In this document: positions 1 through 64,000 of the stretch, in pieces
How positions within the stretch are numbered: position 1 is the stretch's first letter
How the letters are laid out: every line of letters starts with the position of its first letter
Assembly: GCF_027533845.1 (NCBI RefSeq)
Contig: NZ_JAPZVN010000009.1
Location: forward strand, 62,001 to 126,000
Length of the DNA: 64,000 nucleotides
Source: Streptomyces sp. RPT161
Lineage (GTDB): Bacteria > Actinomycetota > Actinomycetes > Streptomycetales > Streptomycetaceae
Direction of reading: 5' to 3'
Translations under genes and position numbers: made by a program
Notes under the pieces: generated by a model
Databases searched by the model: none
Seen by the model: the letters and a program-made list of their open reading frames with translations, nothing else
Told to the model about the DNA's origin: nothing

Positions 1-4
1 CACA

Positions 5-472
5 GTGCAACTGCGTACCGTCCTGATCGCCGCCCTGATCGGTTCCGCCACCGCTGTGTCCGCCGCACCCGCACACGCGGGTCCTCCGGCCACCGGCATG
101 CTGGTGACGGCGGCGCGGCAGCCCGATGCCGTACTCGCGCAGGCGCGTACCGAAGCCCGGGTGGACGCCTTCTTCCGTGACTATCGTCAAGCCGTCCTCC
201 GCCGGGGCGGCAGACCTCGTGCCGTACGCATCAAGTACCTCACCGCCCGGCTGAACAAGAGGCTGGACCACTGGGCCGAGCGGCACGGCGCCGATCCGGT
301 CTTCCACGCGCGCAAGGTGCCCGGGCAATGGTCGGTGCGATATGAAGGCACCGCCGCTGCCTACTCCACGGTCGTCCTGACGGAGCGCTGGGGGTCCGGG
401 GCCGTCCGGGAGCTCGTGTTCCAGGTCCGGCTGCCGGACCTGCGCATCATGGACCTTGAGGACCCCGCCTGA
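5..472 (+). CDS. small secreted protein, unknown function
   Basis: About 155 residues from a GTG at base 5. The start is uncertain because the window begins only four bases earlier, so the gene could extend further upstream. The N-terminus looks like a Sec signal peptide: a basic start, a hydrophobic run of alanines, leucines and isoleucines, and an AHA-G cleavage region near residues 24-26. The mature part is basic and rich in Arg and Ala, with no recognised catalytic motif. It is probably exported or held at the cell surface. I do not recognise the family. Confidence 0.55.
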   Translation: MQLRTVLIAALIGSATAVSAAPAHAGPPATGMLVTAARQPDAVLAQARTEARVDAFFRDYRQAVLRRGGRPRAVRIKYLTARLNKRLDHWAERHGADPVFHARKVPGQWSVRYEGTAAAYSTVVLTERWGSGAVRELVFQVRLPDLRIMDLEDPA

Positions 473-483
473 CCACTCGCCCA

Positions 484-770
484 GTGACTCGACCCCACCT
501 CAGCCCGGACGGGGCGTCCCTCTACGTCGCCAACGGCGGGTCCAACAGCGTCTCGGTGCTCGACACCCGAACCAACCGGGTGACCGCGTCGGTACCGGTC
601 GGTGTCTCCCCGGTGAGCGCGGCTGTCAGTCGCGAAGGCTCCAGGGCCTACGTCGCCGATATCGGCCCGGGAAGGTGTCCGTGATCGACACCCGTACCCA
701 CCGCGTCACGGCGACCGTCGCCGTGGGCCCCCCGGACACCGCCCCTTCAACCTGGCGCCAACCCTTCCCA
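484..770 (+). pseudogene. YVTN beta-propeller repeat protein remnant, frameshifted
   Basis: Two successive YVTN-type propeller blades are readable: one in the frame of base 484 (a VANGGSNSVSVLDTRTNRV-like stretch, then AYVAD) and the next in another frame (KVSVIDTRTHRVTATVAVG). The frame changes near base 670. Intact members carry many such blades and a signal peptide. Here only about two survive, the N-terminus is missing and the 3' part dissolves into non-homologous sequence. This is a decayed fragment, not a working gene. It lies directly after the preceding secreted-protein gene. Confidence 0.7.
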
Positions 771-821
771 GCGGGGCCGTCATTCCGCCAAGGGGGCGGC
801 CGCCTACTGCCAAGGGAGCCG

Positions 822-858
822 TGAGGCCCAACCAGGTACAGCGCCTGATTGGGCCTCA
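822..858. terminator. long stem-loop downstream of the pseudogene
   Basis: Arms at 822-836 and 844-858 pair over 15 positions with a single mismatch around a 7-base loop. No T-run follows, which is normal for actinobacterial terminators. The mismatch becomes a G-U wobble on the minus-strand transcript, so it may act on minus-strand transcription as well or instead. Confidence 0.55.
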
Positions 859-1009
859 CCTGCGGCGCCCGTCGCTCGTGCCTGTTCTCTTCGATCCGTC
901 GCCGAACTCCAGCCGCTCGTTCTGGGCGGTTGCAGTCCTTCTTGTCGAGGGTCAGCACGTGCCGAAAGGAAGACACCGAGCGGTATCTGGTCGGGCGCTC
1001 ATCCTCGAC

Positions 1010-1252
1010 TCATCCGCCGCTCTTGCGTCGGAACGATCGCTGCCTCGCAGCCGGACCCTGAGCACCGTGGACCTTCGACGAGTCCGGGCCCGCGGATCCT
1101 GTACCAGCGCCCGCCTGCTGACCGCGCTTACGCGCCAGGGCTTCCTGGAACTTGCGCTTCAGGTCGTACTGGCCGTCATCGCCAGGCGCCAGGGAAGGAC
1201 TCTCTGAATCAGCTGGCTCGGGAACTTCGTGCGGTTGAGTTTCAGCGGCCAT
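1010..1252 (-). CDS. DUF5302-like small protein
   Basis: 80 residues. The ATG at 1252 is chosen over an upstream in-frame start at 1285 because AGGAGG sits five bases before it. The protein is acidic at the N-terminus. A DLKRKFQEALARK segment follows, then a linker, and the C-terminus reads KVHGAQGPAARQRSFRRKSG. This layout matches a small streptomycete family I recall as DUF5302, whose function is unknown to me. There is no signal peptide or membrane segment, so it is probably cytoplasmic. It stands alone between the degenerate region and a divergent SDR gene. Confidence 0.7.
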   Translation of the reverse strand: MAAETQPHEVPEPADSESPSLAPGDDGQYDLKRKFQEALARKRGQQAGAGTGSAGPDSSKVHGAQGPAARQRSFRRKSGG

Positions 1253-1519
1253 GGGGACCTCCTGGGTTCGGGCCTTTGGAGGCACAGCTTGTCACGCCGC
1301 GCGCCTCGGCGGGTGGTCCGCTGGTCGGCTGCTCGGATCCCAGCCGAAGCGGGACCGAGTCGACCGGTCGACAGCAGGGCGTTCTGTGGCCTGATCGGCG
1401 ACCGGCCGGAACAGACCCCGAGCCGTCCGGGTGAATCAGTCCGCCAACGCCCGTACCGTCCGCGTATGACTGCATAAGATCCTTGACGGCCGCATGTCCA
1501 CCGGAAGGGACACCGGATC

Positions 1520-2206
1520 GTGACCACATCGATCGTCGTCGGAGGAAGCGGCGGCCTGGGACGCGTTCTGGCGCAGCGATTCGCTGACCGCGGAGACACC
1601 GTCATCATCACCAGCCGCACCAGCGCACGCGCCGAGAGCGCTGCCGCCGAGATCGCCGGCACGGTGCGGGGCCTGGCACTTGACCTGTCGAGGCCGCAGA
1701 CCATCGATGGAGCGCTCGCCGACGTAGGCGAAGTCGACAACCTGGTGATCAGCGCCGTCGCGGAGCTTTTCACCACTGTCGCGGACTTCGACATCACCAA
1801 GGCCGTCGACCTCGTGACCATCAAACTGGTGGGGTACACGGAGACCGTGCGAGTTCTGCGTGACCGGTTCACCCCCGGGGCGTCGGTCGTACTGTTCGGC
1901 GGGCTGGCCAAAGAACGCCCCTACCCAGGATCCACCATGGTGAGCGCCAGCAACGCGGGTATCACCGGCCTGATGAAGACCCTCGCGGTGGAGATTGCGC
2001 CCCACCGCGTCAACGCCATCCACCCCGGCGTGGTGGGCGACCATCCGAGGTGGCGCGACGCCCCGGACCATCCCCACGTGTCCCGTACTCCCATCGGGCG
2101 CCTCGTGACGATGGCGGAGGTCGCCGACGCTGCCGACTTCCTCCTTCGCAACACCGGTGTCAACGCCCAAGAGCTGTTCGTTGACGGCGGAGTACGCATC
2201 ACCTGA
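1520..2206 (+). CDS. atypical SDR-family protein lacking the catalytic Tyr/Lys
   Basis: 228 residues from a GTG start with AGGGA nine bases upstream. A classical N-terminal Rossmann fold is visible: GGSGGLG for NAD(P) binding near residue 8, an LDLS strand, and an ISA strand where NAG is usual. The C-terminus has the ELFVDGG ending typical of SDR enzymes. Where the family normally has YxxxK, this protein reads VSASN, so both the catalytic tyrosine and lysine appear to be replaced. It may be a divergent reductase using other residues or a non-catalytic cofactor-binding protein. The substrate cannot be told. Confidence 0.75.
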   Translation: MTTSIVVGGSGGLGRVLAQRFADRGDTVIITSRTSARAESAAAEIAGTVRGLALDLSRPQTIDGALADVGEVDNLVISAVAELFTTVADFDITKAVDLVTIKLVGYTETVRVLRDRFTPGASVVLFGGLAKERPYPGSTMVSASNAGITGLMKTLAVEIAPHRVNAIHPGVVGDHPRWRDAPDHPHVSRTPIGRLVTMAEVADAADFLLRNTGVNAQELFVDGGVRIT

Positions 2207-2535
2207 TGCGAGTGACGTATGTGGTCCCGCCACCAGGTCGACCACCCAGGTGCGCTGACCGCACGCCGCGCCGTCCCGAATACGGTCGGCCAAACGCTGA
2301 CAAGATCGCTGTCCATGCGGCGCGAGTAGTGGTGTGACGACTCTCGTTTCGATGCCGTCCGGCGGTGCACGTCAGTCGTGTCAGCGAGGCTGGAGGCGTC
2401 GGGGCCGTCAGCCGACGAACTCAGAGGGCTTTCACAGGTAGTTGGCCATGTGAAGTCAACCCAATGGTCGGCATGCTGGTTCCGCCCATGGCGCGTACCA
2501 CGATGAGGCTCCCCCCACTCTCTCCTGGAGGACCC

Positions 2536-2976
2536 GTGCCCAAGCTCTCCGCTGCCCGAATGTGGGCGTCCGTTCCCGCCGCGGCGCTCTGCCTCGCGGT
2601 GTCGTGGATCCACGTGCAGGACCAGGGCGGCTTCCCCGGCAACAAAACGCCCGCATATGTCGCCGCCGGGTACTACCTGCTGGAGGCCGCCGGAGTGATC
2701 GCCGCCGGACTGCTGTTACTGGCGGCCCGCCGGGGCGCGAGGGCCCTTCCGGTATGGCTGTTGGCGGCCTGCGTCGGCATCGGACCGCTGGTCGGTTATG
2801 TACTGTCGCGAGGTCCGGGACTGCCGGACTACTCGGACGACAAGGGCAACTGGGCGGAGCCGCTCGGCCTGGTCAGCCTGGTGGTCGAGGCGGCTCTGAT
2901 CGCCATCTCGCTGACCGTCCTGCGCACGGCGGGCGGCGGAGCGCGCGGGCAGCAACTCCGGGCGGGCGCGAACTAG
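2536..2976 (+). CDS. small four-helix membrane protein, unknown function
   Basis: 146 residues. The GTG at 2536 is preferred to the open frame's earlier start at 2365 because GGAGG lies four bases before it and hydrophobic sequence starts at once. About four transmembrane segments are visible: residues 8-25, 38-60, 68-85 and 105-130. A soluble loop, GPGLPDYSDDKGNW, lies between the third and fourth. It is probably a cytoplasmic-membrane protein; no transport or enzymatic motif was found. Codon 61 (bases 2716-2718) is TTA, the leucine codon that in Streptomyces needs the bldA tRNA, so translation may be developmentally gated. Confidence 0.6.
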   Translation: MPKLSAARMWASVPAAALCLAVSWIHVQDQGGFPGNKTPAYVAAGYYLLEAAGVIAAGLLLLAARRGARALPVWLLAACVGIGPLVGYVLSRGPGLPDYSDDKGNWAEPLGLVSLVVEAALIAISLTVLRTAGGGARGQQLRAGAN

Positions 2977-3121
2977 CCTCCGGGTGCCGTGCCCTGGTGC
3001 TCGGCTGCACGTCTCCGGGCCCCCGCCACGGTGGCCGACGTACCCAGGGCGCTGGTCGGCCGGCGCCAACCGTGCGAAGCCGGGCGGCAGCAGCGCCCGG
3101 CAGGGCGCCGCAGGTTCGGCC

Positions 3122-4048
3122 CTATCCCCGACCGCTTCGAAGCCCCGGCGTGGCCTCGACCAGGCTCTCGAAGCCCGACGGCGGGCGGCCCAGCAGTTCC
3201 GCCACATCGTTGGTGACCCGGTCGTAACGGTTCTCCCGGTGCAGTTCGGCCATCGTGGCGATGTGGTCGAAGACGTGCGGTGACAGACCGAGTGGCTTGA
3301 GGTCGCGCTCAAGCCACTCGTCGTACGGTACGTCGACGTAGCTCACGGTGCGGCCCAGGGCGCTGGAGAACTCGGCGGCGATGGCGGTCATGTCACGCGA
3401 CGCGGCGCCGGTCAACTCGTAGACGCTGCCGACCGGTGGTGACGGATCGAGAAGCAGCCGGGTGGCCACCGCCGCCACATCGCCGGAGGCCACGGGCGAG
3501 GTGCGGGCGTCGCCGAACGGGAGGCGGATCGTGTCGTCGCGTTGGATCGAGGCGACAGCGAGCATGCCGAACAGCGGGTTCTCCATGAACACAGTCGGCC
3601 GGATGTGGATGACCGGCAGCCCCGACCAGTTGAGGACGTGTTCGGCGAGCCAGTGCAGTCGCTGCTGGTTCGACTCCGTACTACTGGTGAGGCTCATCTG
3701 CGATACCGTCATCTGGGAGATGTTCACCAACAGTTCAAGCCGCTCGCCCTCAAGTGCCGCCGCGGCCACGGTAGCCGTGGCCTCCAGGTAGCCGGGCGAC
3801 ACGCTCATCCCGAAGTAGGCCCTGCGGCAACCCTCCAGGGCCGCCACCACGTCCGCGCCGCGGGTGAGGTCGCCGACCACCACTTCCACGCCGTCCAGCG
3901 CCCGCAGAACCGCGGCCCGGTCGTCGTCGTGGTGTACCAGGGCGCGTACCGGCACCCCGTGCTCGCGCAATCCCGCCACCACCTTCCCGCCCACACCCCC
4001 GATGCCGGCAGCGGCTCCGGTGACCAGGATCGGATGAGCACTTGGCAT
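3122..4048 (-). CDS. NmrA-like NAD(P)-binding oxidoreductase
   Basis: 308 residues from the ATG at 4048 (GGAAGG upstream); the frame stays open further upstream without a better start. The N-terminus has a glycine-rich nucleotide loop, VTGAAAGIGGVGGKVV, and a VVVGDLT strand. The middle contains VNISQMTVSQM and IRPTVFMENPL, as in NmrA/atypical SDR proteins that sense or reduce quinones with NADPH. It has no signal peptide. Members often replace YxxxK, and none is obvious here. It is transcribed towards, and convergent with, the small membrane-protein gene. Confidence 0.75.
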   Translation of the reverse strand: MPSAHPILVTGAAAGIGGVGGKVVAGLREHGVPVRALVHHDDDRAAVLRALDGVEVVVGDLTRGADVVAALEGCRRAYFGMSVSPGYLEATATVAAAALEGERLELLVNISQMTVSQMSLTSSTESNQQRLHWLAEHVLNWSGLPVIHIRPTVFMENPLFGMLAVASIQRDDTIRLPFGDARTSPVASGDVAAVATRLLLDPSPPVGSVYELTGAASRDMTAIAAEFSSALGRTVSYVDVPYDEWLERDLKPLGLSPHVFDHIATMAELHRENRYDRVTNDVAELLGRPPSGFESLVEATPGLRSGRG

Positions 4049-4810
4049 GGTGGCCTTCCCACGGTCGACGACTCGTTCCGGTTCCCTTTCTACGGCACGT
4101 CGACCGCCCCCGGCACGCCCCGGCAGGCCCCGGCCGCGGCGGCCACCCGGCAGGACTAGCGCTGTCCCGGCCAAGGCAAGCCTGTTTCTTGCAACAACCA
4201 AGGGCGAGTCTTTACGCGATCCGAGCGCCGTTTGGCGGGATCGGGGCCGCCCCGGCGACAATCCGCTGGCCGGTTCTCGGAGCAAATCTTCTGCCGGGCC
4301 GCGACGCAAAGTTACTGGACACCTTTCATGGACATGACCGGCATGGAATCGCGAATGGGACCCCGGAGCGGCGGCGAACAGCAAGCGGAGTGCCGTTCGA
4401 TTCTGAATCTATGGCATACCTGTGAATTAACTGTCAACCCGGAAGATGGGACAGTCACCTTTGGTATACGTTCTTCGGGAGTAACCGGCCATCCGACGTT
4501 GGCCCATATACCGCTATTCCACGAGACCACGCATACCTAGTTTTCGTTTCGGTTCAACGCGCTACTACTTGGCAGGTCGACGGCCCTTGTCGCGAGAGGA
4601 GCCGCCTGACGTGCAGGTACCACAAGCCGACCGATTCGCACACCCCATGCGGCACTCAAGCCAACCGGCCGGTTTCCGGACCGGTTTGCACACCAGCCCG
4701 CCACGCGCTCCACTGCTTCCCGTCACCTGCGGGAAACATCAAGTGGCGCACAGCGAAATGCAAAGACAATTAAAAAACCCTCCTGCATTACGGGGTCACA
4801 AGGAGTGGCT
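4049..4810. other. long intergenic region upstream of the Pls-like synthetase gene
   Basis: About 760 bases with no convincing gene; the short open frames across it have neither good ribosome sites nor protein-like composition. Bases 4380-4560 and 4740-4790 are clearly more AT-rich than the surroundings, as expected of promoter DNA. A 12-base perfect palindrome lies at 4663-4674. This region probably carries the promoter and regulatory sites for the polymer locus that begins at 4811. Confidence 0.55.
4663..4674. promoter_or_regulatory. 12-bp palindrome, candidate operator
   Basis: AACCGGCCGGTT is a perfect palindrome about 140 bases before the synthetase start, followed at once by a further CCGGACCGG half-repeat. 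It could be a regulator site, but short GC palindromes are common in this genome. Confidence 0.3.
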
Positions 4811-7800
4811 ATGCCAGAGGCACAACCAATCGCACCTTCCGCCAAGGTGGGTGATGATCCGGGCGCGGTTACCGCGACGCGCCCCCGGGCGTTACCACCC
4901 ACTCGGGGACTGATCCAGTTCTTCGAGCGGACATGCGACCGAACACCTGAGAACACCGCACTGGTCTGCGGTGACACACAGCTCAGCTACGCCGAACTCG
5001 ACCGCCGGGCGAATCGGTTGGCGCGGCTGCTCAGACGGCGCGGCGCCGGGGAGGGCCGGGCTGTCGGGATCCTGCTCGACCGTTCCGTGGACACCTATGT
5101 CGCCCTGCTCGGCGTGATGAAGGCTGGTGCCGCCTACGTTCCACTTGACCCTTCGTTCCCTGCCGACCGGGTGGCGTTCATCGCCCGGGACGCCGAGTTG
5201 TGCGATCTGGTGACGTCGTCCACCATGTCACACCGCACGCAAGGGCTTTCCTGCCCGGTCCTCGAACTGGACGAGTGCGCAGAGGAGTTGGCCGGTCAAT
5301 CGGCCGAGCGCCCCGCAGGCGGCGTCAGCCCGTCGTCGCTGTGCTACGTCATCTACACCTCGGGAACCACCGGCCGCCCCAAGGGCGTTGCCGTCTCGCA
5401 CGCCAACATCGTCAACTTCCTGCGCGTGGTCACGCCCATCTATCGGGTGAACGGCGATGACAGGGTCTACCAAGGGCTGTCCATCGCGTTCGACTTCTCG
5501 GTGGAGGAGATCTGGCCCGCGTGGTCGGCGGGGGCGACACTGGTGGCCGGGCCGACCGACGACCGTCGCGTCGGGCAGGGGCTGGCCGACTTCCTGGTCG
5601 AGAACGCGATCACGGTGCTGTGCTGCGTCCCGACGCTGCTGACCACCATCGAGGGCGAAGTCCCCTCACTGCGCAGCCTGTTGGTGAGCGGCGAGGCCTG
5701 CCCGCCCGACCTGGTGCGCCGCTGGCACCGCCCCGGCCGCCGCATCCTCAACGCGTACGGCCCCACCGAGTCGACGGTGACCGCGACCTGCGGAGAACTG
5801 CACCCGCATCGCCCGGTCACCATCGGAACGCCGCTGCCCACCTACCGGGTCTACATCCTCAACGACCGGATGCGCCCGGTCGCCGAGGGCGAGAGCGGTG
5901 AGATCTGCGTCGGCGGCCCCGGAGTGGCGATCGGCTACCTCAACCGGCCGGAGCTGACCGCGGAGCGGTTCGTGACCAACCCGGTCGAGCACGAGCGGGC
6001 CGAACACCCGCGCATCTACCGCACCGGGGACCTGGGCCGGTTCACCTCCACCGGGGAGATCGAGTACCTGGGCCGGATCGACACCCAGGTCAAGATCCGC
6101 GGCTACCGCATCGAGTTGGCCGAGATCGAGGAGGTGCTGCGGGAGGACGAGGCGGTCGAGAACGCGGTCGTCACCCCGCTGGAGCGGGACGGCGTGGTGC
6201 AGGACCTGGTCGGCTACGTCACGCTGACCGGCCGTACCGGTGGCGAGAGTCACGACCAGTTGCGGGAACGCCTGCACACCGCGCTACGCCGAAGACTCCC
6301 CGAGTACATGATCCCGTCGTTCGTCGAAGTGCTTCCGGAGTTCCCGCTGTTGGCGGCCGACAAGGTGGACCGGGCGGCGCTGCCCGCCCCGGCCTCTCCC
6401 CCGCTGGCGCGCGGTTCCCGCCCGCACGTCGCCGCGGCCACTGCGCTGGAGCGCCAACTGGCCGCGGTGTGGCGGGAGGTGCTGGGCGCCGAGAACGTCT
6501 CGGTGGAGGACGACTTCTTCTGCGACCTGGGCGGCCACTCCATGGCGGCGGCCCGGCTCGTCTCCCGGCTGCGTCGGCAACCGGAGTTGGCCACCGTGGC
6601 CATGGCCGACCTGTACGCCCACCCCACCATCCGCGATCTCGCCACGTACCTGGACACCGGCGATCAGGCCCCCGACGAGCAGCCGTCGGCGGAACCGGCG
6701 CCCCCGGTCCGGCACCACTCCAGTGCCCGGGTCGCGTTGTGCGGCATCGCCCAGATCGGCTCCCTGTACGCGTGGTTGCTGCTGGCCGGTCTGCCACTCG
6801 GTGTGCTGGTCTACCGGCTGCTGGCGGTGTGGCACGAGCCGGTGCGCGCGGTGGCCCCGCACTCCGCCCTCAACTGGCTCAGCCATCTGGGGTTCGGCGC
6901 GTTCATACCGCTGGAGATCGGCTGGCTGCTGGTGAGCCTGCTGGTGCTCCCGCTGCTCGTCGGCCGACTGCTGATGGCGGGGGTCCGGCCCGGCTGGTAT
7001 CCGCTGTGGGGCGTGACGTATCTGCGGTTCTGGCTGTACGGCAAGGTGCTGGCGCTCTCCCCGATCGCGCTGCTGACCGGTTCACCGCTGCTGCCGCCGA
7101 TGTTGCGGCTGCTGGGGGCGAGGATCGGCCGCGGCTGCCATCTGTCGTCCGTCGTCGCGCTGCCGTGCTTCCTGCGGCTCGGCGACGAGGTGAGCGTCGG
7201 CTACGGCGCGCGGTTGCTGCCGTTCCTGGTAGAGGACGGCTGGCTGCGGCTGGCGCCGGTGGCGCTGGGCGATCGCAGCTACGTCGGCACCAACAGCGTC
7301 GTGATGCCGGGCGCCACCCTGGGCAGCGGCGCGTCCGTGGGCGACCAGTCGCTGGTCCCCGCCGACCGGACCGTACCGGCCGACGAGCACTGGTCCGGCT
7401 CTCCCGCACGCCGTCAGGACGCCCGCCCGGCGCTGCTGGACGCCATGGCCGCGGACGCCGACGACCGGCGCTGGCCGCTACGGCTGCTGGCCGGATACGC
7501 CCTGGGATCACTGCTGTTGATACTCGTGCCGCTGGTCATCGCCGACGCCACCGGAACCCTGGTCGGCTATGTGACCGTCAGGGACGGCCTCGTCTGGGGC
7601 TGCCTGTCCACGTTGGCGGTCGGGCCGCTGGTGGTGGTGCTCACCTGCCTTCTGGTCCTCGTCCTCAAGCGCGCGTTGCTGCCGCGGGTACGGGCGGGCG
7701 TCCATCCGGAGCGCAGCGGCTTCGGGGTGCGCAAGTGGATCGGCGACGGCCTGATGAACACCAGCCTGGTCCTGACCCACGCCCTGTACTCCACCCTGTA

Positions 7801-8857
7801 CCTGGTGCCGTTCCTGCGCTGGCTGGGTGCGCGCACCGGCCGCTGGTCGGAGGTGGCCACGGTCAGCTTCGTCGATCCGGACATGCTGGTCATCGGCGAA
7901 CGCAGCTTCGTCGCGGACGTCAGCGTGGTGGGGCCCGCGGTCTTCCACCGGGGCCGGATCGCGCTGGCACCGGCGGAAGTGGGGAAGCGCAGCTTCGTCG
8001 GCAACGGCGCACTGGTGCCCGGCTCCTGCCGAATGGGCGACAACAGCCTGCTGGGCGTGCACTCCGTGGCGCCGACCCGGCCGGTGGACCCGGAGACGAC
8101 CTGGCTGGGGTCACCGGCGATCTTCCTGCCGCGCCGGGAGGAGAGCCAGAACTTCCCGGCGAAGTACACCTACGACCCGAGCCCCGGGCTGATCGCCGCC
8201 CGGCTGGTCATCGAGTACTTCCGGGTCACCCTGCCCGGCACCTTCGCGGCCCTCGGCGTGCTGCTGAGCCTGTACGCCGCGATCGGCCTCGCCAAGTCGG
8301 CTTCCCCGACGGCCCTGTTCCTGCTCGGACCGGCGCTGCTGCTCGGCGTCGGCGTACTGGCCACCCTGCTCACCGTGGTCCTGAAATGGCTGGTGATCGG
8401 CCGCTACCGGCCACGGGTCGAACCGCTGTGGGGCATCTGGGTGCGGCGCACCGAACTGATCACCGGGTTGTTCGAGAACCTCGTCGTGCCGTCGCTGGTG
8501 AACTTCCTCACCGGAACGCCCCTGATGGGTACGGTCATGCGGCTGTTCGGCGCCCGGATCGGCCGCCGGGTGTGGCTGTCCACCACCTACATGACGGAGT
8601 TCGACCTGGTGGAGGTCGGCGACGACGCGGCGGTCGGAGAGGTCACCTCGTTGCAGACCCACCTGTTCGAGGACCGCGTGATGAAGATGTCCAACGTCAG
8701 GGTCGGCAAGGCGAGTTCGGTCGGCCCCCGGACGGTCGTGCTCTACGACGCCGAGGTCGGCGCCGGTACCTCACTGGACGCGCTGTCCCTGCTGATGAAG
8801 GGCGAGCGGCTGCCCGACCGCACGAGGTGGCGCGGCATCCCTGCCCGTCCCTGTTGA
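4811..8857 (+). CDS. Pls-like membrane NRPS: homopoly(amino acid) synthetase, probably poly-diaminobutyrate
   Basis: 1348 residues; ATG at 4811 with AAGGAG five bases upstream. Order: adenylation domain (about 35-520; YTSGTTGRPKG, NAYGPTE, YRTGDL, VKIRGYRIEL), carrier domain with LGGHS (Ser577), then three soluble hexapeptide/acyltransferase-like domains (about 740-877, 965-1130, 1197-1348), each preceded by a pair of transmembrane helices. There is no condensation or thioesterase domain. This is the architecture and nearly the length of epsilon-poly-L-lysine synthetase, which activates one basic amino acid and polymerises it at the membrane. The specificity code I read is D-F-E-C-L-S-A-V-T-K; Glu at the third position suits a cationic side chain. 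The following Dab aminotransferase and aspartokinase genes suggest 2,4-diaminobutyrate as monomer (inference). Codon 28 is TTA. Confidence 0.85.
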   Translation: MPEAQPIAPSAKVGDDPGAVTATRPRALPPTRGLIQFFERTCDRTPENTALVCGDTQLSYAELDRRANRLARLLRRRGAGEGRAVGILLDRSVDTYVALLGVMKAGAAYVPLDPSFPADRVAFIARDAELCDLVTSSTMSHRTQGLSCPVLELDECAEELAGQSAERPAGGVSPSSLCYVIYTSGTTGRPKGVAVSHANIVNFLRVVTPIYRVNGDDRVYQGLSIAFDFSVEEIWPAWSAGATLVAGPTDDRRVGQGLADFLVENAITVLCCVPTLLTTIEGEVPSLRSLLVSGEACPPDLVRRWHRPGRRILNAYGPTESTVTATCGELHPHRPVTIGTPLPTYRVYILNDRMRPVAEGESGEICVGGPGVAIGYLNRPELTAERFVTNPVEHERAEHPRIYRTGDLGRFTSTGEIEYLGRIDTQVKIRGYRIELAEIEEVLREDEAVENAVVTPLERDGVVQDLVGYVTLTGRTGGESHDQLRERLHTALRRRLPEYMIPSFVEVLPEFPLLAADKVDRAALPAPASPPLARGSRPHVAAATALERQLAAVWREVLGAENVSVEDDFFCDLGGHSMAAARLVSRLRRQPELATVAMADLYAHPTIRDLATYLDTGDQAPDEQPSAEPAPPVRHHSSARVALCGIAQIGSLYAWLLLAGLPLGVLVYRLLAVWHEPVRAVAPHSALNWLSHLGFGAFIPLEIGWLLVSLLVLPLLVGRLLMAGVRPGWYPLWGVTYLRFWLYGKVLALSPIALLTGSPLLPPMLRLLGARIGRGCHLSSVVALPCFLRLGDEVSVGYGARLLPFLVEDGWLRLAPVALGDRSYVGTNSVVMPGATLGSGASVGDQSLVPADRTVPADEHWSGSPARRQDARPALLDAMAADADDRRWPLRLLAGYALGSLLLILVPLVIADATGTLVGYVTVRDGLVWGCLSTLAVGPLVVVLTCLLVLVLKRALLPRVRAGVHPERSGFGVRKWIGDGLMNTSLVLTHALYSTLYLVPFLRWLGARTGRWSEVATVSFVDPDMLVIGERSFVADVSVVGPAVFHRGRIALAPAEVGKRSFVGNGALVPGSCRMGDNSLLGVHSVAPTRPVDPETTWLGSPAIFLPRREESQNFPAKYTYDPSPGLIAARLVIEYFRVTLPGTFAALGVLLSLYAAIGLAKSASPTALFLLGPALLLGVGVLATLLTVVLKWLVIGRYRPRVEPLWGIWVRRTELITGLFENLVVPSLVNFLTGTPLMGTVMRLFGARIGRRVWLSTTYMTEFDLVEVGDDAAVGEVTSLQTHLFEDRVMKMSNVRVGKASSVGPRTVVLYDAEVGAGTSLDALSLLMKGERLPDRTRWRGIPARPC
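4892..4894 (+). promoter_or_regulatory. TTA codon in the Pls-like gene (bldA-type control)
   Basis: In-frame TTA leucine codon, codon 28 from the ATG at 4811. In Streptomyces such codons make translation depend on the bldA tRNA, so synthesis would be tied to development. Confidence 0.6.
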
Positions 8858-8971
8858 GCCGAGGGCGCCCGTCCTCGTCGCGCCAAGTCCCGGCGTTCCC
8901 GGCACACCGGAGGCGGCCGAGTGCCGCATCGACCAACATCCCGCAGTCTTCTGCTCTCTCGCGGAGAAACC

Positions 8972-10363
8972 ATGACATCGCTCGACCACCTCGGTACCTG
9001 GACCGGCCCGCACGTCGACCACGAACTGCCAGGCCCCCGCTCTGCCGAGTTCCTGGCACTCCAGCAGCGCCACGAGTCCAACGCCCGTACCTACCCCCGC
9101 CGGTTGCCCATCGCCATCGAGGAGGCTTCCGGAAGCTTCGTACGGGACGTGGACGGCAACGTCTTCATCGACTTCCTCGCCGGGGCCGGTGTGCTCTCCC
9201 TGGGGCACAACCACCCCGATCTGGTACGTGTCATCACCGATCAGCTCGGTCGGCTCACCCACGGCCTGGACTTCCCCACCCCGGCGAAGGAGGAGTTCAT
9301 CCAGGCCCAACTGGCCATGCTGCCACCGGGCCTACGGGACCGGATGAAGATCCACTTCTGTGGGCCGACCGGCGCCAACGCGGTGGACGCCGCGCTCAAG
9401 CTGTGCAAGACGGCGACCGGCCGCGGCGATGTGATCTCCTTCCAGGGCGGCTTCCACGGCAGCAGCCACGCCGCCATGGCGATCACCGGCCTGGTGTCGC
9501 AGAAGCAGCCCGTGCCCAACGGTGTGCCCGGCATCCACTTCTTCCCGTACTCCTACTGCGCCAGGTGCCCGCTCGACCTGACGCCGGACGCCTGCGCCAC
9601 CAACTGCGTGAGCTTCTTGGAACGTTCACTGCGGGACGGCAACGGCGGGGTGCCGCTGCCCGCCGCGGTGATCCTGGAGATGGTGCAGGGCGAGGGCGGG
9701 ATCATCCCGGCGACCGGCGACTTCGTAAGACGGGTACGGGAGTTGACGCGGGAGCTGGACATCCCGCTGGTGGTGGACGAGGTGCAGAGCGGCTGCGGGC
9801 GCACCGGCACCTGGTTCGCCTTCGAGCAGTACGGCATCGAACCCGACGTCATCGTCGCCTCCAAGGCGTTGAGCGGCATCGGCACTCCGGTCGCCGTCAT
9901 CCTCTACGACGAGCGGCTGGACGTCTGGGCGCCCGGCGCGCACACCGGGACCTTCCGCGGCAACCAACTGGCGTTCGCGGCGGGGGCGGAGGCGGTACGG
10001 GTCTTCGAACGCGAGGACATCCTGGGCAACGTCCACCGGCGCGGCGAGCAGATCCTCAAGTCGCTCGCCGAGTTGCATGCCAACCCCTGGGTGCGCGAGG
10101 TGCGCGGACGCGGCCTGATGTGGGGCATCGAGTTCGCCGATCCCGGCGACGGCAGCCCGGCAGGCGCCGTCGCCGGCCAGGTGCAGGCCGGTGCGCTACG
10201 GCGCGGCCTGATCGTGGAGGTCGGCGGCCGTGCCGACTGCGTGGTCCGGCTCATGCCGCCGCTGAACGTCACCGCGGAGGTGGTCGACACCGCCTGCGCA
10301 ATCCTCGTCGACGCCATCGCCGACGCCACACTGTCCGCGGACCGGGGACGGCAGGAGGCTTGA
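8972..10363 (+). CDS. L-2,4-diaminobutyrate:2-oxoglutarate 4-aminotransferase
   Basis: 463 residues. The ATG at 8972 (GGAG six bases upstream) is preferred to a GTG at 8921. It is a class III PLP aminotransferase. [15 protein letters not shown] near residue 65, [30 protein letters not shown], and the PLP lysine K298 in ASKALSG are the signature blocks of the PvdH/DAT-type diaminobutyrate transaminases, which convert aspartate semialdehyde plus glutamate to L-Dab. It lacks ectoine synthesis neighbours (EctA, EctC), so the Dab made here is likely for the adjacent synthetase. It sits 114 bases after that gene and 4 bases before the aspartokinase, in one transcription unit. Confidence 0.85.
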
Positions 10364-10367
10364 CCAC

Positions 10368-11627
10368 GTGGCACTCATCGTCCAGAAGTACGGCGGCTCC
10401 TCGGTACGCGACACCGAGCGGATCAAGAAGGTCGCCGAGCACATCGTCGCGACCCGCAGGGCGGGCCATGACGTGGTCGTGGTGGTCTCCGCGATGGGCG
10501 ACACCACCGACGAACTCCTCGGTCTGGCAGGCGAGGTGACGGAGGCTCCCACGCCACGCGAGCTCGACATGCTGCTCACCTCGGGCGAGCGGGTCTCCAA
10601 CGCCCTGGTGGCGATGGCCATCCAGGCACTGGGCGCTCCGGCGTGTTCGTTCTCCGGTTCGCAGGCGGGGGTGTTCACCACCGCCGCGCACGGTCGGGCG
10701 CGGATCGTCGACATGGACACCACCCGTGTGCGGCAGCAACTCGACCGCGGCGCGATCGTGCTGGTCGCCGGGTTCCAGGGGGTCAACCGGGAGAGCGGTG
10801 ACATCACCACGCTGGGCCGCGGCGGCTCCGACACCACGGCGATCGCGCTGGCCGCCGCCCTGAAGGCGGACACCTGTGAGATCTACACCGATGTGGACGG
10901 GGTCTACACCGCCGACCCCAGGATCGTGCCGAACGCCAGGCTGCTGGAGCACATCAGCTACGAGACCATGCAGGAACTGGCCGCCTGCGGTGCGAAGGTG
11001 CTGGCGCTGCGCAGCGTGGAGTACGCCCGTCGGCACGGAGTACCGGTGCACGTGCGCTCCTCGTACAACACCCGGCCGGGGACGATGGTTTCGGCGGCCC
11101 GTGAGGTGCCGCCTGCCGAGCGGCCGTCGATCACCGGTGTCGCCCACGACCAGTCCGGCGCCAAGATCACCGTGACCGGTCTACCGGACGGCCCCGGCCC
11201 CGCGGCACAGGTCTTCCGGGTCGTCACCGGTGCGGAGAGCGAACTCGACATGGCCGTGCGCGACACGTCACACGGCGCGGACGGCCGCACCGAGTTGTCC
11301 TTCCTCGTCCCGGCGGACAGCCGGCTGCCCGTCGTGGCGGCGTTGCGTGAGCACCAGGAGGAGATCGGCTTCGCTGACATCTCCCAGGACGAGCGCATCG
11401 GCAAGGTCTCGCTGGTCGGCACCGGGATGCGCTCACAGCCCGGGGTGATCGCCGCGTTCTGCGAGACGCTGGCGGCGGCGGGCGTCAACATCGAGATCAT
11501 CTCCACCTCGGAGATCCGCATCTCGGCCGTGTGCCGGGCGGCCCAGCTGGGTGACGCGGTAAGGGCGTTGCACGGCGCCTTCGGGCTGGGCGCGCCCGAG
11601 GGGGTGGCCGTCGCCGCGCGGACATGA
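10368..11627 (+). CDS. aspartokinase
   Basis: 419 residues from a GTG with GGAGG just upstream. The kinase domain starts with VQKYGGSS at residue 6 and includes [11 protein letters not shown]. Two C-terminal ACT domains follow, with [20 protein letters not shown] and [13 protein letters not shown]. It phosphorylates aspartate, the first step to aspartate semialdehyde and so to Dab. The gene nearly abuts the aminotransferase, so it looks like a pathway-dedicated copy supplying precursor. In the ACT segment it reads [10 protein letters not shown] where, from memory, GVTA is usual; the change lies in the feedback-inhibition region. Aspartate semialdehyde dehydrogenase is not in this window. Actinobacterial lysC genes often have an internal start making a beta subunit; I did not identify one. 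Confidence 0.9.
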
Positions 11628-11672
11628 GGTTCCGCTCGCCCACGTGGCGTGCGGTTTCGGGTAGTAGTACGT

Positions 11673-11703
11673 GGGGGGCGGGCTCGGCACTGGCCCGCCC
11701 CCC
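11673..11703. terminator. strong hairpin between aspartokinase and aminopeptidase genes
   Basis: Perfect 11-bp inverted repeat (GGGGGGCGGGC at 11673-11683 and its complement at 11693-11703) with a 9-base loop, 45 bases after the aspartokinase stop. It should end the synthetase-aminotransferase-kinase transcript or attenuate read-through into the peptidase gene. Confidence 0.75.
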
Positions 11704-11751
11704 TCTCCTGTTCGGCCGAACCGAGCCAGTGCCCGGGCGGAGGAGTACACG

Positions 11752-13077
11752 GTGGAGTTCGGGAGGGCCGCGCGGTACTTTCCACGGCACGGCAGCGACG
11801 ACTACCGGGTGCTGCGGTACCGGCTGCGGCTGGACTGGAAGCCGGGCTCCGGGCGGATCCTGGCCAGCGCGGGGCTCACCGTCCTCCCCGAGCGCGCGGT
11901 GGAGGTGATCAGTCTCGACCTGTCCCACCTTGAGGTGACCAGGGTCGCCGCCGGGGGCGAACCCGTTGAGTTCCACCAGCGCAAGAAGAAGCTGAGCATC
12001 AGGCCAGGTCGGCCGTTGCCGCTGGGGCGGCCGGTGGAGTTCGAGATCGGCTATCACGGTGTCCCACGGCCGGTCGGCGTTCCCGAACTGGACGACGAGG
12101 CGGGCTGGTTCCGCACCCGGGACGGAGTCCGGGTGATGAGCGAACCGCTGGGCGCCCCCTCGTGGTTCCCGTGCAACGACCGACCGGACGACAAGGCCGC
12201 CTACCGGTTCGAGATCACCGTGCCGCAGGACCACCAGGTCTGCGCCAACGGGCGGTTGACGCAGCGGCGCACGGTCGGCGGGCAGCGCGTGGAATGGGTC
12301 TACGAGCATCCGGGGCCGATGGCGCCCTACCTGGCGACCGTGGCCATCGGCCGGTTCGTGTTCGTCGAGCAGACCGGTGGCCCGCCGGGCGTGCTGCTGC
12401 GCAACGCGTTCCCCGAACGGCTGCTGGACCGCGCCGAGTTCGACTTCGGCCGCCAACCGCGGATGCTGCGGGTCTTCAGCGAACTGTTCGGCCCCTATCC
12501 GTTCGACGTGTACGGGTCCGTGGTGGTGGACGCCGTGGTCGGCGACCCGCTGGAGACCCAGACGTTCTCGGTCTTCGGCACCGACCGGGTCACCGGCCGA
12601 CGGAGCTACGAGGACGAGGTGGCCCATGAGTTGGCCCACCAGTGGTTCGGAAACAGCGTCGGCATCCGCGACTGGCGGGACATCTGGCTCAAGGAGGGCT
12701 TCGCCAACTATGCCGAGTGGCTGTGGTCGCAGGCGTCCGGCGGTCCCAGCGCGCACACGATGGCGGTGTCCCATCTGAACAGTCTTCGCGCCAAGGGACA
12801 GGACTTCGCCATCGGCGACCCGGGGACGGCCAGGCTCTACGACGACCGCCTCTACACCCGGGGCGCGTTGACCCTGCACGCCCTGCGGCTGACCGTGGGG
12901 GACGAGAGGTTCTTCGCCCTCCTCCAGGCGTGGGCCGGGCGGTACCGGGGGGCCAGCGCCGACACCGCCCGCTTCATAGCCCTCGCCCAGCGGGTGTCGG
13001 ATGCCGCGCTCGACGGCTTCTTCCACGACTGGCTGTACACCGCCGCGATTCCCCAACTGCCGTTGGACGGAGCCTGA
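11752..13077 (+). CDS. M1-family zinc aminopeptidase
   Basis: 441 residues from the GTG at 11752 (GGAGGAG upstream). An N-terminal beta-sandwich domain precedes the catalytic domain. The zinc site HELAH is at 292-296 and the third ligand Glu315 lies in WLKEGFA, the exact HExxH-18-E spacing of M1 enzymes. A DPLETQ segment replaces the GAMEN exopeptidase motif, as in some bacterial M1 proteins. It has no signal peptide or membrane helix and is shorter than PepN. It follows the polymer genes in the same direction. From memory, zinc aminopeptidases that trim epsilon-poly-lysine from its N-terminus occur in producers, so a role in degrading or limiting the polymer is plausible, not shown. Confidence 0.8.
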   Translation: MEFGRAARYFPRHGSDDYRVLRYRLRLDWKPGSGRILASAGLTVLPERAVEVISLDLSHLEVTRVAAGGEPVEFHQRKKKLSIRPGRPLPLGRPVEFEIGYHGVPRPVGVPELDDEAGWFRTRDGVRVMSEPLGAPSWFPCNDRPDDKAAYRFEITVPQDHQVCANGRLTQRRTVGGQRVEWVYEHPGPMAPYLATVAIGRFVFVEQTGGPPGVLLRNAFPERLLDRAEFDFGRQPRMLRVFSELFGPYPFDVYGSVVVDAVVGDPLETQTFSVFGTDRVTGRRSYEDEVAHELAHQWFGNSVGIRDWRDIWLKEGFANYAEWLWSQASGGPSAHTMAVSHLNSLRAKGQDFAIGDPGTARLYDDRLYTRGALTLHALRLTVGDERFFALLQAWAGRYRGASADTARFIALAQRVSDAALDGFFHDWLYTAAIPQLPLDGA

Positions 13078-13092
13078 TCCAGCTCGCAGGCG

Positions 13093-13123
13093 CGCCCCGC
13101 CCGGCGCGGAGCCGGGCGGGGCG
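13093..13123. terminator. perfect 13-bp hairpin after the aminopeptidase gene
   Basis: Arms at 13093-13105 and 13111-13123 are exact complements around a 5-base loop. It lies between the aminopeptidase stop and the convergent small-protein gene, so it can serve both directions. Confidence 0.8.
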
Positions 13124-13144
13124 AAACCTTACGTCAGCCGTGTG

Positions 13145-13501
13145 TCACCTCGTGCACCAGCGGACGTACCGGTAGTTGTTGACGTAGTAGGCGGGAATCC
13201 AGCCCTGGCCGCCCGCGAGCTTGTACCAGCGGTCGTTGCTGCCGACCTGGCCACCCCTGGCCTTGCACACGATCCACACGTGCATGCCGTTGTTGATCGT
13301 CCCGGTCGCCCAGCGGTTCACACCGGGGCCGTAGTGGACGGTCACCGGCTCCGGGGAGACCACCCGTCCCTCGACGCGGTGGTGCCAGAAGCCGTGGTGG
13401 GCGGGGGTGAGGGCCTGCGCTCCGGTGGCGGTGCCCAGCGCGACGCCTGCGGTGAGCAGGGCCGCGGTGATGGACCTCCGGATGGAGTGACGTTTCATCA
13501 T
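13145..13501 (-). CDS. secreted SH3-like small protein
   Basis: 118 residues from the first of two adjacent ATGs (13501); GAGAGGAG lies just upstream. It has a clear signal peptide: MMKRHSIRR, a hydrophobic core, and a cut near ATGAQA. The mature region reads like a bacterial SH3 domain: VTVHYGPGVNRWATGTINNG, then WIVCKARG, DRWYKLAGGQGWIPAYYV and a YVRWC end. Two cysteines could form a disulfide. Such exported SH3 proteins typically bind cell-wall material; the true ligand is unknown. A 12-bp inverted repeat lies directly ahead of its ribosome site. Confidence 0.75.
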   Translation of the reverse strand: MMKRHSIRRSITAALLTAGVALGTATGAQALTPAHHGFWHHRVEGRVVSPEPVTVHYGPGVNRWATGTINNGMHVWIVCKARGGQVGSNDRWYKLAGGQGWIPAYYVNNYRYVRWCTR

Positions 13502-13514
13502 GACGCTCCTCTCT

Positions 13515-13560
13515 CCAATACCGGCACATACAATGGGATTTGCTGTTTTGCCGGTATTGG
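13515..13560 (-). promoter_or_regulatory. 12-bp inverted repeat abutting the ribosome site of the SH3 gene
   Basis: CCAATACCGGCA at 13515-13526 is repeated exactly in inverted form at 13549-13560, with 22 bases between. The inner arm ends right at the GAGAGGAG ribosome site of the minus-strand gene starting at 13501. It could be an operator for a dimeric repressor or an RNA hairpin in the 5' leader. Confidence 0.55.
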
Positions 13561-13612
13561 CGTGAAGATACTGCCCAACACTTGATGCACCGTATGCCAC
13601 ACGTTGGAGTGA

Positions 13613-13624
13613 TTGGCTAGCCAA
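13613..13624. promoter_or_regulatory. 12-bp palindrome in a divergent intergenic region
   Basis: TTGGCTAGCCAA, a perfect palindrome, lies between the divergent SH3-protein gene and the exporter gene. The whole intergenic stretch, 13502-13846, holds this site, the inverted repeat at 13515-13560 and AT-richer promoter-like DNA, and no convincing gene. Confidence 0.4.
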
Positions 13625-13846
13625 GTGATTTGACCGGCCCACAGTTGCCACACAGAGAGCCGGACACACCCGGACGCGCGGGACGAAAGCGTCAACGGTC
13701 AACAATCAGCGGACACTTTCCTCCCTTCAGGGGATTCCCTACGGCGTGTCTGGATGAGTCCGATGCGCTTCGGCAACTCTACGTATGCGACAAATCACCC
13801 CATTGGCCCGCATGGACCTCACGTGCAAGAGAGGGGGATCGCTGCC

Positions 13847-13930
13847 ATGTCCGTCGCATCAGAAGGAACCCGGTCCGGGCTCGTCGATCACGACGCGGAG
13901 CGCCGACGAGTGCGGCGTCCGCCGCGATGA
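13847..13930 (+). CDS. 27-codon leader ORF overlapping the exporter start
   Basis: ATG at 13847 preceded by a purine-rich AGAGGGGG, then 27 codons (MSVASEGTRSGLVDHDAERR and so on). Its TGA at 13928-13930 overlaps the exporter's ATG at 13927 as ATGA. The peptide is basic towards its end (RRRVRRPPR). As the exporter start has no good ribosome site of its own, its translation may be coupled to this ORF. It might equally be an N-terminal piece lost by a frameshift. Confidence 0.45.
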   Translation: MSVASEGTRSGLVDHDAERRRVRRPPR

Positions 13931-15438
13931 AGAAACGTAAAGCCGCCGCACATGGGCGGCATGCCCGCCGTCCCGTGGCGCACCAGCACGGCGCGATCCT
14001 CCAGGAGCCCACTCCCCTTGCAGAGGGCGGGAGTTGGGCGGGAAGTCTGCGGCTGACGATGACGGTCGTCCTGGTGGCGGCGGTCATGCTCTTCCTCGAC
14101 TCGTCCGTCGTCCACGTCGCCCTGCGGTCGCTGTCCACCGGCCTGCACATGTCGTTGAGCGCCGCGCAGTGGATCGTCTCGGCCTACATGCTGGCCTTCG
14201 CCGCGGCGATCCCGACAAGTACCTGGGCGGCACAGCGCTTTGGCCCGGAGCGGGTGTACCTGGCCGCGATGAGCGTGTTCACCGTGGCGTCCGTGATGTG
14301 CGGACTGGCGCACGCCCCCTGGCAGTTGATCGTCGCCCGTGCCGTACAGGGCGCGGGCGGCGGGCTGATCAGTTCGGTCTGCCGGATCATGCTCGTCACC
14401 GCCGCCGGCCCCAAGCGGCTGCCCAGGGTCATGGGCACCCTGGGTATCCCGGTGATGCTGGTGGCGGTCATGGGACCACTGCTGGGCGGCGGACTGCTGG
14501 CGTACGTGGGATGGCGCGCGATCTTCTTCCTCAACGCGCCGATCGGCATCCTCGCGCTCCTGCTGGCGCGCCGCCTTCTGGGGCCGAAGCCGCCGCGGCC
14601 CAGTTCGTCACTGGACGTGGTCGGGCTGCTGCTGGTCTCCCCCGGGCTGGCCGCACTGACGTACGCGCTGACCCAGGCCGGTCGCTCCGGGCGGCTCGGC
14701 TGCCCGGCGGTGGTGGTGCCGCTGTGCGCCGGAGCGGTACTGATTGTGGCGTTCGTGGTGTGGTCGCTCCAGGGCAGCAGTCCGCTGCTGGACCTACGGC
14801 TGTACCGCAACGGGGTGTTTCGGGCGGCCGCGCAGTCGATGTTGGTCACCGGTGCCGTGGTGTTCGGCGGAACGATCCTGCTGCCGTTGTACCTCCAGAC
14901 GGTACGCGGTGACGATCCCTGGCGGACCGGTCTGCTGATCGCGCCGCAGGGGCTGGGCACGGCGGCCGCGATGTGGCTGTCCGGCCGGTTGTTCGAGCGG
15001 CTGGGCAGTGCGACGGTGCTGGTCGGTAGCGGTGCGGTACTCCTCGCCACGCTGCCGTTCGCGTTCTTGACGGTCAGTACGCCCTACTGGTGGCTGATCA
15101 CCGCAACGGTGCTGCGGGGCGTCGGCGTCGGGCTGGCGCACACCCAGGCGATGACCGCCGCGTACCAGTCACTCGCCCCGGCGCACATCGGGCAGGCCAG
15201 CACCCAGTTCAACACCCTTGAACACGTAGGCGGTTCACTGGGCTCCGCGACACTGATCCTGCTGCTGTCCCGGATGCCGTACACCTACAGCCATGCCCCG
15301 ATCTCCCGAGCGCACGCGGTGGACATCGCCTACTGGGCACTGATCGCGGTGAGCGGATGCAGCCTGCTGCCCGCCGCCGCGCTGGTCGCCGCGCAGCGCC
15401 GAATCGGCCAGGAGGCCACCGCCGCCTCACCGCGATGA
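13927..15438 (+). CDS. DHA2-family MFS drug/metabolite exporter
   Basis: 503 residues from the ATG at 13927. About 14 transmembrane helices are seen, with the family landmarks LDSSVVHVAL in helix 1, QWIVSAYMLAFA in helix 2 and ARAVQGAGGGLISS near residue 145. This matches proton-driven H+ antiporters of the 14-helix class (QacA/EmrB type). The frame is open upstream to 13630 but that part is Arg-rich and unlike the family. The gene lies downstream of the polymer locus; whether it exports that product is unknown. It converges with the next gene at a 60-base gap. Confidence 0.85.
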   Translation: MKKRKAAAHGRHARRPVAHQHGAILQEPTPLAEGGSWAGSLRLTMTVVLVAAVMLFLDSSVVHVALRSLSTGLHMSLSAAQWIVSAYMLAFAAAIPTSTWAAQRFGPERVYLAAMSVFTVASVMCGLAHAPWQLIVARAVQGAGGGLISSVCRIMLVTAAGPKRLPRVMGTLGIPVMLVAVMGPLLGGGLLAYVGWRAIFFLNAPIGILALLLARRLLGPKPPRPSSSLDVVGLLLVSPGLAALTYALTQAGRSGRLGCPAVVVPLCAGAVLIVAFVVWSLQGSSPLLDLRLYRNGVFRAAAQSMLVTGAVVFGGTILLPLYLQTVRGDDPWRTGLLIAPQGLGTAAAMWLSGRLFERLGSATVLVGSGAVLLATLPFAFLTVSTPYWWLITATVLRGVGVGLAHTQAMTAAYQSLAPAHIGQASTQFNTLEHVGGSLGSATLILLLSRMPYTYSHAPISRAHAVDIAYWALIAVSGCSLLPAAALVAAQRRIGQEATAASPR

Positions 15439-15497
15439 CCGCACCGGGGGCTCCCGCCCGCGCCGTGGGCGACGCCGTGGCGGCCAAGCCTTTCAAC

Positions 15498-16145
15498 TCA
15501 GGCCATGACGAAGCGGTCGCACTGCTCGCCCGCCAGGTGGCCCGCGGGGACCTTGCGCCCGTAGGCGAGCAGCAGCAGGTCCTGAACGGTGCCGGAGACG
15601 GGGTTTCCGGTGCCGTAGGTCCAGTCCAGGTCGTTGGCGCGCAGCTGCACGCCGAGCAGGTCCGCGCCGAAGAACCTGAGCGACCTGGAGCTGATGGTTC
15701 CAAGGAGTATCCGCAGACGTTCTTCCGGCACCCGGCGGTCGAGCCCGAGCGCGACCGTGATGTCCAGGCCGTGCACCACATCGTGTCCCAGCGCCGACTC
15801 GAATCCGCCGACCGGCGGCTTCCAGGGGTGGTTGGCGTTGTCCCGCATCGACGCGGCGAGCGCACGCGTGGAGTGGGCCGCCGCGTCGGCTCGGGCGCAC
15901 CGGTCGGTCATCCGGTGGAGGTTGCCGCCCGCCTTGACGAGTTCCCACGCCGTCTTGGCGAACGAGTACCGGAACCCCATCGACATGTGCGCCGCGACAT
16001 GCCGTACCCGCCACCCCGAGCACAGGGTCGGCGCATCCCACTGCTTCTCCGACAGCCCGTCCAGAAGGTCGGCCAACTCCCGCCGCTCGGCTGCGATTTC
16101 GGCCCTGACTTGTGCTGTCATCCTGCGCTGCGCTGTGTTCCCCAT
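15498..16145 (-). CDS. maleylpyruvate isomerase / mycothiol-dependent family protein
   Basis: 215 residues from the ATG at 16145; a second ATG at 16121 is possible. The N-terminal half reads ERRELADLLDGLSEKQWDAPTLCSGW-RVRHVAAHM, the DinB-like four-helix domain of the actinobacterial family that includes mycothiol-dependent maleylpyruvate isomerase. The ALGHDVVHGLDI segment supplies a histidine pair. The C-terminal part (GTVQDLLLLAYGRKVPAGHLAG) matches the small second domain found in this family. It is probably a soluble metal or thiol enzyme of unknown substrate. Confidence 0.75.
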   Translation of the reverse strand: MGNTAQRRMTAQVRAEIAAERRELADLLDGLSEKQWDAPTLCSGWRVRHVAAHMSMGFRYSFAKTAWELVKAGGNLHRMTDRCARADAAAHSTRALAASMRDNANHPWKPPVGGFESALGHDVVHGLDITVALGLDRRVPEERLRILLGTISSRSLRFFGADLLGVQLRANDLDWTYGTGNPVSGTVQDLLLLAYGRKVPAGHLAGEQCDRFVMA

Positions 16146-16315
16146 GGCCCCAAGAGTGTCGGCAGCCCGGCCGCAAGTCCAAGAACGCATGATTGTCGCC
16201 GCCAGCATGGCTGGTTATCGACTTCGGTGGTGCGCCGCGGTGCCCGCTCCGGCATCCCGTCATCCGGGCGGATGGCCCACCGTCACCTGCCGACGTCTCG
16301 TCCGTTGATGTGGTC

Positions 16316-16516
16316 GTGAACGAATCGGATTACGCGGATTACCCGGCCGACGCCCCTGACCAGCGGGAGGACGTCGAGACGGTGGCGACCGAGCCGGAGG
16401 TTCCGATCACCCGCGCCACCCGGACCTGGGTCGTGTCCCGGGCGGGCATCGCGGAGGCCCGGGCGGACGGCGGGCGGAGCAAGCCCGAGGGCCAAGGCAC
16501 AAGCGCCCCGGCGTAA
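16316..16516 (+). CDS. possible small acidic protein
   Basis: 66 residues from a GTG at 16316, without a clear ribosome site. The first half is acidic (ESDYADYPADAPDQREDVETVATEPE), the second half has a TRTWVVSRAGIAEARADG segment. The composition looks more protein-like than shadow frames, but I do not recognise it and it may not be expressed. Confidence 0.3.
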   Translation: MNESDYADYPADAPDQREDVETVATEPEVPITRATRTWVVSRAGIAEARADGGRSKPEGQGTSAPA

Positions 16517-16590
16517 TTGGGTAACGCGCGCCCACCCTGGGGTGGTTCACTACCCCCGACCAATCGGAGAACATCCACACCGGGGGAATC

Positions 16591-17154
16591 ATGCGTAAGG
16601 TCCCGACCCTGTTCGTGCGCGACCCGCGGGACCGGCGGGTCGTGCTGCCCGAGGTGACGCCTGGCTGTGAGTGGGTGCTGGCCGGCGAGGGGACGGCGAC
16701 GCGCAAGTGGGACGGGACGTGCGTGATGCTCGACGAGTCCGGCATGTGGTGGGCACGGCGCGAGGTGCGGGCGGGCAGAGCTGCGCCCGAGAACTACCTC
16801 CCCGTGGAGACCGATGGGACCACCGGCAAGACGGTGGGCTGGGAGCCGATGGCCCGGTCATCGTTCGCCACTTTCCACGCCGAGGCGGTGCGATCGGGCG
16901 AGGGGTGGACGCCAGGCACCTACGAACTCGTCGGCCCGAAGATCAACGGCAATCCGGACGACTTCGACACCCACGCGCTGGTGCGCCACGGTTGGGCCCC
17001 GGCGCAGGTGCGCGCCGATGTGGAGGCGGCCCCGTGGGACTTCGCGGGTCTGCGGGACTGGCTGCTGGCCCGTCCGCGGTACGAGGGGATCGTATGGCAC
17101 CATCCGGACGGCATGCGCATGGCGAAGATCAAGCGAAGGGACTTCAGGGCATGA
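16591..17154 (+). CDS. RNA-ligase-like nucleotidyltransferase (small, stand-alone)
   Basis: 187 residues, ATG preceded by GGGGGAATC. The covalent nucleotidyltransferase motifs of ATP-dependent nucleic-acid ligases are present: motif I KWDG with Lys39 as the likely AMP acceptor, TYELVGPKING as a motif III-like strand, EGIVWHH as motif IV, and AKIKRRDF as motif V. The protein is only the catalytic core, with no OB-fold or DNA-binding domain, like small bacterial RNA ligase 1-type proteins. Its RNA target is unknown; repair of damaged RNA is one possibility. It overlaps the following DinB gene by ATGA, so they are co-translated. Confidence 0.7.
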   Translation: MRKVPTLFVRDPRDRRVVLPEVTPGCEWVLAGEGTATRKWDGTCVMLDESGMWWARREVRAGRAAPENYLPVETDGTTGKTVGWEPMARSSFATFHAEAVRSGEGWTPGTYELVGPKINGNPDDFDTHALVRHGWAPAQVRADVEAAPWDFAGLRDWLLARPRYEGIVWHHPDGMRMAKIKRRDFRA

Positions 17155-17657
17155 CGACCGAACGGATCGGGCCGCCGTTGATCGCGGGTGAGCGCGAGAT
17201 GCTGCGCGCGTTCCTCGACTTCCACCGTGCGACGCTCGCCATGAAGTGCGACGGGCTGACCGACGAGGAGCTGCGCCGCCAGTCGATGCCGCCCTCGACG
17301 CTTTCGCTGCTCGGCCTGGTGCGGCACATGGCCGAGGTGGAACGCACCTGGTTCCGGCGGGTGATCAACGGCGAGGACATTCCGCTGGTGTGGTCGGACG
17401 AGGACGACTACCAGGTGGCGTTCGACACGAGCGCGTCCACCCGGTCGGGGGCGTTCGCGGCCTGGCAGGCCGAGGTCGAGCACTCACGGCGGATCGAGCG
17501 CGAGGCGGAGTCCCTTGATGTGATCGGCCACCAGGCCCGTTGGGGCAAGGACGTGTCGCTGCGGCTGGTGATGCTGCACCTGATCCACGACTACGCCCGC
17601 CACAACGGCCATGCCGACTTCCTGCGCGAGGGCATCGACGGGACCGTGGGGGCCTGA
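17151..17657 (+). CDS. DinB-family (DUF664-type) protein
   Basis: 168 residues, starting inside the stop of the ligase-like gene (ATGA). It shows the four-helix DinB pattern: MLRAFLDFHRATLAMKCDGLTDEELRRQ, SLLGLVRHMAEVERTWF with the first metal histidine, and LIHDYARHNGHADFLREGIDG with the HxxxH pair near the C-terminus. Such proteins bind a divalent metal and often act as thiol transferases or detoxification enzymes. The link to the ligase-like protein is inferred only from the overlap. Confidence 0.75.
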   Translation: MTTERIGPPLIAGEREMLRAFLDFHRATLAMKCDGLTDEELRRQSMPPSTLSLLGLVRHMAEVERTWFRRVINGEDIPLVWSDEDDYQVAFDTSASTRSGAFAAWQAEVEHSRRIEREAESLDVIGHQARWGKDVSLRLVMLHLIHDYARHNGHADFLREGIDGTVGA

Positions 17658-17777
17658 CGGCCTTGCGCAACCAGGACGAGGTCAGCATGGGCACGATCGC
17701 CGCCCGCCACGCCCCCACGGTGCAAAGTGTTTGACGCTCCCCGCAGCTGAGAACGGGCGGCACAGGTGCCGCACCGG

Positions 17778-18518
17778 CTACCTGAGCATGTCGTTGAAGC
17801 GGCGCGCGAACAGGTAGGCGTCGCCAGGCCAGCGGGCGGACAGGTAACTGCCGTCCTGGACGACGAACGCGGGCCGGTCATCCGTGGCGGTGCCGCGTCG
17901 CGTCAGCTGGACGGGTCCGCGTTGGAACTGCGCTGGGTCGTCCAGACAGGCGGTCACCTCGTCTTGGACGTAGGCGGGGTAGGTGCGGTAGTAGCGCCCG
18001 CGGCGCCAGGCCGTGAGGTAGTAGGCGCTGCGCTCCATGTACTTGGGCAGGCAGGTCGTACGCCGGTCGGCCAGGATGCTGCGGCCCGTGGCCGGATCGG
18101 GCGTCCGGGCGAGCACGAGGACGCCGTGGCAGATGGCTCCGACCGGGCGGCCGGTCGCCCAGAAGCGGGCGACTTTCTCGCGAAGCACAGCGGAGCCGAG
18201 GTACTGGCGCATGCCGGGCGCGTGTCCGCCGGGCAGCAGGAGGCCGTCGTGGTCTTCGGGCTCCACGTCGGCCCAGCGCAGCGGGCGGCGGTAAGCGGCC
18301 TCGCCGACCATCCGACGGTAGAACTCCTTCGGCTCGGCGTCCGCGCCGAGTTGCCCGAAGAGGACTCCGGTGAGCAGCAGTGGGTCCGCCTCGGGCGGGT
18401 GGTCGCCGCGTTCGGTGGCGAAGACCACCTCGTGGCCCGCGTCGCTCAGCAGCCGGTGGGGCACGGCCACCTCGGTGACGTCGAAGTCACGGTCAGGCAG
18501 CGGGAAGAGGATTCGCAT
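17778..18518 (-). CDS. DJ-1/PfpI-family protein
   Basis: 246 residues. The flavodoxin-like fold is recognisable: RILFPLPDRDFDVTEVAVPHRLL at the start, DHDGLLLPGGHAPGM, and the nucleophile elbow AICHG with Cys130. Members include glyoxalase III/chaperone-type enzymes and type 1 glutamine amidotransferase-like proteins. The C-terminal region with YYRTYPAYVQDEVTACLDD and SYLSARWPGDAYLFARRF matches the longer branch of the family. It is cytoplasmic, with no signal peptide. It is separated from the neighbouring minus-strand gene by about 125 bases. Confidence 0.8.
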   Translation of the reverse strand: MRILFPLPDRDFDVTEVAVPHRLLSDAGHEVVFATERGDHPPEADPLLLTGVLFGQLGADAEPKEFYRRMVGEAAYRRPLRWADVEPEDHDGLLLPGGHAPGMRQYLGSAVLREKVARFWATGRPVGAICHGVLVLARTPDPATGRSILADRRTTCLPKYMERSAYYLTAWRRGRYYRTYPAYVQDEVTACLDDPAQFQRGPVQLTRRGTATDDRPAFVVQDGSYLSARWPGDAYLFARRFNDMLR

Positions 18519-18643
18519 GGGTCCTGGCTACCACGGCGGCGTCGGGCGAACAGTGCCGGGGGCGTTGCAACGCCCCCGACGACCGGACGTCATCTCCCCG
18601 CCCGCAGTCCGAATCGCGCGCGGACAAGCCGTCGCCAGGCTGA

Positions 18644-19117
18644 TCAACGAGTACTGCCCAGCAGGTGGCCGGCGGCAGTGCCCTCGGCGTCGTCCATTCG
18701 ATCGGCGAGAATCCGCCGCCACGGCAGGAGTTGGACGGCGCCGAACGCCGCCTCCACGACGAGGAAGAGTCCCAGCAGCCGCGGGGCACCGTGGGCCAGC
18801 GCGTACGCCTGCCAGGTGGTGAACAGCGTGCGCGCGACACCGTCGAGCAGTCCGTGCACCGGCAGCGGTCTGACGATCCGCAAGAGTGCCCAGACAACCA
18901 CGACCGAACCCATCAGATTCGCGTACAGGGTCTGCACCGGGTCGAGGGCGGGCAGGACGCCCAGCCCCAACGCGCCGCCCACCGACGACAACCCGCCGTG
19001 CAACAGAGCGTAGGTCCACGGCGTGGCGAATCCGGCGGTGACGACGAGGTCGTACCAGGCACTCGCACGTACGACGCGAAGGTAGGCGCGGCGAGATGAG
19101 GCGAAAGGACGGATCAC
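18644..19117 (-). CDS. membrane protein controlled by a divergent MerR regulator
   Basis: 157 residues from a GTG at 19117 with AGGAG seven bases upstream. About four transmembrane helices are visible (residues 25-45, 65-85, 95-115, 125-142). No transport motif was identified and the function is unknown. It is divergent from a MerR gene, and a MerR-type promoter with an 18-base spacer points directly at it, so it is probably the regulator's target. Confidence 0.65.
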   Translation of the reverse strand: MIRPFASSRRAYLRVVRASAWYDLVVTAGFATPWTYALLHGGLSSVGGALGLGVLPALDPVQTLYANLMGSVVVVWALLRIVRPLPVHGLLDGVARTLFTTWQAYALAHGAPRLLGLFLVVEAAFGAVQLLPWRRILADRMDDAEGTAAGHLLGSTR

Positions 19118-19156
19118 GATGAGGCTCCTGCTGATCTGACGGCAGCGACGCCTCAC

Positions 19157-19186
19157 GGTAAACAGTGGAGTACTCTCCAACGTCAA
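19157..19186 (-). promoter_or_regulatory. MerR-type promoter with dyad in an extended spacer
   Basis: On the minus strand TTGACG (19181-19186) and TTTACC (19157-19162) are 18 bases apart. The spacer contains a TGGAG-AGTA-CTCCA dyad. Over-long spacers with a central dyad are the hallmark of promoters activated by MerR proteins. The divergent regulator starts at 19209. Confidence 0.65.
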
Positions 19187-19208
19187 GTCCATACTCAGAC
19201 GGAGGGTC

Positions 19209-19571
19209 ATGCGCATCGGGGAGCTGGCCGCGCAGGCGGGTATGACCAAGGACACCATTCGGTTCTACGAGAAGATCGGCCTGGTCGCAGGCCGACGGCT
19301 GGCCAACGGCTACCGTGACTTCCCACCGGAGACGGTGACTTGGCTCCATTACGTCCGCACCGCGCAGACGCTCGGCTTCTCCCTGGCCGAGATCGCACGG
19401 CACGGCGACGAACTGCGAGATGCGGAGGATGCCGCCGAGGCGTTGTCCGCGCTTTTCGCGGAGAAGATCCGGGTCATCGACGCGCGCATGGCCGAGCTCG
19501 CCGAACTGCGGGCCGACCTCGACGCGCGCGTCGGCACGGGGTGCCCGTTGCGGGTGGCTAGCCGGTCATAG
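19209..19571 (+). CDS. MerR-family transcriptional regulator
   Basis: 120 residues, ATG with GGAGG upstream. The N-terminal winged helix is canonical (MRIGELAAQAGMTKDTIRFYEKIGL, then NGYRDFP). A coiled-coil dimer helix follows (residues 75-107) and the tail holds one cysteine (GTGCPL). With a single Cys and a short tail, the inducer is unclear; a redox or metal signal is possible. It is divergent from the membrane-protein gene and likely regulates both it and itself. Confidence 0.85.
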   Translation: MRIGELAAQAGMTKDTIRFYEKIGLVAGRRLANGYRDFPPETVTWLHYVRTAQTLGFSLAEIARHGDELRDAEDAAEALSALFAEKIRVIDARMAELAELRADLDARVGTGCPLRVASRS

Positions 19572-19739
19572 CCGCTGAGTGCGGCTGGCCTGTGCAGCCG
19601 CGCTGCTGCGGAAGACTTCCACTGGATGCCCCGGGCGCTTGGAATCCGCAGTACACCGCCCAACAGGCCTTGATCAGAAGGGAATTGGGCGGTGTCGGGG
19701 CGCGGTTCAACGCACCGGGGCCGGGCGTGAGAACTCCGG

Positions 19740-21353
19740 TCAGTGGAAGGATCGTTCGAAGGCGGCGAAGGCGGCTTCCTGCCGCCACTCAACGGCTGCC
19801 TTCGGGCTCGCTTCGAGTAGCCGTAGGCAAGCGCCCCTCGGTGGTGCGCTGCCAGGGTGCTGTCCGCGGCATTCGGTGACGGGGTGGTAGCCGTCGCGTG
19901 TCGGGTTGCCCTGCCACAGGCTGCGGCCGGGCAGGAAGGCGTACTGGAGCGAGGCGCGCGCCAGGTCCTTCAGGTCGACGTAGCCGAGGTTATACGTGGT
20001 GGCGGCGTACTGGTACTCGTGGGTGATGTCGATGCGTGAGACCCCTGGGTCGTCGGTGGCCAGCACGACCGGGACCCCGTACGCACGGTAGGTGGTGAAG
20101 GGGTGATCGGCGCCCTTGACACCGAGGATCTGGGCGTTGCTGCTGAAGGGGACTTCGACGGCCACCTGGCGGGCCGCCATGGTCCGCGCCAGCTGCTGCC
20201 AGTTGTTCTCGTGAACCAGGTCGACGCCGTGGCCGATGCGTTCGGCATGGGCCACGTTGACGGCCTGGTTGATGTGAAAGGTCAGGTCCTCCGGCTTGGC
20301 CAGGCCCGGCCACAGCTCACCGGCGTGCAAGGTGATGTGGGCGCGCGGATACGTGCCGTGTAGGTAGTCGAGCATGCGCATCTGTGTGCTGTAGTTACGC
20401 AGAGCGCTGTCGCCGTCCTCGGGCTGGACGAGGTTGACGGCGACGAAGCGCGGATCCCGCTCGGCCAGCCGCATGCCCAGTTCCATCTGTGTGAAGACCC
20501 GCGCGGGGGTGCTGCCCCGAGACACCTGGGAGATCCAGCGTACGGTCAGTCGGCAGCCCGGCGCGGGCCGGGAGGTTCCGCAGTGTGAGGCCGCGCGGAA
20601 CTCGGCGTCGGCGTCGTCGGCTTCCTTGCGTGCCTCGTCCACGAGGCGGTCCAGTTTGCCATCGGCGAGCAGCTTGCCGTGGAGCCGGTTGAGGTCGTCG
20701 TCCCAGCCAACCTGGTCGGCGAGCCTCTTGGCGTCGTCCGAAGCGGGGCTGACCATCGTCTCCAGGTAGAACTGGTTCTGCGCGACGACGCCATCGGCGA
20801 CTTTGGCCAATAGCTTTCCGCGATGCCGCCACGTGACTTCACCGAACTTGCCGAACGCGTCGAAGAAGTGGTCGTGCCCGGACTGGTCGGGCGGGAAGTC
20901 CTGCATGGACCAGGAACGCACCAACTCGTCGTGAAAGACACGGTCGTTGCGGGCGTCCGCAGCCGGTCGCGTCCCGGACCCGCATGGCGGTTCGACGGCT
21001 GTCATCGTCTTGCGGTCAACGCACAGTCCGTCCTCGGCGGCCAGCTCGATCAGGTACTCGGTGGGGACCGCACCGGAGAGGTGGTTGTGCAGGTCGCCTC
21101 CCTTGGGCAGATGCGAGAAGAAGGCCCGCGACCGCACCGGGTCCTGGCGGATCGACTCCAGAAAGGCGCTGGTACGCGCCTCGGCTGGCGTCTGCTGCCG
21201 CGAGACAGGCGCTGACGGGGACTGCCTGGCCGTCGGCTGTGCGGCGGCAGGAAGCGCGGACAACACCAACACCACACTGAGGGTGGCCAGGCCGACTCCG
21301 AGAACCCGGCGACGGCCCACCACGTGATCACGTTCACCGTTCATGAAAGACAT
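19740..21353 (-). CDS. secreted adenosine deaminase-like hydrolase
   Basis: 537 residues; two ATGs nine bases apart (21353, 21344) are possible starts. The signal peptide runs over about residues 14-39, cut near PAAAQP. The amidohydrolase zinc site is present: DLHNHLSG (His89, His91), TLHAGE, a VAHAERIGHGVDL segment, and LATDDPG. This is the metal-dependent deaminase set seen in adenosine deaminases, including the longer extracellular ADGF/CECR1 type. It is expected to deaminate extracellular adenosine or a related purine; the substrate is not proven. Confidence 0.8.
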   Translation of the reverse strand: MSFMNGERDHVVGRRRVLGVGLATLSVVLVLSALPAAAQPTARQSPSAPVSRQQTPAEARTSAFLESIRQDPVRSRAFFSHLPKGGDLHNHLSGAVPTEYLIELAAEDGLCVDRKTMTAVEPPCGSGTRPAADARNDRVFHDELVRSWSMQDFPPDQSGHDHFFDAFGKFGEVTWRHRGKLLAKVADGVVAQNQFYLETMVSPASDDAKRLADQVGWDDDLNRLHGKLLADGKLDRLVDEARKEADDADAEFRAASHCGTSRPAPGCRLTVRWISQVSRGSTPARVFTQMELGMRLAERDPRFVAVNLVQPEDGDSALRNYSTQMRMLDYLHGTYPRAHITLHAGELWPGLAKPEDLTFHINQAVNVAHAERIGHGVDLVHENNWQQLARTMAARQVAVEVPFSSNAQILGVKGADHPFTTYRAYGVPVVLATDDPGVSRIDITHEYQYAATTYNLGYVDLKDLARASLQYAFLPGRSLWQGNPTRDGYHPVTECRGQHPGSAPPRGACLRLLEASPKAAVEWRQEAAFAAFERSFH

Positions 21354-21429
21354 GATCGCCGCGCGGCCGAGGCTGCCGACGCTTTTCCGACAAGGTTCAC
21401 TCAGACGGAACGAACGCGACTTCCCTGCC

Positions 21430-22506
21430 TCACCGAGCCTCGTCCACGTGGGCTACCACGCAGCTGACGTTGTCGGGGCCGCCGCGGCGGTTGGCCTGGT
21501 CGACGAGTTCGCGTGCCGCCTGTTCCGGGGCGAAGTCGGCCGCGAGAACCTCGCGCAGGGTCTCGACCGGCACCACTTCGGAAAGGCCGTCGGAGCAGAG
21601 CAGATAGCGGTCGCCCGGACGCGCGTCGTGCAGGCGGACGTCCGGGGTGACTTCGGTGGCACCGGTCAACGCCTTCGCGAGGAGCGCGCGTTGTGGATGC
21701 GAGGCGGCCTCCTCCTTGGTGAGGCGGCCTTCGTCCAGCATCGTCTGCACCGCCGTGTGGTCATGGGTGATCTGCAACAGCTTTCCGTCGCGCAGCAGAT
21801 AGGCCCGGGTGTCGCCGATGTGCACCAGCGCCAGTTGGGTTCCGGTCCAGAGCATCGCGGTCAGGGTGGTGCCCACTTCTTCCGGTACGGGATCGACGCC
21901 GGCGACGCCGTGCACCGCTTGCTGGGCCTGGCGCACCGCGTCCTCAAGGGCGTTGAGCAGGTTGCCCGTCGTTATCCCGTTGGTTTCCAGGCGCTTGACC
22001 GCGTCGATCGCGGCGGCGCTGGCCTGCTCGCCGCCCCTGCCGAAGCCGTCGGCGACGGCGAGCAGGCGGGATCCGGCGTAGGCGGTGTCCTGGTTGGTGT
22101 CGCGGACCAGTCCGGTGTCGGTCAGCGCGGCGTAGTGGATCTCCAGCGGGTTGGCGGTCAGGGTCATCTCGGCGTCCTTCCGGGACAGATGGTCTATGAG
22201 GAAGGCGGCCAGGTCCCGCCGGGCGGCGATGTCGGCCTCGAACCGCGCCCAGAACGCCCGCACCTCACGCGCCGCCTCGGGCGGATCCAGCGTGCATATC
22301 TGCCGGATCCGGGCCAGCGGCACCCCGAGCCGGCGCAGCCAGGCCACCAGCCGGGCCTGCTCCAGTTGCTCGGGGTCGTACAGGCGGTAGCCGGTCGCCG
22401 GGTCGACCCTCGCCGGGGTCAGCAGTCCCAACTCGTCGTAAAGGCGCAGTGCCTTCGGTGACAGACGGGACGCCTTGGCGAAGGCCCCGATGGTCAGCAA
22501 CCCCAT
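21430..22506 (-). CDS. MerR DNA-binding domain fused to a PP2C-type protein phosphatase
   Basis: 358 residues with AGGAGG before the ATG at 22506. Residues 1-105 are a MerR winged helix and linker helix (LTIGAFAKASRLSPKALRLYDELGLL, then GYRLYD). Residues 120-355 are a PP2C Ser/Thr phosphatase: DTGLVRDTNQDT, LLAVADGFGRGGE, GTTLTAMLW, HIGDTRAYLLRDGKL, LCSDGLSEVV, and GGPDNVSCVVAHV, giving the metal-binding aspartates. The fusion suggests a regulator whose DNA binding is linked to a dephosphorylation partner. No kinase gene is adjacent. Confidence 0.85.
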   Translation of the reverse strand: MGLLTIGAFAKASRLSPKALRLYDELGLLTPARVDPATGYRLYDPEQLEQARLVAWLRRLGVPLARIRQICTLDPPEAAREVRAFWARFEADIAARRDLAAFLIDHLSRKDAEMTLTANPLEIHYAALTDTGLVRDTNQDTAYAGSRLLAVADGFGRGGEQASAAAIDAVKRLETNGITTGNLLNALEDAVRQAQQAVHGVAGVDPVPEEVGTTLTAMLWTGTQLALVHIGDTRAYLLRDGKLLQITHDHTAVQTMLDEGRLTKEEAASHPQRALLAKALTGATEVTPDVRLHDARPGDRYLLCSDGLSEVVPVETLREVLAADFAPEQAARELVDQANRRGGPDNVSCVVAHVDEAR

Positions 22507-22723
22507 GCCCGCTCCTCCTCATGCCGGGCCCTCGCCCGACGCCCTCGATGCTGTGGCCTGCCCCAGGGGGAAGGTCAACTTCGGGTCCGCGTGAGGACGG
22601 TAACCGGCCGTTCCGCTCCTGGGGTGGGGCGCCGTGGCCGGTCACCAGGAGGTGAGCGAGCCCTCTGAGGAGCGGAGCGGACCACGGCCGGGCGGCCGGG
22701 GTCCGCAGCGCTCATGCCGGGGC

Positions 22724-24652
22724 TCAGCGGCGACGGCCGGGGCGGGTCCAGATGTCGTTGACGGGCTCGGCGTACAGGTCGTTCTTCGTCAGGCTGGGCA
22801 GGTGGAGTGCGGCCTCGATGGTGCGCAGCACGCTGTAGTGCGTGTAGCGGACGTTGGACGTGGCGCCGGCCCGCACTCCCTGGGAGCCGAGCACGATGGT
22901 GGGGATGCGCTGCAACTGCTGCTGGCCGTCGGCCGCGTCCTCGTCCCAGGTGAGGACGAGCAAGGAGCGCTGGTTCTTCCACGCCGGGGAGTTGAAGATG
23001 GTCGGCAGGGTCCGGGAGAGCCAGGTGTCTCCGGCGGTGACGCCGCAGCCTTCCATGTCGTCGCAGTCGTCGGCGCTGAGCCAGGAGAAGGTCGGGGTGG
23101 TCGACGTCTTCCGCAGGTCCGTGCTCAGTTGGGTGAGCGGCTTCAGGTGCGCCTGGCAGTTGGCCGGGTTGTCCTTGACGTCCTTGAAGAAGTAGAAGGG
23201 CAGATCGTCAATGGTGTAGGCGCCGTGCCCGGTGGTGTCGCAGGAGCCGTTGGCGTTCTCCATGTAGCCGCGCCAGGTACCGCCGGCCTTGGTGACCAGG
23301 TCGCCTATGTGCGGGGCGTTGACGGTGCTGCTGAAAGGGGTGTTGTCGTTGACGTTGAACAGGCTGCCGCCCGCCAGCGCGACGTAGTTGGGGTCGCTCG
23401 GGTGGGTCTCGGCGATGGCGTTGGTGAGGTTGGCGCCCTTGGGCACGAGGCTGTTGATGTAGGGCGCCGCGGTCTTGTTGCCGATGATGCCGTTGTAGTC
23501 CTGGTTCTCCAGCATCACGACGAAGACGTGGTCGTACCCGGGCACGTCGGCCTTCGGTGCGGTGGCCTTGCGCGGGGCCGGCACCGGTGCGGAGATCTTG
23601 AGCGACAGGTTGTCCGCGTAACCCTGGGCGTGGCCGCGGCGGTCGTGCGGCTGCGGGCCGGTGATGGTGAGTACGGTACGGATCGAGCGGGTGCCGGCCG
23701 GGATCCTGCCCACCGCCTGCTCGGGAAGCAGTTCGGTGGTGTACTTGCGCATCTGCGGGGTGACCGGCCCCAGCGTCGCGGTCCCCAGGGCCCTGCCCTT
23801 GGCGTTGAGGAAGGTGCTGGTGACGCTGGCGTTGTCGGTGGAGACCCCGCTGCCGCCGAGCCAGCCGGTCAGGTTGTAGGTGACGGTGCCGCGATCGATG
23901 CGCTTGGCCGCGGCCCTGACGTCCGCGGTCTGGGTCGCCGTGCTGGTGCCGCCTCCGCCGCCGGAGAAGAAGTTCCTGCCGCGGTCCTTGGGACCGGTGG
24001 TGGTGGGCGTGGGGAAGTTGGCGATGCCCTCACCGCCCTGGGCGCCGTAGGCGACGGAGTTGAGCAGGCCGGTGACCTTCCATCCGGGGACGGTGTTGGT
24101 GTCCACGCCGACCTGACTGCCCTCGCCCTGCTCGGCGTCGCCGTTGACGATCAGGTTCGGACCCGAGCCGGTGTTGGGGGCGGTCGGCGGCGTGGTCGGC
24201 GGCTGCGGTGCCGGGTCCGCCTGGACGGTGAGCGGGACGGGGCCGGCCAGGCTCGTGTAGCCGTCGTTGTACAGGTAGTAGACGTCATAGGCGCCCGGGG
24301 TCAGCGCGGTGGTGTCGAAGGAGACCGTGCCGTTGGCGTTCGGGGTGTACTGCCACAGGGTGGAGCCCTGCGAGCCCGGCTTGACCCCGGCCGGGTAGAT
24401 GCCGACCCAGTTCTTGGCACTGAGGTTGGCCGCGGGCGTCGAGTAGTCGAACATGACCGACTGGCCCTGGTAGAGGGGCCCCGAACCGGCCTCGGACAGC
24501 GTCGGGCCACCGGCCGTCGACGGCGCGGCCGAAGCGGCCGGTACGGGGGCTGAAAAGGCTTCGGACGCGCCGGTGACCGCCAGGCAGAGCGCTACCGCGG
24601 TGATGGTGGAGAGCCGGAGGCCGTCACGGCGCCGGGAAAGTTGTTTAGACAT
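22724..24652 (-). CDS. secreted acid phosphatase/phosphoesterase-family protein
   Basis: 642 residues from the ATG at 24652. A signal peptide spans roughly residues 1-40. After it comes a beta-sandwich region, PLYQGQSVMFDYSTPAANLSAKNWVGIYPAG, then a DUF642/galactose-binding-like stretch (GPNLIVNGDAEQGEGSQVG). The C-terminal half is a phosphoesterase domain (PF04185 type) with HVFVVMLENQDYNGIIG, HPSDPNYVALAGG, and LVLTWDEDAADG. Such enzymes hydrolyse phosphomonoesters or phospholipid-like substrates outside the cell. No clean Pho box was seen upstream. Confidence 0.8.
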   Translation of the reverse strand: MSKQLSRRRDGLRLSTITAVALCLAVTGASEAFSAPVPAASAAPSTAGGPTLSEAGSGPLYQGQSVMFDYSTPAANLSAKNWVGIYPAGVKPGSQGSTLWQYTPNANGTVSFDTTALTPGAYDVYYLYNDGYTSLAGPVPLTVQADPAPQPPTTPPTAPNTGSGPNLIVNGDAEQGEGSQVGVDTNTVPGWKVTGLLNSVAYGAQGGEGIANFPTPTTTGPKDRGRNFFSGGGGGTSTATQTADVRAAAKRIDRGTVTYNLTGWLGGSGVSTDNASVTSTFLNAKGRALGTATLGPVTPQMRKYTTELLPEQAVGRIPAGTRSIRTVLTITGPQPHDRRGHAQGYADNLSLKISAPVPAPRKATAPKADVPGYDHVFVVMLENQDYNGIIGNKTAAPYINSLVPKGANLTNAIAETHPSDPNYVALAGGSLFNVNDNTPFSSTVNAPHIGDLVTKAGGTWRGYMENANGSCDTTGHGAYTIDDLPFYFFKDVKDNPANCQAHLKPLTQLSTDLRKTSTTPTFSWLSADDCDDMEGCGVTAGDTWLSRTLPTIFNSPAWKNQRSLLVLTWDEDAADGQQQLQRIPTIVLGSQGVRAGATSNVRYTHYSVLRTIEAALHLPSLTKNDLYAEPVNDIWTRPGRRR

Positions 24653-24790
24653 GTTGGGGACTTTGGCGAAGCACTCGGGCAGCCACAACAGCTCTCAACG
24701 GGTGGGCAGATGACCATGCGGGGAACTCTTGGGGCAGGCGGGAGCCATATGGTGTTATTCCCGGTGATGCGAACCCGGTGCCCGACCGGC

Positions 24791-26191
24791 CTACCGAAGG
24801 CGCTCTGGATACCGGTGATCGGCGTGCCAGCCCCGGGGGTCCACTCCGCCCGGGACGGCGGTGGCGGGCTCGTAGGGCTGGCGGGTGAGGACGAAGCTGC
24901 CGATGTCCAGGTGGCTGGCGGTGCCGTCGGCGTTCCTGACCACCCGTAGCCGCTCACCGGTGTAGTAGCCGTCCAGGCCGGTCCAGGTGCCGTCCGGCTC
25001 CGCGCTGAAGCGCGAGCTGCGGCCAACCGCGCCCAGCGCGGTCAGCTCCAGGGCGCGGTCCGCCCGCAGCCGTAGGGTGAAGGGGGCCGCGCCCCAGTAC
25101 CAGGGACCGGTGAGCGCCAGCAGTTCCTGGTCGACGTCCCCCAGCGGACGCCAGGGTTCCGGGATGCGCGGCTCGTGCTCGGCGACGATCCGGATCAGGT
25201 CGGCGGCTATCGCCGTGGTGTTCATCCCCGAGGTCACGTTGGCCAGCGTGACGGCCGCCACGTCGTCCGCCTCGCTCACCCACACGCTCGCCAGGAACCC
25301 GGGCATCGAGCCACCGTGGCCGTACAACAGCCGTCCGTCCCGCCGGATGAGCTGGAGGCCCAGGCCGTAACCGGCCGTCCACTCCCGGTCGTTGGGCTCC
25401 GTGGCGGGTCGGCGCATCTCGGCGGCCGTCGCCGGGGCGAGCACCTTGTCGTCGCCGGTGGCGAGGAACGCCGCCCAGCGGCACAGGTCGGCGGCGGTGG
25501 ACCACAGTTGGCCCGCGGGCGCCATCACCCCGGTGTCCTCCAGGGGTTCGGGCAGCATGACGTCCGCCCACGGATGCACGGCGAAGCCACCCGCGTGCGG
25601 AGCCTGCGGCAGCAGCGTGGTACGCGTCATGCCGAGCGGCTCCAGCACCTCCCGGCGCAGCACCTCGCCCCAGGGCGCACCGCGCAGCCGGGCCACCAGC
25701 GCGCCCAGCAGGGCGTAGCCGGGGTTGGAGTAGTGGAACCGGCGGCCGGCGGGATGGCGCACCGGCTGCTCCCCCAGCACATCCACCAGGTCGGGCCGCA
25801 GTTCACCGGGCGTACGCTCCCACCACGGTCCCGGTGTCTCGGCGGCCAGGCCCGAGGTGTGCGCGAGCAGCTGATGGACCGCCAGAGCACCGGCGGGTGT
25901 GCCGGGCAGGTGCCGTTCCAGCGGGTCGGCGAGGTCCAGCAGCCCCTCGTCGCGCAGCCGCAGCACGAGTACGGCGACGAAGGACTTGGTGAGTGAGCCG
26001 ATCCGGTACTGCACGTCATCGGTCGGCTGGTGGTCGTCGAACATGCCGCGCGCCCCGGTCCACACCGTGCGCCCGTCCCGTACCACCGCGCCCACCAGGG
26101 ACGGTGTACGCCCCTCCGCCTGGCCGACGGCCAGGCGGTGCAGCAGGGCCCGGCGTGTGGTCGGCAACAACGCCTGCGGTACGACGTCCAT
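24791..26191 (-). CDS. beta-lactamase-fold serine hydrolase
   Basis: 466 residues from the ATG at 26191, four codons into a longer frame. Class C beta-lactamase/esterase motifs are in order: SLTK (SxxK nucleophile) near residue 65, YSN (the YxN motif) near 155, and HGG near 290. A C-terminal domain of about 110 residues resembles the lipocalin-like tail found in many of these proteins. No signal peptide is seen, so it is probably a cytoplasmic esterase, peptidase or D-aminopeptidase-like enzyme and not a resistance beta-lactamase. Confidence 0.8.
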   Translation of the reverse strand: MDVVPQALLPTTRRALLHRLAVGQAEGRTPSLVGAVVRDGRTVWTGARGMFDDHQPTDDVQYRIGSLTKSFVAVLVLRLRDEGLLDLADPLERHLPGTPAGALAVHQLLAHTSGLAAETPGPWWERTPGELRPDLVDVLGEQPVRHPAGRRFHYSNPGYALLGALVARLRGAPWGEVLRREVLEPLGMTRTTLLPQAPHAGGFAVHPWADVMLPEPLEDTGVMAPAGQLWSTAADLCRWAAFLATGDDKVLAPATAAEMRRPATEPNDREWTAGYGLGLQLIRRDGRLLYGHGGSMPGFLASVWVSEADDVAAVTLANVTSGMNTTAIAADLIRIVAEHEPRIPEPWRPLGDVDQELLALTGPWYWGAAPFTLRLRADRALELTALGAVGRSSRFSAEPDGTWTGLDGYYTGERLRVVRNADGTASHLDIGSFVLTRQPYEPATAVPGGVDPRGWHADHRYPERLR

Positions 26192-26367
26192 CTGGCACCT
26201 CATCCCTCAACCCCTGGCATCCGAACCGGTCGACCGTACCGGCGCACCAACCGGGCAGCCCACCGAATTTCGGTGTCCCCGTAACGGATCCACCGATAGC
26301 CCTGTGATTCCACGCCAACGGGGCTTCAGTACCCTGGAATCCTTGCCCCACAGGGAAGTTGGATTAC

Positions 26368-27636
26368 GTGAACGCTCAACGAGTAGCCGAGCTCATATCC
26401 TTCGCGCGGCAGCACTCGCCGTACTACCGCGACCTCTACTCAGGCCTACCGGCCGAGACGACGGACCTCACCGCACTGCCACTGGTCGATCACACGGCGT
26501 ACTGGAAGGCGCACGGTGAACCGGTCAGCCAGGTGCTGACCGGGCCGCACACCGAGGGCATCGTCTTCAAGACCGGCGGCACCACGGGCGCTCCCCGGGT
26601 GTCCCAGTACACCCGGGACGAGTGGCGGGCGATGAGCCGCCGGTTCGGCGACGGGCTGCCCGCGGCCGGGCTGCGCGCCGGGGACCGGGTGGCCAACCTG
26701 TTCTACGCCGGGGAGCTGTACTCCAGCTTCGTCTTCACCCTCAATTGCCTTCAGGACGCGCCGGTTCCCACCGTCCAGCTGCCGATCGGCGGCGGCAGCC
26801 CGCTGGACTTCACGGTCGGCGCACTGCGTGACTTCAACGCCACCGTCATCGCCGCGCCGCCGACCTCGCTGTGCCGTCTGGCGATCGAGGTGGTCAACAC
26901 GGTCGGCACACTGCCCGGCGTCCGGCTCGCCCTGTTCAGCGGTGAGGCGCTCTACGGCGATCAACTCTCGCTGCTGGACAAGGCGTTCCCCGGCATCGAG
27001 GTCCGCTCGATCGGCTACGCCAGCGTGGACGCGGGCGTGCTGGCCGGTCCGGTCGCCGGGGAAGCCGACCCCCGGGTGCACGAGGTGTTCGCCCCGGACA
27101 AGGTCGTGGAGCTGCTGGACCCGGAGACCGGTGAGCCCGTCGAGGAACCGGGGCGCCCCGGCCGGGTCGTTGCCACGGACCTGGTGCGGCGGCTGATGCC
27201 GGTGATCCGTTACCCCGTCGGCGACATGGCCGAGTGGGTGGACTTCCCGCAGCGCCGCTTCCGGCTGCTCGGCCGCTCCGAGGAGGGGGCCCGGGTCGGG
27301 GTGGTCACCGTGTACCTGGAGGACCTGCGGCAGCTGGTCGAGACCGTGGACAAGCAGGGCCTGGTCGCCGGGGTGCAGGTGGTGCTGCGGCACCGGGAGA
27401 CCAGGGACGAGCTGGTGCTGCGGCTGGCGGCGCACTCCTCGGGCGACGCCGCGGACCGCCGGCTGCTGGAGCGTGAGTTGACGGAGCGGTTGGCTTCCGT
27501 ACGGCCGATGTTCGACGAGCACGTACGGGAAGGCAAGATCCATCCGCTGGCGTTCGAGTGGGTGGGCCTGGACGGTCTGATCCTCAACGCCCGTACCGGC
27601 AAGCTGGTTCGGCTCATCGACGAGCGGATGGACTGA
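26368..27636 (+). CDS. PaaK-like adenylate-forming ligase
   Basis: 422 residues from a GTG at 26368, with AGGGAAG nine bases upstream; a TTG at 26359 abuts that site and is less likely. The phenylacetate-CoA ligase family fold is clear: FARQHSPYYRDLY at the N-terminus, KTGGTTGAPRVSQYT as the ATP loop, YASVDAG in the middle, and ATDLVRRLMPVIRYPVGD-MAEW before the C-terminal subdomain. It should make an acyl-adenylate, then a thioester. It resembles the C-terminal domain of the LuxC fusion on the opposite strand and converges with it. The acid substrate is unknown. Confidence 0.8.
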   Translation: MNAQRVAELISFARQHSPYYRDLYSGLPAETTDLTALPLVDHTAYWKAHGEPVSQVLTGPHTEGIVFKTGGTTGAPRVSQYTRDEWRAMSRRFGDGLPAAGLRAGDRVANLFYAGELYSSFVFTLNCLQDAPVPTVQLPIGGGSPLDFTVGALRDFNATVIAAPPTSLCRLAIEVVNTVGTLPGVRLALFSGEALYGDQLSLLDKAFPGIEVRSIGYASVDAGVLAGPVAGEADPRVHEVFAPDKVVELLDPETGEPVEEPGRPGRVVATDLVRRLMPVIRYPVGDMAEWVDFPQRRFRLLGRSEEGARVGVVTVYLEDLRQLVETVDKQGLVAGVQVVLRHRETRDELVLRLAAHSSGDAADRRLLERELTERLASVRPMFDEHVREGKIHPLAFEWVGLDGLILNARTGKLVRLIDERMD

Positions 27637-27654
27637 CCTGCCGGTCACACGAAG

Positions 27655-27690
27655 AGTCCCGCCGCCGGGCCAAGGTCCGGCGGCGGGACT
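27655..27690. terminator. bidirectional hairpin between convergent genes
   Basis: Perfect 14-bp arms at 27655-27668 and 27677-27690 with an 8-base loop. It lies between the PaaK-like gene (stop at 27636) and the LuxC-fusion gene (stop at 27705). Confidence 0.85.
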
Positions 27691-27704
27691 GTCCTCGCCG
27701 CGGG

Positions 27705-30236
27705 TCAGCTGTTGCGGGCCCGGCGGTCCACGACGGCCAGGAGCTTGCCGCTGGCGGCGGTCTGCTCGAAGCGGTCGGCGGGCGACCACTCCACGCGCAG
27801 CTCGACCATCCGGTCCCGGCGCACCGCGATGTCCAGCGCGGGGTACTCGTCGAGGAAGACCCGCACCGCGTCCTCCTCGGACCGGGTGGCCTCGCCCTCC
27901 AGTCGTACCGTCAGCCGCTCGTGGGCGTTCGCGTCCTCGTCCAGCAGGAGCTGCACGGCCCCGGTGTGGCCCAGCGCGTCCTCGGCGACGGCGGTGAACC
28001 GGCGGTAGTTGAGGAAGTGGCTGCCGCTGCGGAAGATGTCGCCGAACCGGCCCAGCAGCTCGAAGCGCGGTGTACGGCGGCCGCATTCGCAGTCGCCCGC
28101 GACCCAGCGGCCCAGGTCACCGATCTCGTAGCGGTCAAGTCGCTGGCCGCGCCGGGTGTGCGCGGTGAACACCAGTCGTCCGGTCTCACCGACCGGCGCG
28201 GGCCGGTCCTCGTCCAGCTCCAGGATCTCCAGGGTCTGCAGACCGCTGAACAGATGGTGCACCCGGGCCGATGAGGCACCGCACTGGTAGCCCAGCGGCC
28301 CGGCGTCGACGCTGCCGTAGGCCGCCGAGCGGATCAGCTCGACGCCGAACTCCTCGCGAAGCCAGGCCTGTTGGCTTTCGGGGAAGTGCTCACCGCCGTA
28401 GAAGATCTTGCGCACTCCGCGGTACTCGCGCAGTTCCTCCGCGCCCTCGGTGAACACCCGCAGCAGGTAGTTGGGCATGCCGAGGAGGGTGTCCACCCGG
28501 TGTTCGACGATGGAGCGGGCCACCTCGACATGGTCCTGCTGCGCGGCCATCGGGAACTGCACGGCGTTGAGGGTCTCCAGCACCGAGAAGAAGCTGGGGA
28601 AGCCGCCGTAGAGCAGGCCGCCGAAGAAGAGGTTCATGGCCCGGTCGGTGCGCGGCTCGAACCCGGCGGCCAGCAGGCCCTCCGCCCCGTGGCGCATGTG
28701 CTCGTGGTAGTCGTCCCAGGTGAAGGCGGACAGCTTGGGCGCGCCGGAGCTGCCGCCGCTGCGGAAGAACACCTCGGCCCGGCTCAGGTCGGTCTGCAGC
28801 TGCTCGAAGTCGGCCTTGGCGGTGATCGGCACGTCGGGTGCAGGCAGTTCGCGTGCGCCGACCAGGTCGTCCAGGCAGGCGTCGGTGGCGAACCTGGCGT
28901 CGAGTTGGACGTCCACCCGGCGGCTGTAGCGCTGGAGCGCGTAGACGCCGTCGTGCGGTTCGCCGTTGTAGCTGCCGAGCATTTCGCCGGGCACGGTTAC
29001 CCGTTGGGCGCCGGCGGCCAGTACGGCGGCGGCCAGTTCGGCGGTGTCGCACCGGTCGGCGCCCAGGCCAACGGTCTGCAGGTAGCGGCGCATCGGGCGC
29101 AGCACTTCCTGGATCCGCTTGCGCGGCAGGGGCTTGACCCACACCGTGCGGTGCAGCGGGGACGCCCGCAGCGCGCTACGGGTGTCCGCCAGGACGTGCC
29201 AACTGCCGTCCGGCGCGGCGTGTACCCGGGTGAGGTCCAGGTGCTGCTCCAACTCGGCCACCAGGACGGTGTTGGTGATCTCCGCGCTCTCCAGCAGCTC
29301 CGGCTCGGCCGGGCTCAGGGTGCTGACGGCGTCGGCGAGTGCGGTGCTGAACCGCTCGGCGAAGGCGAAGACCTCTTCGGTGTCGTCGGTGTCCAGGTAG
29401 ATGACCTGCGGGCTGGAACACGCCTGCTGGTTGAGGCGGCAGATGTCCGCGGCCACCGCGCGCAGCGTGTCGGGGGCGGACCAGGTGTCCGCGGTGAGGT
29501 AGGCGAAGGAGAGCTTCGGCCCCCAGTCGACCAGTCGGCAGCCGGGCCGTACCAGGGCGGCGACGCCCGCGATGGCCTCCTCCCCGCCCCAGGCGGCGAC
29601 CGCGTCCGCGGCGGCGCACAGGCGTTCCAGCCAGCTGGTGCGGCTGGAGGGGAAGCCGAGCACGACCACCCGGCCGGCTATCTGCCCGGTGGGGTCGAGT
29701 TCGGCGAGGGTGGCCAGCAGTCCATGGGTGAAGCGCGAATCACCGCTGGTCTTGGCCACGTTGACGTTTCCGGCGAGCAGTCCCTCGACCACGCTGAGCG
29801 CTCCGGCGGCCGGCGCGTTGCCCGGGGTGATGTGCACCAGCAGGCCGACCGGCAGCCAGGCCTCGAACACCTCACGGCGCAGGTCGAAGCGGGCCAGCCG
29901 ACCGGGGTCGATGCCGCCCAGCTCACGGGTCAGCTTGGTCTCCAGGGCCTCCCGGCCGAGGGCCGCGGCGATGTCGCGCAGGGTGCGCGCCGACTCGTCC
30001 TCGGGCACCTCGGCCTCGCGCAGCAGCGCGGCCAGCCGCTGGGTGTGGGGGTCGTCCGGGTCGGTGAGCGCGGCGGCGAGGCGGTCGCAGGCGGCCACCA
30101 CGACCAGCGGGCTGAAGGGCTGGGCCAGTGCGCCGGGAACGTAGTCGTCCAGCGCGTCCAGTCGGCGCTGCGCCTCGGCGTCGTCGACCCACTCGCCCTG
30201 CCAGTAGTGTCCGTTGGGTACCCACTCGGCGGTCAT
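27705..30236 (-). CDS. LuxC-type acyl reductase fused to a PaaK-like adenylation domain
   Basis: 843 residues from the ATG at 30236, which overlaps the preceding stop by ATGA. Residues 1-480 are LuxC-like: FEAWLPVGLLVHITPGNAP, LLAGNVNVAKTSG and the active-site Cys273 in NQQACSSPQ. LuxC reduces an acyl thioester to an aldehyde with NADPH. Residues 490-843 are an adenylation domain with RSGGSSGAPKLS, FGGLLYGGFPS, YGSVDAG and a CECGRRTPRFELLGR segment. The single chain could thus activate an acid and reduce it, with LuxE-like help from the upstream gene. No luxA or luxB is present. Confidence 0.8.
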   Translation of the reverse strand: MTAEWVPNGHYWQGEWVDDAEAQRRLDALDDYVPGALAQPFSPLVVVAACDRLAAALTDPDDPHTQRLAALLREAEVPEDESARTLRDIAAALGREALETKLTRELGGIDPGRLARFDLRREVFEAWLPVGLLVHITPGNAPAAGALSVVEGLLAGNVNVAKTSGDSRFTHGLLATLAELDPTGQIAGRVVVLGFPSSRTSWLERLCAAADAVAAWGGEEAIAGVAALVRPGCRLVDWGPKLSFAYLTADTWSAPDTLRAVAADICRLNQQACSSPQVIYLDTDDTEEVFAFAERFSTALADAVSTLSPAEPELLESAEITNTVLVAELEQHLDLTRVHAAPDGSWHVLADTRSALRASPLHRTVWVKPLPRKRIQEVLRPMRRYLQTVGLGADRCDTAELAAAVLAAGAQRVTVPGEMLGSYNGEPHDGVYALQRYSRRVDVQLDARFATDACLDDLVGARELPAPDVPITAKADFEQLQTDLSRAEVFFRSGGSSGAPKLSAFTWDDYHEHMRHGAEGLLAAGFEPRTDRAMNLFFGGLLYGGFPSFFSVLETLNAVQFPMAAQQDHVEVARSIVEHRVDTLLGMPNYLLRVFTEGAEELREYRGVRKIFYGGEHFPESQQAWLREEFGVELIRSAAYGSVDAGPLGYQCGASSARVHHLFSGLQTLEILELDEDRPAPVGETGRLVFTAHTRRGQRLDRYEIGDLGRWVAGDCECGRRTPRFELLGRFGDIFRSGSHFLNYRRFTAVAEDALGHTGAVQLLLDEDANAHERLTVRLEGEATRSEEDAVRVFLDEYPALDIAVRRDRMVELRVEWSPADRFEQTAASGKLLAVVDRRARNS

Positions 30237-31405
30237 GACTTCCCCTTGATCAGTTCGGCGGCGGCGATGGCACAGCTGCGGTTGCGGCTCAGCCCGGCCC
30301 GGCCGTGCACGGTGAACCAGGGCGTGGGCAGCCCGCAGCCGCACTCCTCGGGGCCGTGCTGCGTGACCAGGTCGCCCATCAGAACGGACTGCGCCGGGAC
30401 CGAGGTGATGTACGGGGAGACGAACTGGGCGTATCCGGGCTCCCCGTAGGGCAGCGGCTCCAGTGTGCGCACCGAGCGGACCAACATCCTTGACCAGGTG
30501 GGCACATGGAGGCGGTGGCGCGGGCACTCCATGTACAGCACGGAGTGCTCGGCGGCGCCGAATCCGTCGCGGATGCGTTCGTCGGGGATGCCCAGCTGGT
30601 CGTGGATGCGCTGGTAGAGCTCGGGCTTGGCCACCTGCTTGTCGGCGTGGCCCTTCCAGCCGCCGCCGAAGACGACCAGCGACCGCGGGGACAGTTCCAG
30701 CGGCGGGATGCCCAGCTCGCGCATCCGGTCGAGGGTGAAGGAGAGGAAGGACGGGAACCCCAGGATGCGTACCGGCGCGCCCTCCTCGGCGTAGCGGATG
30801 AGCGCGCGGACACAGCCGAACGGGTCGAACTCATGGCCGTTGCCGGTGTGCTTGAGCGCGTACTCGACGGACCGTACCGGCGCGAAGTGGCACAGGTACT
30901 CGTCGGTGAACGAGCTGCCCAGGTTGAGCCCGGGACGCGGCTGGTAGTTGGAGAGCAGATAGTTGACCGGTTCGCTCTCCCCGATCCAGCCGTAGTGGTC
31001 GAAGACCCGGGCGACGATGCGCTGGCCGTTGCGCAGTGTCCAGTTGTCGAAGAACATCTGCGACTTCTGGCCGGTGGTGCCGGAGGAGGTGACGTGCAGT
31101 TTCACGTCGCCGGTGGGTATGGACACCACTTCGTGCGCCTTGAAGAAGTTGGCGTGCACGAACGGCAGTCGGTGCAGGTCGGCCACGTCCTCCAGCGGAC
31201 GGTCCGCCGCGGCGCTGGCGGCCAGCATCCGGGCGAAGAACGGGGAGCGGGCGGCGTGCCAGGCGTTGGACTCGTTCATCGCCTGGGCGAACAGCCGGTC
31301 GTTGTCCGGGCCGACGACGTACGGCTCGGCGATGTCGCACAGCCGCTGTACGGCGGCGAGGGCGTCGGGATCGGGTACCGAGACCGGCCCCAGGTACTGG
31401 TTCAC
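30233..31405 (-). CDS. LuxE-like acyl-protein synthetase
   Basis: 390 residues starting at a GTG that overlaps the upstream stop (GTGA). Family landmarks are HVTSSGTTGQKSQMFFD as the ATP loop, VFGGGWKGHADK, GFGAAEHSVLYMEC, and SVLMGDLVTQHGPEECGCG-LPTPWF. In bioluminescence systems LuxE adenylates a fatty acid and passes the acyl group through a cysteine to LuxC. Here the substrate may be different. The coupled order (GNAT, LuxE, LuxC-PaaK) suggests the three proteins act as one activation/reduction complex. Confidence 0.8.
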   Translation of the reverse strand: MNQYLGPVSVPDPDALAAVQRLCDIAEPYVVGPDNDRLFAQAMNESNAWHAARSPFFARMLAASAAADRPLEDVADLHRLPFVHANFFKAHEVVSIPTGDVKLHVTSSGTTGQKSQMFFDNWTLRNGQRIVARVFDHYGWIGESEPVNYLLSNYQPRPGLNLGSSFTDEYLCHFAPVRSVEYALKHTGNGHEFDPFGCVRALIRYAEEGAPVRILGFPSFLSFTLDRMRELGIPPLELSPRSLVVFGGGWKGHADKQVAKPELYQRIHDQLGIPDERIRDGFGAAEHSVLYMECPRHRLHVPTWSRMLVRSVRTLEPLPYGEPGYAQFVSPYITSVPAQSVLMGDLVTQHGPEECGCGLPTPWFTVHGRAGLSRNRSCAIAAAELIKGKS

Positions 31406-32556
31406 TGGAAAACCCCGCAGGTGTTGAGGTATTGCTGCTTCCACAGCTCGATGTACTGCTCGGTGAAGGGCTGGAACGCCATGTCGATGGCCAGGTCGTG
31501 GAAGTCCAGCGGCTGGAGGGTGCGGGCCATCACGACGTGGTCGCGGAACCATTCCCTCTCCCCGTGCGACTCCCGGCGCATCGCCGGATAGGCGGCTGCG
31601 GGCAGGAAGCCGTGGGCGAGCAACCGGCACAGTTCCTCGTAGCGGTCCAGCGGCACCAGGGTTTCGATGTAGGAGGCGCCGTAGCCGCCCAGCCGCTCGA
31701 TGAGCGGTTGGAGGTCGTCGCCGACGGCCGCGAACCCGGGCGCGGTGCCGATGAGTGCGCAGTAGCCGTCGGAACGGCTGAGTTGGGCGTACAGCTCGTA
31801 CGCCCCGTCGGTGGCGGTCAGCATGATGTTGGGCGCGTGGAAGGGGTAGAAGCGCCGTGCCGGGTCGGGCATGACCTCGTTGAAGCGGCGCAGCACGAAC
31901 TCGGGCGCGTCCACGAGTTCGACATCGTGGTCCGCCGTACGGCCGCCGGGAACGCGGGGCGGCACCTCGTCGGTGATCTCGGTGTCGAGCGCGAACCCGG
32001 CGGAGCGCAACGCATGGACCAGACCGGCGAGTTGGGCGGGCACCCGGGGTACCGGGAGGCGTCGTTCCAGTACGCCTTCGCGGTGCCGGGCCAGCAGCAC
32101 CATGGTCTCGTGGCGGGCGGCCTTGCGGAGGTTGGGGAAGATGCCCAGGGCGTGGAAGCCGCTGCGCAGGCAGATGCGTTGCGGCGCCGTGGAGTTGGTG
32201 CGCGCGGTGGCGTACACGGAGTCGGCGGGCTGGTCACCGCTGAGCAGGGTGTCGCTGAGCTGCTGGACCGCCTGCCGGGCGGCGCCCGAGCCGCGGGCGT
32301 CCGGGTGGACCACCAGGCCCTGGAGCTTTCCCAGGCCGTCCGACGGGTCGTGGTTGCCCACGATCGACCCCACCAACCGGCCGGTGCCCGGCTCGTCGGC
32401 GACGAGCCAGGTGGTCAGCGGTTCGCAGATCTCCCGGGCCATCACCTCCGGGTCGGTGCCGAGCGGCAGCGCGTAGTCGCGTCCGTAGACCTGCTGGTAG
32501 AGCCGGAGCAACCCGTCGATGTCTTCCAGAGTCGCGACGCGGAAATCGAGGGCCAA
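31402..32556 (-). CDS. GNAT-domain protein, first gene of the LuxCE operon
   Basis: 384 residues from a TTG at 32556 with GGAGG four bases upstream; a GTG at 32580 is possible but has no ribosome site. Residues 1-150 form an acetyltransferase domain: TLEDIDGLLRLYQQVYGRDY, LQGLVVHPDARGSGAARQAVQ for acetyl-CoA binding. The C-terminal half (residues 180-384) has no family I recognise. It may acylate an amine or the reduction product. It is translationally coupled to the LuxE-like gene and heads the operon. Confidence 0.7.
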   Translation of the reverse strand: MALDFRVATLEDIDGLLRLYQQVYGRDYALPLGTDPEVMAREICEPLTTWLVADEPGTGRLVGSIVGNHDPSDGLGKLQGLVVHPDARGSGAARQAVQQLSDTLLSGDQPADSVYATARTNSTAPQRICLRSGFHALGIFPNLRKAARHETMVLLARHREGVLERRLPVPRVPAQLAGLVHALRSAGFALDTEITDEVPPRVPGGRTADHDVELVDAPEFVLRRFNEVMPDPARRFYPFHAPNIMLTATDGAYELYAQLSRSDGYCALIGTAPGFAAVGDDLQPLIERLGGYGASYIETLVPLDRYEELCRLLAHGFLPAAAYPAMRRESHGEREWFRDHVVMARTLQPLDFHDLAIDMAFQPFTEQYIELWKQQYLNTCGVFQ

Positions 32557-32861
32557 GGTACCTCCACACAGACATGGCACACCGGCGGATCAGCGCGGGT
32601 GTGCACGGGTGAAGCGGTTCCGCGGACGGTCACGGGGTGCCCGGTCGGGGCACCCGCGCCACAACGTCCCGAAAGTGGCGGAAGCGTAGGGAGAAGTCAG
32701 CTGTTGGCAGGATCTGCCGACGCATCACACACTAGCGCGTGATGTCCTAGGAAGATCGCATGGGGCACCACTGACCAGGCATTATGAAGGCGGTGTGCGA
32801 CCAAGCTCACAGAATGGTCACATCCTGGAACTGACCGCGACAAGGGGGACTTTGACTTGTT
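32557..32861. promoter_or_regulatory. intergenic region upstream of the LuxCE operon
   Basis: About 300 bases without a gene. It contains an inverted repeat with 6-bp arms (CATCAC at 32723-32728, GTGATG at 32739-32744) and AT-rich stretches that could hold the minus-strand promoter. I could not settle on -10 and -35 boxes. Confidence 0.4.
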
Positions 32862-35336
32862 CTAGGGGCAACTTGGGGTCTGGCCCGCCGGGTTGGTCCG
32901 GGAGCCGATCGGCAACGGCTGTTCGGCCCAGATGGTCTTGCCTTCTGGTGTGTAGCGGGTGCCCCAGCGTTGGGCGAACTGCGCCACCAGGAACAGGCCG
33001 CGGCCACCCTCGTCGTTGGAGCGGGCACGGCGCAGGTGCGGAGAGGTGTTGCTGCCGTCGGACACCTCACAGATCAGGTGTACGTCACGGATCAGCCGCA
33101 GGGCGATCGGCTCCGAGGCGTAGCGGATCGCGTTGGTGACCAGCTCGCTGACGATCAGTTCGGTGGTGAACGCCAGCTCGTCCAGGCCCCACCGCTCCAG
33201 TTGCTGCCCGGTGATGGTCCGGGCGTGCGCCACGGCGGTGGGTTCGCTGGTCAGGTCCCAGGTGGCGAAGCTGTCGGCGCTCAGCGCGTGCGGGCGGGCG
33301 ACCAGGAAGGCGACGTCGTCGTGCGGGCGGTCCGGCAGCAGGGTGCGCACCATGTCGTCGCATATCTCCTCCAGCGGGCGGTCCGGATGGGCCAGGGCGA
33401 AGCACAGCCGCTCCAGACCGGTCTCCACATCACGGTCCGGGGAGGCGGTCACCAGACCGTCGGTGTAGAAGGCGAGCACACAGCCGTCGGGAATGGGGAC
33501 CTCCGCGGCCTCGAAGGGCAGGCCACCAAGACCGAGCGGCGGTCCGGCCGGTATGTCGGGGAACTCGACCGCCCTGTCGAGGTGGGCGATGGCCGGGGGC
33601 GGATGGCCCGCGCGGGCGAAGGTGGCGGAGCGGGCGATGGGGTCGTACACGCCGTACAGGCAGGTGGCGCCGAGCACTCCGGTGCCGGGCCGGTCCGCCG
33701 TCTCCTCGTCGGCGGCCAGCCGCAGCACCAGGTCGTCGAGATGGGAGAGGAGTTCGTCGGGCGGCAGGTCGAGATCGGCCAGCGTGTGTACGGCGGTGCG
33801 CAGCCGACCCATGGTGGCCGCCGCATGCATGCCGTGGCCCACCACGTCGCCGACGACCAGTCCCACCCGGCTGCCGGACAGTGACAGCACGTCGAACCAG
33901 TCGCCGCCGACCCCGGCCTGGGTGTCGGCGGGCAGGTAGCGGTAGGCGGCCTCCACCGCGGTGTCCGCGGGCAGGTCCTGCGGGAGCAGACTGCGCTGCA
34001 GGGTCAGTGCGGCGCGGTGTTCGCGGGTGAAGCGCCGGGCGTTGTCGACGCACACGGCGGCGCGGGCGGCGAGCTCCTCCACCAGCAGCAGGTCGTCGGC
34101 GTCGAAGGACTCGGCGTTCCTCCAGCGCATCAGGGTGGCCACGCCCACGGTGATACCGCGGGCGCGCAGCGGGACCACCATGTGGGAGTGGACGCCCACC
34201 TCGTGCAGCTTCGCGGCGCGCGGCGGGTCATGGCGTAGCCAGGGCGTGGTCAGGTCCACCACGGCGTCCAGCACCGGCCGGCCGGTGGCCACGCAGCGGG
34301 CCTGCGGCGACACCGGTGGGTAGTTGGCGGGTTCACCGAGCGCCACCAGGACGTTCGGCGGGCCCGGCCGGATCGACCGGTGAGCGCTGCGGCGCAGGTC
34401 GGCGGTGTCCGACATGAGCAGCGGTTCCGGATCCTGCTCGCCGACCACGGAGGCCAGCAGGTCGACGGCGACGAAGTCGGCGACCGGCGGAACCAGCACC
34501 TCGGCCAGCTCCTGGACGGTGCGGTCCAGATCCAGGGTGCTGCCGATCAGGACGCTGGCCTCGTTCACCAGGGCCAGCCGCTGTCGGGCGCGGTGGTGGC
34601 TGGTGACGTCGAGCACCGCATGCCCGACGCCCACGGTGTGCCCGGCCGAGTCCTGCAGCCGGAAGGAGGAGCCGGATCGCACGTGCTGCCGGTGCGGATC
34701 GACCGCGGAGTCCACCTGTTCGACGGCGACCAGCGGCTCGCCGGTCTCCAGTACCTCCCGGGCCCGCGCCTCCGCCAGCGGCCCCGCGGCCCCGGGCATC
34801 GCGTCGCGCAGCCGACGGCCCAGCCGCAGCCGCGCGGGGACGCCGTCCATCCGCTCCAGCGCGGGGTTGATCATCAGGAACCGCAGTTGCGGGTCGACCA
34901 CGGCCAGGCCGAACGGGGACTGCGTGAACAGCCCGCGCAGCACCGCCTGCTCGCGCTCCCAGGTCCGCATGGTGGCCAGGTCGGCGGCGACCACCAGCCA
35001 GCTCGCGCCCTTCCGGTCGGCGCCCAGCGGGCAGGCCTGCGCACCGACCTCCAGGCTGCTGCCGTCGCGGTGCCGTACCGTCAGCGCCGCCTGCCAGCCG
35101 CTGCCGGTGCGGTGCCTCAGCTTCAGCCCTTCGCCCGGGACGGCCAGCAGTTCCTTGGCCGGGTGGCCGATGACGTCCTGCTCCGGGTAGCCGAGTAGTT
35201 CCTGTGCGCCCCGGCTCCACCCCTGGATCAGGCCCTGCGGATCCACCACCAGGACGGCGGCATCGGTGACGTCGAACGGGCAGCGCCGAGTGTCGCTGCC
35301 GGACGCCTCCGGAGTGGTGATCGCCCCTGGCCGCAC
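32862..35336 (-). CDS. PAS-PAS-GAF-SpoIIE phosphatase with C-terminal HATPase domain
   Basis: 824 residues from a GTG at 35336. Order: PAS (20-125; VLVVDPQGLIQGWSRGAQELLGYPEQDV), a second PAS (about 130-245), GAF (255-435), a PP2C/SpoIIE phosphatase (450-680; VGGDWFDVLSLSGSRVGLVVGDVVGHG, LAFYTDGLV), and a HATPase_c_2 anti-sigma-like kinase domain (690-805; ELIVSELVTNAIRYA, NDEGGRGLFLV). It has no transmembrane segment. Such multidomain proteins in Streptomyces act in partner switching on sigma-factor antagonists. No antagonist gene is adjacent. Confidence 0.85.
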   Translation of the reverse strand: MRPGAITTPEASGSDTRRCPFDVTDAAVLVVDPQGLIQGWSRGAQELLGYPEQDVIGHPAKELLAVPGEGLKLRHRTGSGWQAALTVRHRDGSSLEVGAQACPLGADRKGASWLVVAADLATMRTWEREQAVLRGLFTQSPFGLAVVDPQLRFLMINPALERMDGVPARLRLGRRLRDAMPGAAGPLAEARAREVLETGEPLVAVEQVDSAVDPHRQHVRSGSSFRLQDSAGHTVGVGHAVLDVTSHHRARQRLALVNEASVLIGSTLDLDRTVQELAEVLVPPVADFVAVDLLASVVGEQDPEPLLMSDTADLRRSAHRSIRPGPPNVLVALGEPANYPPVSPQARCVATGRPVLDAVVDLTTPWLRHDPPRAAKLHEVGVHSHMVVPLRARGITVGVATLMRWRNAESFDADDLLLVEELAARAAVCVDNARRFTREHRAALTLQRSLLPQDLPADTAVEAAYRYLPADTQAGVGGDWFDVLSLSGSRVGLVVGDVVGHGMHAAATMGRLRTAVHTLADLDLPPDELLSHLDDLVLRLAADEETADRPGTGVLGATCLYGVYDPIARSATFARAGHPPPAIAHLDRAVEFPDIPAGPPLGLGGLPFEAAEVPIPDGCVLAFYTDGLVTASPDRDVETGLERLCFALAHPDRPLEEICDDMVRTLLPDRPHDDVAFLVARPHALSADSFATWDLTSEPTAVAHARTITGQQLERWGLDELAFTTELIVSELVTNAIRYASEPIALRLIRDVHLICEVSDGSNTSPHLRRARSNDEGGRGLFLVAQFAQRWGTRYTPEGKTIWAEQPLPIGSRTNPAGQTPSCP

Positions 35337-35483
35337 CAGTCAATTATCGCCCCTTCGGCGATCAACTGCATGGCACGGGCCGGGCCGCGGACGCCGCCCG
35401 GGGTGCGGGCGCGGGCGGGCGCGCCCCACTCCCCCGTCCGGCGAGGAGCGCGAGACCAACCCGTCACCGGGCGAGGTGAGTTG

Positions 35484-35897
35484 TCACTCCACGACCAGCT
35501 CGACCGGGATGTTGCCCCGGGTGGCCTTGGAGTACGGGCAGAAGGCGTGCGCCTTCTCCACCAGCTCGCGGCCCGCCGGGCCCTGGAGCGACTCGGGCAG
35601 CTCGACGCGGAGCGTGACCGCCAGCCCGAAACCGCCGTCAGTGTCCTTGCCGATGCCCACCTCGGCGGTGACCGAGGCGTCGCTGGTGTCGATCTTCGCC
35701 TCGCGGCCGACCGCCCCCAGGGCGCTGGCGAAGCAGGCCGCGTATCCGGCGGCGAACAACTGCTCGGGGTTGGTGCCGTTGCCGTTGCCGCCCAGCGCGG
35801 GCGGGAAGGCCAGCGGGAGGTCGAGCCTGCCGTCGGAGCTGACGGCGCGGCCCTCACGGCCGTTGGCGGTGGCGGCGGCGGTGTACAGCGCGTCCAT
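35484..35897 (-). CDS. ohr: organic hydroperoxide resistance protein (Ohr)
   Basis: 137 residues from the ATG at 35897. Ohr/OsmC fold: MDALYTAAATANGREG, the first reactive cysteine in AAGYAACFASAL and the second in KAHAFCPYSKATRGNIPV. It reduces organic hydroperoxides with dithiol electrons in the cytoplasm. Two overlapping palindromes lie 35-54 bases upstream, suggesting an OhrR/MarR-type repressor, but no such gene is in the flanking sequence. A frame reaching 35960 would read through these palindromes and is not used. Confidence 0.9.
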   Translation of the reverse strand: MDALYTAAATANGREGRAVSSDGRLDLPLAFPPALGGNGNGTNPEQLFAAGYAACFASALGAVGREAKIDTSDASVTAEVGIGKDTDGGFGLAVTLRVELPESLQGPAGRELVEKAHAFCPYSKATRGNIPVELVVE

Positions 35898-35931
35898 GGG
35901 AAAGCCGTCCTTACGGTCGAGGCATTGTGTG

Positions 35932-35951
35932 CAACTAAGTTGTACACAACT
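35932..35951 (-). promoter_or_regulatory. overlapping palindromes, likely OhrR/MarR-type operator
   Basis: CAACTAAGTTG (35932-35942) is an exact palindrome, and AGTTGTACACAACT (35938-35951) an interrupted one with 6-bp arms. Both sit in an AT-rich stretch just upstream of ohr. Position and sequence resemble MarR/OhrR operators. Confidence 0.6.
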
Positions 35952-36064
35952 AAAACGCATGGGTCAGCCCCCGTCAAGTCCGAGTGGCCGACTGCCGCCC
36001 GGTGCCGGAAGATGGTGCACGGTTCCCCGCGTGACGAAGCCGCAGCCGTAGGAGGCGGGCACCC

Positions 36065-36913
36065 ATGAGTGGACCAACACCCAAACCGCGGCTTATCGGC
36101 GAACTCTCCGCGGAGTTCGCCGGAACGATGGTGCTGATCCTCTTCGGCTGCGGCGTGGTGGCGCAGGTGGTGGCGGGCGGCGCCCTGACCAACCCCAAGG
36201 GCGGTCTCGGCAACCACGACAGCATCTCCTGGGCCTGGGGCCTGGGTGTGACGTTCGGCGTCTACATGGCGGCACGCATCAGCGGCGCCCATCTCAACCC
36301 GGCGGTCACCCTCGCGCTGGCGGCGTTCAAGGGCTTCCCCTGGTCCAAGGTGCTGCCGTACACGGTCGCCCAGACGGCCGGGGCCTTCGTGGCGGCGCTC
36401 CTGGTGCGCTGGAACTACACCGAGGTGCTGGCAAGAGCCGACCCCAAACACACCACCGCGACCCAGATCGTCTTCTCCACCCTGCCCGGCAACGGCTCAC
36501 TCACCGCGGGCGTCCACGAGTGGGGCGCGTTCCGCGACCAGGTCATCGGCTCCGCCCTGCTGGTGATGCTGATCCTCGCGGTCACCGACCTGCTGAACAC
36601 GCCCCCCGGCGCGAACCTGGCACCGTTCGTCATCGGCCTGATCGTGGTGGCGATCGGCATGGCGTTCGGCGGCGACGCGGGCTACGCCATCAACCCGGCG
36701 CGTGACTTCGGACCCCGTCTCGCCAGCTTCCTCACCGGCTACCGGGGCGCCTGGCGCGACCAGTGGGGGAACTTCTACTTCTGGGTGCCGATCGTCGCGC
36801 CGCTGGTCGGCGGGCTGGTCGGCGCGGCCTTCTACAAGGCCTCCATCAGCCGCTACCTGCCGGTGGCCCAGCCCCAGGAGCCGGGCGAGATCCCAACGCC
36901 TCCCGGCAGCTGA
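36065..36913 (+). CDS. glpF: MIP-family glycerol facilitator
   Basis: 282 residues. Six membrane helices and the two half-helix motifs: HLNPAVT near residue 77 and [10 protein letters not shown] near 211. The Asp after the second NPAR is the mark of aquaglyceroporins and not water-only channels. The N-terminal [21 protein letters not shown] is typical of GlpF. It is followed after 28 bases by glycerol kinase, so the pair takes up and traps glycerol as glycerol 3-phosphate. Confidence 0.9.
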
Positions 36914-36941
36914 CCATCCACCGCACGAGAGGCGGCGAGCC

Positions 36942-38459
<1,518 letters not shown>

Positions 38460-38705
38460 GCGCACACCGGTGGCGTGGCCCCGGTGCCGCCCCGAGAGGC
38501 AGCAGCATACAGAAATCTCAGGCGCCAACTGGCAGTTGCCGCAAAGAGAATGATTATGCGTCAGGCACAGGCGGAGCATGACTATGCTGCTTTGCGGCTC
38601 AGCGTGTTGCAGCAGTTACGCCAAGTCAGCCCTGTGTGCTGGGTTGCCGCTGATGCCGTATCCGCTTGTTCGTATTCCAAGTCTGCTGACGGTTTGAGGA
38701 TGCTG

Positions 38706-40241
38706 ATGGTTCCTGCTGGATCGTCATCCGGAGTCCCCCGGCCTGCCTCGGTTGTACCGTGGTTACTGCCCGCCGCCGGGACCGCTTTGTGCGCGACCGT
38801 CGCCGCCGCGGTCGCATCCGCGTCGGCGCGCGGGCTCGTCGCCTGGTGCGGTGTCGTAGCCACGGCGGCGGTGGCCCTGGTCGCCGCGGAGGCGGCGCGC
38901 CGGGGACGCATGGTCGCGGTGCTACGGGACCGGCTCGCCGAGCAGGAAGCGACCCTCAACGCCCGGCTCGCCCAACAGCGCGCCGACACCCTGTGGTTGG
39001 CGGACGTACTGCTCCCCGAGGCGGTGGGCCGCATCCAGCGGGGCGAGTTCCCCGAGGACGTGATCAGGGCGGTCGCCGCCAACCAGCAGGGACGCGGCGA
39101 CCCGGAGTCCAACGCCGTCAACCTGAAGGTGGTGCGTACCGTCCTGGAGGCGGTCTCCGCCGAGGAGGACATGCGTGACTCCGCGCAGCGCGCCTTCGTC
39201 AACATCGCCCGACGCGTGCAGGCAATCGTCCACCAACAGGCCCGCGGCCTGAGGGAGATGGAGGACCGGCACGGCAACGACCCGGAAGTCTTCGGCGACC
39301 TGCTGCGATTGGACCACGGCACGGCGCTGATCGGCCGCCTCGCCGACAGCATCGCGGTACTCGGCGGTGCCCGGCCGGGCAGGCAGTGGAGCAAGGCGGT
39401 ACCGCTGTTCAGCTGCCTGCGCGGTGCGATGTCGCGGATCCTGGACTACCAGCGGGTGGAACTCCACTCGGTCTCGGAGATCGCCATCGTCGGCCCCACG
39501 GTCGAACCGCTGATCCACGCGCTGTCCGAACTGCTGGACAACGCGACCCGCTACTCGCCGCCGGAGACCAAGGTGCATCTGACCGCGGTCGAGGTGCAGG
39601 CGGGCATCGCGGTGGAGATCGAGGACGGCGGGGTGAGCCTCAGCGAGGAGGCCCGGGCCCGCGCCGAACGGATGCTCGCGCAGGCACAGGCCGGCATCGA
39701 CCTCAACGACCTTGGCGAGACACCCCGACTCGGTCTGGCGGTGGTGGGACGGCTGTCCCAGGCCTACGGCTTCCAGGTCTCGCTGCGCCCCTCGGCGTAC
39801 GGCGGGGTACGGGCGGTACTGATCGTCCCCCAGGAACACCTGACCACGGCCGCCGCGCACGGCAGGGCACACGGCATCGGCGCGGTCTCCGTCACCCGGC
39901 AGGACGCCTCGGCGCCCAAGATCTCGATCCCGCGGCCGATCACCGGCCTCAGCCCACGCCGCGCCATGCCCCCCAGCACCATGGACGACGACGTGCCGGT
40001 GGTGACCGAGCGCACCGCCAACGGGCTGCCGCAGCGCCGCCGCCGCGCCCCCGTCCCGCCGCCCCGAACGCGTTCCGTGTCGGCCCCCGCCGCCACGAAC
40101 CCCGCCGCCGACACCTCGGACCAGGGCAAGGAGCCCCCCGGTATGTGGTTGGCCGCCTTCCAGAGCGCGGTGTCAGGCGATCCGCCAGCCAGCGCTCCAG
40201 TCCACGACAACAGTGACGAGTCATTGGATAAGGGTGAGTAG
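38706..40241 (+). CDS. cvnA: conservon sensor kinase-like protein CvnA
   Basis: 511 residues. The ATG at 38706 has GAGG six bases upstream; an ATG at 38700 and a longer frame to 38475 also exist. Two transmembrane helices (about 15-35 and 40-60) lead into a coiled region (LAEQEATLNARLAQQ). A HATPase-like domain follows: LIHALSELLDNATRYSPPETKVHL, VEIEDGGV, and LGLAVVGRL. The C-terminal 130 residues are Pro/Arg-rich and disordered. CvnA proteins sit at the membrane and, with CvnB-D, form a G-protein-like signalling unit. Bases 38460-38705 hold no gene but AT-rich, promoter-like DNA. Confidence 0.85.
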   Translation: MVPAGSSSGVPRPASVVPWLLPAAGTALCATVAAAVASASARGLVAWCGVVATAAVALVAAEAARRGRMVAVLRDRLAEQEATLNARLAQQRADTLWLADVLLPEAVGRIQRGEFPEDVIRAVAANQQGRGDPESNAVNLKVVRTVLEAVSAEEDMRDSAQRAFVNIARRVQAIVHQQARGLREMEDRHGNDPEVFGDLLRLDHGTALIGRLADSIAVLGGARPGRQWSKAVPLFSCLRGAMSRILDYQRVELHSVSEIAIVGPTVEPLIHALSELLDNATRYSPPETKVHLTAVEVQAGIAVEIEDGGVSLSEEARARAERMLAQAQAGIDLNDLGETPRLGLAVVGRLSQAYGFQVSLRPSAYGGVRAVLIVPQEHLTTAAAHGRAHGIGAVSVTRQDASAPKISIPRPITGLSPRRAMPPSTMDDDVPVVTERTANGLPQRRRRAPVPPPRTRSVSAPAATNPAADTSDQGKEPPGMWLAAFQSAVSGDPPASAPVHDNSDESLDKGE

Positions 40242-40243
40242 CC

Positions 40244-40651
40244 ATGATGCAGTTGCGCGCCAACATGGACTGGATGCTCAAGGACCTGGCATCGAGCGTT
40301 CCGTGCACCCGTCAGGTCGTGGTGCTCTCCTCGGACGGCCTGCGGATGGCGCAGTACGGCTCGGACACCGACGCCGCGGACCGGCTCGCCGCCGCCTGCG
40401 CCGGGCTGCAGAGCCTGGCGGCGGCGGTGGCCGCCGAGTTCCCGCACAGCAACGGCATGATGCGGCTGGTCGTGATCGAGATCAACGGTGGCTTCTTCTA
40501 CCTGATGGCGGCGGGCGCCGGAGCCTATCTGGCGGTACTCGCCGACGAGGGGGTGGACGCGGGCCTGATGGGGCAGCGCATGCGGGACCTGGTGGCCCGT
40601 ATCGGTGAGCACCTGAGCAGCCCGCCGCGCAACGACGGGCAGACCACATGA
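40244..40651 (+). CDS. cvnB: conservon roadblock/LC7 protein CvnB
   Basis: 135 residues starting 2 bases after cvnA. The roadblock fold is clear: NMDWMLKDLASSVPCTRQVVVLSSDGLRMA, then AACAGLQSLAAAVAAEF and VVIEINGGFFYLMAAG. In Cvn systems and MglB relatives this protein regulates the small GTPase. It overlaps cvnC by ATGA, so the four genes are co-translated. Confidence 0.9.
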   Translation: MMQLRANMDWMLKDLASSVPCTRQVVVLSSDGLRMAQYGSDTDAADRLAAACAGLQSLAAAVAAEFPHSNGMMRLVVIEINGGFFYLMAAGAGAYLAVLADEGVDAGLMGQRMRDLVARIGEHLSSPPRNDGQTT

Positions 40652-41022
40652 GCGGATCGGACCAGCAGAAGGACGAGCAGGAGTGGAATGAAGGTGACCC
40701 GGAACGCCTGTACGTGATCACCAAGGGGCGCAGCGGTTCAACCGAGAAGGCCGCGATCGACCTGGTCACACTGATCGTGTCGCGGTCAGGACCGACATCG
40801 GGGATGCAGCCGGAGCACGCGGCGATCGTGCGGCTGTGCCAGTCCCCGCTGTCGGTGGCCGAGATCTCGGCGTACTTACATTTGCCGGTCAGCGTGGTGA
40901 GCGTGCTGGTCGCGGACCTGCTGGCCGATGAACGTGTGGAGGCGCGTGCCATGGTACCGCCCGCCCAACTTCCCGATGCTGCGCTCATTGAGGCGGTGAT
41001 GCATGGACTTCAAAAGCTCTGA
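40648..41022 (+). CDS. cvnC: conservon DUF742 protein CvnC
   Basis: 124 residues with the DUF742 pattern: RLYVITKGRS at the start, a LVTLIVSRSGPTSGMQPEHAAIVRLCQSPLSVAEISAYLHLPVSVVSVLVADLL winged-helix-like core (read in parts), and a C-terminal LIEAVMHGLQKL. Conserved partner of CvnB and CvnD. Codon 77 (bases 40876-40878) is TTA, which may place the whole unit under bldA control. It overlaps cvnD by 20 bases. Confidence 0.9.
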   Translation: MSGSDQQKDEQEWNEGDPERLYVITKGRSGSTEKAAIDLVTLIVSRSGPTSGMQPEHAAIVRLCQSPLSVAEISAYLHLPVSVVSVLVADLLADERVEARAMVPPAQLPDAALIEAVMHGLQKL

Positions 41023-41638
41023 ACTGATGGACGCCGACACCGTCGTCGGGCCGCGGGCCGAGGACACGTTGCCGTCGTCGGCCACCGCCGCGGTGAAGAT
41101 CGTGATCGTTGGCGGCTTCGGGGTCGGCAAGACGACCCTGGTCGGCTCGGTGAGCGAGATCCGCCCACTGACCACCGAGGAGACGATGACCCAGGCCGGT
41201 GTCGGGGTGGACGACATCGCCGGGGTGGAACGCAAGACGGCGACCACCGTCGCCATGGACTTCGGCCGGATCAGCATCAACGACGAACTGGTGCTGTACC
41301 TGTTCGGCACGCCCGGCCAACAGCGCTTCTGGTTCCTCTGGAACGGTTTGTTCCGGGGCGCGTTGGGGGCTGTGGTGCTGGTGGACACACGACGCCTCGA
41401 AGTCAGTTTCGATGTGATCGGACGGCTGGAGGAGCGCGAAGTCCCCTTCGTCGTCGCCATAAACACCTTCCCCGAAGCGCCCACCTACCCCACCGAGGAA
41501 CTACGCACCGCACTCGACCTGCCCGCACACGTCCCCATCGTCGACTGCGACGCCCGCAAGCGGGCCTCCAGCCGCGACGTCCTGCTGACCCTGATGCGCT
41601 ACCTGCACTCCCTCGCCGCCACACCGGAGCACTCGTGA
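41003..41638 (+). CDS. cvnD: conservon small GTPase CvnD
   Basis: 211 residues. The P-loop GGFGVGKTTLVGS lies near residues 31-43, FGTPGQQRFWFLW is the switch II (DxxGQ-like) region, and VVAINTFP carries a degenerate NKxD position. This is the Ras-like GTPase of the conservon, expected to cycle between GTP and GDP forms under CvnB control. It begins inside cvnC and ends in a GTGA overlap with the P450 gene. Confidence 0.9.
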   Translation: MDFKSSELMDADTVVGPRAEDTLPSSATAAVKIVIVGGFGVGKTTLVGSVSEIRPLTTEETMTQAGVGVDDIAGVERKTATTVAMDFGRISINDELVLYLFGTPGQQRFWFLWNGLFRGALGAVVLVDTRRLEVSFDVIGRLEEREVPFVVAINTFPEAPTYPTEELRTALDLPAHVPIVDCDARKRASSRDVLLTLMRYLHSLAATPEHS

Positions 41639-43044
41639 CCACTACCCCACCCCCCACCTGCCCCGCCCACGCCCCCGGCCCCATCGGCCCCGGCGGCGTC
41701 CGCCGCCTCTACGGCCCGGAGGCGGAAGCCGACCCCGTCGGCCTGTACAACAAACTGCGCGCCGAACACGGGGCGGTGGCCCCGGTGTTGGTACCCGGCG
41801 ACCTACCGGCCTGGCTGGTCCTCGGCTACGCGGAGAACCTGGAGGTCATGCGGACGCCTTCACGGTTCTCCCGGGATTCGCGGCGGTGGACGCCGTTGGT
41901 AGAGGGGCGAGTCGCGATGGACTCACCGATGCTTCCCATCGTCGCGTGGCAGCCGATGTGCACCTTCGCCGACGGCGAGGAGCACGAGCGACTGCGCAAA
42001 GCCGTGACGGAGAGCATGAACCGCTTCGACCGCCGAGGAATCCGGCGCTATGTCCTGCGCTTCGCCAACCAGTTGGTGGACGAGTTCGCCGAAGACGGCC
42101 ATGCAGAGCTGGTCAAGCAGTTCGCCGAGCACCTCCCAATGCTGACGATGACTCAGATTGTTGGCATGCCCGACGAGTACGGCCCACGCCTCGTGGACGC
42201 GGCACGCGACATGCTGACCGGCACCGAGACCGCCATCGCCAGCAACGACTACGTCGTGGACACACTGCGCGAGCTCGTCTCCACCAAGCGTGCCAAACCG
42301 GCGAACGACTTCGCGTCTTGGTTGATCGAACACCCCGTCCGGCTCACCGATGACGAGGCGGTGGCGCACCTGCGCCTGGTGCTAATCGCCGCGTATGAAA
42401 GCACCGCCAACCTGATCTCGAACACCCTACGCATGGTGCTCACTGATCCGCGCTTCCGCGCCTCCCTGGCGGGAGGGCACATGACCCTGCCCGAGGCAGT
42501 GGAACAAGTCCTTTGGGACGCACCGCCGTTCTGGCGAATCTACGGCCGTTGGGCCACCGGCGACACCGAGTTCGCGGACAAGAAGATCAAAGCCGGTGAC
42601 ATGATGATCCTGGGTCTGGCCGCGGGCAACATCGATCCGGCCATCCGTCCCGACCTCTCCGTCCCAGTTCACGGAAACCGCTCCCACCTCGCCTTCAGCG
42701 GCGGCCCCCACGAGTGCCCCGGCCAGGAAATCGGTCGGGCCATCGCGGACACCGGTGTCGACGCGCTGCTTGCGCGGCTGCCCGACATTCAACTCGCTGT
42801 GCCGGAAGACGAACTGCACTGGGAGAACGGGTTGATGTCCCGCCGCCTCACAGCCGTGCCGGTGGAATTCACCCCGCACAAGCCCGAGCGCGTCGAGGAC
42901 ACCGACTTGTGGCCCGCTCCGCCCACGGCCCCGGAGCCTTCTGAGCTGGTGCCGGAAAAGAAGGAGGCCCCGGCGACCGCGTACGTCCTTCCTCGGGTCA
43001 CGTCCTGGTGGCAGGCGCTGACCCGTTGGTGGCGGGCGCGATAG
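41635..43044 (+). CDS. cvnE: CYP157-like cytochrome P450 of the conservon (CvnE)
   Basis: 469 residues, coupled to cvnD by GTGA. The haem-binding loop is FSGGPHECPGQ with Cys361. The K-helix, where almost all P450s read ExxR, here has E290-Q-V-L-W294 (QVLW at the motif position), so both the Glu and Arg appear replaced. That pattern is what I recall of the CYP157 family of conservons. The C-terminal 60 residues are a Pro-rich tail unlike typical bacterial P450s. The substrate is unknown; the terpene synthase next door is a candidate supplier. Confidence 0.85.
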   Translation: MTTTPPPTCPAHAPGPIGPGGVRRLYGPEAEADPVGLYNKLRAEHGAVAPVLVPGDLPAWLVLGYAENLEVMRTPSRFSRDSRRWTPLVEGRVAMDSPMLPIVAWQPMCTFADGEEHERLRKAVTESMNRFDRRGIRRYVLRFANQLVDEFAEDGHAELVKQFAEHLPMLTMTQIVGMPDEYGPRLVDAARDMLTGTETAIASNDYVVDTLRELVSTKRAKPANDFASWLIEHPVRLTDDEAVAHLRLVLIAAYESTANLISNTLRMVLTDPRFRASLAGGHMTLPEAVEQVLWDAPPFWRIYGRWATGDTEFADKKIKAGDMMILGLAAGNIDPAIRPDLSVPVHGNRSHLAFSGGPHECPGQEIGRAIADTGVDALLARLPDIQLAVPEDELHWENGLMSRRLTAVPVEFTPHKPERVEDTDLWPAPPTAPEPSELVPEKKEAPATAYVLPRVTSWWQALTRWWRAR

Positions 43045-43096
43045 GTCTGGTGCAGGTCCCGTATCGCGACGCGTACTCAGGCAGGAGCTCCGCTCC

Positions 43097-44095
43097 TCAA
43101 CGCATTGACGTTGGTGTGGCTAACGCGGTTGTGGGCTCGACGGCGATCCGCATGTGGGACTCGCCGATATGGTGGACTACGCGGTAACGCGGGGCGCTGA
43201 CGTGCCAGCAGGCGAACCCGGCACAGACATGGTGAATGCCGTCGAGCCACCGCCTCGTCCCAGGGCTGTCGGCGTCCTTCAGCAGGCGGCGTTCCGCCTC
43301 CTGTAGCGACTCGACGAGATCATCGTGGAGGCGGGCGGCCAAGCCGAACGCCTCGTCGAGTCGGCACCGCCGTTCATCCGCGAAGGACCGCACCACATTG
43401 GGCCAGTCAGCGGCGAAGTCCTTGGTCACTCCGACGAGGTCGTTGACGACTCCGACGATGGAAGCGGCGAGCATCTCGACGTCCCATCGAGCCGGATGTG
43501 CCCGGGTGACCGCATCCAGTTCCTGGCGCTGCGCGTATTCCACCCAGTGCGTCACTGGCAACGCCCCGCCGATCACGGCTTTCAGTGCCAGGTACTGGTC
43601 TACCGGCGGTTGCCTTCCGGTGCGCCTGGCGGCGTTGACGAGTCCGGCCTCCTGGGAGACCGCGTCGACCCAACTGCCGAAACGGTTCTCCTGCTCCCTG
43701 AGCCATGCCTCACTCATCGTGGTACGAAACTGCCGCCCGATCTCCCACCACCCACGCAGATAGGGGCTTACGTGCCGGAGCTCCTTCAGCTCTCCGCGGA
43801 TCGCTTTGCCCACTGATTCCGGCGGCAGGGCCGTCCCCTCGATGGCATCATCCCAGAAGATCCACAGCGACAACGCGCGTGTCACTGTTCGCAGTTCCCG
43901 CCATCCGGCCAGAGGAAACGGGCATCCTCCGTACAGGCCCACGGACATGGCCTCGAAGACCCGCTCTTCCTCCGCTCCACGGACCACTTGCAGCCTGGTG
44001 AACCATGCACGAGCGTCCCGTTCAACCACTTCGTGCAATGGATTGACGGAAGCGAACCAATGTTCCGGGTAGCGAATACTCACCCTGTCAACCAT
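43097..44095 (-). CDS. class I terpene synthase with unusual second metal motif
   Basis: 332 residues from the ATG at 44095 (GGAGG upstream); the frame is open further upstream without support. The aspartate-rich motif is FWDDAIEG (Asp82, Asp83, Glu86). The NSE triad region reads N218-D-L-V-G222-V-T-K-D226, with Gly where Ser/Thr and Asp where Glu are usual. The C-terminal Arg-Tyr pair is present (PRYRVV). It should ionise an isoprenyl diphosphate, perhaps farnesyl diphosphate by size. The gene is convergent with the P450 at a 52-base gap. Confidence 0.75.
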   Translation of the reverse strand: MVDRVSIRYPEHWFASVNPLHEVVERDARAWFTRLQVVRGAEEERVFEAMSVGLYGGCPFPLAGWRELRTVTRALSLWIFWDDAIEGTALPPESVGKAIRGELKELRHVSPYLRGWWEIGRQFRTTMSEAWLREQENRFGSWVDAVSQEAGLVNAARRTGRQPPVDQYLALKAVIGGALPVTHWVEYAQRQELDAVTRAHPARWDVEMLAASIVGVVNDLVGVTKDFAADWPNVVRSFADERRCRLDEAFGLAARLHDDLVESLQEAERRLLKDADSPGTRRWLDGIHHVCAGFACWHVSAPRYRVVHHIGESHMRIAVEPTTALATPTSMR

Positions 44096-44539
44096 GGCGT
44101 GTGTCCTCCGTGCCGACTGTGGCGGACTCTCTTGGAAAACGCGAATGCGGTCGGCGTCGAACAGGCAACCGGGCTCCATCAACTGGGCGTCGCACGCCTT
44201 TGGTGAAGGCTCGCCGGCCAACTGCAAGCGGTGGGCGGAACCTGCATCCGTGCTGCGAGCGCACAGCGCCCGCACACCCTCCGACCCGTCAATCGTCCCC
44301 ACCAGCCCCACCGTCCCGCGCCGTTGCCCCGAACCCCACTTTCGAACGCCCGTACACCACCGGGTCTAGCCAACCAGTTGCATGTTCGACTTTTCACTCA
44401 CGAGCAGGCAAGGGCAAGTGCCACTCAAGGCGGCGCGCGAGGCACGCGGCCGCACGCACACAACGGCAGCGCACTCCGCCCCTGTCACGCGCCACCCGCA
44501 CACGCTGATCGGCGTCAGGCACGGAAATTGGAGATTACT
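44096..44539. other. intergenic region, no gene seen
   Basis: About 440 bases upstream of the terpene synthase gene and downstream of a GNAT gene. The open frames crossing it have no ribosome sites and look like shadows. The terpene synthase promoter should lie near its right of 44095; no clear boxes were found. Confidence 0.4.
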
Positions 44540-45319
44540 TCAGAACGGGTACATGTACGGCGTAGTAGTACTCACCCGAGCAAACCCCAACCGGCCCAGG
44601 ATCGGTCGGCTCTCGTCCGACGCGTCGACCTGTAGGTAGCGGTAGCCGCGTTCGGCGGCGAGGGCGGCGCGGTAGGCGATGAGGGCGCGGTAGATACCCC
44701 TGCCGCGCCAACTCGGGAGGGTGCCGCCGCCCCATAGGCTGGCGAAGTCGGTGCCCGCGTGGAGCTCCAGGCGGGCCGCGCAGACCGGCTGGTCGTCTGC
44801 CATGGCGAGGACCGCCGTTACCGTGTCGGGGGTCGCGGTCAGTTGGGCCAGTAGGCGGTGGCGGAGGCGGGAGCCGTCCGTGCCGAAGACCCGTTCGTGG
44901 ACGTCGGCCACCAGGTCCACGTCGGCCGCGTCGGTCACCGGGCGCAGGTGGATGCCCGCTGGGAGGCTGACCTCCGTGGGGAGTTCGCCGATCTCGGCGA
45001 TCATCACGGCCTCCTCGGGGCGCGGGGTGAATCCCGCCGCGCACAGTCGCTGTCCGAGGTCGGCCGGGCGGTCATGGGAGTAGTGCTTCCACTCGAACTC
45101 CCCGCATCCCAACTCCCGGAAATGCGCCACCTGTTCGGCGATCACCGCATCCGCGGAATCCGCGTCGAGGCCCGACCAGAGGATGCCGTTCCAGTCCTGT
45201 GCCGTACCAACCTGGCGCACCACGTCGCCCGCCCGCTCGACCCGGGCGCCGGGTCCGTCCGCCCGCGCGCCCAGCCGCATCTGCTGGTCATACGTCACCA
45301 GTACCTTCTCAATGTCCAT
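44540..45319 (-). CDS. GNAT-family acetyltransferase
   Basis: 259 residues from the ATG at 45319 (GGAG upstream). The C-terminal half is a GNAT domain: IHLRPVTDAADVDLVADVHERVFG, LWGGGTLPSWRGRGIYRALIAYRAALA as the acetyl-CoA-binding loop and helix, then YLQVDASDESRPILGRLGF. The N-terminal half looks like a degenerate second acetyltransferase domain. It probably acetylates a small amine; the substrate is unknown. It sits 48 bases after a regulator gene on the same strand and may share its transcript. Confidence 0.8.
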   Translation of the reverse strand: MDIEKVLVTYDQQMRLGARADGPGARVERAGDVVRQVGTAQDWNGILWSGLDADSADAVIAEQVAHFRELGCGEFEWKHYSHDRPADLGQRLCAAGFTPRPEEAVMIAEIGELPTEVSLPAGIHLRPVTDAADVDLVADVHERVFGTDGSRLRHRLLAQLTATPDTVTAVLAMADDQPVCAARLELHAGTDFASLWGGGTLPSWRGRGIYRALIAYRAALAAERGYRYLQVDASDESRPILGRLGFARVSTTTPYMYPF

Positions 45320-45367
45320 GCGGGCACTCCAGCACCGAACAGTCACACGCGGCAACGCCATTTGCGA

Positions 45368-46222
45368 TCAGCCCCGGCCGCCCTCGGTCATGGACTGGGT
45401 GCCGATGACATTGAGGAGCCTGAGTCGCTCGGCATCCGCGCTGCCGGGCGCGGCGGTGTAGGCGATGATGCGCAGATCGCTGCCGGTAGCCGTGAGCACG
45501 TCGCAGTCGAGGGTGAACGTCCCGACATCGGGGTGATGGATGATCTTGGTGTCCGTCTCGTGGACGCCGACGGTTCCCGTGTCCCACAGTCGTGCGAAGT
45601 CGACGCTGACGTCCCGAAGGTCCTTGATCAGGGAGCGCAGCCCGGCATCGGCGGGGTAGCGGGCCGTCGCCGCCCTGAGATCGCCGACCACGGCGTTCTC
45701 GAACCGGATCTGCTGCTCGGCGGTGTGGCTGACCCGGCTCGGCAGACCGGTGAAGTGACGCCAGACGATGTTGCGTTCGCGTCCGCTCCACGCGGACACG
45801 TCCCCGTGCAGGGCGGCCCACATCGGGTTCCACAGGATCAGACTCCACGCGGCGTCGCACACGCTGAGCGGTGCGCCGTCCAACTGGTCGAGCAGTCTTC
45901 GGACGCCTGCCGGGATGTGCGCCGACAGCTGCCCGGGGCCCGGCGCCGTCTCGCCCGCGAGCCGATACAGGTGTTCGCGCTCCACGTCCGACAGCCGTAG
46001 GGCGCGGGCCAGCGCGGACAGGACCTGGGTCGACGGGGAGGTGGCGCGGCCCTGTTCCAGTCGGACGATGTAGTCCACCGACAGGCCCGCGAGCTGCGCC
46101 AGTTCCTCACGCCGCAGTCCGGCGGCCCGCCGTACTCCGCCGACGGGCAGTCCCACCGCGGCGGGGGATGTTCGGTCGCGCCAGCCGCGCAGCGCCCTGG
46201 CCAGTTCCCTGGACTCGCTCAT
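45368..46222 (-). CDS. XRE-family regulator with MmyB-type ligand domain
   Basis: 284 residues from the ATG at 46222. The N-terminal helix-turn-helix is RREELAQLAGLSVDYIVRLEQGRATSPS, and the remaining 190 residues match the MmyB-like sensor domain (LLDQLDGAPLSVCDAAWSLILWNPMWAALHG, FTLDCDVLTATGSDLRIIAYTAAPGS). It is divergent from an SDR gene, a very common actinobacterial pairing in which the regulator represses the dehydrogenase. Confidence 0.85.
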   Translation of the reverse strand: MSESRELARALRGWRDRTSPAAVGLPVGGVRRAAGLRREELAQLAGLSVDYIVRLEQGRATSPSTQVLSALARALRLSDVEREHLYRLAGETAPGPGQLSAHIPAGVRRLLDQLDGAPLSVCDAAWSLILWNPMWAALHGDVSAWSGRERNIVWRHFTGLPSRVSHTAEQQIRFENAVVGDLRAATARYPADAGLRSLIKDLRDVSVDFARLWDTGTVGVHETDTKIIHHPDVGTFTLDCDVLTATGSDLRIIAYTAAPGSADAERLRLLNVIGTQSMTEGGRG

Positions 46223-46357
46223 GCCCCCAGTATCCGGCCGCCGCGGCAGGACAGCCTGGTACTGGCAGTCCACAGGATGCGGCGGGTACTGCCTGTTCCT
46301 CGGTGCTGCGACGAGGGTGGTGGCATCACCACCTCACCGATCACCGGAAGTGAGCAC

Positions 46358-47053
46358 ATGACCACCACACTGATCACCGGAGCGAACAAGGGCCTCGGTT
46401 TTGAGACGGCCCGGTGCCTGATCGAGGCCGGGCACACCGTCTACGTCGGGGCGCGCGACCCCCACCGCGGCCAGGAGGCCGCCACACGGCTCGGCTCCCG
46501 TTTCGTACAGCTCGACGTGACCGACGTGGAGTCCGTCAAGGCCGCCGCCGAATTCGTCCGCGCGGACGCCGGACGCCTCGACGTCCTGGTCAACAACGCC
46601 GGCATCGTGGGCGTGCGCAAGCCGGTAGGCGAGGTCACCGGAGCCGACATGCTCACCACCTACGACACGAACGTCTTCGGCGTCGTGCGGGTCACGCACG
46701 CCTTCCTGCCGCTGCTGCGGGCAAGTGACGCCGCGGTCGTGGTCAACGTCAGCAGTGGTCTGGGCTCGCTGGCGGCGACCGCCGATCCCAGCCGGGTCGA
46801 GTTCCAGGTGATGGCACTGGACTACAACTCCTCCAAGACCGCGCTGGTCATGATCACTTCGCAGTACGCCAGGGCGTATCCCGCGATCCGGTTCAACGCC
46901 GTCGACCCCGGCTACACCGCCACCGACCTCAATGGCCACCGGGGCACCAACACCGTCGAAGAGGGCGCGGAGATCATCGTGCGGATGGCCTCCCTCGGCG
47001 CTGACGGCCCGACCGGGGGCTTCTTCGACCGCAACGGCCCGGTTGTCTGGTGA
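46358..47053 (+). CDS. short-chain dehydrogenase/reductase
   Basis: 231 residues from the ATG at 46358 (GGAAG upstream). Classical SDR motifs: TGANKGLGFE for cofactor binding, a VNNAGIVG segment, the catalytic YNSSK, and VDPGYTATDLNG. It is NAD(P)-dependent, cytoplasmic, with unknown substrate. It is divergent from the MmyB-type regulator, which probably controls it. Confidence 0.85.
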   Translation: MTTTLITGANKGLGFETARCLIEAGHTVYVGARDPHRGQEAATRLGSRFVQLDVTDVESVKAAAEFVRADAGRLDVLVNNAGIVGVRKPVGEVTGADMLTTYDTNVFGVVRVTHAFLPLLRASDAAVVVNVSSGLGSLAATADPSRVEFQVMALDYNSSKTALVMITSQYARAYPAIRFNAVDPGYTATDLNGHRGTNTVEEGAEIIVRMASLGADGPTGGFFDRNGPVVW

Positions 47054-47084
47054 TCCCGGTGAAGGCGAGCCCGGATCCCACCTC

Positions 47085-48413
47085 CTAGCCCCGCACCGTG
47101 AGCACCGCCGCGGACTCAGCCCCGTTCGCCGCGTTGATCGGGGCGAGTCCGCTCGGCAGTGACTGCCGCAGCATCACTCCGGCGAACCGCCCGCCGAACA
47201 CCAGTGGCCCCAGCACCACTTCACGCTCCGGCGGGGTAGCCCCCGGCAGCTCGACGACCGCCGGGCGCAGCCGCTCCTGCACCACGTAGCGCTCGCGCTG
47301 GTCGGCCAGCCGCTCCCGGATGAGGGCCCGCCACTCCTGGTCGGTCATCGCGCGGCCGAACGCCACGCCCTTGCCGCCGTAGGCCGAGGCCGGTTTGCAG
47401 ATCAGCCGCTCGCGGTCGGCGAGCGCACGGTCGGCGGTCTCGGCGCGTAGCCGGAACGTCGAGGGCACGTGTGTGCGCACCCACTCGCGTTCCTCCGACC
47501 GCAGTTGGGAGGCGAACTCGGGGGCGGTGAGCAGTTCCAGGTTCGCCTTGTTGTCGAAGAGTGCGGCGGCGGGGGAGCCGACGAAGTCCAGCTTCCCGGC
47601 CGTGTCGAGATCCATCAGGGCACGGGTGTGTTCGTGCGGCACGAAGGCCCTGGACTCGTGCCAGGTGTACATCGTCACCACGACGTCCACGCGTCGGCCC
47701 TCGAAGTACGCGCCGTCGTCGGTGGTTTGGAGGTCGGTGACCAGGCCACAGCTGATCTCGTAGCCCGCGGAGCGGATCATCCGTACGAAGAAGCGGCGGC
47801 CGGAGTCGATGTCCGCCGGGTTGGCGATCGCCTCGAAGACATGCGGCGGCCGGTCGCCGCGCCGCCGTACGAGTGCGGCGAACGTCTCCAGCCACGTCTT
47901 CGCGGTGTCGGGACCGAGCAGGCCCAGTCCGCGCCGTTCCAGGAACCGGTGGTAGGCCGAGGCCCGGGCGGCGTCGGTGTACGGGGGAAGTGTGCTCAGG
48001 CCGCCGAGCGAGGTGGCGACGTTCAACTCGACCAGTTTCAGGCCGCCTTCGGTCACCAGCAGGTCGGGCCGCATGAACGAGGTGGCGATGCGGCGCAGCC
48101 GTGGGTTGCGCAGCGCCGCGCACATCAGGTCGGCGTCCTCCTGCGGCACCCCGAGGTACTCGGCCCATGCCGCCAGGTCGTCGCCGAAGATCCGCCGCGG
48201 CAGGCTGGCGAGCAGCTCGCAGAGGCGTAGCCCGGCCGTGGCGGTCTCGTCGGACGCGGCGGTGGTGAAGCAGGGCGGCGGGTACATGTGCCGGTAGTTG
48301 GACCGGTGGATGCTGTGCTGGAAGCGCGCCCGATCGGGCTCGGCCTCTTCGGTGGCCGCGAAGTCGGTCCAGGCCGCCACTGCCCGTGGCTCAAGCCAGT
48401 CCCATGCGGTCAT
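47085..48413 (-). CDS. ATP-grasp ligase 1 (GSP-synthetase-like)
   Basis: 442 residues. The C-terminal half has an ATP-grasp core, LICKPASAYGGKGVAFG, and a VVELPGATPPEREVVLGPL-VFGGRF region. The N-terminal half includes VELNVATSLGGLSTLPPYTDA, like the glutathionylspermidine-synthase pre-ATP-grasp fold. It should form an amide from a carboxylate and an amine using ATP. Last gene of the six-gene operon that begins at 54131; its start overlaps the previous stop by ATGA. It has no close twin among the three other ligases. Confidence 0.7.
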   Translation of the reverse strand: MTAWDWLEPRAVAAWTDFAATEEAEPDRARFQHSIHRSNYRHMYPPPCFTTAASDETATAGLRLCELLASLPRRIFGDDLAAWAEYLGVPQEDADLMCAALRNPRLRRIATSFMRPDLLVTEGGLKLVELNVATSLGGLSTLPPYTDAARASAYHRFLERRGLGLLGPDTAKTWLETFAALVRRRGDRPPHVFEAIANPADIDSGRRFFVRMIRSAGYEISCGLVTDLQTTDDGAYFEGRRVDVVVTMYTWHESRAFVPHEHTRALMDLDTAGKLDFVGSPAAALFDNKANLELLTAPEFASQLRSEEREWVRTHVPSTFRLRAETADRALADRERLICKPASAYGGKGVAFGRAMTDQEWRALIRERLADQRERYVVQERLRPAVVELPGATPPEREVVLGPLVFGGRFAGVMLRQSLPSGLAPINAANGAESAAVLTVRG

Positions 48414-49417
48414 GACAGCTTGCCCGCGGAACGCAGCGCGTCCAGCACGGTGTTGACCGCCTCGGAGGACTGGTCGACACCGGTCGCACGGTAGGCGTAG
48501 CTGAGTCCGCCCGGGTTCACCAGGTTGAACTCCATGACGTACGGATACGCCAGGTCGATCCCGGAGTAGAAGATGCCGAGTCCCATCATGCGCTTGCCGA
48601 GTTGGCGCACGAAGTCGTCCTCTTCCGGGGTCAGGGTGAGGGGCTCGAACCTGGCGCCGAGCGTGACGTTGGCCCGGTCGTCGTGCTCGGGGTGGATCCG
48701 CCTGAAGCCGCTCACCGGGGTGTCACCGGCGATGATGACCCGCTTCTCGTTGCTGCGTACGTTGGGTATGTACTCCTGTACGGCGGTGTACCGCTTGGCC
48801 ATGCCGATGATGTCGCGTCCGTACCTGCCGTAGCGCGGCGCGGCGTTGCCGGTGGCGGACTGCAGGAGTGCGGAGCGGTTGCGTTCGTGCTTGCTGAGGA
48901 AGTAGACGTCCGCACCGATGCCGTCGTTGGTGGGCTTGACCACCCAGGTGCGTGCTGGGTCGGACTCCACCAGGCTGGTGAGGAAGTCGAAGTCGTTGGA
49001 GACGTAGGAGGCGGGGAGGTTCTCGTTGGGCACCGCGGCGCCGAGGGTGGTCTTGGAGTTCATGTAGAACAGCGCGGACGCGTCGTTGACGAACGGCACC
49101 CGCCGGTTGAGCAGCCACAGCAGTTGGAAGTGGTCGGTGAGCGCGTCGGGATGGGTACCGGCGAGCACCCAGACCAGGTCGAACTCCTCGGCGGACGCGT
49201 AGGACTCGCTCAGTGCCGGGAAGTCGCTGCCGACGAGATACTCCTCGGTGAGCCGCACCCGGTCGCACACCACGACGGAGTCGTGTACGCAGAGGGTGTC
49301 GATGTCGCCGATGTACACGTCGTGGCCTTCGCGGAACAGCGCGCTGGGGATGATGGAGTGGTTGTCGAGCCGGAACGTGGCCGCCTCGGACACCAGGACC
49401 AGGATCTTGTACGACAC
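48410..49417 (-). CDS. ATP-grasp ligase 2 (glutathione-synthetase/RimK-like)
   Basis: 335 residues. MSYKILVLVSEAATFRLDNHSI at the start and the ATP-grasp elements TWVVKPTNDGIGADVYFL, a VQEYIPNVRSNEKRVIIAG segment, and GIDLAYPYVMEFNLVNPGGLSY are the GshB-like layout, with the final Glu/Asn metal ligands in MEFNLVN. It likely ligates an amino acid to a peptide carboxylate. It is separated by 34 bases from ligase 3 and overlaps ligase 1 by ATGA. Confidence 0.75.
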   Translation of the reverse strand: MSYKILVLVSEAATFRLDNHSIIPSALFREGHDVYIGDIDTLCVHDSVVVCDRVRLTEEYLVGSDFPALSESYASAEEFDLVWVLAGTHPDALTDHFQLLWLLNRRVPFVNDASALFYMNSKTTLGAAVPNENLPASYVSNDFDFLTSLVESDPARTWVVKPTNDGIGADVYFLSKHERNRSALLQSATGNAAPRYGRYGRDIIGMAKRYTAVQEYIPNVRSNEKRVIIAGDTPVSGFRRIHPEHDDRANVTLGARFEPLTLTPEEDDFVRQLGKRMMGLGIFYSGIDLAYPYVMEFNLVNPGGLSYAYRATGVDQSSEAVNTVLDALRSAGKLS

Positions 49418-49450
49418 GGGAAGCGCCTTTCAGGTTGAACGGGCGGTCTT

Positions 49451-50716
49451 TCAGCGGGCTTTGACGGCGTGCTCGGCCGCGGTGAGCGCGCGCACGGCGC
49501 GGGCCAGGTTGTGCTCCAGCCCGTCGCGGGTGTCGCCGGTGGCGACGACGAAGCCGTGCCGGTCGCCGGACTTGCGGATCTCCGGCGGGTACTCCCCCGC
49601 CGGTACGCAGACGCTGACCTCGGCGACGCCGGGCAGCGCGGCGACCGGTGCGGTGTCGATGACGGGCATCGCAGCGGCCCGGTCGAAGGTGACGTAGCGG
49701 ATGCCCGCCACCCGGGTACGGGTGGCCTCGGTGGGCGCCGGTAGTCCGAGGACGTTGGCCATCGCCTGCTCGAAGACGTCCTCGCCCAGGGCGAGTTCGA
49801 GCATGTCGCTGATCCGGTCGCCGCCAGGGCGGCCGTGTGACTCGATGAGCCGGGGCCCGGCCGCGGTGAGCATGACCTCGGTGTGCGAGGGCCCGTAGCG
49901 GTAGCCCGCGGCGTCCAGGGTCGCGGTGACGAGGTCGCCGATGGCGGCCTGGTCGGCGGGGTCCAGGTGGACGGGCAGGGTGTGCCCGGTCTCCACGAAG
50001 TGCGGAGCGCCTGTGGTCATCTTCTCGGTGATGGCGAGGATGCGGTGACCGGCGGGTGAGCTGATGGCCTCGACGCTGTACTCGGTCCCGGTCAGGAACT
50101 CTTCCACCAGGTGGGGGGTTTGGAAGTCGAGGGTGCTCAGATAGTGCTCGGCCTCGCTGGGGCCGGTGAGGTACCGCACCCCGGAACTGCCTGTTCCGTC
50201 CACTGGCTTGACCACGCAGGGGAAGCCGATCCGATCGGTGGCGGGCAGGATCTCATCCTTCGTGAGGCACGTCAGATGGGCCACCGGCGCTCCCGCCCGG
50301 TCGCCGACCAAGGACCGCAGCCGTGCCTTGTCCTTGAAGGCTTCGAGGGCCTGCGGCGGGTTGCCGGGCCAGCCCAGTTCGCGGTTGACCACCGCCGACA
50401 CCGCGCAGCCGAGTTCGCCGAAGCCGAAGCAGCTCACCGGTGCCGGAAGCTCCAACGCACGGAGTTCATCTATGAGTTCGCCGGGGTCGATGTGCCAGGG
50501 GGTACGGAGCACCGGCCCCGACGCGCCAACCGGTTCCGGGCCGCCCGGCACGGTGGCGATCACTGTGGAGACGCCGAGTCGGTGCGCCGCGCGGATCACC
50601 AGGTCGCGTGGGTTGAGCAGTACGGCGGTGCACCGTGCCGGGTCACTGTGCGGGTTCTGGTGAGGTGGTGGGCCTTGGGGTGTTGGCGGGGTGGGTGTTC
50701 GCGACATGGTGGGCAC
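49451..50716 (-). CDS. ATP-grasp ligase 3 (carboxylate-amine ligase type)
   Basis: 421 residues from a GTG at 50716; an ATG at 50707 is the alternative. Both overlap the 3' end of the exporter gene by 65-74 bases. ATP-grasp core: FPCVVKPVDGTGSSGVRYL, TPHLVEEFLTGTEYSVEAI, and HTEVMLTAAGPRLIESHGRPGGD with metal ligands. The C-terminal region (VRYVTFDRAAAMPV-like) resembles BacD/L-amino-acid ligase-type enzymes that make dipeptides. It acts presumably on an intermediate of the same pathway as ligases 1, 2 and 4. Confidence 0.75.
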   Translation of the reverse strand: MPTMSRTPTPPTPQGPPPHQNPHSDPARCTAVLLNPRDLVIRAAHRLGVSTVIATVPGGPEPVGASGPVLRTPWHIDPGELIDELRALELPAPVSCFGFGELGCAVSAVVNRELGWPGNPPQALEAFKDKARLRSLVGDRAGAPVAHLTCLTKDEILPATDRIGFPCVVKPVDGTGSSGVRYLTGPSEAEHYLSTLDFQTPHLVEEFLTGTEYSVEAISSPAGHRILAITEKMTTGAPHFVETGHTLPVHLDPADQAAIGDLVTATLDAAGYRYGPSHTEVMLTAAGPRLIESHGRPGGDRISDMLELALGEDVFEQAMANVLGLPAPTEATRTRVAGIRYVTFDRAAAMPVIDTAPVAALPGVAEVSVCVPAGEYPPEIRKSGDRHGFVVATGDTRDGLEHNLARAVRALTAAEHAVKAR

Positions 50717-51881
50717 GATCTTTCGGTAGGAGGAGGCAGGCTGCCGCGGCGCCGACGGACAGCCCGATGATCACCAGCCAGACCCCGCTGCCGCCGCGCA
50801 GCGTCTGCAGGAGGAAGCCGCCCATGCTGGCGCCCAGCAGGCTGCCGAAGGCACCGGCCGCGGCCATGGTGCCGAGCGCACGCCCGGTACCGCGCGTCGA
50901 ACTCGCCTTGATCGCCTGTTCGTCGAGGCTGGGTCCTACCAGCATCTCGGCGGCCGTGACCGGCAGTACGAAGGCCAGCAGCGAGAACCAGCCGGCCCGC
51001 GGAATGAGCACCGCGTAGGCGCAGCCGAACGCGAGGAACCCGATGGCCAGCAGCGTACGGGTGGCGGTGCGGCGGAAGACGTGCCGCAGCAGTGTGTACT
51101 GGCACAGCACCACCAGCGCGCCGTTGATGGTGAAAACCACGGAGATCGCGGCGGTGCTGCCGGTCATGGCGTGCGCGGTGATCGGCATGACCACGTTGAG
51201 CTGGCTGTAGATCGCCCAGTAGGCGACGCCGACCAGGCACAGCGGTATCCACTGCCAGCGCGCCCAACCCGGCGCGTCCGGTGCGGCATCCCGCGCCGCC
51301 GCAGGGCGCGGCCGAGGTCGCGCCGTGAGCGGCCGGAACGCCAGGCGCAGGCCGAGCACCAGGTGCGAGAGCACACAGGCGCCGAGGATGAACGGGAAAC
51401 CGAACGGGTACACGGCGGCGCCGAGCGCCGGTCCGAGGACCACGCCGATGTTCACGAACGTGGCGCGCAGCGCCAGCATGGTGCGTGGTTCGACGCTGTC
51501 CTCGGACACCAGCAGCGTCTTGATCGACAGGCCCAGCATCGACCCGCCGACGCCGAGGGTGACGATGCCCGCCACGATCGGCGTCAGCCGGGTACCGCCG
51601 CCGAGGGCGAGCAGCAGATATCCGGCGATCCGCAGCGCGAACCCGGCCATCATCACCCGTCGCGCGCCACACCGGTCCACCAGCATCCCGCACAGCAGCG
51701 AGAAGCCCTGGTTGGAGAAGGCGAGCAGGCCCACCAGGAATCCCGTGCGGCTGGCCGAGATGCCCTGCGCGGTGAGCTGGATGGCCAGCAGCGGCAGGAA
51801 CATGAACGTCGTCAGGCCGGTGAACAGCACGGCGATCAGCAGTGTGCGTCCGGTCGGCGACGTCTGGCGCCACGCCTTCAC
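50643..51881 (-). CDS. MFS exporter of the ligase operon
   Basis: 412 residues, 12 predicted helices, with MFS landmarks GFLVGLLAFSNQGFSLLCGMLVDRCGARRVM between helices 2 and 3. It overlaps ligase 4 by ATGA at its start and ligase 3 at its end, so it belongs to the operon and probably exports the peptide product or provides self-resistance. Confidence 0.8.
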   Translation of the reverse strand: MKAWRQTSPTGRTLLIAVLFTGLTTFMFLPLLAIQLTAQGISASRTGFLVGLLAFSNQGFSLLCGMLVDRCGARRVMMAGFALRIAGYLLLALGGGTRLTPIVAGIVTLGVGGSMLGLSIKTLLVSEDSVEPRTMLALRATFVNIGVVLGPALGAAVYPFGFPFILGACVLSHLVLGLRLAFRPLTARPRPRPAAARDAAPDAPGWARWQWIPLCLVGVAYWAIYSQLNVVMPITAHAMTGSTAAISVVFTINGALVVLCQYTLLRHVFRRTATRTLLAIGFLAFGCAYAVLIPRAGWFSLLAFVLPVTAAEMLVGPSLDEQAIKASSTRGTGRALGTMAAAGAFGSLLGASMGGFLLQTLRGGSGVWLVIIGLSVGAAAACLLLPKDRAHHVANTHPANTPRPTTSPEPAQ

Positions 51882-53074
51882 GGCCTTCGCCCTTCACGTT
51901 GCGGCGCCTCGCGCAGGTTCGCCAGCAGCCAGTCCTCCACTTCGAACAGCCGCTGTTCCACCTGAAGGGTGTCGGCGCCCTCCACGATCGCGAAGCACAG
52001 GTGGGAGGTGCTGTTCTGCGCTGTGGCGCCGGGTGGGAGTTTGTCGTTCACCTGGTAGTGCCGCACCCACGCGAACGGCGGTTGCGGCGGCGCCCCGACC
52101 GGGCGGCCCGGCGGCACGATGGCGACCGAGCCGTGCAGTGTGTTCGGCGGTGTGCTGGGCGCCGGGTCGACGGGCAGCCCGCAGGACAGCCGCAGCCAGG
52201 TGGTGAGCAGGTCGAGTCCATAGGTGGCGCGGGTGAGGGCGGGGATACGGGAGCCGCCGACCCGCGAGGCGATCTCGCACAGCAGCAGCTCGTCGTCCAG
52301 CGTGTGGAACACCTCAAGGTGGTAGGCACCGGTCGCCGGGGTGTCGAAGACGTCCAGCACGCTGTCCAGGAACTCCTCCAGCCGCTTGGCGAGCTTGTCC
52401 TGCGGGTGCAGTTGCAGCGAGCCGTTGTTCTGCCCGGACAGCACGCCGAGGCAGTTGCGCAGATAGCGGGAGGAGGCGACGAACCGGTAGCCGTCGGCCA
52501 GGACCGCGTCGACGTGGTAGATGTCGCCCTCGACGTACTCCTCGGCCATGAGGTCGTCGCGCCAGTGCCGACGGCTGAAGGCGACCAGTTCTTCCTCGTC
52601 GCGCAGCACCACGATGTCGCGTGAGCCACCCTGCTTCACGGGCTTGACGACGACGGGGTACCCGTTGTCGTCGATGAAGTCGGTGAGATCGGTGATCGTC
52701 GCCAGCCGGGCGAAGCGCGGGGTGGCGACGGCGCGTTCGGCGACCTGCTTCATGACCACTTTGTCGCGGAACGACAACGCGCTCACCGGTGACTGGCCCG
52801 GGATGTCGAGGTCCGCGCGGATGCGGGCGGCCCGTTCCAGGTCGTACTCGTTGTCGGTGATCAGGTGGCTGAACCGCTCCTCCTTCGCCAACTGACGGAT
52901 GCGCAGTTCGGCGTAGGGTACGAACTCGCAGTCCGGCACGTACTCGTACCGCGCGAACCGCCCGGTGTCGGCCAGCTCGTGGTGGCTGAAGACATGGAGT
53001 CGGTCGGCCAGTTCGGGGAGCATGGCGGCATAGTCGTTCAACGGACCGTAGTTGATGACCGCGACGTTGGCCAT
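51878..53074 (-). CDS. ATP-grasp ligase 4
   Basis: 398 residues from the ATG at 53074 (AAGGAAG upstream); a GTG at 53092 adds six residues. ATP-grasp core: YPVVVKPVKQGGSRDIVVL, LMAEEYVEGDIYHVDAVL, and HLEVFHTLDDELLLCEIASRVGGSR with acidic metal ligands. The N-terminal NVAVINYGPLNDYAAMLPEL part is a pre-ATP-grasp Rossmann-like domain. It follows the PLP-enzyme gene by 19 bases, so it may act on that enzyme's product. Confidence 0.75.
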   Translation of the reverse strand: MANVAVINYGPLNDYAAMLPELADRLHVFSHHELADTGRFARYEYVPDCEFVPYAELRIRQLAKEERFSHLITDNEYDLERAARIRADLDIPGQSPVSALSFRDKVVMKQVAERAVATPRFARLATITDLTDFIDDNGYPVVVKPVKQGGSRDIVVLRDEEELVAFSRRHWRDDLMAEEYVEGDIYHVDAVLADGYRFVASSRYLRNCLGVLSGQNNGSLQLHPQDKLAKRLEEFLDSVLDVFDTPATGAYHLEVFHTLDDELLLCEIASRVGGSRIPALTRATYGLDLLTTWLRLSCGLPVDPAPSTPPNTLHGSVAIVPPGRPVGAPPQPPFAWVRHYQVNDKLPPGATAQNSTSHLCFAIVEGADTLQVEQRLFEVEDWLLANLREAPQREGRRP

Positions 53075-53093
53075 TTGGCGTACTTCCTTCACA

Positions 53094-54131
53094 CTATGAG
53101 GCCAGTAGTTCCAGTTCCGGCAGGTTGTCCCGCACGCTGAACGACCGTCTGGCCCAGTTCGTGGTGCACCAGGGACCGGCGATGTCGGCCAGATCGGAAA
53201 TCACGGCCGGGCGGTAGCCCGGGTCCGCGACGAGCGGTCCGTCGAGCGGGTACACCTTGTCGACGTAGCGGTGTCCGGGGTCGGCCGCGATGAACACTAT
53301 GGGCCCACCGGTGGGTTCCACGGAACGGTGATAACGCGCCACCTGCCAGCCCGCGCCGGCGGACAGCCCGGCGAACACACCTGTGGTGGACAGCAGATGA
53401 CGGCATCCGGCCGCGGCGACATCGAAGTCCAGCCAGTGGATGTCGTCGTAGGCGCTGTAGTCGATGTTGTCGAAGCGGATTCCGCTGCCGATGCCCGCGA
53501 TGATGAACCCGTCGAGCGGAACGGATTCCGCGCCGAACGACCGGCTGCCGAACGGCTGGATGCCGGCCACCCGTACATCGCCGCCGGCGGCCCGTAGATA
53601 GCGGCTCATCGCGCCGGTCGAGGCACCGGTGCCGACCCCGCCGACCAGGGTGAGATCCGCCGAACCGAGTTCGCCGATCAGCGAGTTGGCCACCTTCTCG
53701 TATCCGACGTAGTGCACGTCGTCGTGGTACTGCCGCATCCAGTACGCGTCCGGGTGCTCGTTGAGATAGGCGTGGACGCGCCGGACCCGGGTTTCCTGGT
53801 CGTGCTTGAGGCTTTCCGAGGGCGGCACCTGGTCAAAGGTCGCGCCGAGGTACTTCAGCTGTGTCCTGATCGCCGTGTCCACCGCGACGGAGGCGAAGAT
53901 ATGGCATTTCAGGCCGAGTTCCCGGCAGACCAGTGCGAGTGCGTGACCGTAGATTCCGCTGGAGCTGTCCACCAGCGTCTGCCCGGGGCGGATCACCCCG
54001 CGGGCCAGCAGGTCCTTTACCGCCGCATAGACCGAGGTGACCTTCATGACCTCGAAACGGAGGACGTAGATTCGGTCGTCCAACTCGATCAGGTCCGGTT
54101 CCGCGAGTTTCTCCGCGAACGTTCTGTACAC
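53094..54131 (-). CDS. fold-type II PLP enzyme, cysteine-synthase-like
   Basis: 345 residues from the GTG at 54131, chosen because GGAAAGGA lies seven bases before it; the frame is open far upstream but would cross the divergent promoter. Lys39 (AAVKD) is the likely PLP lysine and GTGASTGAMSR the phosphate loop. The loop that is usually SGNxG reads SSGIYG, so the Asn is replaced. CysK/SbnA-like enzymes do beta-replacement on serine derivatives, for example making diaminopropionate. It is the first gene of the ligase operon and may supply a non-protein amino acid. Confidence 0.7.
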   Translation of the reverse strand: MYRTFAEKLAEPDLIELDDRIYVLRFEVMKVTSVYAAVKDLLARGVIRPGQTLVDSSSGIYGHALALVCRELGLKCHIFASVAVDTAIRTQLKYLGATFDQVPPSESLKHDQETRVRRVHAYLNEHPDAYWMRQYHDDVHYVGYEKVANSLIGELGSADLTLVGGVGTGASTGAMSRYLRAAGGDVRVAGIQPFGSRSFGAESVPLDGFIIAGIGSGIRFDNIDYSAYDDIHWLDFDVAAAGCRHLLSTTGVFAGLSAGAGWQVARYHRSVEPTGGPIVFIAADPGHRYVDKVYPLDGPLVADPGYRPAVISDLADIAGPWCTTNWARRSFSVRDNLPELELLAS

Positions 54132-54369
54132 TTCGAAATCCTTTCCGGATAAGTCGCGTTCAGCTGCGCCCGCGGCGATCGGAGGAGGAACTGGGAGGGT
54201 GACGGGCAGGCCCGGCAGACGCGTGGTGCCGAGGTACGGCCGAGAACCTAGGAGCGGGTCGGCTGGCACGTCAAGAATCCATGTCAAGTCCGGAGTTGGA
54301 ACGTTGGACCTGACAGGCTTCCGGGTGCCGCGTGGACAGCGTCGGCGCTCACGCAAAGGATGGTCGGCC
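54132..54369. promoter_or_regulatory. divergent promoter region of the peptide cluster
   Basis: About 240 bases between the PLP-enzyme gene (minus) and the A-T didomain gene (plus). It should hold both promoters. No strong palindrome was seen. Confidence 0.5.
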
Positions 54370-56148
54370 ATGGTGAGCCTGTCTTCTACCCATTCTCGCC
54401 GCCCGGCGCATTCAGCTGCGCCCCGGCTATCCGAATTCCAGCAGCCGGTACATGACACCGTCATGGAACGCGCCCGGCTACATCCGGACCACACCGCCGT
54501 GATATGCGGGGACGACACCGTTTCCTATCGGGAACTCGCCGGCATCGCCCTCGACGTTGCCAGTGAGCTGAACTCAGACGAGGCATACGCCGATTGCCGT
54601 AGAATCGGGATAGAGGCGTACCGTACGGCCGCGACTGCGGCCATCGCGCTCGGTGTCGCCTTGTCCGGCCGGTCGTTTGTCTTCCTCAATCCGGAATCCC
54701 CGGAGAACACTTCGCGGCACATCCGGTCGTCGGCCGGAGTCTCGGTGGTCGCCGATCCCACCAGCGGCGGGTTCCGAAAGCTGCCCGACGCCGGCACCGC
54801 CGCCCCCGCCAGGCCTTCCCCGGCGGACGAGGCGTATGTGCTCTACACCTCCGGCAGCAGCGGCAGGCCCAAGGGCGTGTCGGTCTCCCAGCGCAATCTG
54901 GCGGACTCCACCGCCGCTCGGCTCGCGGTGTACGAGAGCTTCGGTACCCCGACCTTCCTGCTGCTGTCGCCCTTCTACTTCGACTCGTCGGTGGCGGGCG
55001 TCTGGGGCACCCTCGCGGCGGGCGGCACACTGGTGGTCGCCCGTGAGGACGAGCGACGAGATCCGGCGGCACTCGTCGGGCTCATCGCACGGCACGGGGT
55101 CACCCACACGCTGACGGTACCGAGCTTCTACGCCGAGCTGCTGCACACCGTCTTCCAGGACGGTCAACTCGCCGCCGGCCTCGCATCGTTGCGGCTGGTG
55201 ATCTGCGCTGGCGAGTCGCTGCCGCAGGGCGTCATCGAACAGCACTTCTCGCTGCTGCCCAAGGTCACGCTGGGCAACGAGTACGGCCCGACCGAGTGCA
55301 CCGTCTGGGCCACCTACCGGCTGTACGAGCGTCCCGGCGCCTCCGGCATCGGCTTCCCGATCCCCGGCACGTCGATCCATCTGCTGGACGACCGGCTGCG
55401 CGAGGTACCGCCCGGCGAGGTGGGCCAGATCGCCATCTCCGGCCGCGGTGTGACCACTGGCTACGTCGGCGCCGAGCAGGAGACGCGGACGAGGTTCACC
55501 GACATCGAGGTGGCACCCGGCAGGACCGTGCGGGCCTATCTGACCGGCGACCTCGGCCGCTGGTCGGCGGCGCACGGGCTGCAGTTCGCGGGCCGGCTGG
55601 ACAACGAGGTGAAGATCCGCGGCGTACGGGTGAACATCGAAGCCATCGAGGAGACGCTGGCCGCGCACCCCGGCGTACGGGCCGCCGCCGTGGCGCACGA
55701 CTCCGAGACCTCCACCTGCTACGCGTTCGTCGTCAGGGACGCTGACGCCCCGGTCGACGCCGCCTCCGTACGCCACCGGGTGGCGTCGGAGCTGGACACC
55801 GCGGTGGTCCCGGACCGGGTGGTGTTCGTGGAACGACTGCCGCGCACCGCACACGACAAGATCGACCGGTCCGCGCTACTGGCCTCGGTGCGCCGCGCCG
55901 GGGCGGAACCCGCCGACCAGGACGCGGACGGACTCACCGCCCAGATCACCCGGGCTTGGGAGGAGGTCCTGGGCGTGTCGGTGAACGAGGCCGAGCCCGG
56001 CAACTTCTTCGAGCTCGGCGGCAACTCCCTGTCCGTACTGAGGCTTTCCCGCGCGCTGGGCAGGATCGCCGGTCGCCCGGTCGCGGTCAAGCAGGTGTAC
56101 CGCTGCGGCACGATCCCCCAGCAGGTGGAACTGCTGTCCAGCCTCTGA
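54370..56148 (+). CDS. NRPS adenylation-carrier didomain, histidine-like specificity code
   Basis: 592 residues from the ATG at 54370, with AAGGA nine bases upstream; an Arg-rich upstream extension to 54199 is not used. The adenylation domain has YTSGSSGRPKG, NEYGPTE, YLTGDL and VKIRGVRVN. The carrier domain has LGGNS (Ser553). There is no condensation domain. The specificity code I read is D-S-A-L-I-A-E-V-W-K; the histidine code I recall from bacitracin synthetase is D-S-E-L-T-A-E-V-C-K, a 7 of 10 match. With the thioesterase and P450 that follow, this looks like a cassette that loads an amino acid (possibly His), hydroxylates it on the carrier and releases it. Confidence 0.8.
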   Translation: MVSLSSTHSRRPAHSAAPRLSEFQQPVHDTVMERARLHPDHTAVICGDDTVSYRELAGIALDVASELNSDEAYADCRRIGIEAYRTAATAAIALGVALSGRSFVFLNPESPENTSRHIRSSAGVSVVADPTSGGFRKLPDAGTAAPARPSPADEAYVLYTSGSSGRPKGVSVSQRNLADSTAARLAVYESFGTPTFLLLSPFYFDSSVAGVWGTLAAGGTLVVAREDERRDPAALVGLIARHGVTHTLTVPSFYAELLHTVFQDGQLAAGLASLRLVICAGESLPQGVIEQHFSLLPKVTLGNEYGPTECTVWATYRLYERPGASGIGFPIPGTSIHLLDDRLREVPPGEVGQIAISGRGVTTGYVGAEQETRTRFTDIEVAPGRTVRAYLTGDLGRWSAAHGLQFAGRLDNEVKIRGVRVNIEAIEETLAAHPGVRAAAVAHDSETSTCYAFVVRDADAPVDAASVRHRVASELDTAVVPDRVVFVERLPRTAHDKIDRSALLASVRRAGAEPADQDADGLTAQITRAWEEVLGVSVNEAEPGNFFELGGNSLSVLRLSRALGRIAGRPVAVKQVYRCGTIPQQVELLSSL

Positions 56149-56195
56149 ACCGCCCGACACGACCCACAACACCACCGCACCGATGGGTACTTGCC

Positions 56196-56942
56196 ATGAC
56201 CGAACCCACCTCCATCCGAAGGTTCGCTGCCCGATCCGACACCGAGCAATCCGTGTTGTGCTTCCCGCACGCCGGTGGCTGTGCGTCCTTCTTCCGGTCC
56301 TGGCAGTCACTGCTGCCTTCGGCGCGGGTGTGCGCGGTGCAGTACCCGGGCCGGGAGGAGCGCATCGCCGAGCCGACGGCGGGCAGTCTGCTGGAACTCG
56401 CCCAATCCGTCGCCGAGGAGATACTGGCCGACTCGGCGCGCTACTCGGTGCTGTTCGGGCACAGCATGGGCGCGTACGTCGCCTTCGAGGTCGCCCACCA
56501 TCTGCTGCTGGCCGGGGCCGCCGTGCCGACCCTGGTGGTCTCCTCGGCCGCCGCACCCGCGCTACGGCCTCCTGTCCCGTTCGAGAGCTCCGACGAGGTG
56601 CTGGCGTACCTCGAGCGCTATGAGCCGTTGAGCGACGAGATCCGGCAGGACCCGGAACTGCTCGATCTGATCCTCGACTACATCAAGGACGATCTGCGCC
56701 TGGTCGCGGAGTACCGGGAGCACATCGGAAAGCGGATCGACGCGCGGCTGGTGGCCGTGGTCGGCGCGGACGACGTGCCGGAGATCCGGTCCCGGTTCAC
56801 CGCGTGGCAGCAGCACACCGAAGCCGAGTTCGTCCCGGTGGTGAACCCGGGCGGGCACTTCTACCTGCGTACCGATCCCCCGGTCCGGCTGATTCGCGCC
56901 GAGTTGGGTCGGTGCCTCGCCACGGTCGGCACGAGCACCTGA
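56196..56942 (+). CDS. type II thioesterase
   Basis: 248 residues from the ATG at 56196. Alpha/beta-hydrolase features: LCFPHAGGCASFFRSW, the nucleophile elbow GHSMG with Ser90, VVGADD carrying the acid, and NPGGHFYLRTD with the catalytic His. Such enzymes either clear misloaded carriers or, as NikP2 does for nikkomycin, release the hydroxylated amino acid. It overlaps the P450 by one base (TGATG), so the two are co-translated. The weak ribosome site suggests coupling to the A-T gene 47 bases upstream. Confidence 0.8.
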   Translation: MTEPTSIRRFAARSDTEQSVLCFPHAGGCASFFRSWQSLLPSARVCAVQYPGREERIAEPTAGSLLELAQSVAEEILADSARYSVLFGHSMGAYVAFEVAHHLLLAGAAVPTLVVSSAAAPALRPPVPFESSDEVLAYLERYEPLSDEIRQDPELLDLILDYIKDDLRLVAEYREHIGKRIDARLVAVVGADDVPEIRSRFTAWQQHTEAEFVPVVNPGGHFYLRTDPPVRLIRAELGRCLATVGTST

Positions 56943-58180
56943 TGGGAAACGACATGAGGCACGACATCAGTCGCCTGGTGGACGGCGCGACATACCGGTC
57001 CGGCAACCCCTTCGCGTTGTGGCGGTGGATGCGGGAGAACGCACCGGTGGTCTGGCACGAGCCCGGAGCGTTTCCCGGGTTCTGGTCACTGACCCGGTTC
57101 GCCGAGGTGAAGGAGGTGCTGCGGGACGCCGAGACGTTCAGCTCGTCATCGGGCATCCTGCTGCGGCCCCTGGCCCAGGGCGTGGACCCCGGCAGCGACC
57201 GTACCCTCGCGCTCTCCGACGCGCCCCGGCACACCGTGCTGCGCGGTGCGATCGCGGGCTGGTTCGCGCCGCGGAACCTGCGGCTGCTGACCGACTCCCT
57301 CAACTCGGCCGCGCACTCCATCGTGCGCGACGCCGTGCGCGCCTCGCGGATCGACTTCGTCACCGAAGTCGCCGCGAAGCTACCGCTGGAGGTCGTGTGC
57401 GCCTTTCTCGGCATCCCCGACGAGGACCGCCCCTCCATCGTGGAGTGGTCGACCGACGCGTTCTGCGCCGGCACCGCCGAGGAACGCAGCATCGCCCATC
57501 TGCAAATCCTCGACTACTTCGGCGACTTGGCGGAAAGGCGGCGCTCCCGCCCCGGCGAGGACCTGGTGAGCGTGCTCGCGGGGGTTCGGTTCGAGAACAC
57601 GTACCTGCCCCTCGAAGAGGTGGTGCTCAACTGCGACAACCTGCTGGTGGGCGGCACCGAGAACGTACGGTTGGCGATGTCCGGCGGCATGCTCGCGCTG
57701 CTGGAGCGGCCCGGCCAATGGGCGCTGCTGCGCGAGGACTTCGAGGGGGCGGTGGACACCGCGGTCGAGGAGATACTGCGCTGGACGTCGAGTGCCACAC
57801 ACATCCTGCGGCGCGCACGGCGTGATGTGGTGCTCGGCGGCCAGCGGATCCGCCGCGGGGACCTGGTGGTGTGCTGGCTGACGTCGGCGAACCGCGACCC
57901 GGCGCAGTTCGCCGATCCCGATGTCTTCGACGTGCGCCGCACCCCCAACCGCCATCTGGCGCTGGGCGCGGGACCGCACTACTGCGTGGGAACGCGGTTG
58001 GCGAAGCTCGAAATAGCGGCAGTTCTGCGGGAGTTCTTGGCGCAGGTGGACCAGGTGCTGCCGGACGGGGAGCCCGAGCACTTGGACTCCATCGTGGTCA
58101 ACGGCCTGCGCAGGCTACCGCTGCGGCTCACGGCGTCCGCCCTCTCCCGCCCCAGGGGCATGGCAGGTGCGCGGGGGTGA
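56942..58180 (+). CDS. cytochrome P450, probable beta-hydroxylase of a carrier-bound amino acid
   Basis: 412 residues starting inside the TE stop. EEILR provides the ExxR motif and LGAGPHYCVGTRLA the haem cysteine. The I-helix reads GGTENVR, close to GGxE-type NRPS-associated P450s such as NovI and NikQ that hydroxylate an aminoacyl carrier at Cbeta. Soluble, single-domain, full length. Last gene of the cassette; a downstream gene converges on it. Confidence 0.8.
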   Translation: MGNDMRHDISRLVDGATYRSGNPFALWRWMRENAPVVWHEPGAFPGFWSLTRFAEVKEVLRDAETFSSSSGILLRPLAQGVDPGSDRTLALSDAPRHTVLRGAIAGWFAPRNLRLLTDSLNSAAHSIVRDAVRASRIDFVTEVAAKLPLEVVCAFLGIPDEDRPSIVEWSTDAFCAGTAEERSIAHLQILDYFGDLAERRRSRPGEDLVSVLAGVRFENTYLPLEEVVLNCDNLLVGGTENVRLAMSGGMLALLERPGQWALLREDFEGAVDTAVEEILRWTSSATHILRRARRDVVLGGQRIRRGDLVVCWLTSANRDPAQFADPDVFDVRRTPNRHLALGAGPHYCVGTRLAKLEIAAVLREFLAQVDQVLPDGEPEHLDSIVVNGLRRLPLRLTASALSRPRGMAGARG

Positions 58181-58222
58181 CTCCTGGGACGGGAGACGGC
58201 AGTTGCTCAGCCGTGAGGCGGC

Positions 58223-59269
58223 TCAGCGGTCGGCGGCCGAGCGGCGTCGGGCCGCCAGCACCAGGCCCGCGCCCGCGGTGAGAGCTACGGCGCCGCCGCC
58301 GAGCGCCCACGGGGTGGCGGGGTTGGCACCGGTGGCGGCGAGCTCGGCGCCGGTGCCGGTGCCGTTGTCGTCGGTGGAGGAAGTCGGGGTGGTGCCCGCG
58401 GTGCCGGTGTCCGCCGTGGCGCTGCCCTTGTGTGCGGCGGGCGTCACTTCGGACTTGGTGTCACTCTCGGTCGTCGCCTTCTTGCCGTGGTCCTTCGGCT
58501 TCGTGGGCTTGCTGCCATGGCCGGTGGAGGGAAGCGTGCCATCCTCGGTCGACGGCTTCTTGCCGGCGGGCAGTACGGTGAACTCGTAGTGGTTCGACGA
58601 CTTGTAGCCGCCGGTGTCGTTTTCAGCCACAGGCATCACAGTGGCGAGGAGCGAACCGTGCCCGGCCGCGGTGCCCGGTGCGAAGCGCAGTCGCAGTTCG
58701 ATGGTCAGTACATCGCCGACGGCGAGCTGGTACAGGTGGTCGGACTTGCCTTCGGCATGGAAGTGGACGTCGAAGTAGTCGCTCTGCGGGAACTTCTCCG
58801 CGTCGCGCCACACCCCGTCCGGCTCCCGGAACTGCAGGTGGAAGTCGTCCATCTTGACGCCCTTGGCCATCGGCAGCACCACCAGGCCGTTGAAGCCCCG
58901 GCCGTGACGGTTGTCGACGGTGAGCTTCAACTCCGACCATCCACCACCGGCCTTGTACGTCGAGGGGCCGCTGATGGCGACGGTGGTGCCCTGCATGAGC
59001 CAGCCGTGGCCGTCGGTGTCCATGCCGTCGCCGGACGGCTTGCCGTCGGCGGCGGCGCCGTCGGTCGGCTTGGCCGGGTCCGGTGCGGTGCTGGTGGAGG
59101 GGTTGGCCTCGTGGTCCGCGTTGTCCGCCGGGGTGTTCGTCCGCGCGCCCTGGTCCGGGACGGACACTCCCGGCGCCTTGACGTCGGCGGCAGCGGCCGT
59201 GGAGGAGAGGAAAGCGGCCGGGGCTATCGCAGCGGTAACCACAGCCGCCGCGAACCGGTGCAACTTCAT
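58223..59269 (-). CDS. LAXTG-anchored surface protein
   Basis: 348 residues from the ATG at 59269. A signal peptide (residues 1-28, cut after STAAAA) precedes an Ala/Pro/Asp-rich stretch and an Ig-like or carbohydrate-binding-like domain (STYKAGGGWSELKLTVDNRHGRGF, about 95-230). A Thr/Lys/Ser-rich stalk (235-310) then leads to LAATG, a membrane helix and an RRRSAADR tail, the layout of substrates of streptomycete class E sortase (LAXTG). No sortase gene is near. Role unknown. Confidence 0.8.
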   Translation of the reverse strand: MKLHRFAAAVVTAAIAPAAFLSSTAAAADVKAPGVSVPDQGARTNTPADNADHEANPSTSTAPDPAKPTDGAAADGKPSGDGMDTDGHGWLMQGTTVAISGPSTYKAGGGWSELKLTVDNRHGRGFNGLVVLPMAKGVKMDDFHLQFREPDGVWRDAEKFPQSDYFDVHFHAEGKSDHLYQLAVGDVLTIELRLRFAPGTAAGHGSLLATVMPVAENDTGGYKSSNHYEFTVLPAGKKPSTEDGTLPSTGHGSKPTKPKDHGKKATTESDTKSEVTPAAHKGSATADTGTAGTTPTSSTDDNGTGTGAELAATGANPATPWALGGGAVALTAGAGLVLAARRRSAADR

Positions 59270-59337
59270 CTGGAAGCGACCCCTATTCAGGCAGACATCG
59301 AGTTTCACAGCAACTTCACAGGAATCGTATTACGTGC

Positions 59338-60063
59338 TCAATGTCCCCCTCTGCCCGGGTGGTCGGCTGGGATGGACCGTTGGACGGTGTCGGGTTGAAG
59401 CGTGAGGCGGCCGTCGAGGACCCGGGCTACCCGGTCGGCCGCGGCCAGATGGGATTGGTCATGGGTGACCAGGACCGTCGCGGTGGCCCGCTGCCGACTG
59501 AGACCGGCTATCAACTCGACAACGGCGGCGCCGCGTTGCTGGTCCAAGGCGCTGGTGGGTTCGTCGACCAGGAGTACGGCAGGGTCGTTCATCAGGGCGC
59601 GGGCGATGTTCACCCGCTGGCGCTGACCGCCGGAGAGTTGGTGCGGACGGCGGTCGGCTTCGGCGGCCAGGCCCACGGCATCGAGGAGTTCCAGCGCCCG
59701 GGAACGGGCGCGCCGCGCATGTCGCCCACCCAACAGGGCCATCACCTGCAGTTGTTCGGCGGCGGTCAGCGAAGGCAGCAGGTTCGCGTGCTGGAAGACC
59801 ATGCCGACGGTGCTGCGGCGTAGGGCCGCCAACTGGGACCGCTTCATGCCGGAGGTGTCGGTTCCGGCGATCACGACACGGCCGCTGTCCGGAGTGATCA
59901 GGGTCGCGGCGACCGCCAGCAGACTCGACTTGCCGGAACCGGACGGGCCGACGACCGCTGTCAACGTACCTGGCGGCGCGGACAGGCTGACGCGGTCCAC
60001 GGCGGTCAGTCGGCTGGCGCCGTCCGGGAAGGTCAGTGTGACGTCGGTCAGTTGCAGGCTCAT
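59338..60063 (-). CDS. ABC transporter ATP-binding protein
   Basis: 241 residues, MacB/LolD type. Walker A GPSGSGKSSLL, Q-loop region VGMVFQHANLLPSL, signature LSGGQRQRVNIARAL, Walker B VLLVDEPTSALD, and the switch His in VTHDQSHLAAAD are all intact. It couples ATP hydrolysis to the FtsX-type permease encoded by the overlapping upstream gene. The substrate may be a peptide or antibiotic. Confidence 0.9.
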   Translation of the reverse strand: MSLQLTDVTLTFPDGASRLTAVDRVSLSAPPGTLTAVVGPSGSGKSSLLAVAATLITPDSGRVVIAGTDTSGMKRSQLAALRRSTVGMVFQHANLLPSLTAAEQLQVMALLGGRHARRARSRALELLDAVGLAAEADRRPHQLSGGQRQRVNIARALMNDPAVLLVDEPTSALDQQRGAAVVELIAGLSRQRATATVLVTHDQSHLAAADRVARVLDGRLTLQPDTVQRSIPADHPGRGGH

Positions 60064-61145
60064 CGGGCGCTCCCCAAAGCGGTCAGCGGATCAACGGAGG
60101 TGATGCGACGTATGGCCAGGCCGGCGCCGAGCACGCCCAGGGCGATCGTGCTGAGGGCCGGTATCAGAACCGTTCCGTCCCCAAGGACGAACGGCACACC
60201 GCTGCCGGTCACAGCGGTGCCGAGGGCAGCGGCCAGGGCAGAGCCCGCCCCGGCCCCGAGTACGAGCAGGACCAGTGCCTGGCTCAACGCGTCACGCAGC
60301 AGATACCCAGTGGATGCGCCGAGCGCCTTGAGCACGGCGATGTCACCACTGCGCTGGATGGTCCAGACGGTGAAGAAGGCGCCGATGACCAGGGCGGAGA
60401 TAACGAGCAGGAAGCCGCGCATGAGTTGCAGCGAGCCGTTCTCCGCCGTGTAGGAACCGATCGCGGACAGCGCCTCGTCGATGGTGACGGTCCTGGTGCC
60501 CGCCGCGGCGTCGGCAGCGGACAGGTGGGCGCCCTTGGTGGTGGACAAGGCGATCACCGTGGCGAACTCGCCGCCGTCACCTGACGCACCGGCCAGCCGC
60601 TGCCAGTCCGACAGGCTCGTCCACACCACGGGCGTGTGGCTGTACATCGCGGTGCCCGAGACGGCCGCGACCGACATCCGCCGGCCGGACAGCATGACGG
60701 TGTCCCCCGCGCGCACACCCAGTACGTCGGCGGCCTTGGCCGACAGCACCACGCGCCCGTCCCCGACCGCGGCGCGCCCGGGGGCCAGCCGTGAGCCCGG
60801 CCGGATGCCGAACGCGGAGAGCGACGTGCTCGTGGTGCCCGCCTCGGCCTTGACCATCGATATGCCCAGCGGGTCAGCGGCCGTGACCCCCGGCTCCTTC
60901 GCCCACAGCCGCCAGGTCGGCTCCCGCAGCCGCGAATCGGTGAACGACACACCGCTGCCCTTGGCCGGCGCGGCGAAGGCAAGGTGGTCAGCGGGCAGCG
61001 AGGTGATCGCGGAGGTGTTCTCCCTGCCCAGCCCGGTGGTCAGCCCGGACAGCAGCCCGACGAGCAGCGTGATCAGTGTGATGACGGTACCCATGAGGGC
61101 GAACCTGCCCTTGGCAAACCTCAGATCGCGCCAGGCGACAAACAC
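60060..61145 (-). CDS. FtsX/MacB-type ABC permease
   Basis: 361 residues from a GTG at 61145. It has an N-terminal helix (GTVITLITLLVGLLSGLTTGL), a large extracellular domain (about 45-240), and three C-terminal helices with GDIAVLKALGASTGYLLRDALSQALVLL, the FtsX cytoplasmic loop. It overlaps the ATPase gene by ATGA. It is divergent from a two-component system, so the transporter is probably its target, as for many antibiotic-sensing export modules. Confidence 0.85.
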   Translation of the reverse strand: MFVAWRDLRFAKGRFALMGTVITLITLLVGLLSGLTTGLGRENTSAITSLPADHLAFAAPAKGSGVSFTDSRLREPTWRLWAKEPGVTAADPLGISMVKAEAGTTSTSLSAFGIRPGSRLAPGRAAVGDGRVVLSAKAADVLGVRAGDTVMLSGRRMSVAAVSGTAMYSHTPVVWTSLSDWQRLAGASGDGGEFATVIALSTTKGAHLSAADAAAGTRTVTIDEALSAIGSYTAENGSLQLMRGFLLVISALVIGAFFTVWTIQRSGDIAVLKALGASTGYLLRDALSQALVLLVLGAGAGSALAAALGTAVTGSGVPFVLGDGTVLIPALSTIALGVLGAGLAIRRITSVDPLTALGSAR

Positions 61146-61323
61146 CGTGACCCGCCTCCCTCGACATCCCGGACCCGTTGTCCGGCAGCTGTCCCAACGG
61201 TCCCGGGAAGCGCGCTCGCGGGCATCGTGCGTCCGGGTCGTTCCCCGAAACCAATGGATTGACCTGCGCTTACACCTTTTGGTTGATGTCCGGCCGGTGC
61301 GGGCGTTCTAGCCTTGAGGGATC

Positions 61324-62550
61324 GTGACCACTCACTCCCTGATCCCTGCCCTGCGGCTGCTGCGCGCCTGCCTGCACCTCATGGTGTTCGGGCTGCTCGT
61401 CCTGTCCGCCGCCCGGACGGCGGTGGACCACCGTCCCGATGCCGGTGCCGTCGTCACGACGGCGGTCGTGTTCGGCGTGGTGTACGGCGCGGGTGCCGCG
61501 CTGCCCCGTGTCCGTACGTCCAGCGGTGCGGCCCTGGCGTGGCTGGCGGGGGTCGTGGTGGTGTGGGCGGTGCTGCTGGCGCTGACCCCCGACGGGGTGT
61601 GGCTCGCCTTCCCGCTGTACTTCCTCCAGCTCCATCTGCTGCCCACCCGCCCTGCGCTGGCCGCCGTGGCCGCCACCACGGCCGCCGCCATCGCCGGTTT
61701 CGGATGGCACTCCGGCACTCTCAGCCCGGGCACCGTGGTGGGGCCCGTCCTGGGCGCGGCCGTCGCGGTCGCCACGGTCCTGGGCTACCAGGCGCTCTAC
61801 CGGGAGAGTGAGCGACGCCGTCGCCTGATCGGGGAACTCATGACGGCCCGCAGCGACCTGGCCGACGCCCAGCACACCGCTGGTGTCCTGGCGGAGCGCG
61901 AGCGGCTGGCCCGGGAGATCCACGACACCCTCGCCCAGGGCCTGTCCAGCATCCAGCTGCTGCTGCGCACCGCCGAGCGCGTTTTGCCGGACCAGCCGGA
62001 AACGGCGCTCGGGCATGTACGGCACGCCCGCCGCACCGCGACCGACAACCTTGCTGAGGCCCGCCGCTTCGTCCGTGCGCTGACCCCGCCCGATCTGGAG
62101 ACGGGCTCGCTACCGGGTGCCCTGGAGCGGCTGTGCGCCACCACCGGGGAGTCCTCCGGGCTGGCCGTGACGTTCCATCTGTCCGGAGAGGCGGAGGCAC
62201 TGCCCACGCCTTTGGAGGTGGCGCTGCTGCGCATCGCCCAGTCCGCGCTGGCCAACACGGTCCAGCACGCCGCCGCCACCCGTGCGGAGGTGACCTTGAG
62301 CTACATGGGCAGCGAGATCGCCCTTGACGTCATCGACGACGGCCGCGGATTCACGCCCGGCCCGCAGCCTCCTCCGGGTGCGGATCCGGCCGCCGAAGGC
62401 AGTTTCGGCCTCGCCGCGATGCGGTCCCGGGTCCGTGCGCTGCACGGGACCCTCGCCGTGGAGTCGGCGCCCGGCCAGGGCACGGCGGTCGCCGTCACCC
62501 TCCCCGTCCGCACAGGGCCCACCGACGTCCATGGACGAGTCACCGCATGA
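61324..62550 (+). CDS. NarL-type sensor histidine kinase
   Basis: 408 residues from a GTG. Five or six membrane helices form the sensor (residues 10-165). HisKA_3 dimerisation domain LAREIHDTLAQGLSSIQLLL carries the phosphorylated His, and DGRGFTPG is the ATPase motif near the C-terminus. It overlaps the response regulator by ATGA and is divergent from an ABC transporter. Confidence 0.9.
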   Translation: MTTHSLIPALRLLRACLHLMVFGLLVLSAARTAVDHRPDAGAVVTTAVVFGVVYGAGAALPRVRTSSGAALAWLAGVVVVWAVLLALTPDGVWLAFPLYFLQLHLLPTRPALAAVAATTAAAIAGFGWHSGTLSPGTVVGPVLGAAVAVATVLGYQALYRESERRRRLIGELMTARSDLADAQHTAGVLAERERLAREIHDTLAQGLSSIQLLLRTAERVLPDQPETALGHVRHARRTATDNLAEARRFVRALTPPDLETGSLPGALERLCATTGESSGLAVTFHLSGEAEALPTPLEVALLRIAQSALANTVQHAAATRAEVTLSYMGSEIALDVIDDGRGFTPGPQPPPGADPAAEGSFGLAAMRSRVRALHGTLAVESAPGQGTAVAVTLPVRTGPTDVHGRVTA

Positions 62551-63176
62551 CCGCCATCCGACTGCTGCTCGCCGACGACCACCCCGTGGTGCGGGCCGGG
62601 CTGCGCGCCCTGCTGGAAACCGAACCGGACTTCAGCGTCGTCGCCGATGTCGCCACCCCCGATGAGGCGGTGGAGTTGGCGGCCAGGCTCGCGGTCGACG
62701 TGGTGCTGATGGACCTGCAGTTCGCCGGCCGCATGCTCGGCGCGCGGGCCACCGCCGCGATCACCTCAAGAGACGGCGCCCCACGAGTGCTCGTACTGAC
62801 CACGTACGACACCGACGCGGACATCCTGGCCGCGATCGAAGCCGGAGCCACCGGCTACCTGCTCAAGGACGCCCCGCCCGAGGAACTGGCGGCAGCCGTG
62901 CGCACGGCGGCGGCCGGCAGGTCCGCGTTGGCGCCCGCCGTGGCACTACGGCTGATGGACCGGGTGCGCGAACCATCCACGGCGCTGTCACGACGTGAGA
63001 CGGAGGTTCTGCAGCTGGTCGCGGAGGGCCTGTCCAACGACCAGATCAGCAAACGGCTGTTCCTCAGCCAAGCCACCGTCAAGTCCCACCTGGCACACAT
63101 CTACACCAAACTCGGCGTCGACTCGCGCACGGCCGCTGTGGCGACGGCCACCGCGCAGGGCATCATCCGCCGCTGA
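62547..63176 (+). CDS. NarL/LuxR-type response regulator
   Basis: 209 residues. The receiver domain has LLADDHPVVRAGL and the phosphoacceptor Asp in VVLMDLQFAG, then LVLTTYDTDADILAAIEAGATGYLLKDAP. The LuxR helix-turn-helix is LSRRETEVLQLVAEGLSNDQISKRLFLSQATVKSHL. It probably activates the divergent ABC transporter. Confidence 0.95.
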   Translation: MTAIRLLLADDHPVVRAGLRALLETEPDFSVVADVATPDEAVELAARLAVDVVLMDLQFAGRMLGARATAAITSRDGAPRVLVLTTYDTDADILAAIEAGATGYLLKDAPPEELAAAVRTAAAGRSALAPAVALRLMDRVREPSTALSRRETEVLQLVAEGLSNDQISKRLFLSQATVKSHLAHIYTKLGVDSRTAAVATATAQGIIRR

Positions 63177-63262
63177 CCCGAAACCGTCGGGATGCAACCG
63201 CCGGTGGCCGCCGTGCAGTCTCCGTCCTGGAAGCACACGGAACCGTTGGACTACGGAGTGGG

Positions 63263-63925
63263 ATGGCAGAGCACGATGTTCGGAGCAGGATCGCACACGA
63301 CGCAAGACGGTTGCGAGCGACCGCCGTCTACGTGACGGCACTTCTGCTGACCGCATGGTGGCTCAAGGGCCAACCAGCGGCGGAACAGGCCCGGTTCATG
63401 CGGCACAACAGCAGCAACGTGCATCACATGGAGGTCGGCAAGTGGTGGACCCTGTTCACCAGCGGCCTGGTGGTCGACGGAGTGCCCGTGCTGGTCGGCG
63501 TCGCGGCCGTGGCCGCAGTGCTGGGTACCGCGGAGTGGCGGTGGGGTCGGGCGCGGGCGGTCGGGGTCTTCGTCTACGGGCACCTCACCGCGACACTGCT
63601 CACCGAGGGCGCGCTGTGGCTGATGCGGCTGGCCCACATGCCCGGAATCACCACCCGCGCGCGTGACGTCGGCATCAGCTACGGGCTGGTCACCACGGGG
63701 GCGTGTCTGCTCGCGCTCGCCGGGGGACCGCTGCGCCGGTACGGTCTGCCGCTGCTCGCCGTGGTACTGACCGCCGCGTGGCTGTACGACCAGCAACTCG
63801 CCGACGCCGGGCACCTGATATCGCTCGCCCTCGGCTGTCTCGCCGCACACAGCCGGTGGCTGCGCCCGGCCCCCGAGGAAGCCCGGTCTCCCGAATCCGT
63901 CGCGCTGCCCGCGCTCAACGCGTGA
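63263..63925 (+). CDS. rhomboid-like membrane protein
   Basis: 220 residues, about six helices. The first loop reads HNSSNVHHMEVGKWWTLFTSGLVV, the N-terminal rhomboid pattern. A GISYG serine motif sits near residue 140 and a GHLISLALGCLAAH helix near 185 carries His. These suggest a rhomboid-type intramembrane protease or a relative; the serine-histidine geometry cannot be checked here. It follows the two-component system by 86 bases. Confidence 0.7.
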   Translation: MAEHDVRSRIAHDARRLRATAVYVTALLLTAWWLKGQPAAEQARFMRHNSSNVHHMEVGKWWTLFTSGLVVDGVPVLVGVAAVAAVLGTAEWRWGRARAVGVFVYGHLTATLLTEGALWLMRLAHMPGITTRARDVGISYGLVTTGACLLALAGGPLRRYGLPLLAVVLTAAWLYDQQLADAGHLISLALGCLAAHSRWLRPAPEEARSPESVALPALNA

Positions 63926-64000
63926 GCGCGCGAGCCGCTTGTACGGACGACCGCGAGGCTTGGTGACCCGCAGTCCTCTTCCAGTGCCGTCCACCGGTGA

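What the first reader, a model, noticed from the sequence alone, without database searches (positions are those of the whole stretch)
47085..58180. Undescribed-looking peptide cluster: four ATP-grasp ligases plus an A-T/TE/P450 cassette
Seen: one coupled operon of PLP enzyme, four ATP-grasp ligases and exporter, divergent from a three-gene A-T, TE, P450 cassette. Established: A-T plus P450 pairs (NovH/NovI, NikP1/NikQ) beta-hydroxylate carrier-bound amino acids, and ATP-grasp enzymes form peptide bonds without an NRPS line. I do not recognise the combination; it predicts a small peptide containing a beta-hydroxy amino acid.
Basis: partly seen in the sequence, partly recalled or inferred. Interest (0 to 1): 0.85.

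Follow-up and report, generated by a model that had tools for sequence, protein, structure and literature searches.

The report
Ribosome-free peptide cluster using histidine
An actinobacterium related to Streptomyces carries a gene set that appears to make a small peptide without a ribosome or a classical peptide-synthetase line, using four single-bond ligases and a separate three-gene unit that probably makes beta-hydroxyhistidine as one building block; the parts are of known kinds, the combination looks undescribed.

Summary
Window 47085-58180 carries a tight minus-strand run (PALP-type PLP enzyme, ATP-grasp AG4, MFS exporter, AG3, AG2, AG1) divergent from a plus-strand run (A-T didomain, type II thioesterase, P450). 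All nine frames are open and under purifying selection against the nearest relative. I found 11 distinct clusters with the same core: PLP, AG4, MFS, AG3 and AG2 in 11 of 11, AG1 in 8, the A-T/TE/P450 unit in 6. The A-domain code (DSAT[I/V]AEVWK) is one or two letters from a published histidine code said to accept beta-OH. Five sister clusters carry hisG after AG1, and those are exactly the 5 of 11 genomes with two hisG; four carry proB+proC beside the PLP gene. This points to histidine and proline as building blocks. Best reading: short peptide assembled without an NRPS line, with beta-hydroxyhistidine here (histidine in sister clusters), a beta-substituted alanine and probably proline. The beta-hydroxyhistidine unit looks like nikkomycin NikP1/NikQ/NikP2. 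No described match in 10 paper searches; MIBiG was not available. Product, length and PLP chemistry are not shown.

The parts
47085..48413 (-). AG1: circularly permuted ATP-grasp ligase with the fold of eukaryotic-type glutathione synthetase / peptidyl-polyamine synthetases (442 aa); optional, in 8 of 11 clusters
48410..49417 (-). AG2: ATP-grasp ligase, bacterial glutathione synthetase/RimK type (335 aa); E-x-N motif kept in 11 of 11
49451..50707 (-). AG3: ATP-grasp L-amino acid ligase with LAL_C2 domain (start 50716 GTG or 50707 ATG, overlapping MFS)
50643..51881 (-). MFS exporter
51878..53074 (-). AG4: ATP-grasp L-amino acid ligase (best PDB sequence hit 4wd3, 'L-amino acid ligase')
53094..54131 (-). 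PLP enzyme, PALP fold nearest CmnB/SbnA; FEVMKVTS lysine (by alignment reading) and SSGIYG in place of TSGN (345 aa)
54132..54369 (.). divergent intergenic region (238 bp) between the two operons
   Evidence: from the two likely starts
54370..56148 (+). stand-alone A-T didomain, code DSATIAEVWK (predicted histidine), carrier serine in GGNSL
   Evidence: code compared with PMC12283262
56196..56942 (+). type II thioesterase, predicted to release beta-hydroxyhistidine
56942..58180 (+). cytochrome P450, best PDB sequence hit 4l0e, 3mgx also among the best; I-helix GGTENVR, heme GAGPHYCVG; predicted beta-hydroxylase of carrier-bound histidine
44540..45361 (-). GNAT acetyltransferase; next after AG1 in L004, here separated by an MmyB-like regulator and an SDR; possible but unproven accessory gene, matched by tblastn in 2 of 11 loci (window, L004)

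Best explanation
A biosynthetic gene cluster for a short exported peptide built without an NRPS assembly line. Step 1 (inferred by likeness to NikP1/NikQ/NikP2): the A domain adenylates L-histidine and loads it on its own carrier domain, the P450 hydroxylates the beta carbon of the bound histidine, and the thioesterase frees beta-hydroxyhistidine. Step 2 (inferred): the PLP enzyme makes a beta-substituted alanine, most likely from an activated serine such as O-phosphoserine; the nucleophile is unknown. Step 3 (inferred from folds): AG4, AG3 and AG2 form peptide bonds one at a time from free amino acids and ATP, giving a tri- or tetrapeptide that contains histidine or beta-hydroxyhistidine and probably proline; AG1, an optional glutathione-synthetase-like ligase, extends or caps one end. 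Step 4 (inferred): the MFS protein exports it. Shown here: gene content, order, conservation, domain identity, A-domain code, linked hisG and proBC copies in sister clusters. Not shown: any reaction, the order of ligations, the product.
For: Domains and operon structure. Fold of AG1. Core PLP-AG4-MFS-AG3-AG2 in 11 of 11 clusters, order kept except that in L007 the PLP gene is moved and inverted. Cassette in 6 of 11, each time next to the PLP gene and divergent from it. In the family survey the 5 genomes whose best P450 match is 73% or more all have the core's AG2 at 76% or more (5 of 5). [quoted passage not shown] P450 nearest 4l0e, with 3mgx among the best. Two hisG in exactly the 5 of 11 genomes whose cluster carries hisG, one in the other 6. 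An extra close proB in exactly the 4 of 9 tested genomes whose cluster carries proB-proC, with a published precedent of a cluster-borne glutamate 5-kinase proposed to supply proline in a pathway with an ATP-grasp enzyme (scleric acid, passages). Nikkomycin precedent for thioesterase release of beta-hydroxyhistidine from an A-T didomain (passage). Purifying selection on the nine genes.
Against: No transcript, enzyme or metabolite data. The window's own cluster carries neither hisG nor proBC, so histidine rests on the A-domain code and on sister clusters, and proline on sister clusters only. hisG and the cassette occur together in one cluster only (L009). The P450 I-helix has Glu-Asn where P450sky (4l0e) has Glu-Thr, so hydroxylation is not certain. 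An SbnB family member is above its cut-off in 3 of 11 genomes only and never on the cluster, which weakens the known Dap route. The PLP enzyme has SSGIYG, not TSGN. AG3 has E-S-H where many ATP-grasp ligases have E-x-N (recalled); it is invariant in 11 of 11 but its effect is unknown. AG4's metal motif was not established. No MbtH gene in the cluster (two elsewhere in the genome).
Confidence: 0.66

Rival explanations
1. Two neighbouring but separate pathways: an ATP-grasp peptide pathway and an independent beta-hydroxyhistidine (nikkomycin-like) unit that feeds something else.
For: The core exists without the cassette in 5 of 11 clusters, and in those 5 genomes no A domain is more than 38% identical to the cassette's; a related A-T + P450 pair sits in L077 with an aromatic amino acid lyase, an alcohol dehydrogenase and a PF01212 enzyme and without an ATP-grasp match.
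Against: All 6 cassettes seen are adjacent to and divergent from the PLP gene, with no gene between; the 5 surveyed genomes with P450 at 73% or more all hold the core; hisG copies beside the core in 4 cassette-free clusters suggest that the core itself draws on histidine.
Confidence: 0.12
2. A variant of the main reading, not exclusive of it: the PLP residue is 2,3-diaminopropionate or a close relative, as in dapdiamide-type peptides.
For: Best NCBIfam match of the PLP enzyme is SbnA (4.8e-39, 134 bits, far below its cut-off of 350); best PDB hits are CmnB and SbnA. In two Streptomyces plasmid clusters AG4 (66-67%) and AG2 (58-60%) occur without this PLP enzyme; in S. xanthii that cluster is annotated with aspartate kinase, aspartate-semialdehyde dehydrogenase and a diaminobutyrate-type transaminase, so a diamino acid may take the same slot. 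A distant Pantoea operon pairs a PALP enzyme with a GHMP-type kinase, in line with a phosphorylated hydroxy amino acid as substrate.
Against: SbnB above cut-off in 3 of 11 genomes only, none linked; changed Asn loop.
Confidence: 0.25
3. A variant of the main reading: the product is a metal-binding small peptide (beta-hydroxyhistidine as ligand, as in bleomycin) and not an antibiotic.
For: beta-Hydroxyhistidine is a metal-binding residue of bleomycin (general knowledge; no call tested it here).
Against: No uptake or siderophore-receptor gene among the nine genes; in S. globosus the cluster's neighbour is annotated as an AfsR/SARP regulator, often seen with antibiotic clusters.
Confidence: 0.12
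4. The cluster is silent or decayed and makes nothing.
For: No expression data.
Against: dN/dS 0.10-0.33 for the nine genes; all nine frames open in the window; gene order kept in Streptomyces and largely in Amycolatopsis.
Confidence: 0.05

Closest known systems
Nikkomycin NikP1/NikQ/NikP2 unit
   Same: A-T didomain, P450 and type II thioesterase; in nikkomycin the thioesterase releases beta-hydroxyhistidine from NikP1 (review passage PMC4147253; NikQ as the P450 is recalled)
   Different: No MbtH match on the A-T protein (that NikP1 has one is recalled); no nucleoside genes; here beside four peptide ligases. NikP1, NikP2 and NikQ sequences were not compared directly.
Other ATP-grasp peptide pathways (bacilysin BacD, RizA-type ligases, dapdiamide, ketomemicin; scleric acid SclG)
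   Same: Amide bonds by free-standing ATP-grasp ligases; AG3 and AG4 hit L-amino acid ligases, AG3 also BacD; scleric acid also has a spare glutamate 5-kinase (passages)
   Different: Four ligases of four types plus a PALP enzyme and a carrier-bound hydroxylation unit; only weak sequence likeness. The other pathways' gene sets are recalled, not compared.
E-64 ligase Cp1B and glutathione / peptidyl-polyamine synthetases (YgiC, homoglutathione synthetase)
   Same: Fold of AG1; Cp1B joins an epoxysuccinate to an amino acid (passages)
   Different: 11-15% identity in the structural alignments; substrate unknown; sits with three other ligases
Carrier-bound beta-hydroxylase P450s (P450sky, OxyD; NovI recalled)
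   Same: Nearest solved chains include 4l0e and 3mgx (the names P450sky and OxyD are recalled)
   Different: Predicted substrate histidine; I-helix Glu-Asn where both chains have Glu-Thr. CYP125-type chains (8vxi) score as high as 4l0e.

Membership tests
NikP1/NikQ/NikP2-type beta-hydroxyhistidine unit | stand-alone A-T didomain, P450 and type II thioesterase together | tested here: met
NikP1/NikQ/NikP2-type beta-hydroxyhistidine unit | A domain specific for histidine | tested here: inconclusive
   code DSATIAEVWK differs by one letter from the published His code DSALIAEVWK; no assay
NikP1/NikQ/NikP2-type beta-hydroxyhistidine unit | P450 hydroxylates carrier-bound histidine at the beta carbon | not testable with these tools
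   sequence placement only
NRPS assembly line | condensation domains joining modules | tested here: not met
   Pfam scan of the nine genes shows no condensation domain
ATP-grasp peptide ligase cluster | several ATP-grasp carboxylate-amine ligases in one operon | tested here: met
ATP-grasp peptide ligase cluster | ligases form peptide bonds between free amino acids | not testable with these tools
   needs enzyme assays
SbnA/SbnB 2,3-diaminopropionate pathway | SbnA-type enzyme at the family's cut-off | tested here: not met
   134.2 bits against a cut-off of 349.95
SbnA/SbnB 2,3-diaminopropionate pathway | linked SbnB-type dehydrogenase | tested here: not met
   over cut-off in 3 of 11 genomes, never on the cluster's contig position; G000 itself has two unlinked copies
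graspetide (RiPP) | gene-encoded precursor peptide next to the ligase | not tested
   no search for short precursor ORFs was made; supply genes in sister clusters and L-amino acid ligase domains argue against it

The most novel reading that the evidence does not exclude
A previously undescribed family of peptide clusters without an NRPS line, in which a ligase pair (AG4+AG2) is combined with exchangeable building-block units: PALP enzyme + AG3 with either an A-T/TE/P450 beta-hydroxyhistidine unit or proBC/hisG supply genes here, and aspartate kinase / aspartate-semialdehyde dehydrogenase / diamino-acid transaminase with other ligases on a Streptomyces plasmid. Such mix-and-match assembly from single-bond ligases would be a modular peptide logic outside NRPS and RiPP systems, with carrier-bound hydroxylation used only to prepare one free monomer.
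Probability: 0.4. Interest if true: 0.75.

Novelty: new variant of a known kind. Interest (0 to 1): 0.6.

Why it matters
Peptides made by free-standing ATP-grasp ligases are easily missed by detection rules built on NRPS modules or precursor peptides (general knowledge). This family has a conserved core, interchangeable supply genes that hint at the building blocks, and at least 11 carriers, among them strains with collection numbers (S. goshikiensis JCM 4640, S. roseus ATCC 31245, Amycolatopsis rifamycinica DSM 46095, S. ferralitis JCM 14344). It makes a testable claim: related peptides with histidine in one clade and beta-hydroxyhistidine in the other.

Tried and rejected
Dap through SbnA/SbnB as the settled PLP product: kept only as a variant, because SbnB is over its cut-off in only 3 of 11 genomes and is never linked.

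Known product: the open-access paper library was searched 10 times with terms on ATP-grasp, hydroxyhistidine, feldamycin, A-domain codes, hisG/proB, NikP1 and related words; no listing described this cluster. Searches returned no paper. Of papers named here I saw passages only. Feldamycin was considered from memory as a histidine peptide; the passages seen held no structure, so it could not be tested. Pantoea PNP-1 was looked at because of histidine and ATP-grasp; the genes named in the passages differ.

AG1 as a non-ATP-grasp protein (Pfam score just under cut-off): rejected by the fold match.

Cassette and core always together: rejected. 5 of 11 core clusters lack the cassette in the stretch held, and in those 5 genomes the best A-domain match to the cassette's A-T is 38% identical or less, against 59% or more between cassettes. 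The concatenated tree of four core proteins splits cassette-bearing from cassette-free clusters (support 0.943), but the single-gene trees disagree about L007, so a single gain or loss is likely, not proven.

AG1 hidden elsewhere in the three genomes whose cluster lacks it: not found in G234 and G349; one weak match (3.3e-4, 30% over 117 residues) in G006.

hisG recruited once: the copies of L005, L006, L008 and L010 form one clade; the L009 copy falls apart from them, so one or two recruitments. proB was counted in 9 of the 11 genomes only (not in those of L049 and L050). For the L010 proB copy one search counts one TAA in its span; the local alignment shows none in 396 columns. G004 also has a third, weak proB match (1.1e-5).

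Motif searches that failed (AG4 pattern in 11 of 11, AG2 pattern in 4 of 11) were faults of my patterns; AG2 was re-read and has E-x-N in all 11. AG4's metal motif was not established. The MFS match of L050 looked partial and is full length.

Plasmid search with AG2: 6 records matched; 4 were opened, the Bradyrhizobium and BHT-5-2 records were not.
Full report
What is there. The window lies in a 7.69 Mb genome (contig G000:C129) of a genus with 3 genomes held; its nearest named relative here is Streptantibioticus ferralitis (AG2 94% identical). The minus-strand genes overlap or lie within 33 bp of each other, the plus-strand genes within 47 bp (coordinates). Likely starts are later than the longest ORFs suggest (PLP 54131, A-T 54370, TE 56196, P450 56942), inferred from homologue alignments and upstream sequence. 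None of the nine carries a TTA codon. All nine are under purifying selection against S. ferralitis (dN/dS 0.10 to 0.33).

The weakest identification, AG1, was tested by structure prediction from 10 aligned relatives (mean pLDDT 85.3). It matches circularly permuted ATP-grasp ligases over its length: YgiC (Z 30.2, 352 aligned, rmsd 3.1), glutathionylspermidine synthetase (Z 27.6), human glutathione synthetase (Z 24.5) and the E-64 ligase Cp1B (Z 24.5). AG2 is closest to bacterial glutathione synthetase (1gsa, 1.8e-09), AG3 to the L-amino acid ligase BL00235 (3vot, 1.8e-14), AG4 to an L-amino acid ligase (4wd3, 2.2e-14). So the four ligases are of different types.

Relatives. One scan of named genomes with AG2 gave 8 loci. 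AG2 was found at E 1e-60 or better in 9 of 394 genomes of the family and 6 of 391 genomes drawn from the order (the two sets overlap and both count the window's genome). Three weaker AG2 hits (L046, L047, L048 in G069, G057, G378; 51, 50 and 39%) lack the core and are not counted. PLP, AG4, MFS, AG3 and AG2 are in 11 of 11 (MFS of L050 rechecked). AG1 is in 8 of 11, missing from L007, L049 and L050, and not found elsewhere in two of those genomes, with one weak match in the third. The A-T/TE/P450 unit is in 6 of 11; the five genomes without it have no A domain more than 38% identical to it. L049 lies on a 561,689-base plasmid of S. globosus, beside a gene annotated as AfsR/SARP regulator.

Building blocks. 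The A-domain code read at the standard positions (positions recalled from GrsA) is DSATIAEVWK in the window, L004 and L009, DSATVAEVWK in L011, L049 and L050, and DSASIAEVWK in the related L077. [quoted passage not shown] Independently, an ATP phosphoribosyltransferase gene (hisG, first enzyme of histidine synthesis) follows AG1 in 5 of 11 clusters; the same 5 genomes have two hisG, the other 6 have one. In 4 of 11 clusters glutamate 5-kinase and pyrroline-5-carboxylate reductase genes (proB, proC) stand divergent from the PLP gene, where the cassette stands in others; those 4 genomes have an additional close proB among the 9 tested, and these copies form their own deep clade. A glutamate 5-kinase in the scleric acid cluster was proposed by its authors to supply proline (PMC13307308, passages). 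I infer that the core uses histidine and proline, and that the cassette clade hydroxylates histidine first. Against this: the window's own cluster has neither supply gene, and only L009 has both hisG and the cassette.

The cassette. Among solved chains the P450 is nearest 4l0e, with 3mgx also among the best; I recall these as P450sky and OxyD, hydroxylases of carrier-bound amino acids. CYP125-type chains score as high as 4l0e, so the placement is suggestive only. [quoted passage not shown] That is the same layout, and free beta-hydroxyhistidine is what an ATP-grasp ligase would need. A caution is the Glu-Asn pair in the I-helix where both chains have Glu-Thr; it is shared by 12 of 12 P450s of this and neighbouring groups that I read. 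Of 394 family genomes, 20 have a P450 match at 1e-120; the five at 73% identity or more are all core carriers, and the sixth (60%, G036 = L077) sits in another setting with an aromatic amino acid lyase, an alcohol dehydrogenase and a PF01212 enzyme.

The PLP enzyme. It has the PALP domain, nearest to CmnB and SbnA among solved chains, but scores far below the SbnA cut-off, has SSGIYG where CmnB has TSGN, invariant in 11 of 11, and SbnB is over cut-off in only 3 of 11 genomes and unlinked. A distant Pantoea agglomerans plasmid operon joins a PALP enzyme (29% identical, also without TSGN), an ATP-grasp ligase, an AG2 relative (30%) and an MFS protein with a GHMP-type kinase. A kinase there suggests a phosphorylated serine or threonine as substrate. 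The product here stays open.

Wider picture. On two Streptomyces plasmids AG4 (66 to 67%) and AG2 (58 to 60%) occur together without a match to this PLP enzyme and with other, AG3-like ligases (30 to 35%); in S. xanthii they stand with aspartate kinase, aspartate-semialdehyde dehydrogenase, a class III transaminase and TauD-type dioxygenases. AG1 and AG2 relatives (43%, 51%) occur in L051 and L052 next to NRPS A domains, one with a code that resembles the proline code I recall, and L052 also shows a PhyH dioxygenase. This suggests that ligases and monomer-supply genes are exchanged as units.

Verdict. The parts are of known kinds; the combination was not found in 10 searches of an open-access paper library, and MIBiG could not be consulted. 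All chemistry is inferred.

Noticed in passing
window 38475-44311: Likely conservon-type operon (histidine-kinase-type ATPase, small proteins, P450; conservon recalled) with a terpene synthase on the opposite strand; largely the same order in L004. Separate from the peptide cluster.
   Followed up: partly
window 44540-46273: GNAT acetyltransferase comes next after AG1 in L004 but is separated here by an MmyB-like regulator and an SDR; may be an accessory gene.
   Followed up: partly
L077 4511-19219: Different cluster around a related A-T/P450 pair (48/57%): aromatic amino acid lyase, alcohol dehydrogenase and PF01212 enzyme by Pfam; Rieske-type, methyltransferase-like and second P450-like proteins by eye; no ATP-grasp match.
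   Followed up: partly
L091 1-14088 and L090 1-13002: Streptomyces plasmid clusters sharing AG4 and AG2; S. xanthii is annotated with supply genes of the aspartate/diamino-acid branch, and NBC_01591 (unannotated) looks alike by eye.
   Followed up: partly
L093 4893-12311: Pantoea agglomerans plasmid operon: GHMP kinase, PALP enzyme, ATP-grasp, AG2-like ligase, MFS, M17 aminopeptidase, methyltransferase; a distant look-alike of the core.
   Followed up: partly
L051 5309-19901, L052 2-15187: AG1/AG2 relatives beside a multi-domain NRPS gene with at least three A domains and a PALP enzyme; L052 also has a PhyH dioxygenase.
   Followed up: partly
G000:C49:119796-120779 and G000:C61:37169-38146: Two SbnB family genes over cut-off in the window's genome, not linked to this cluster; their surroundings were not read.
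   Followed up: no
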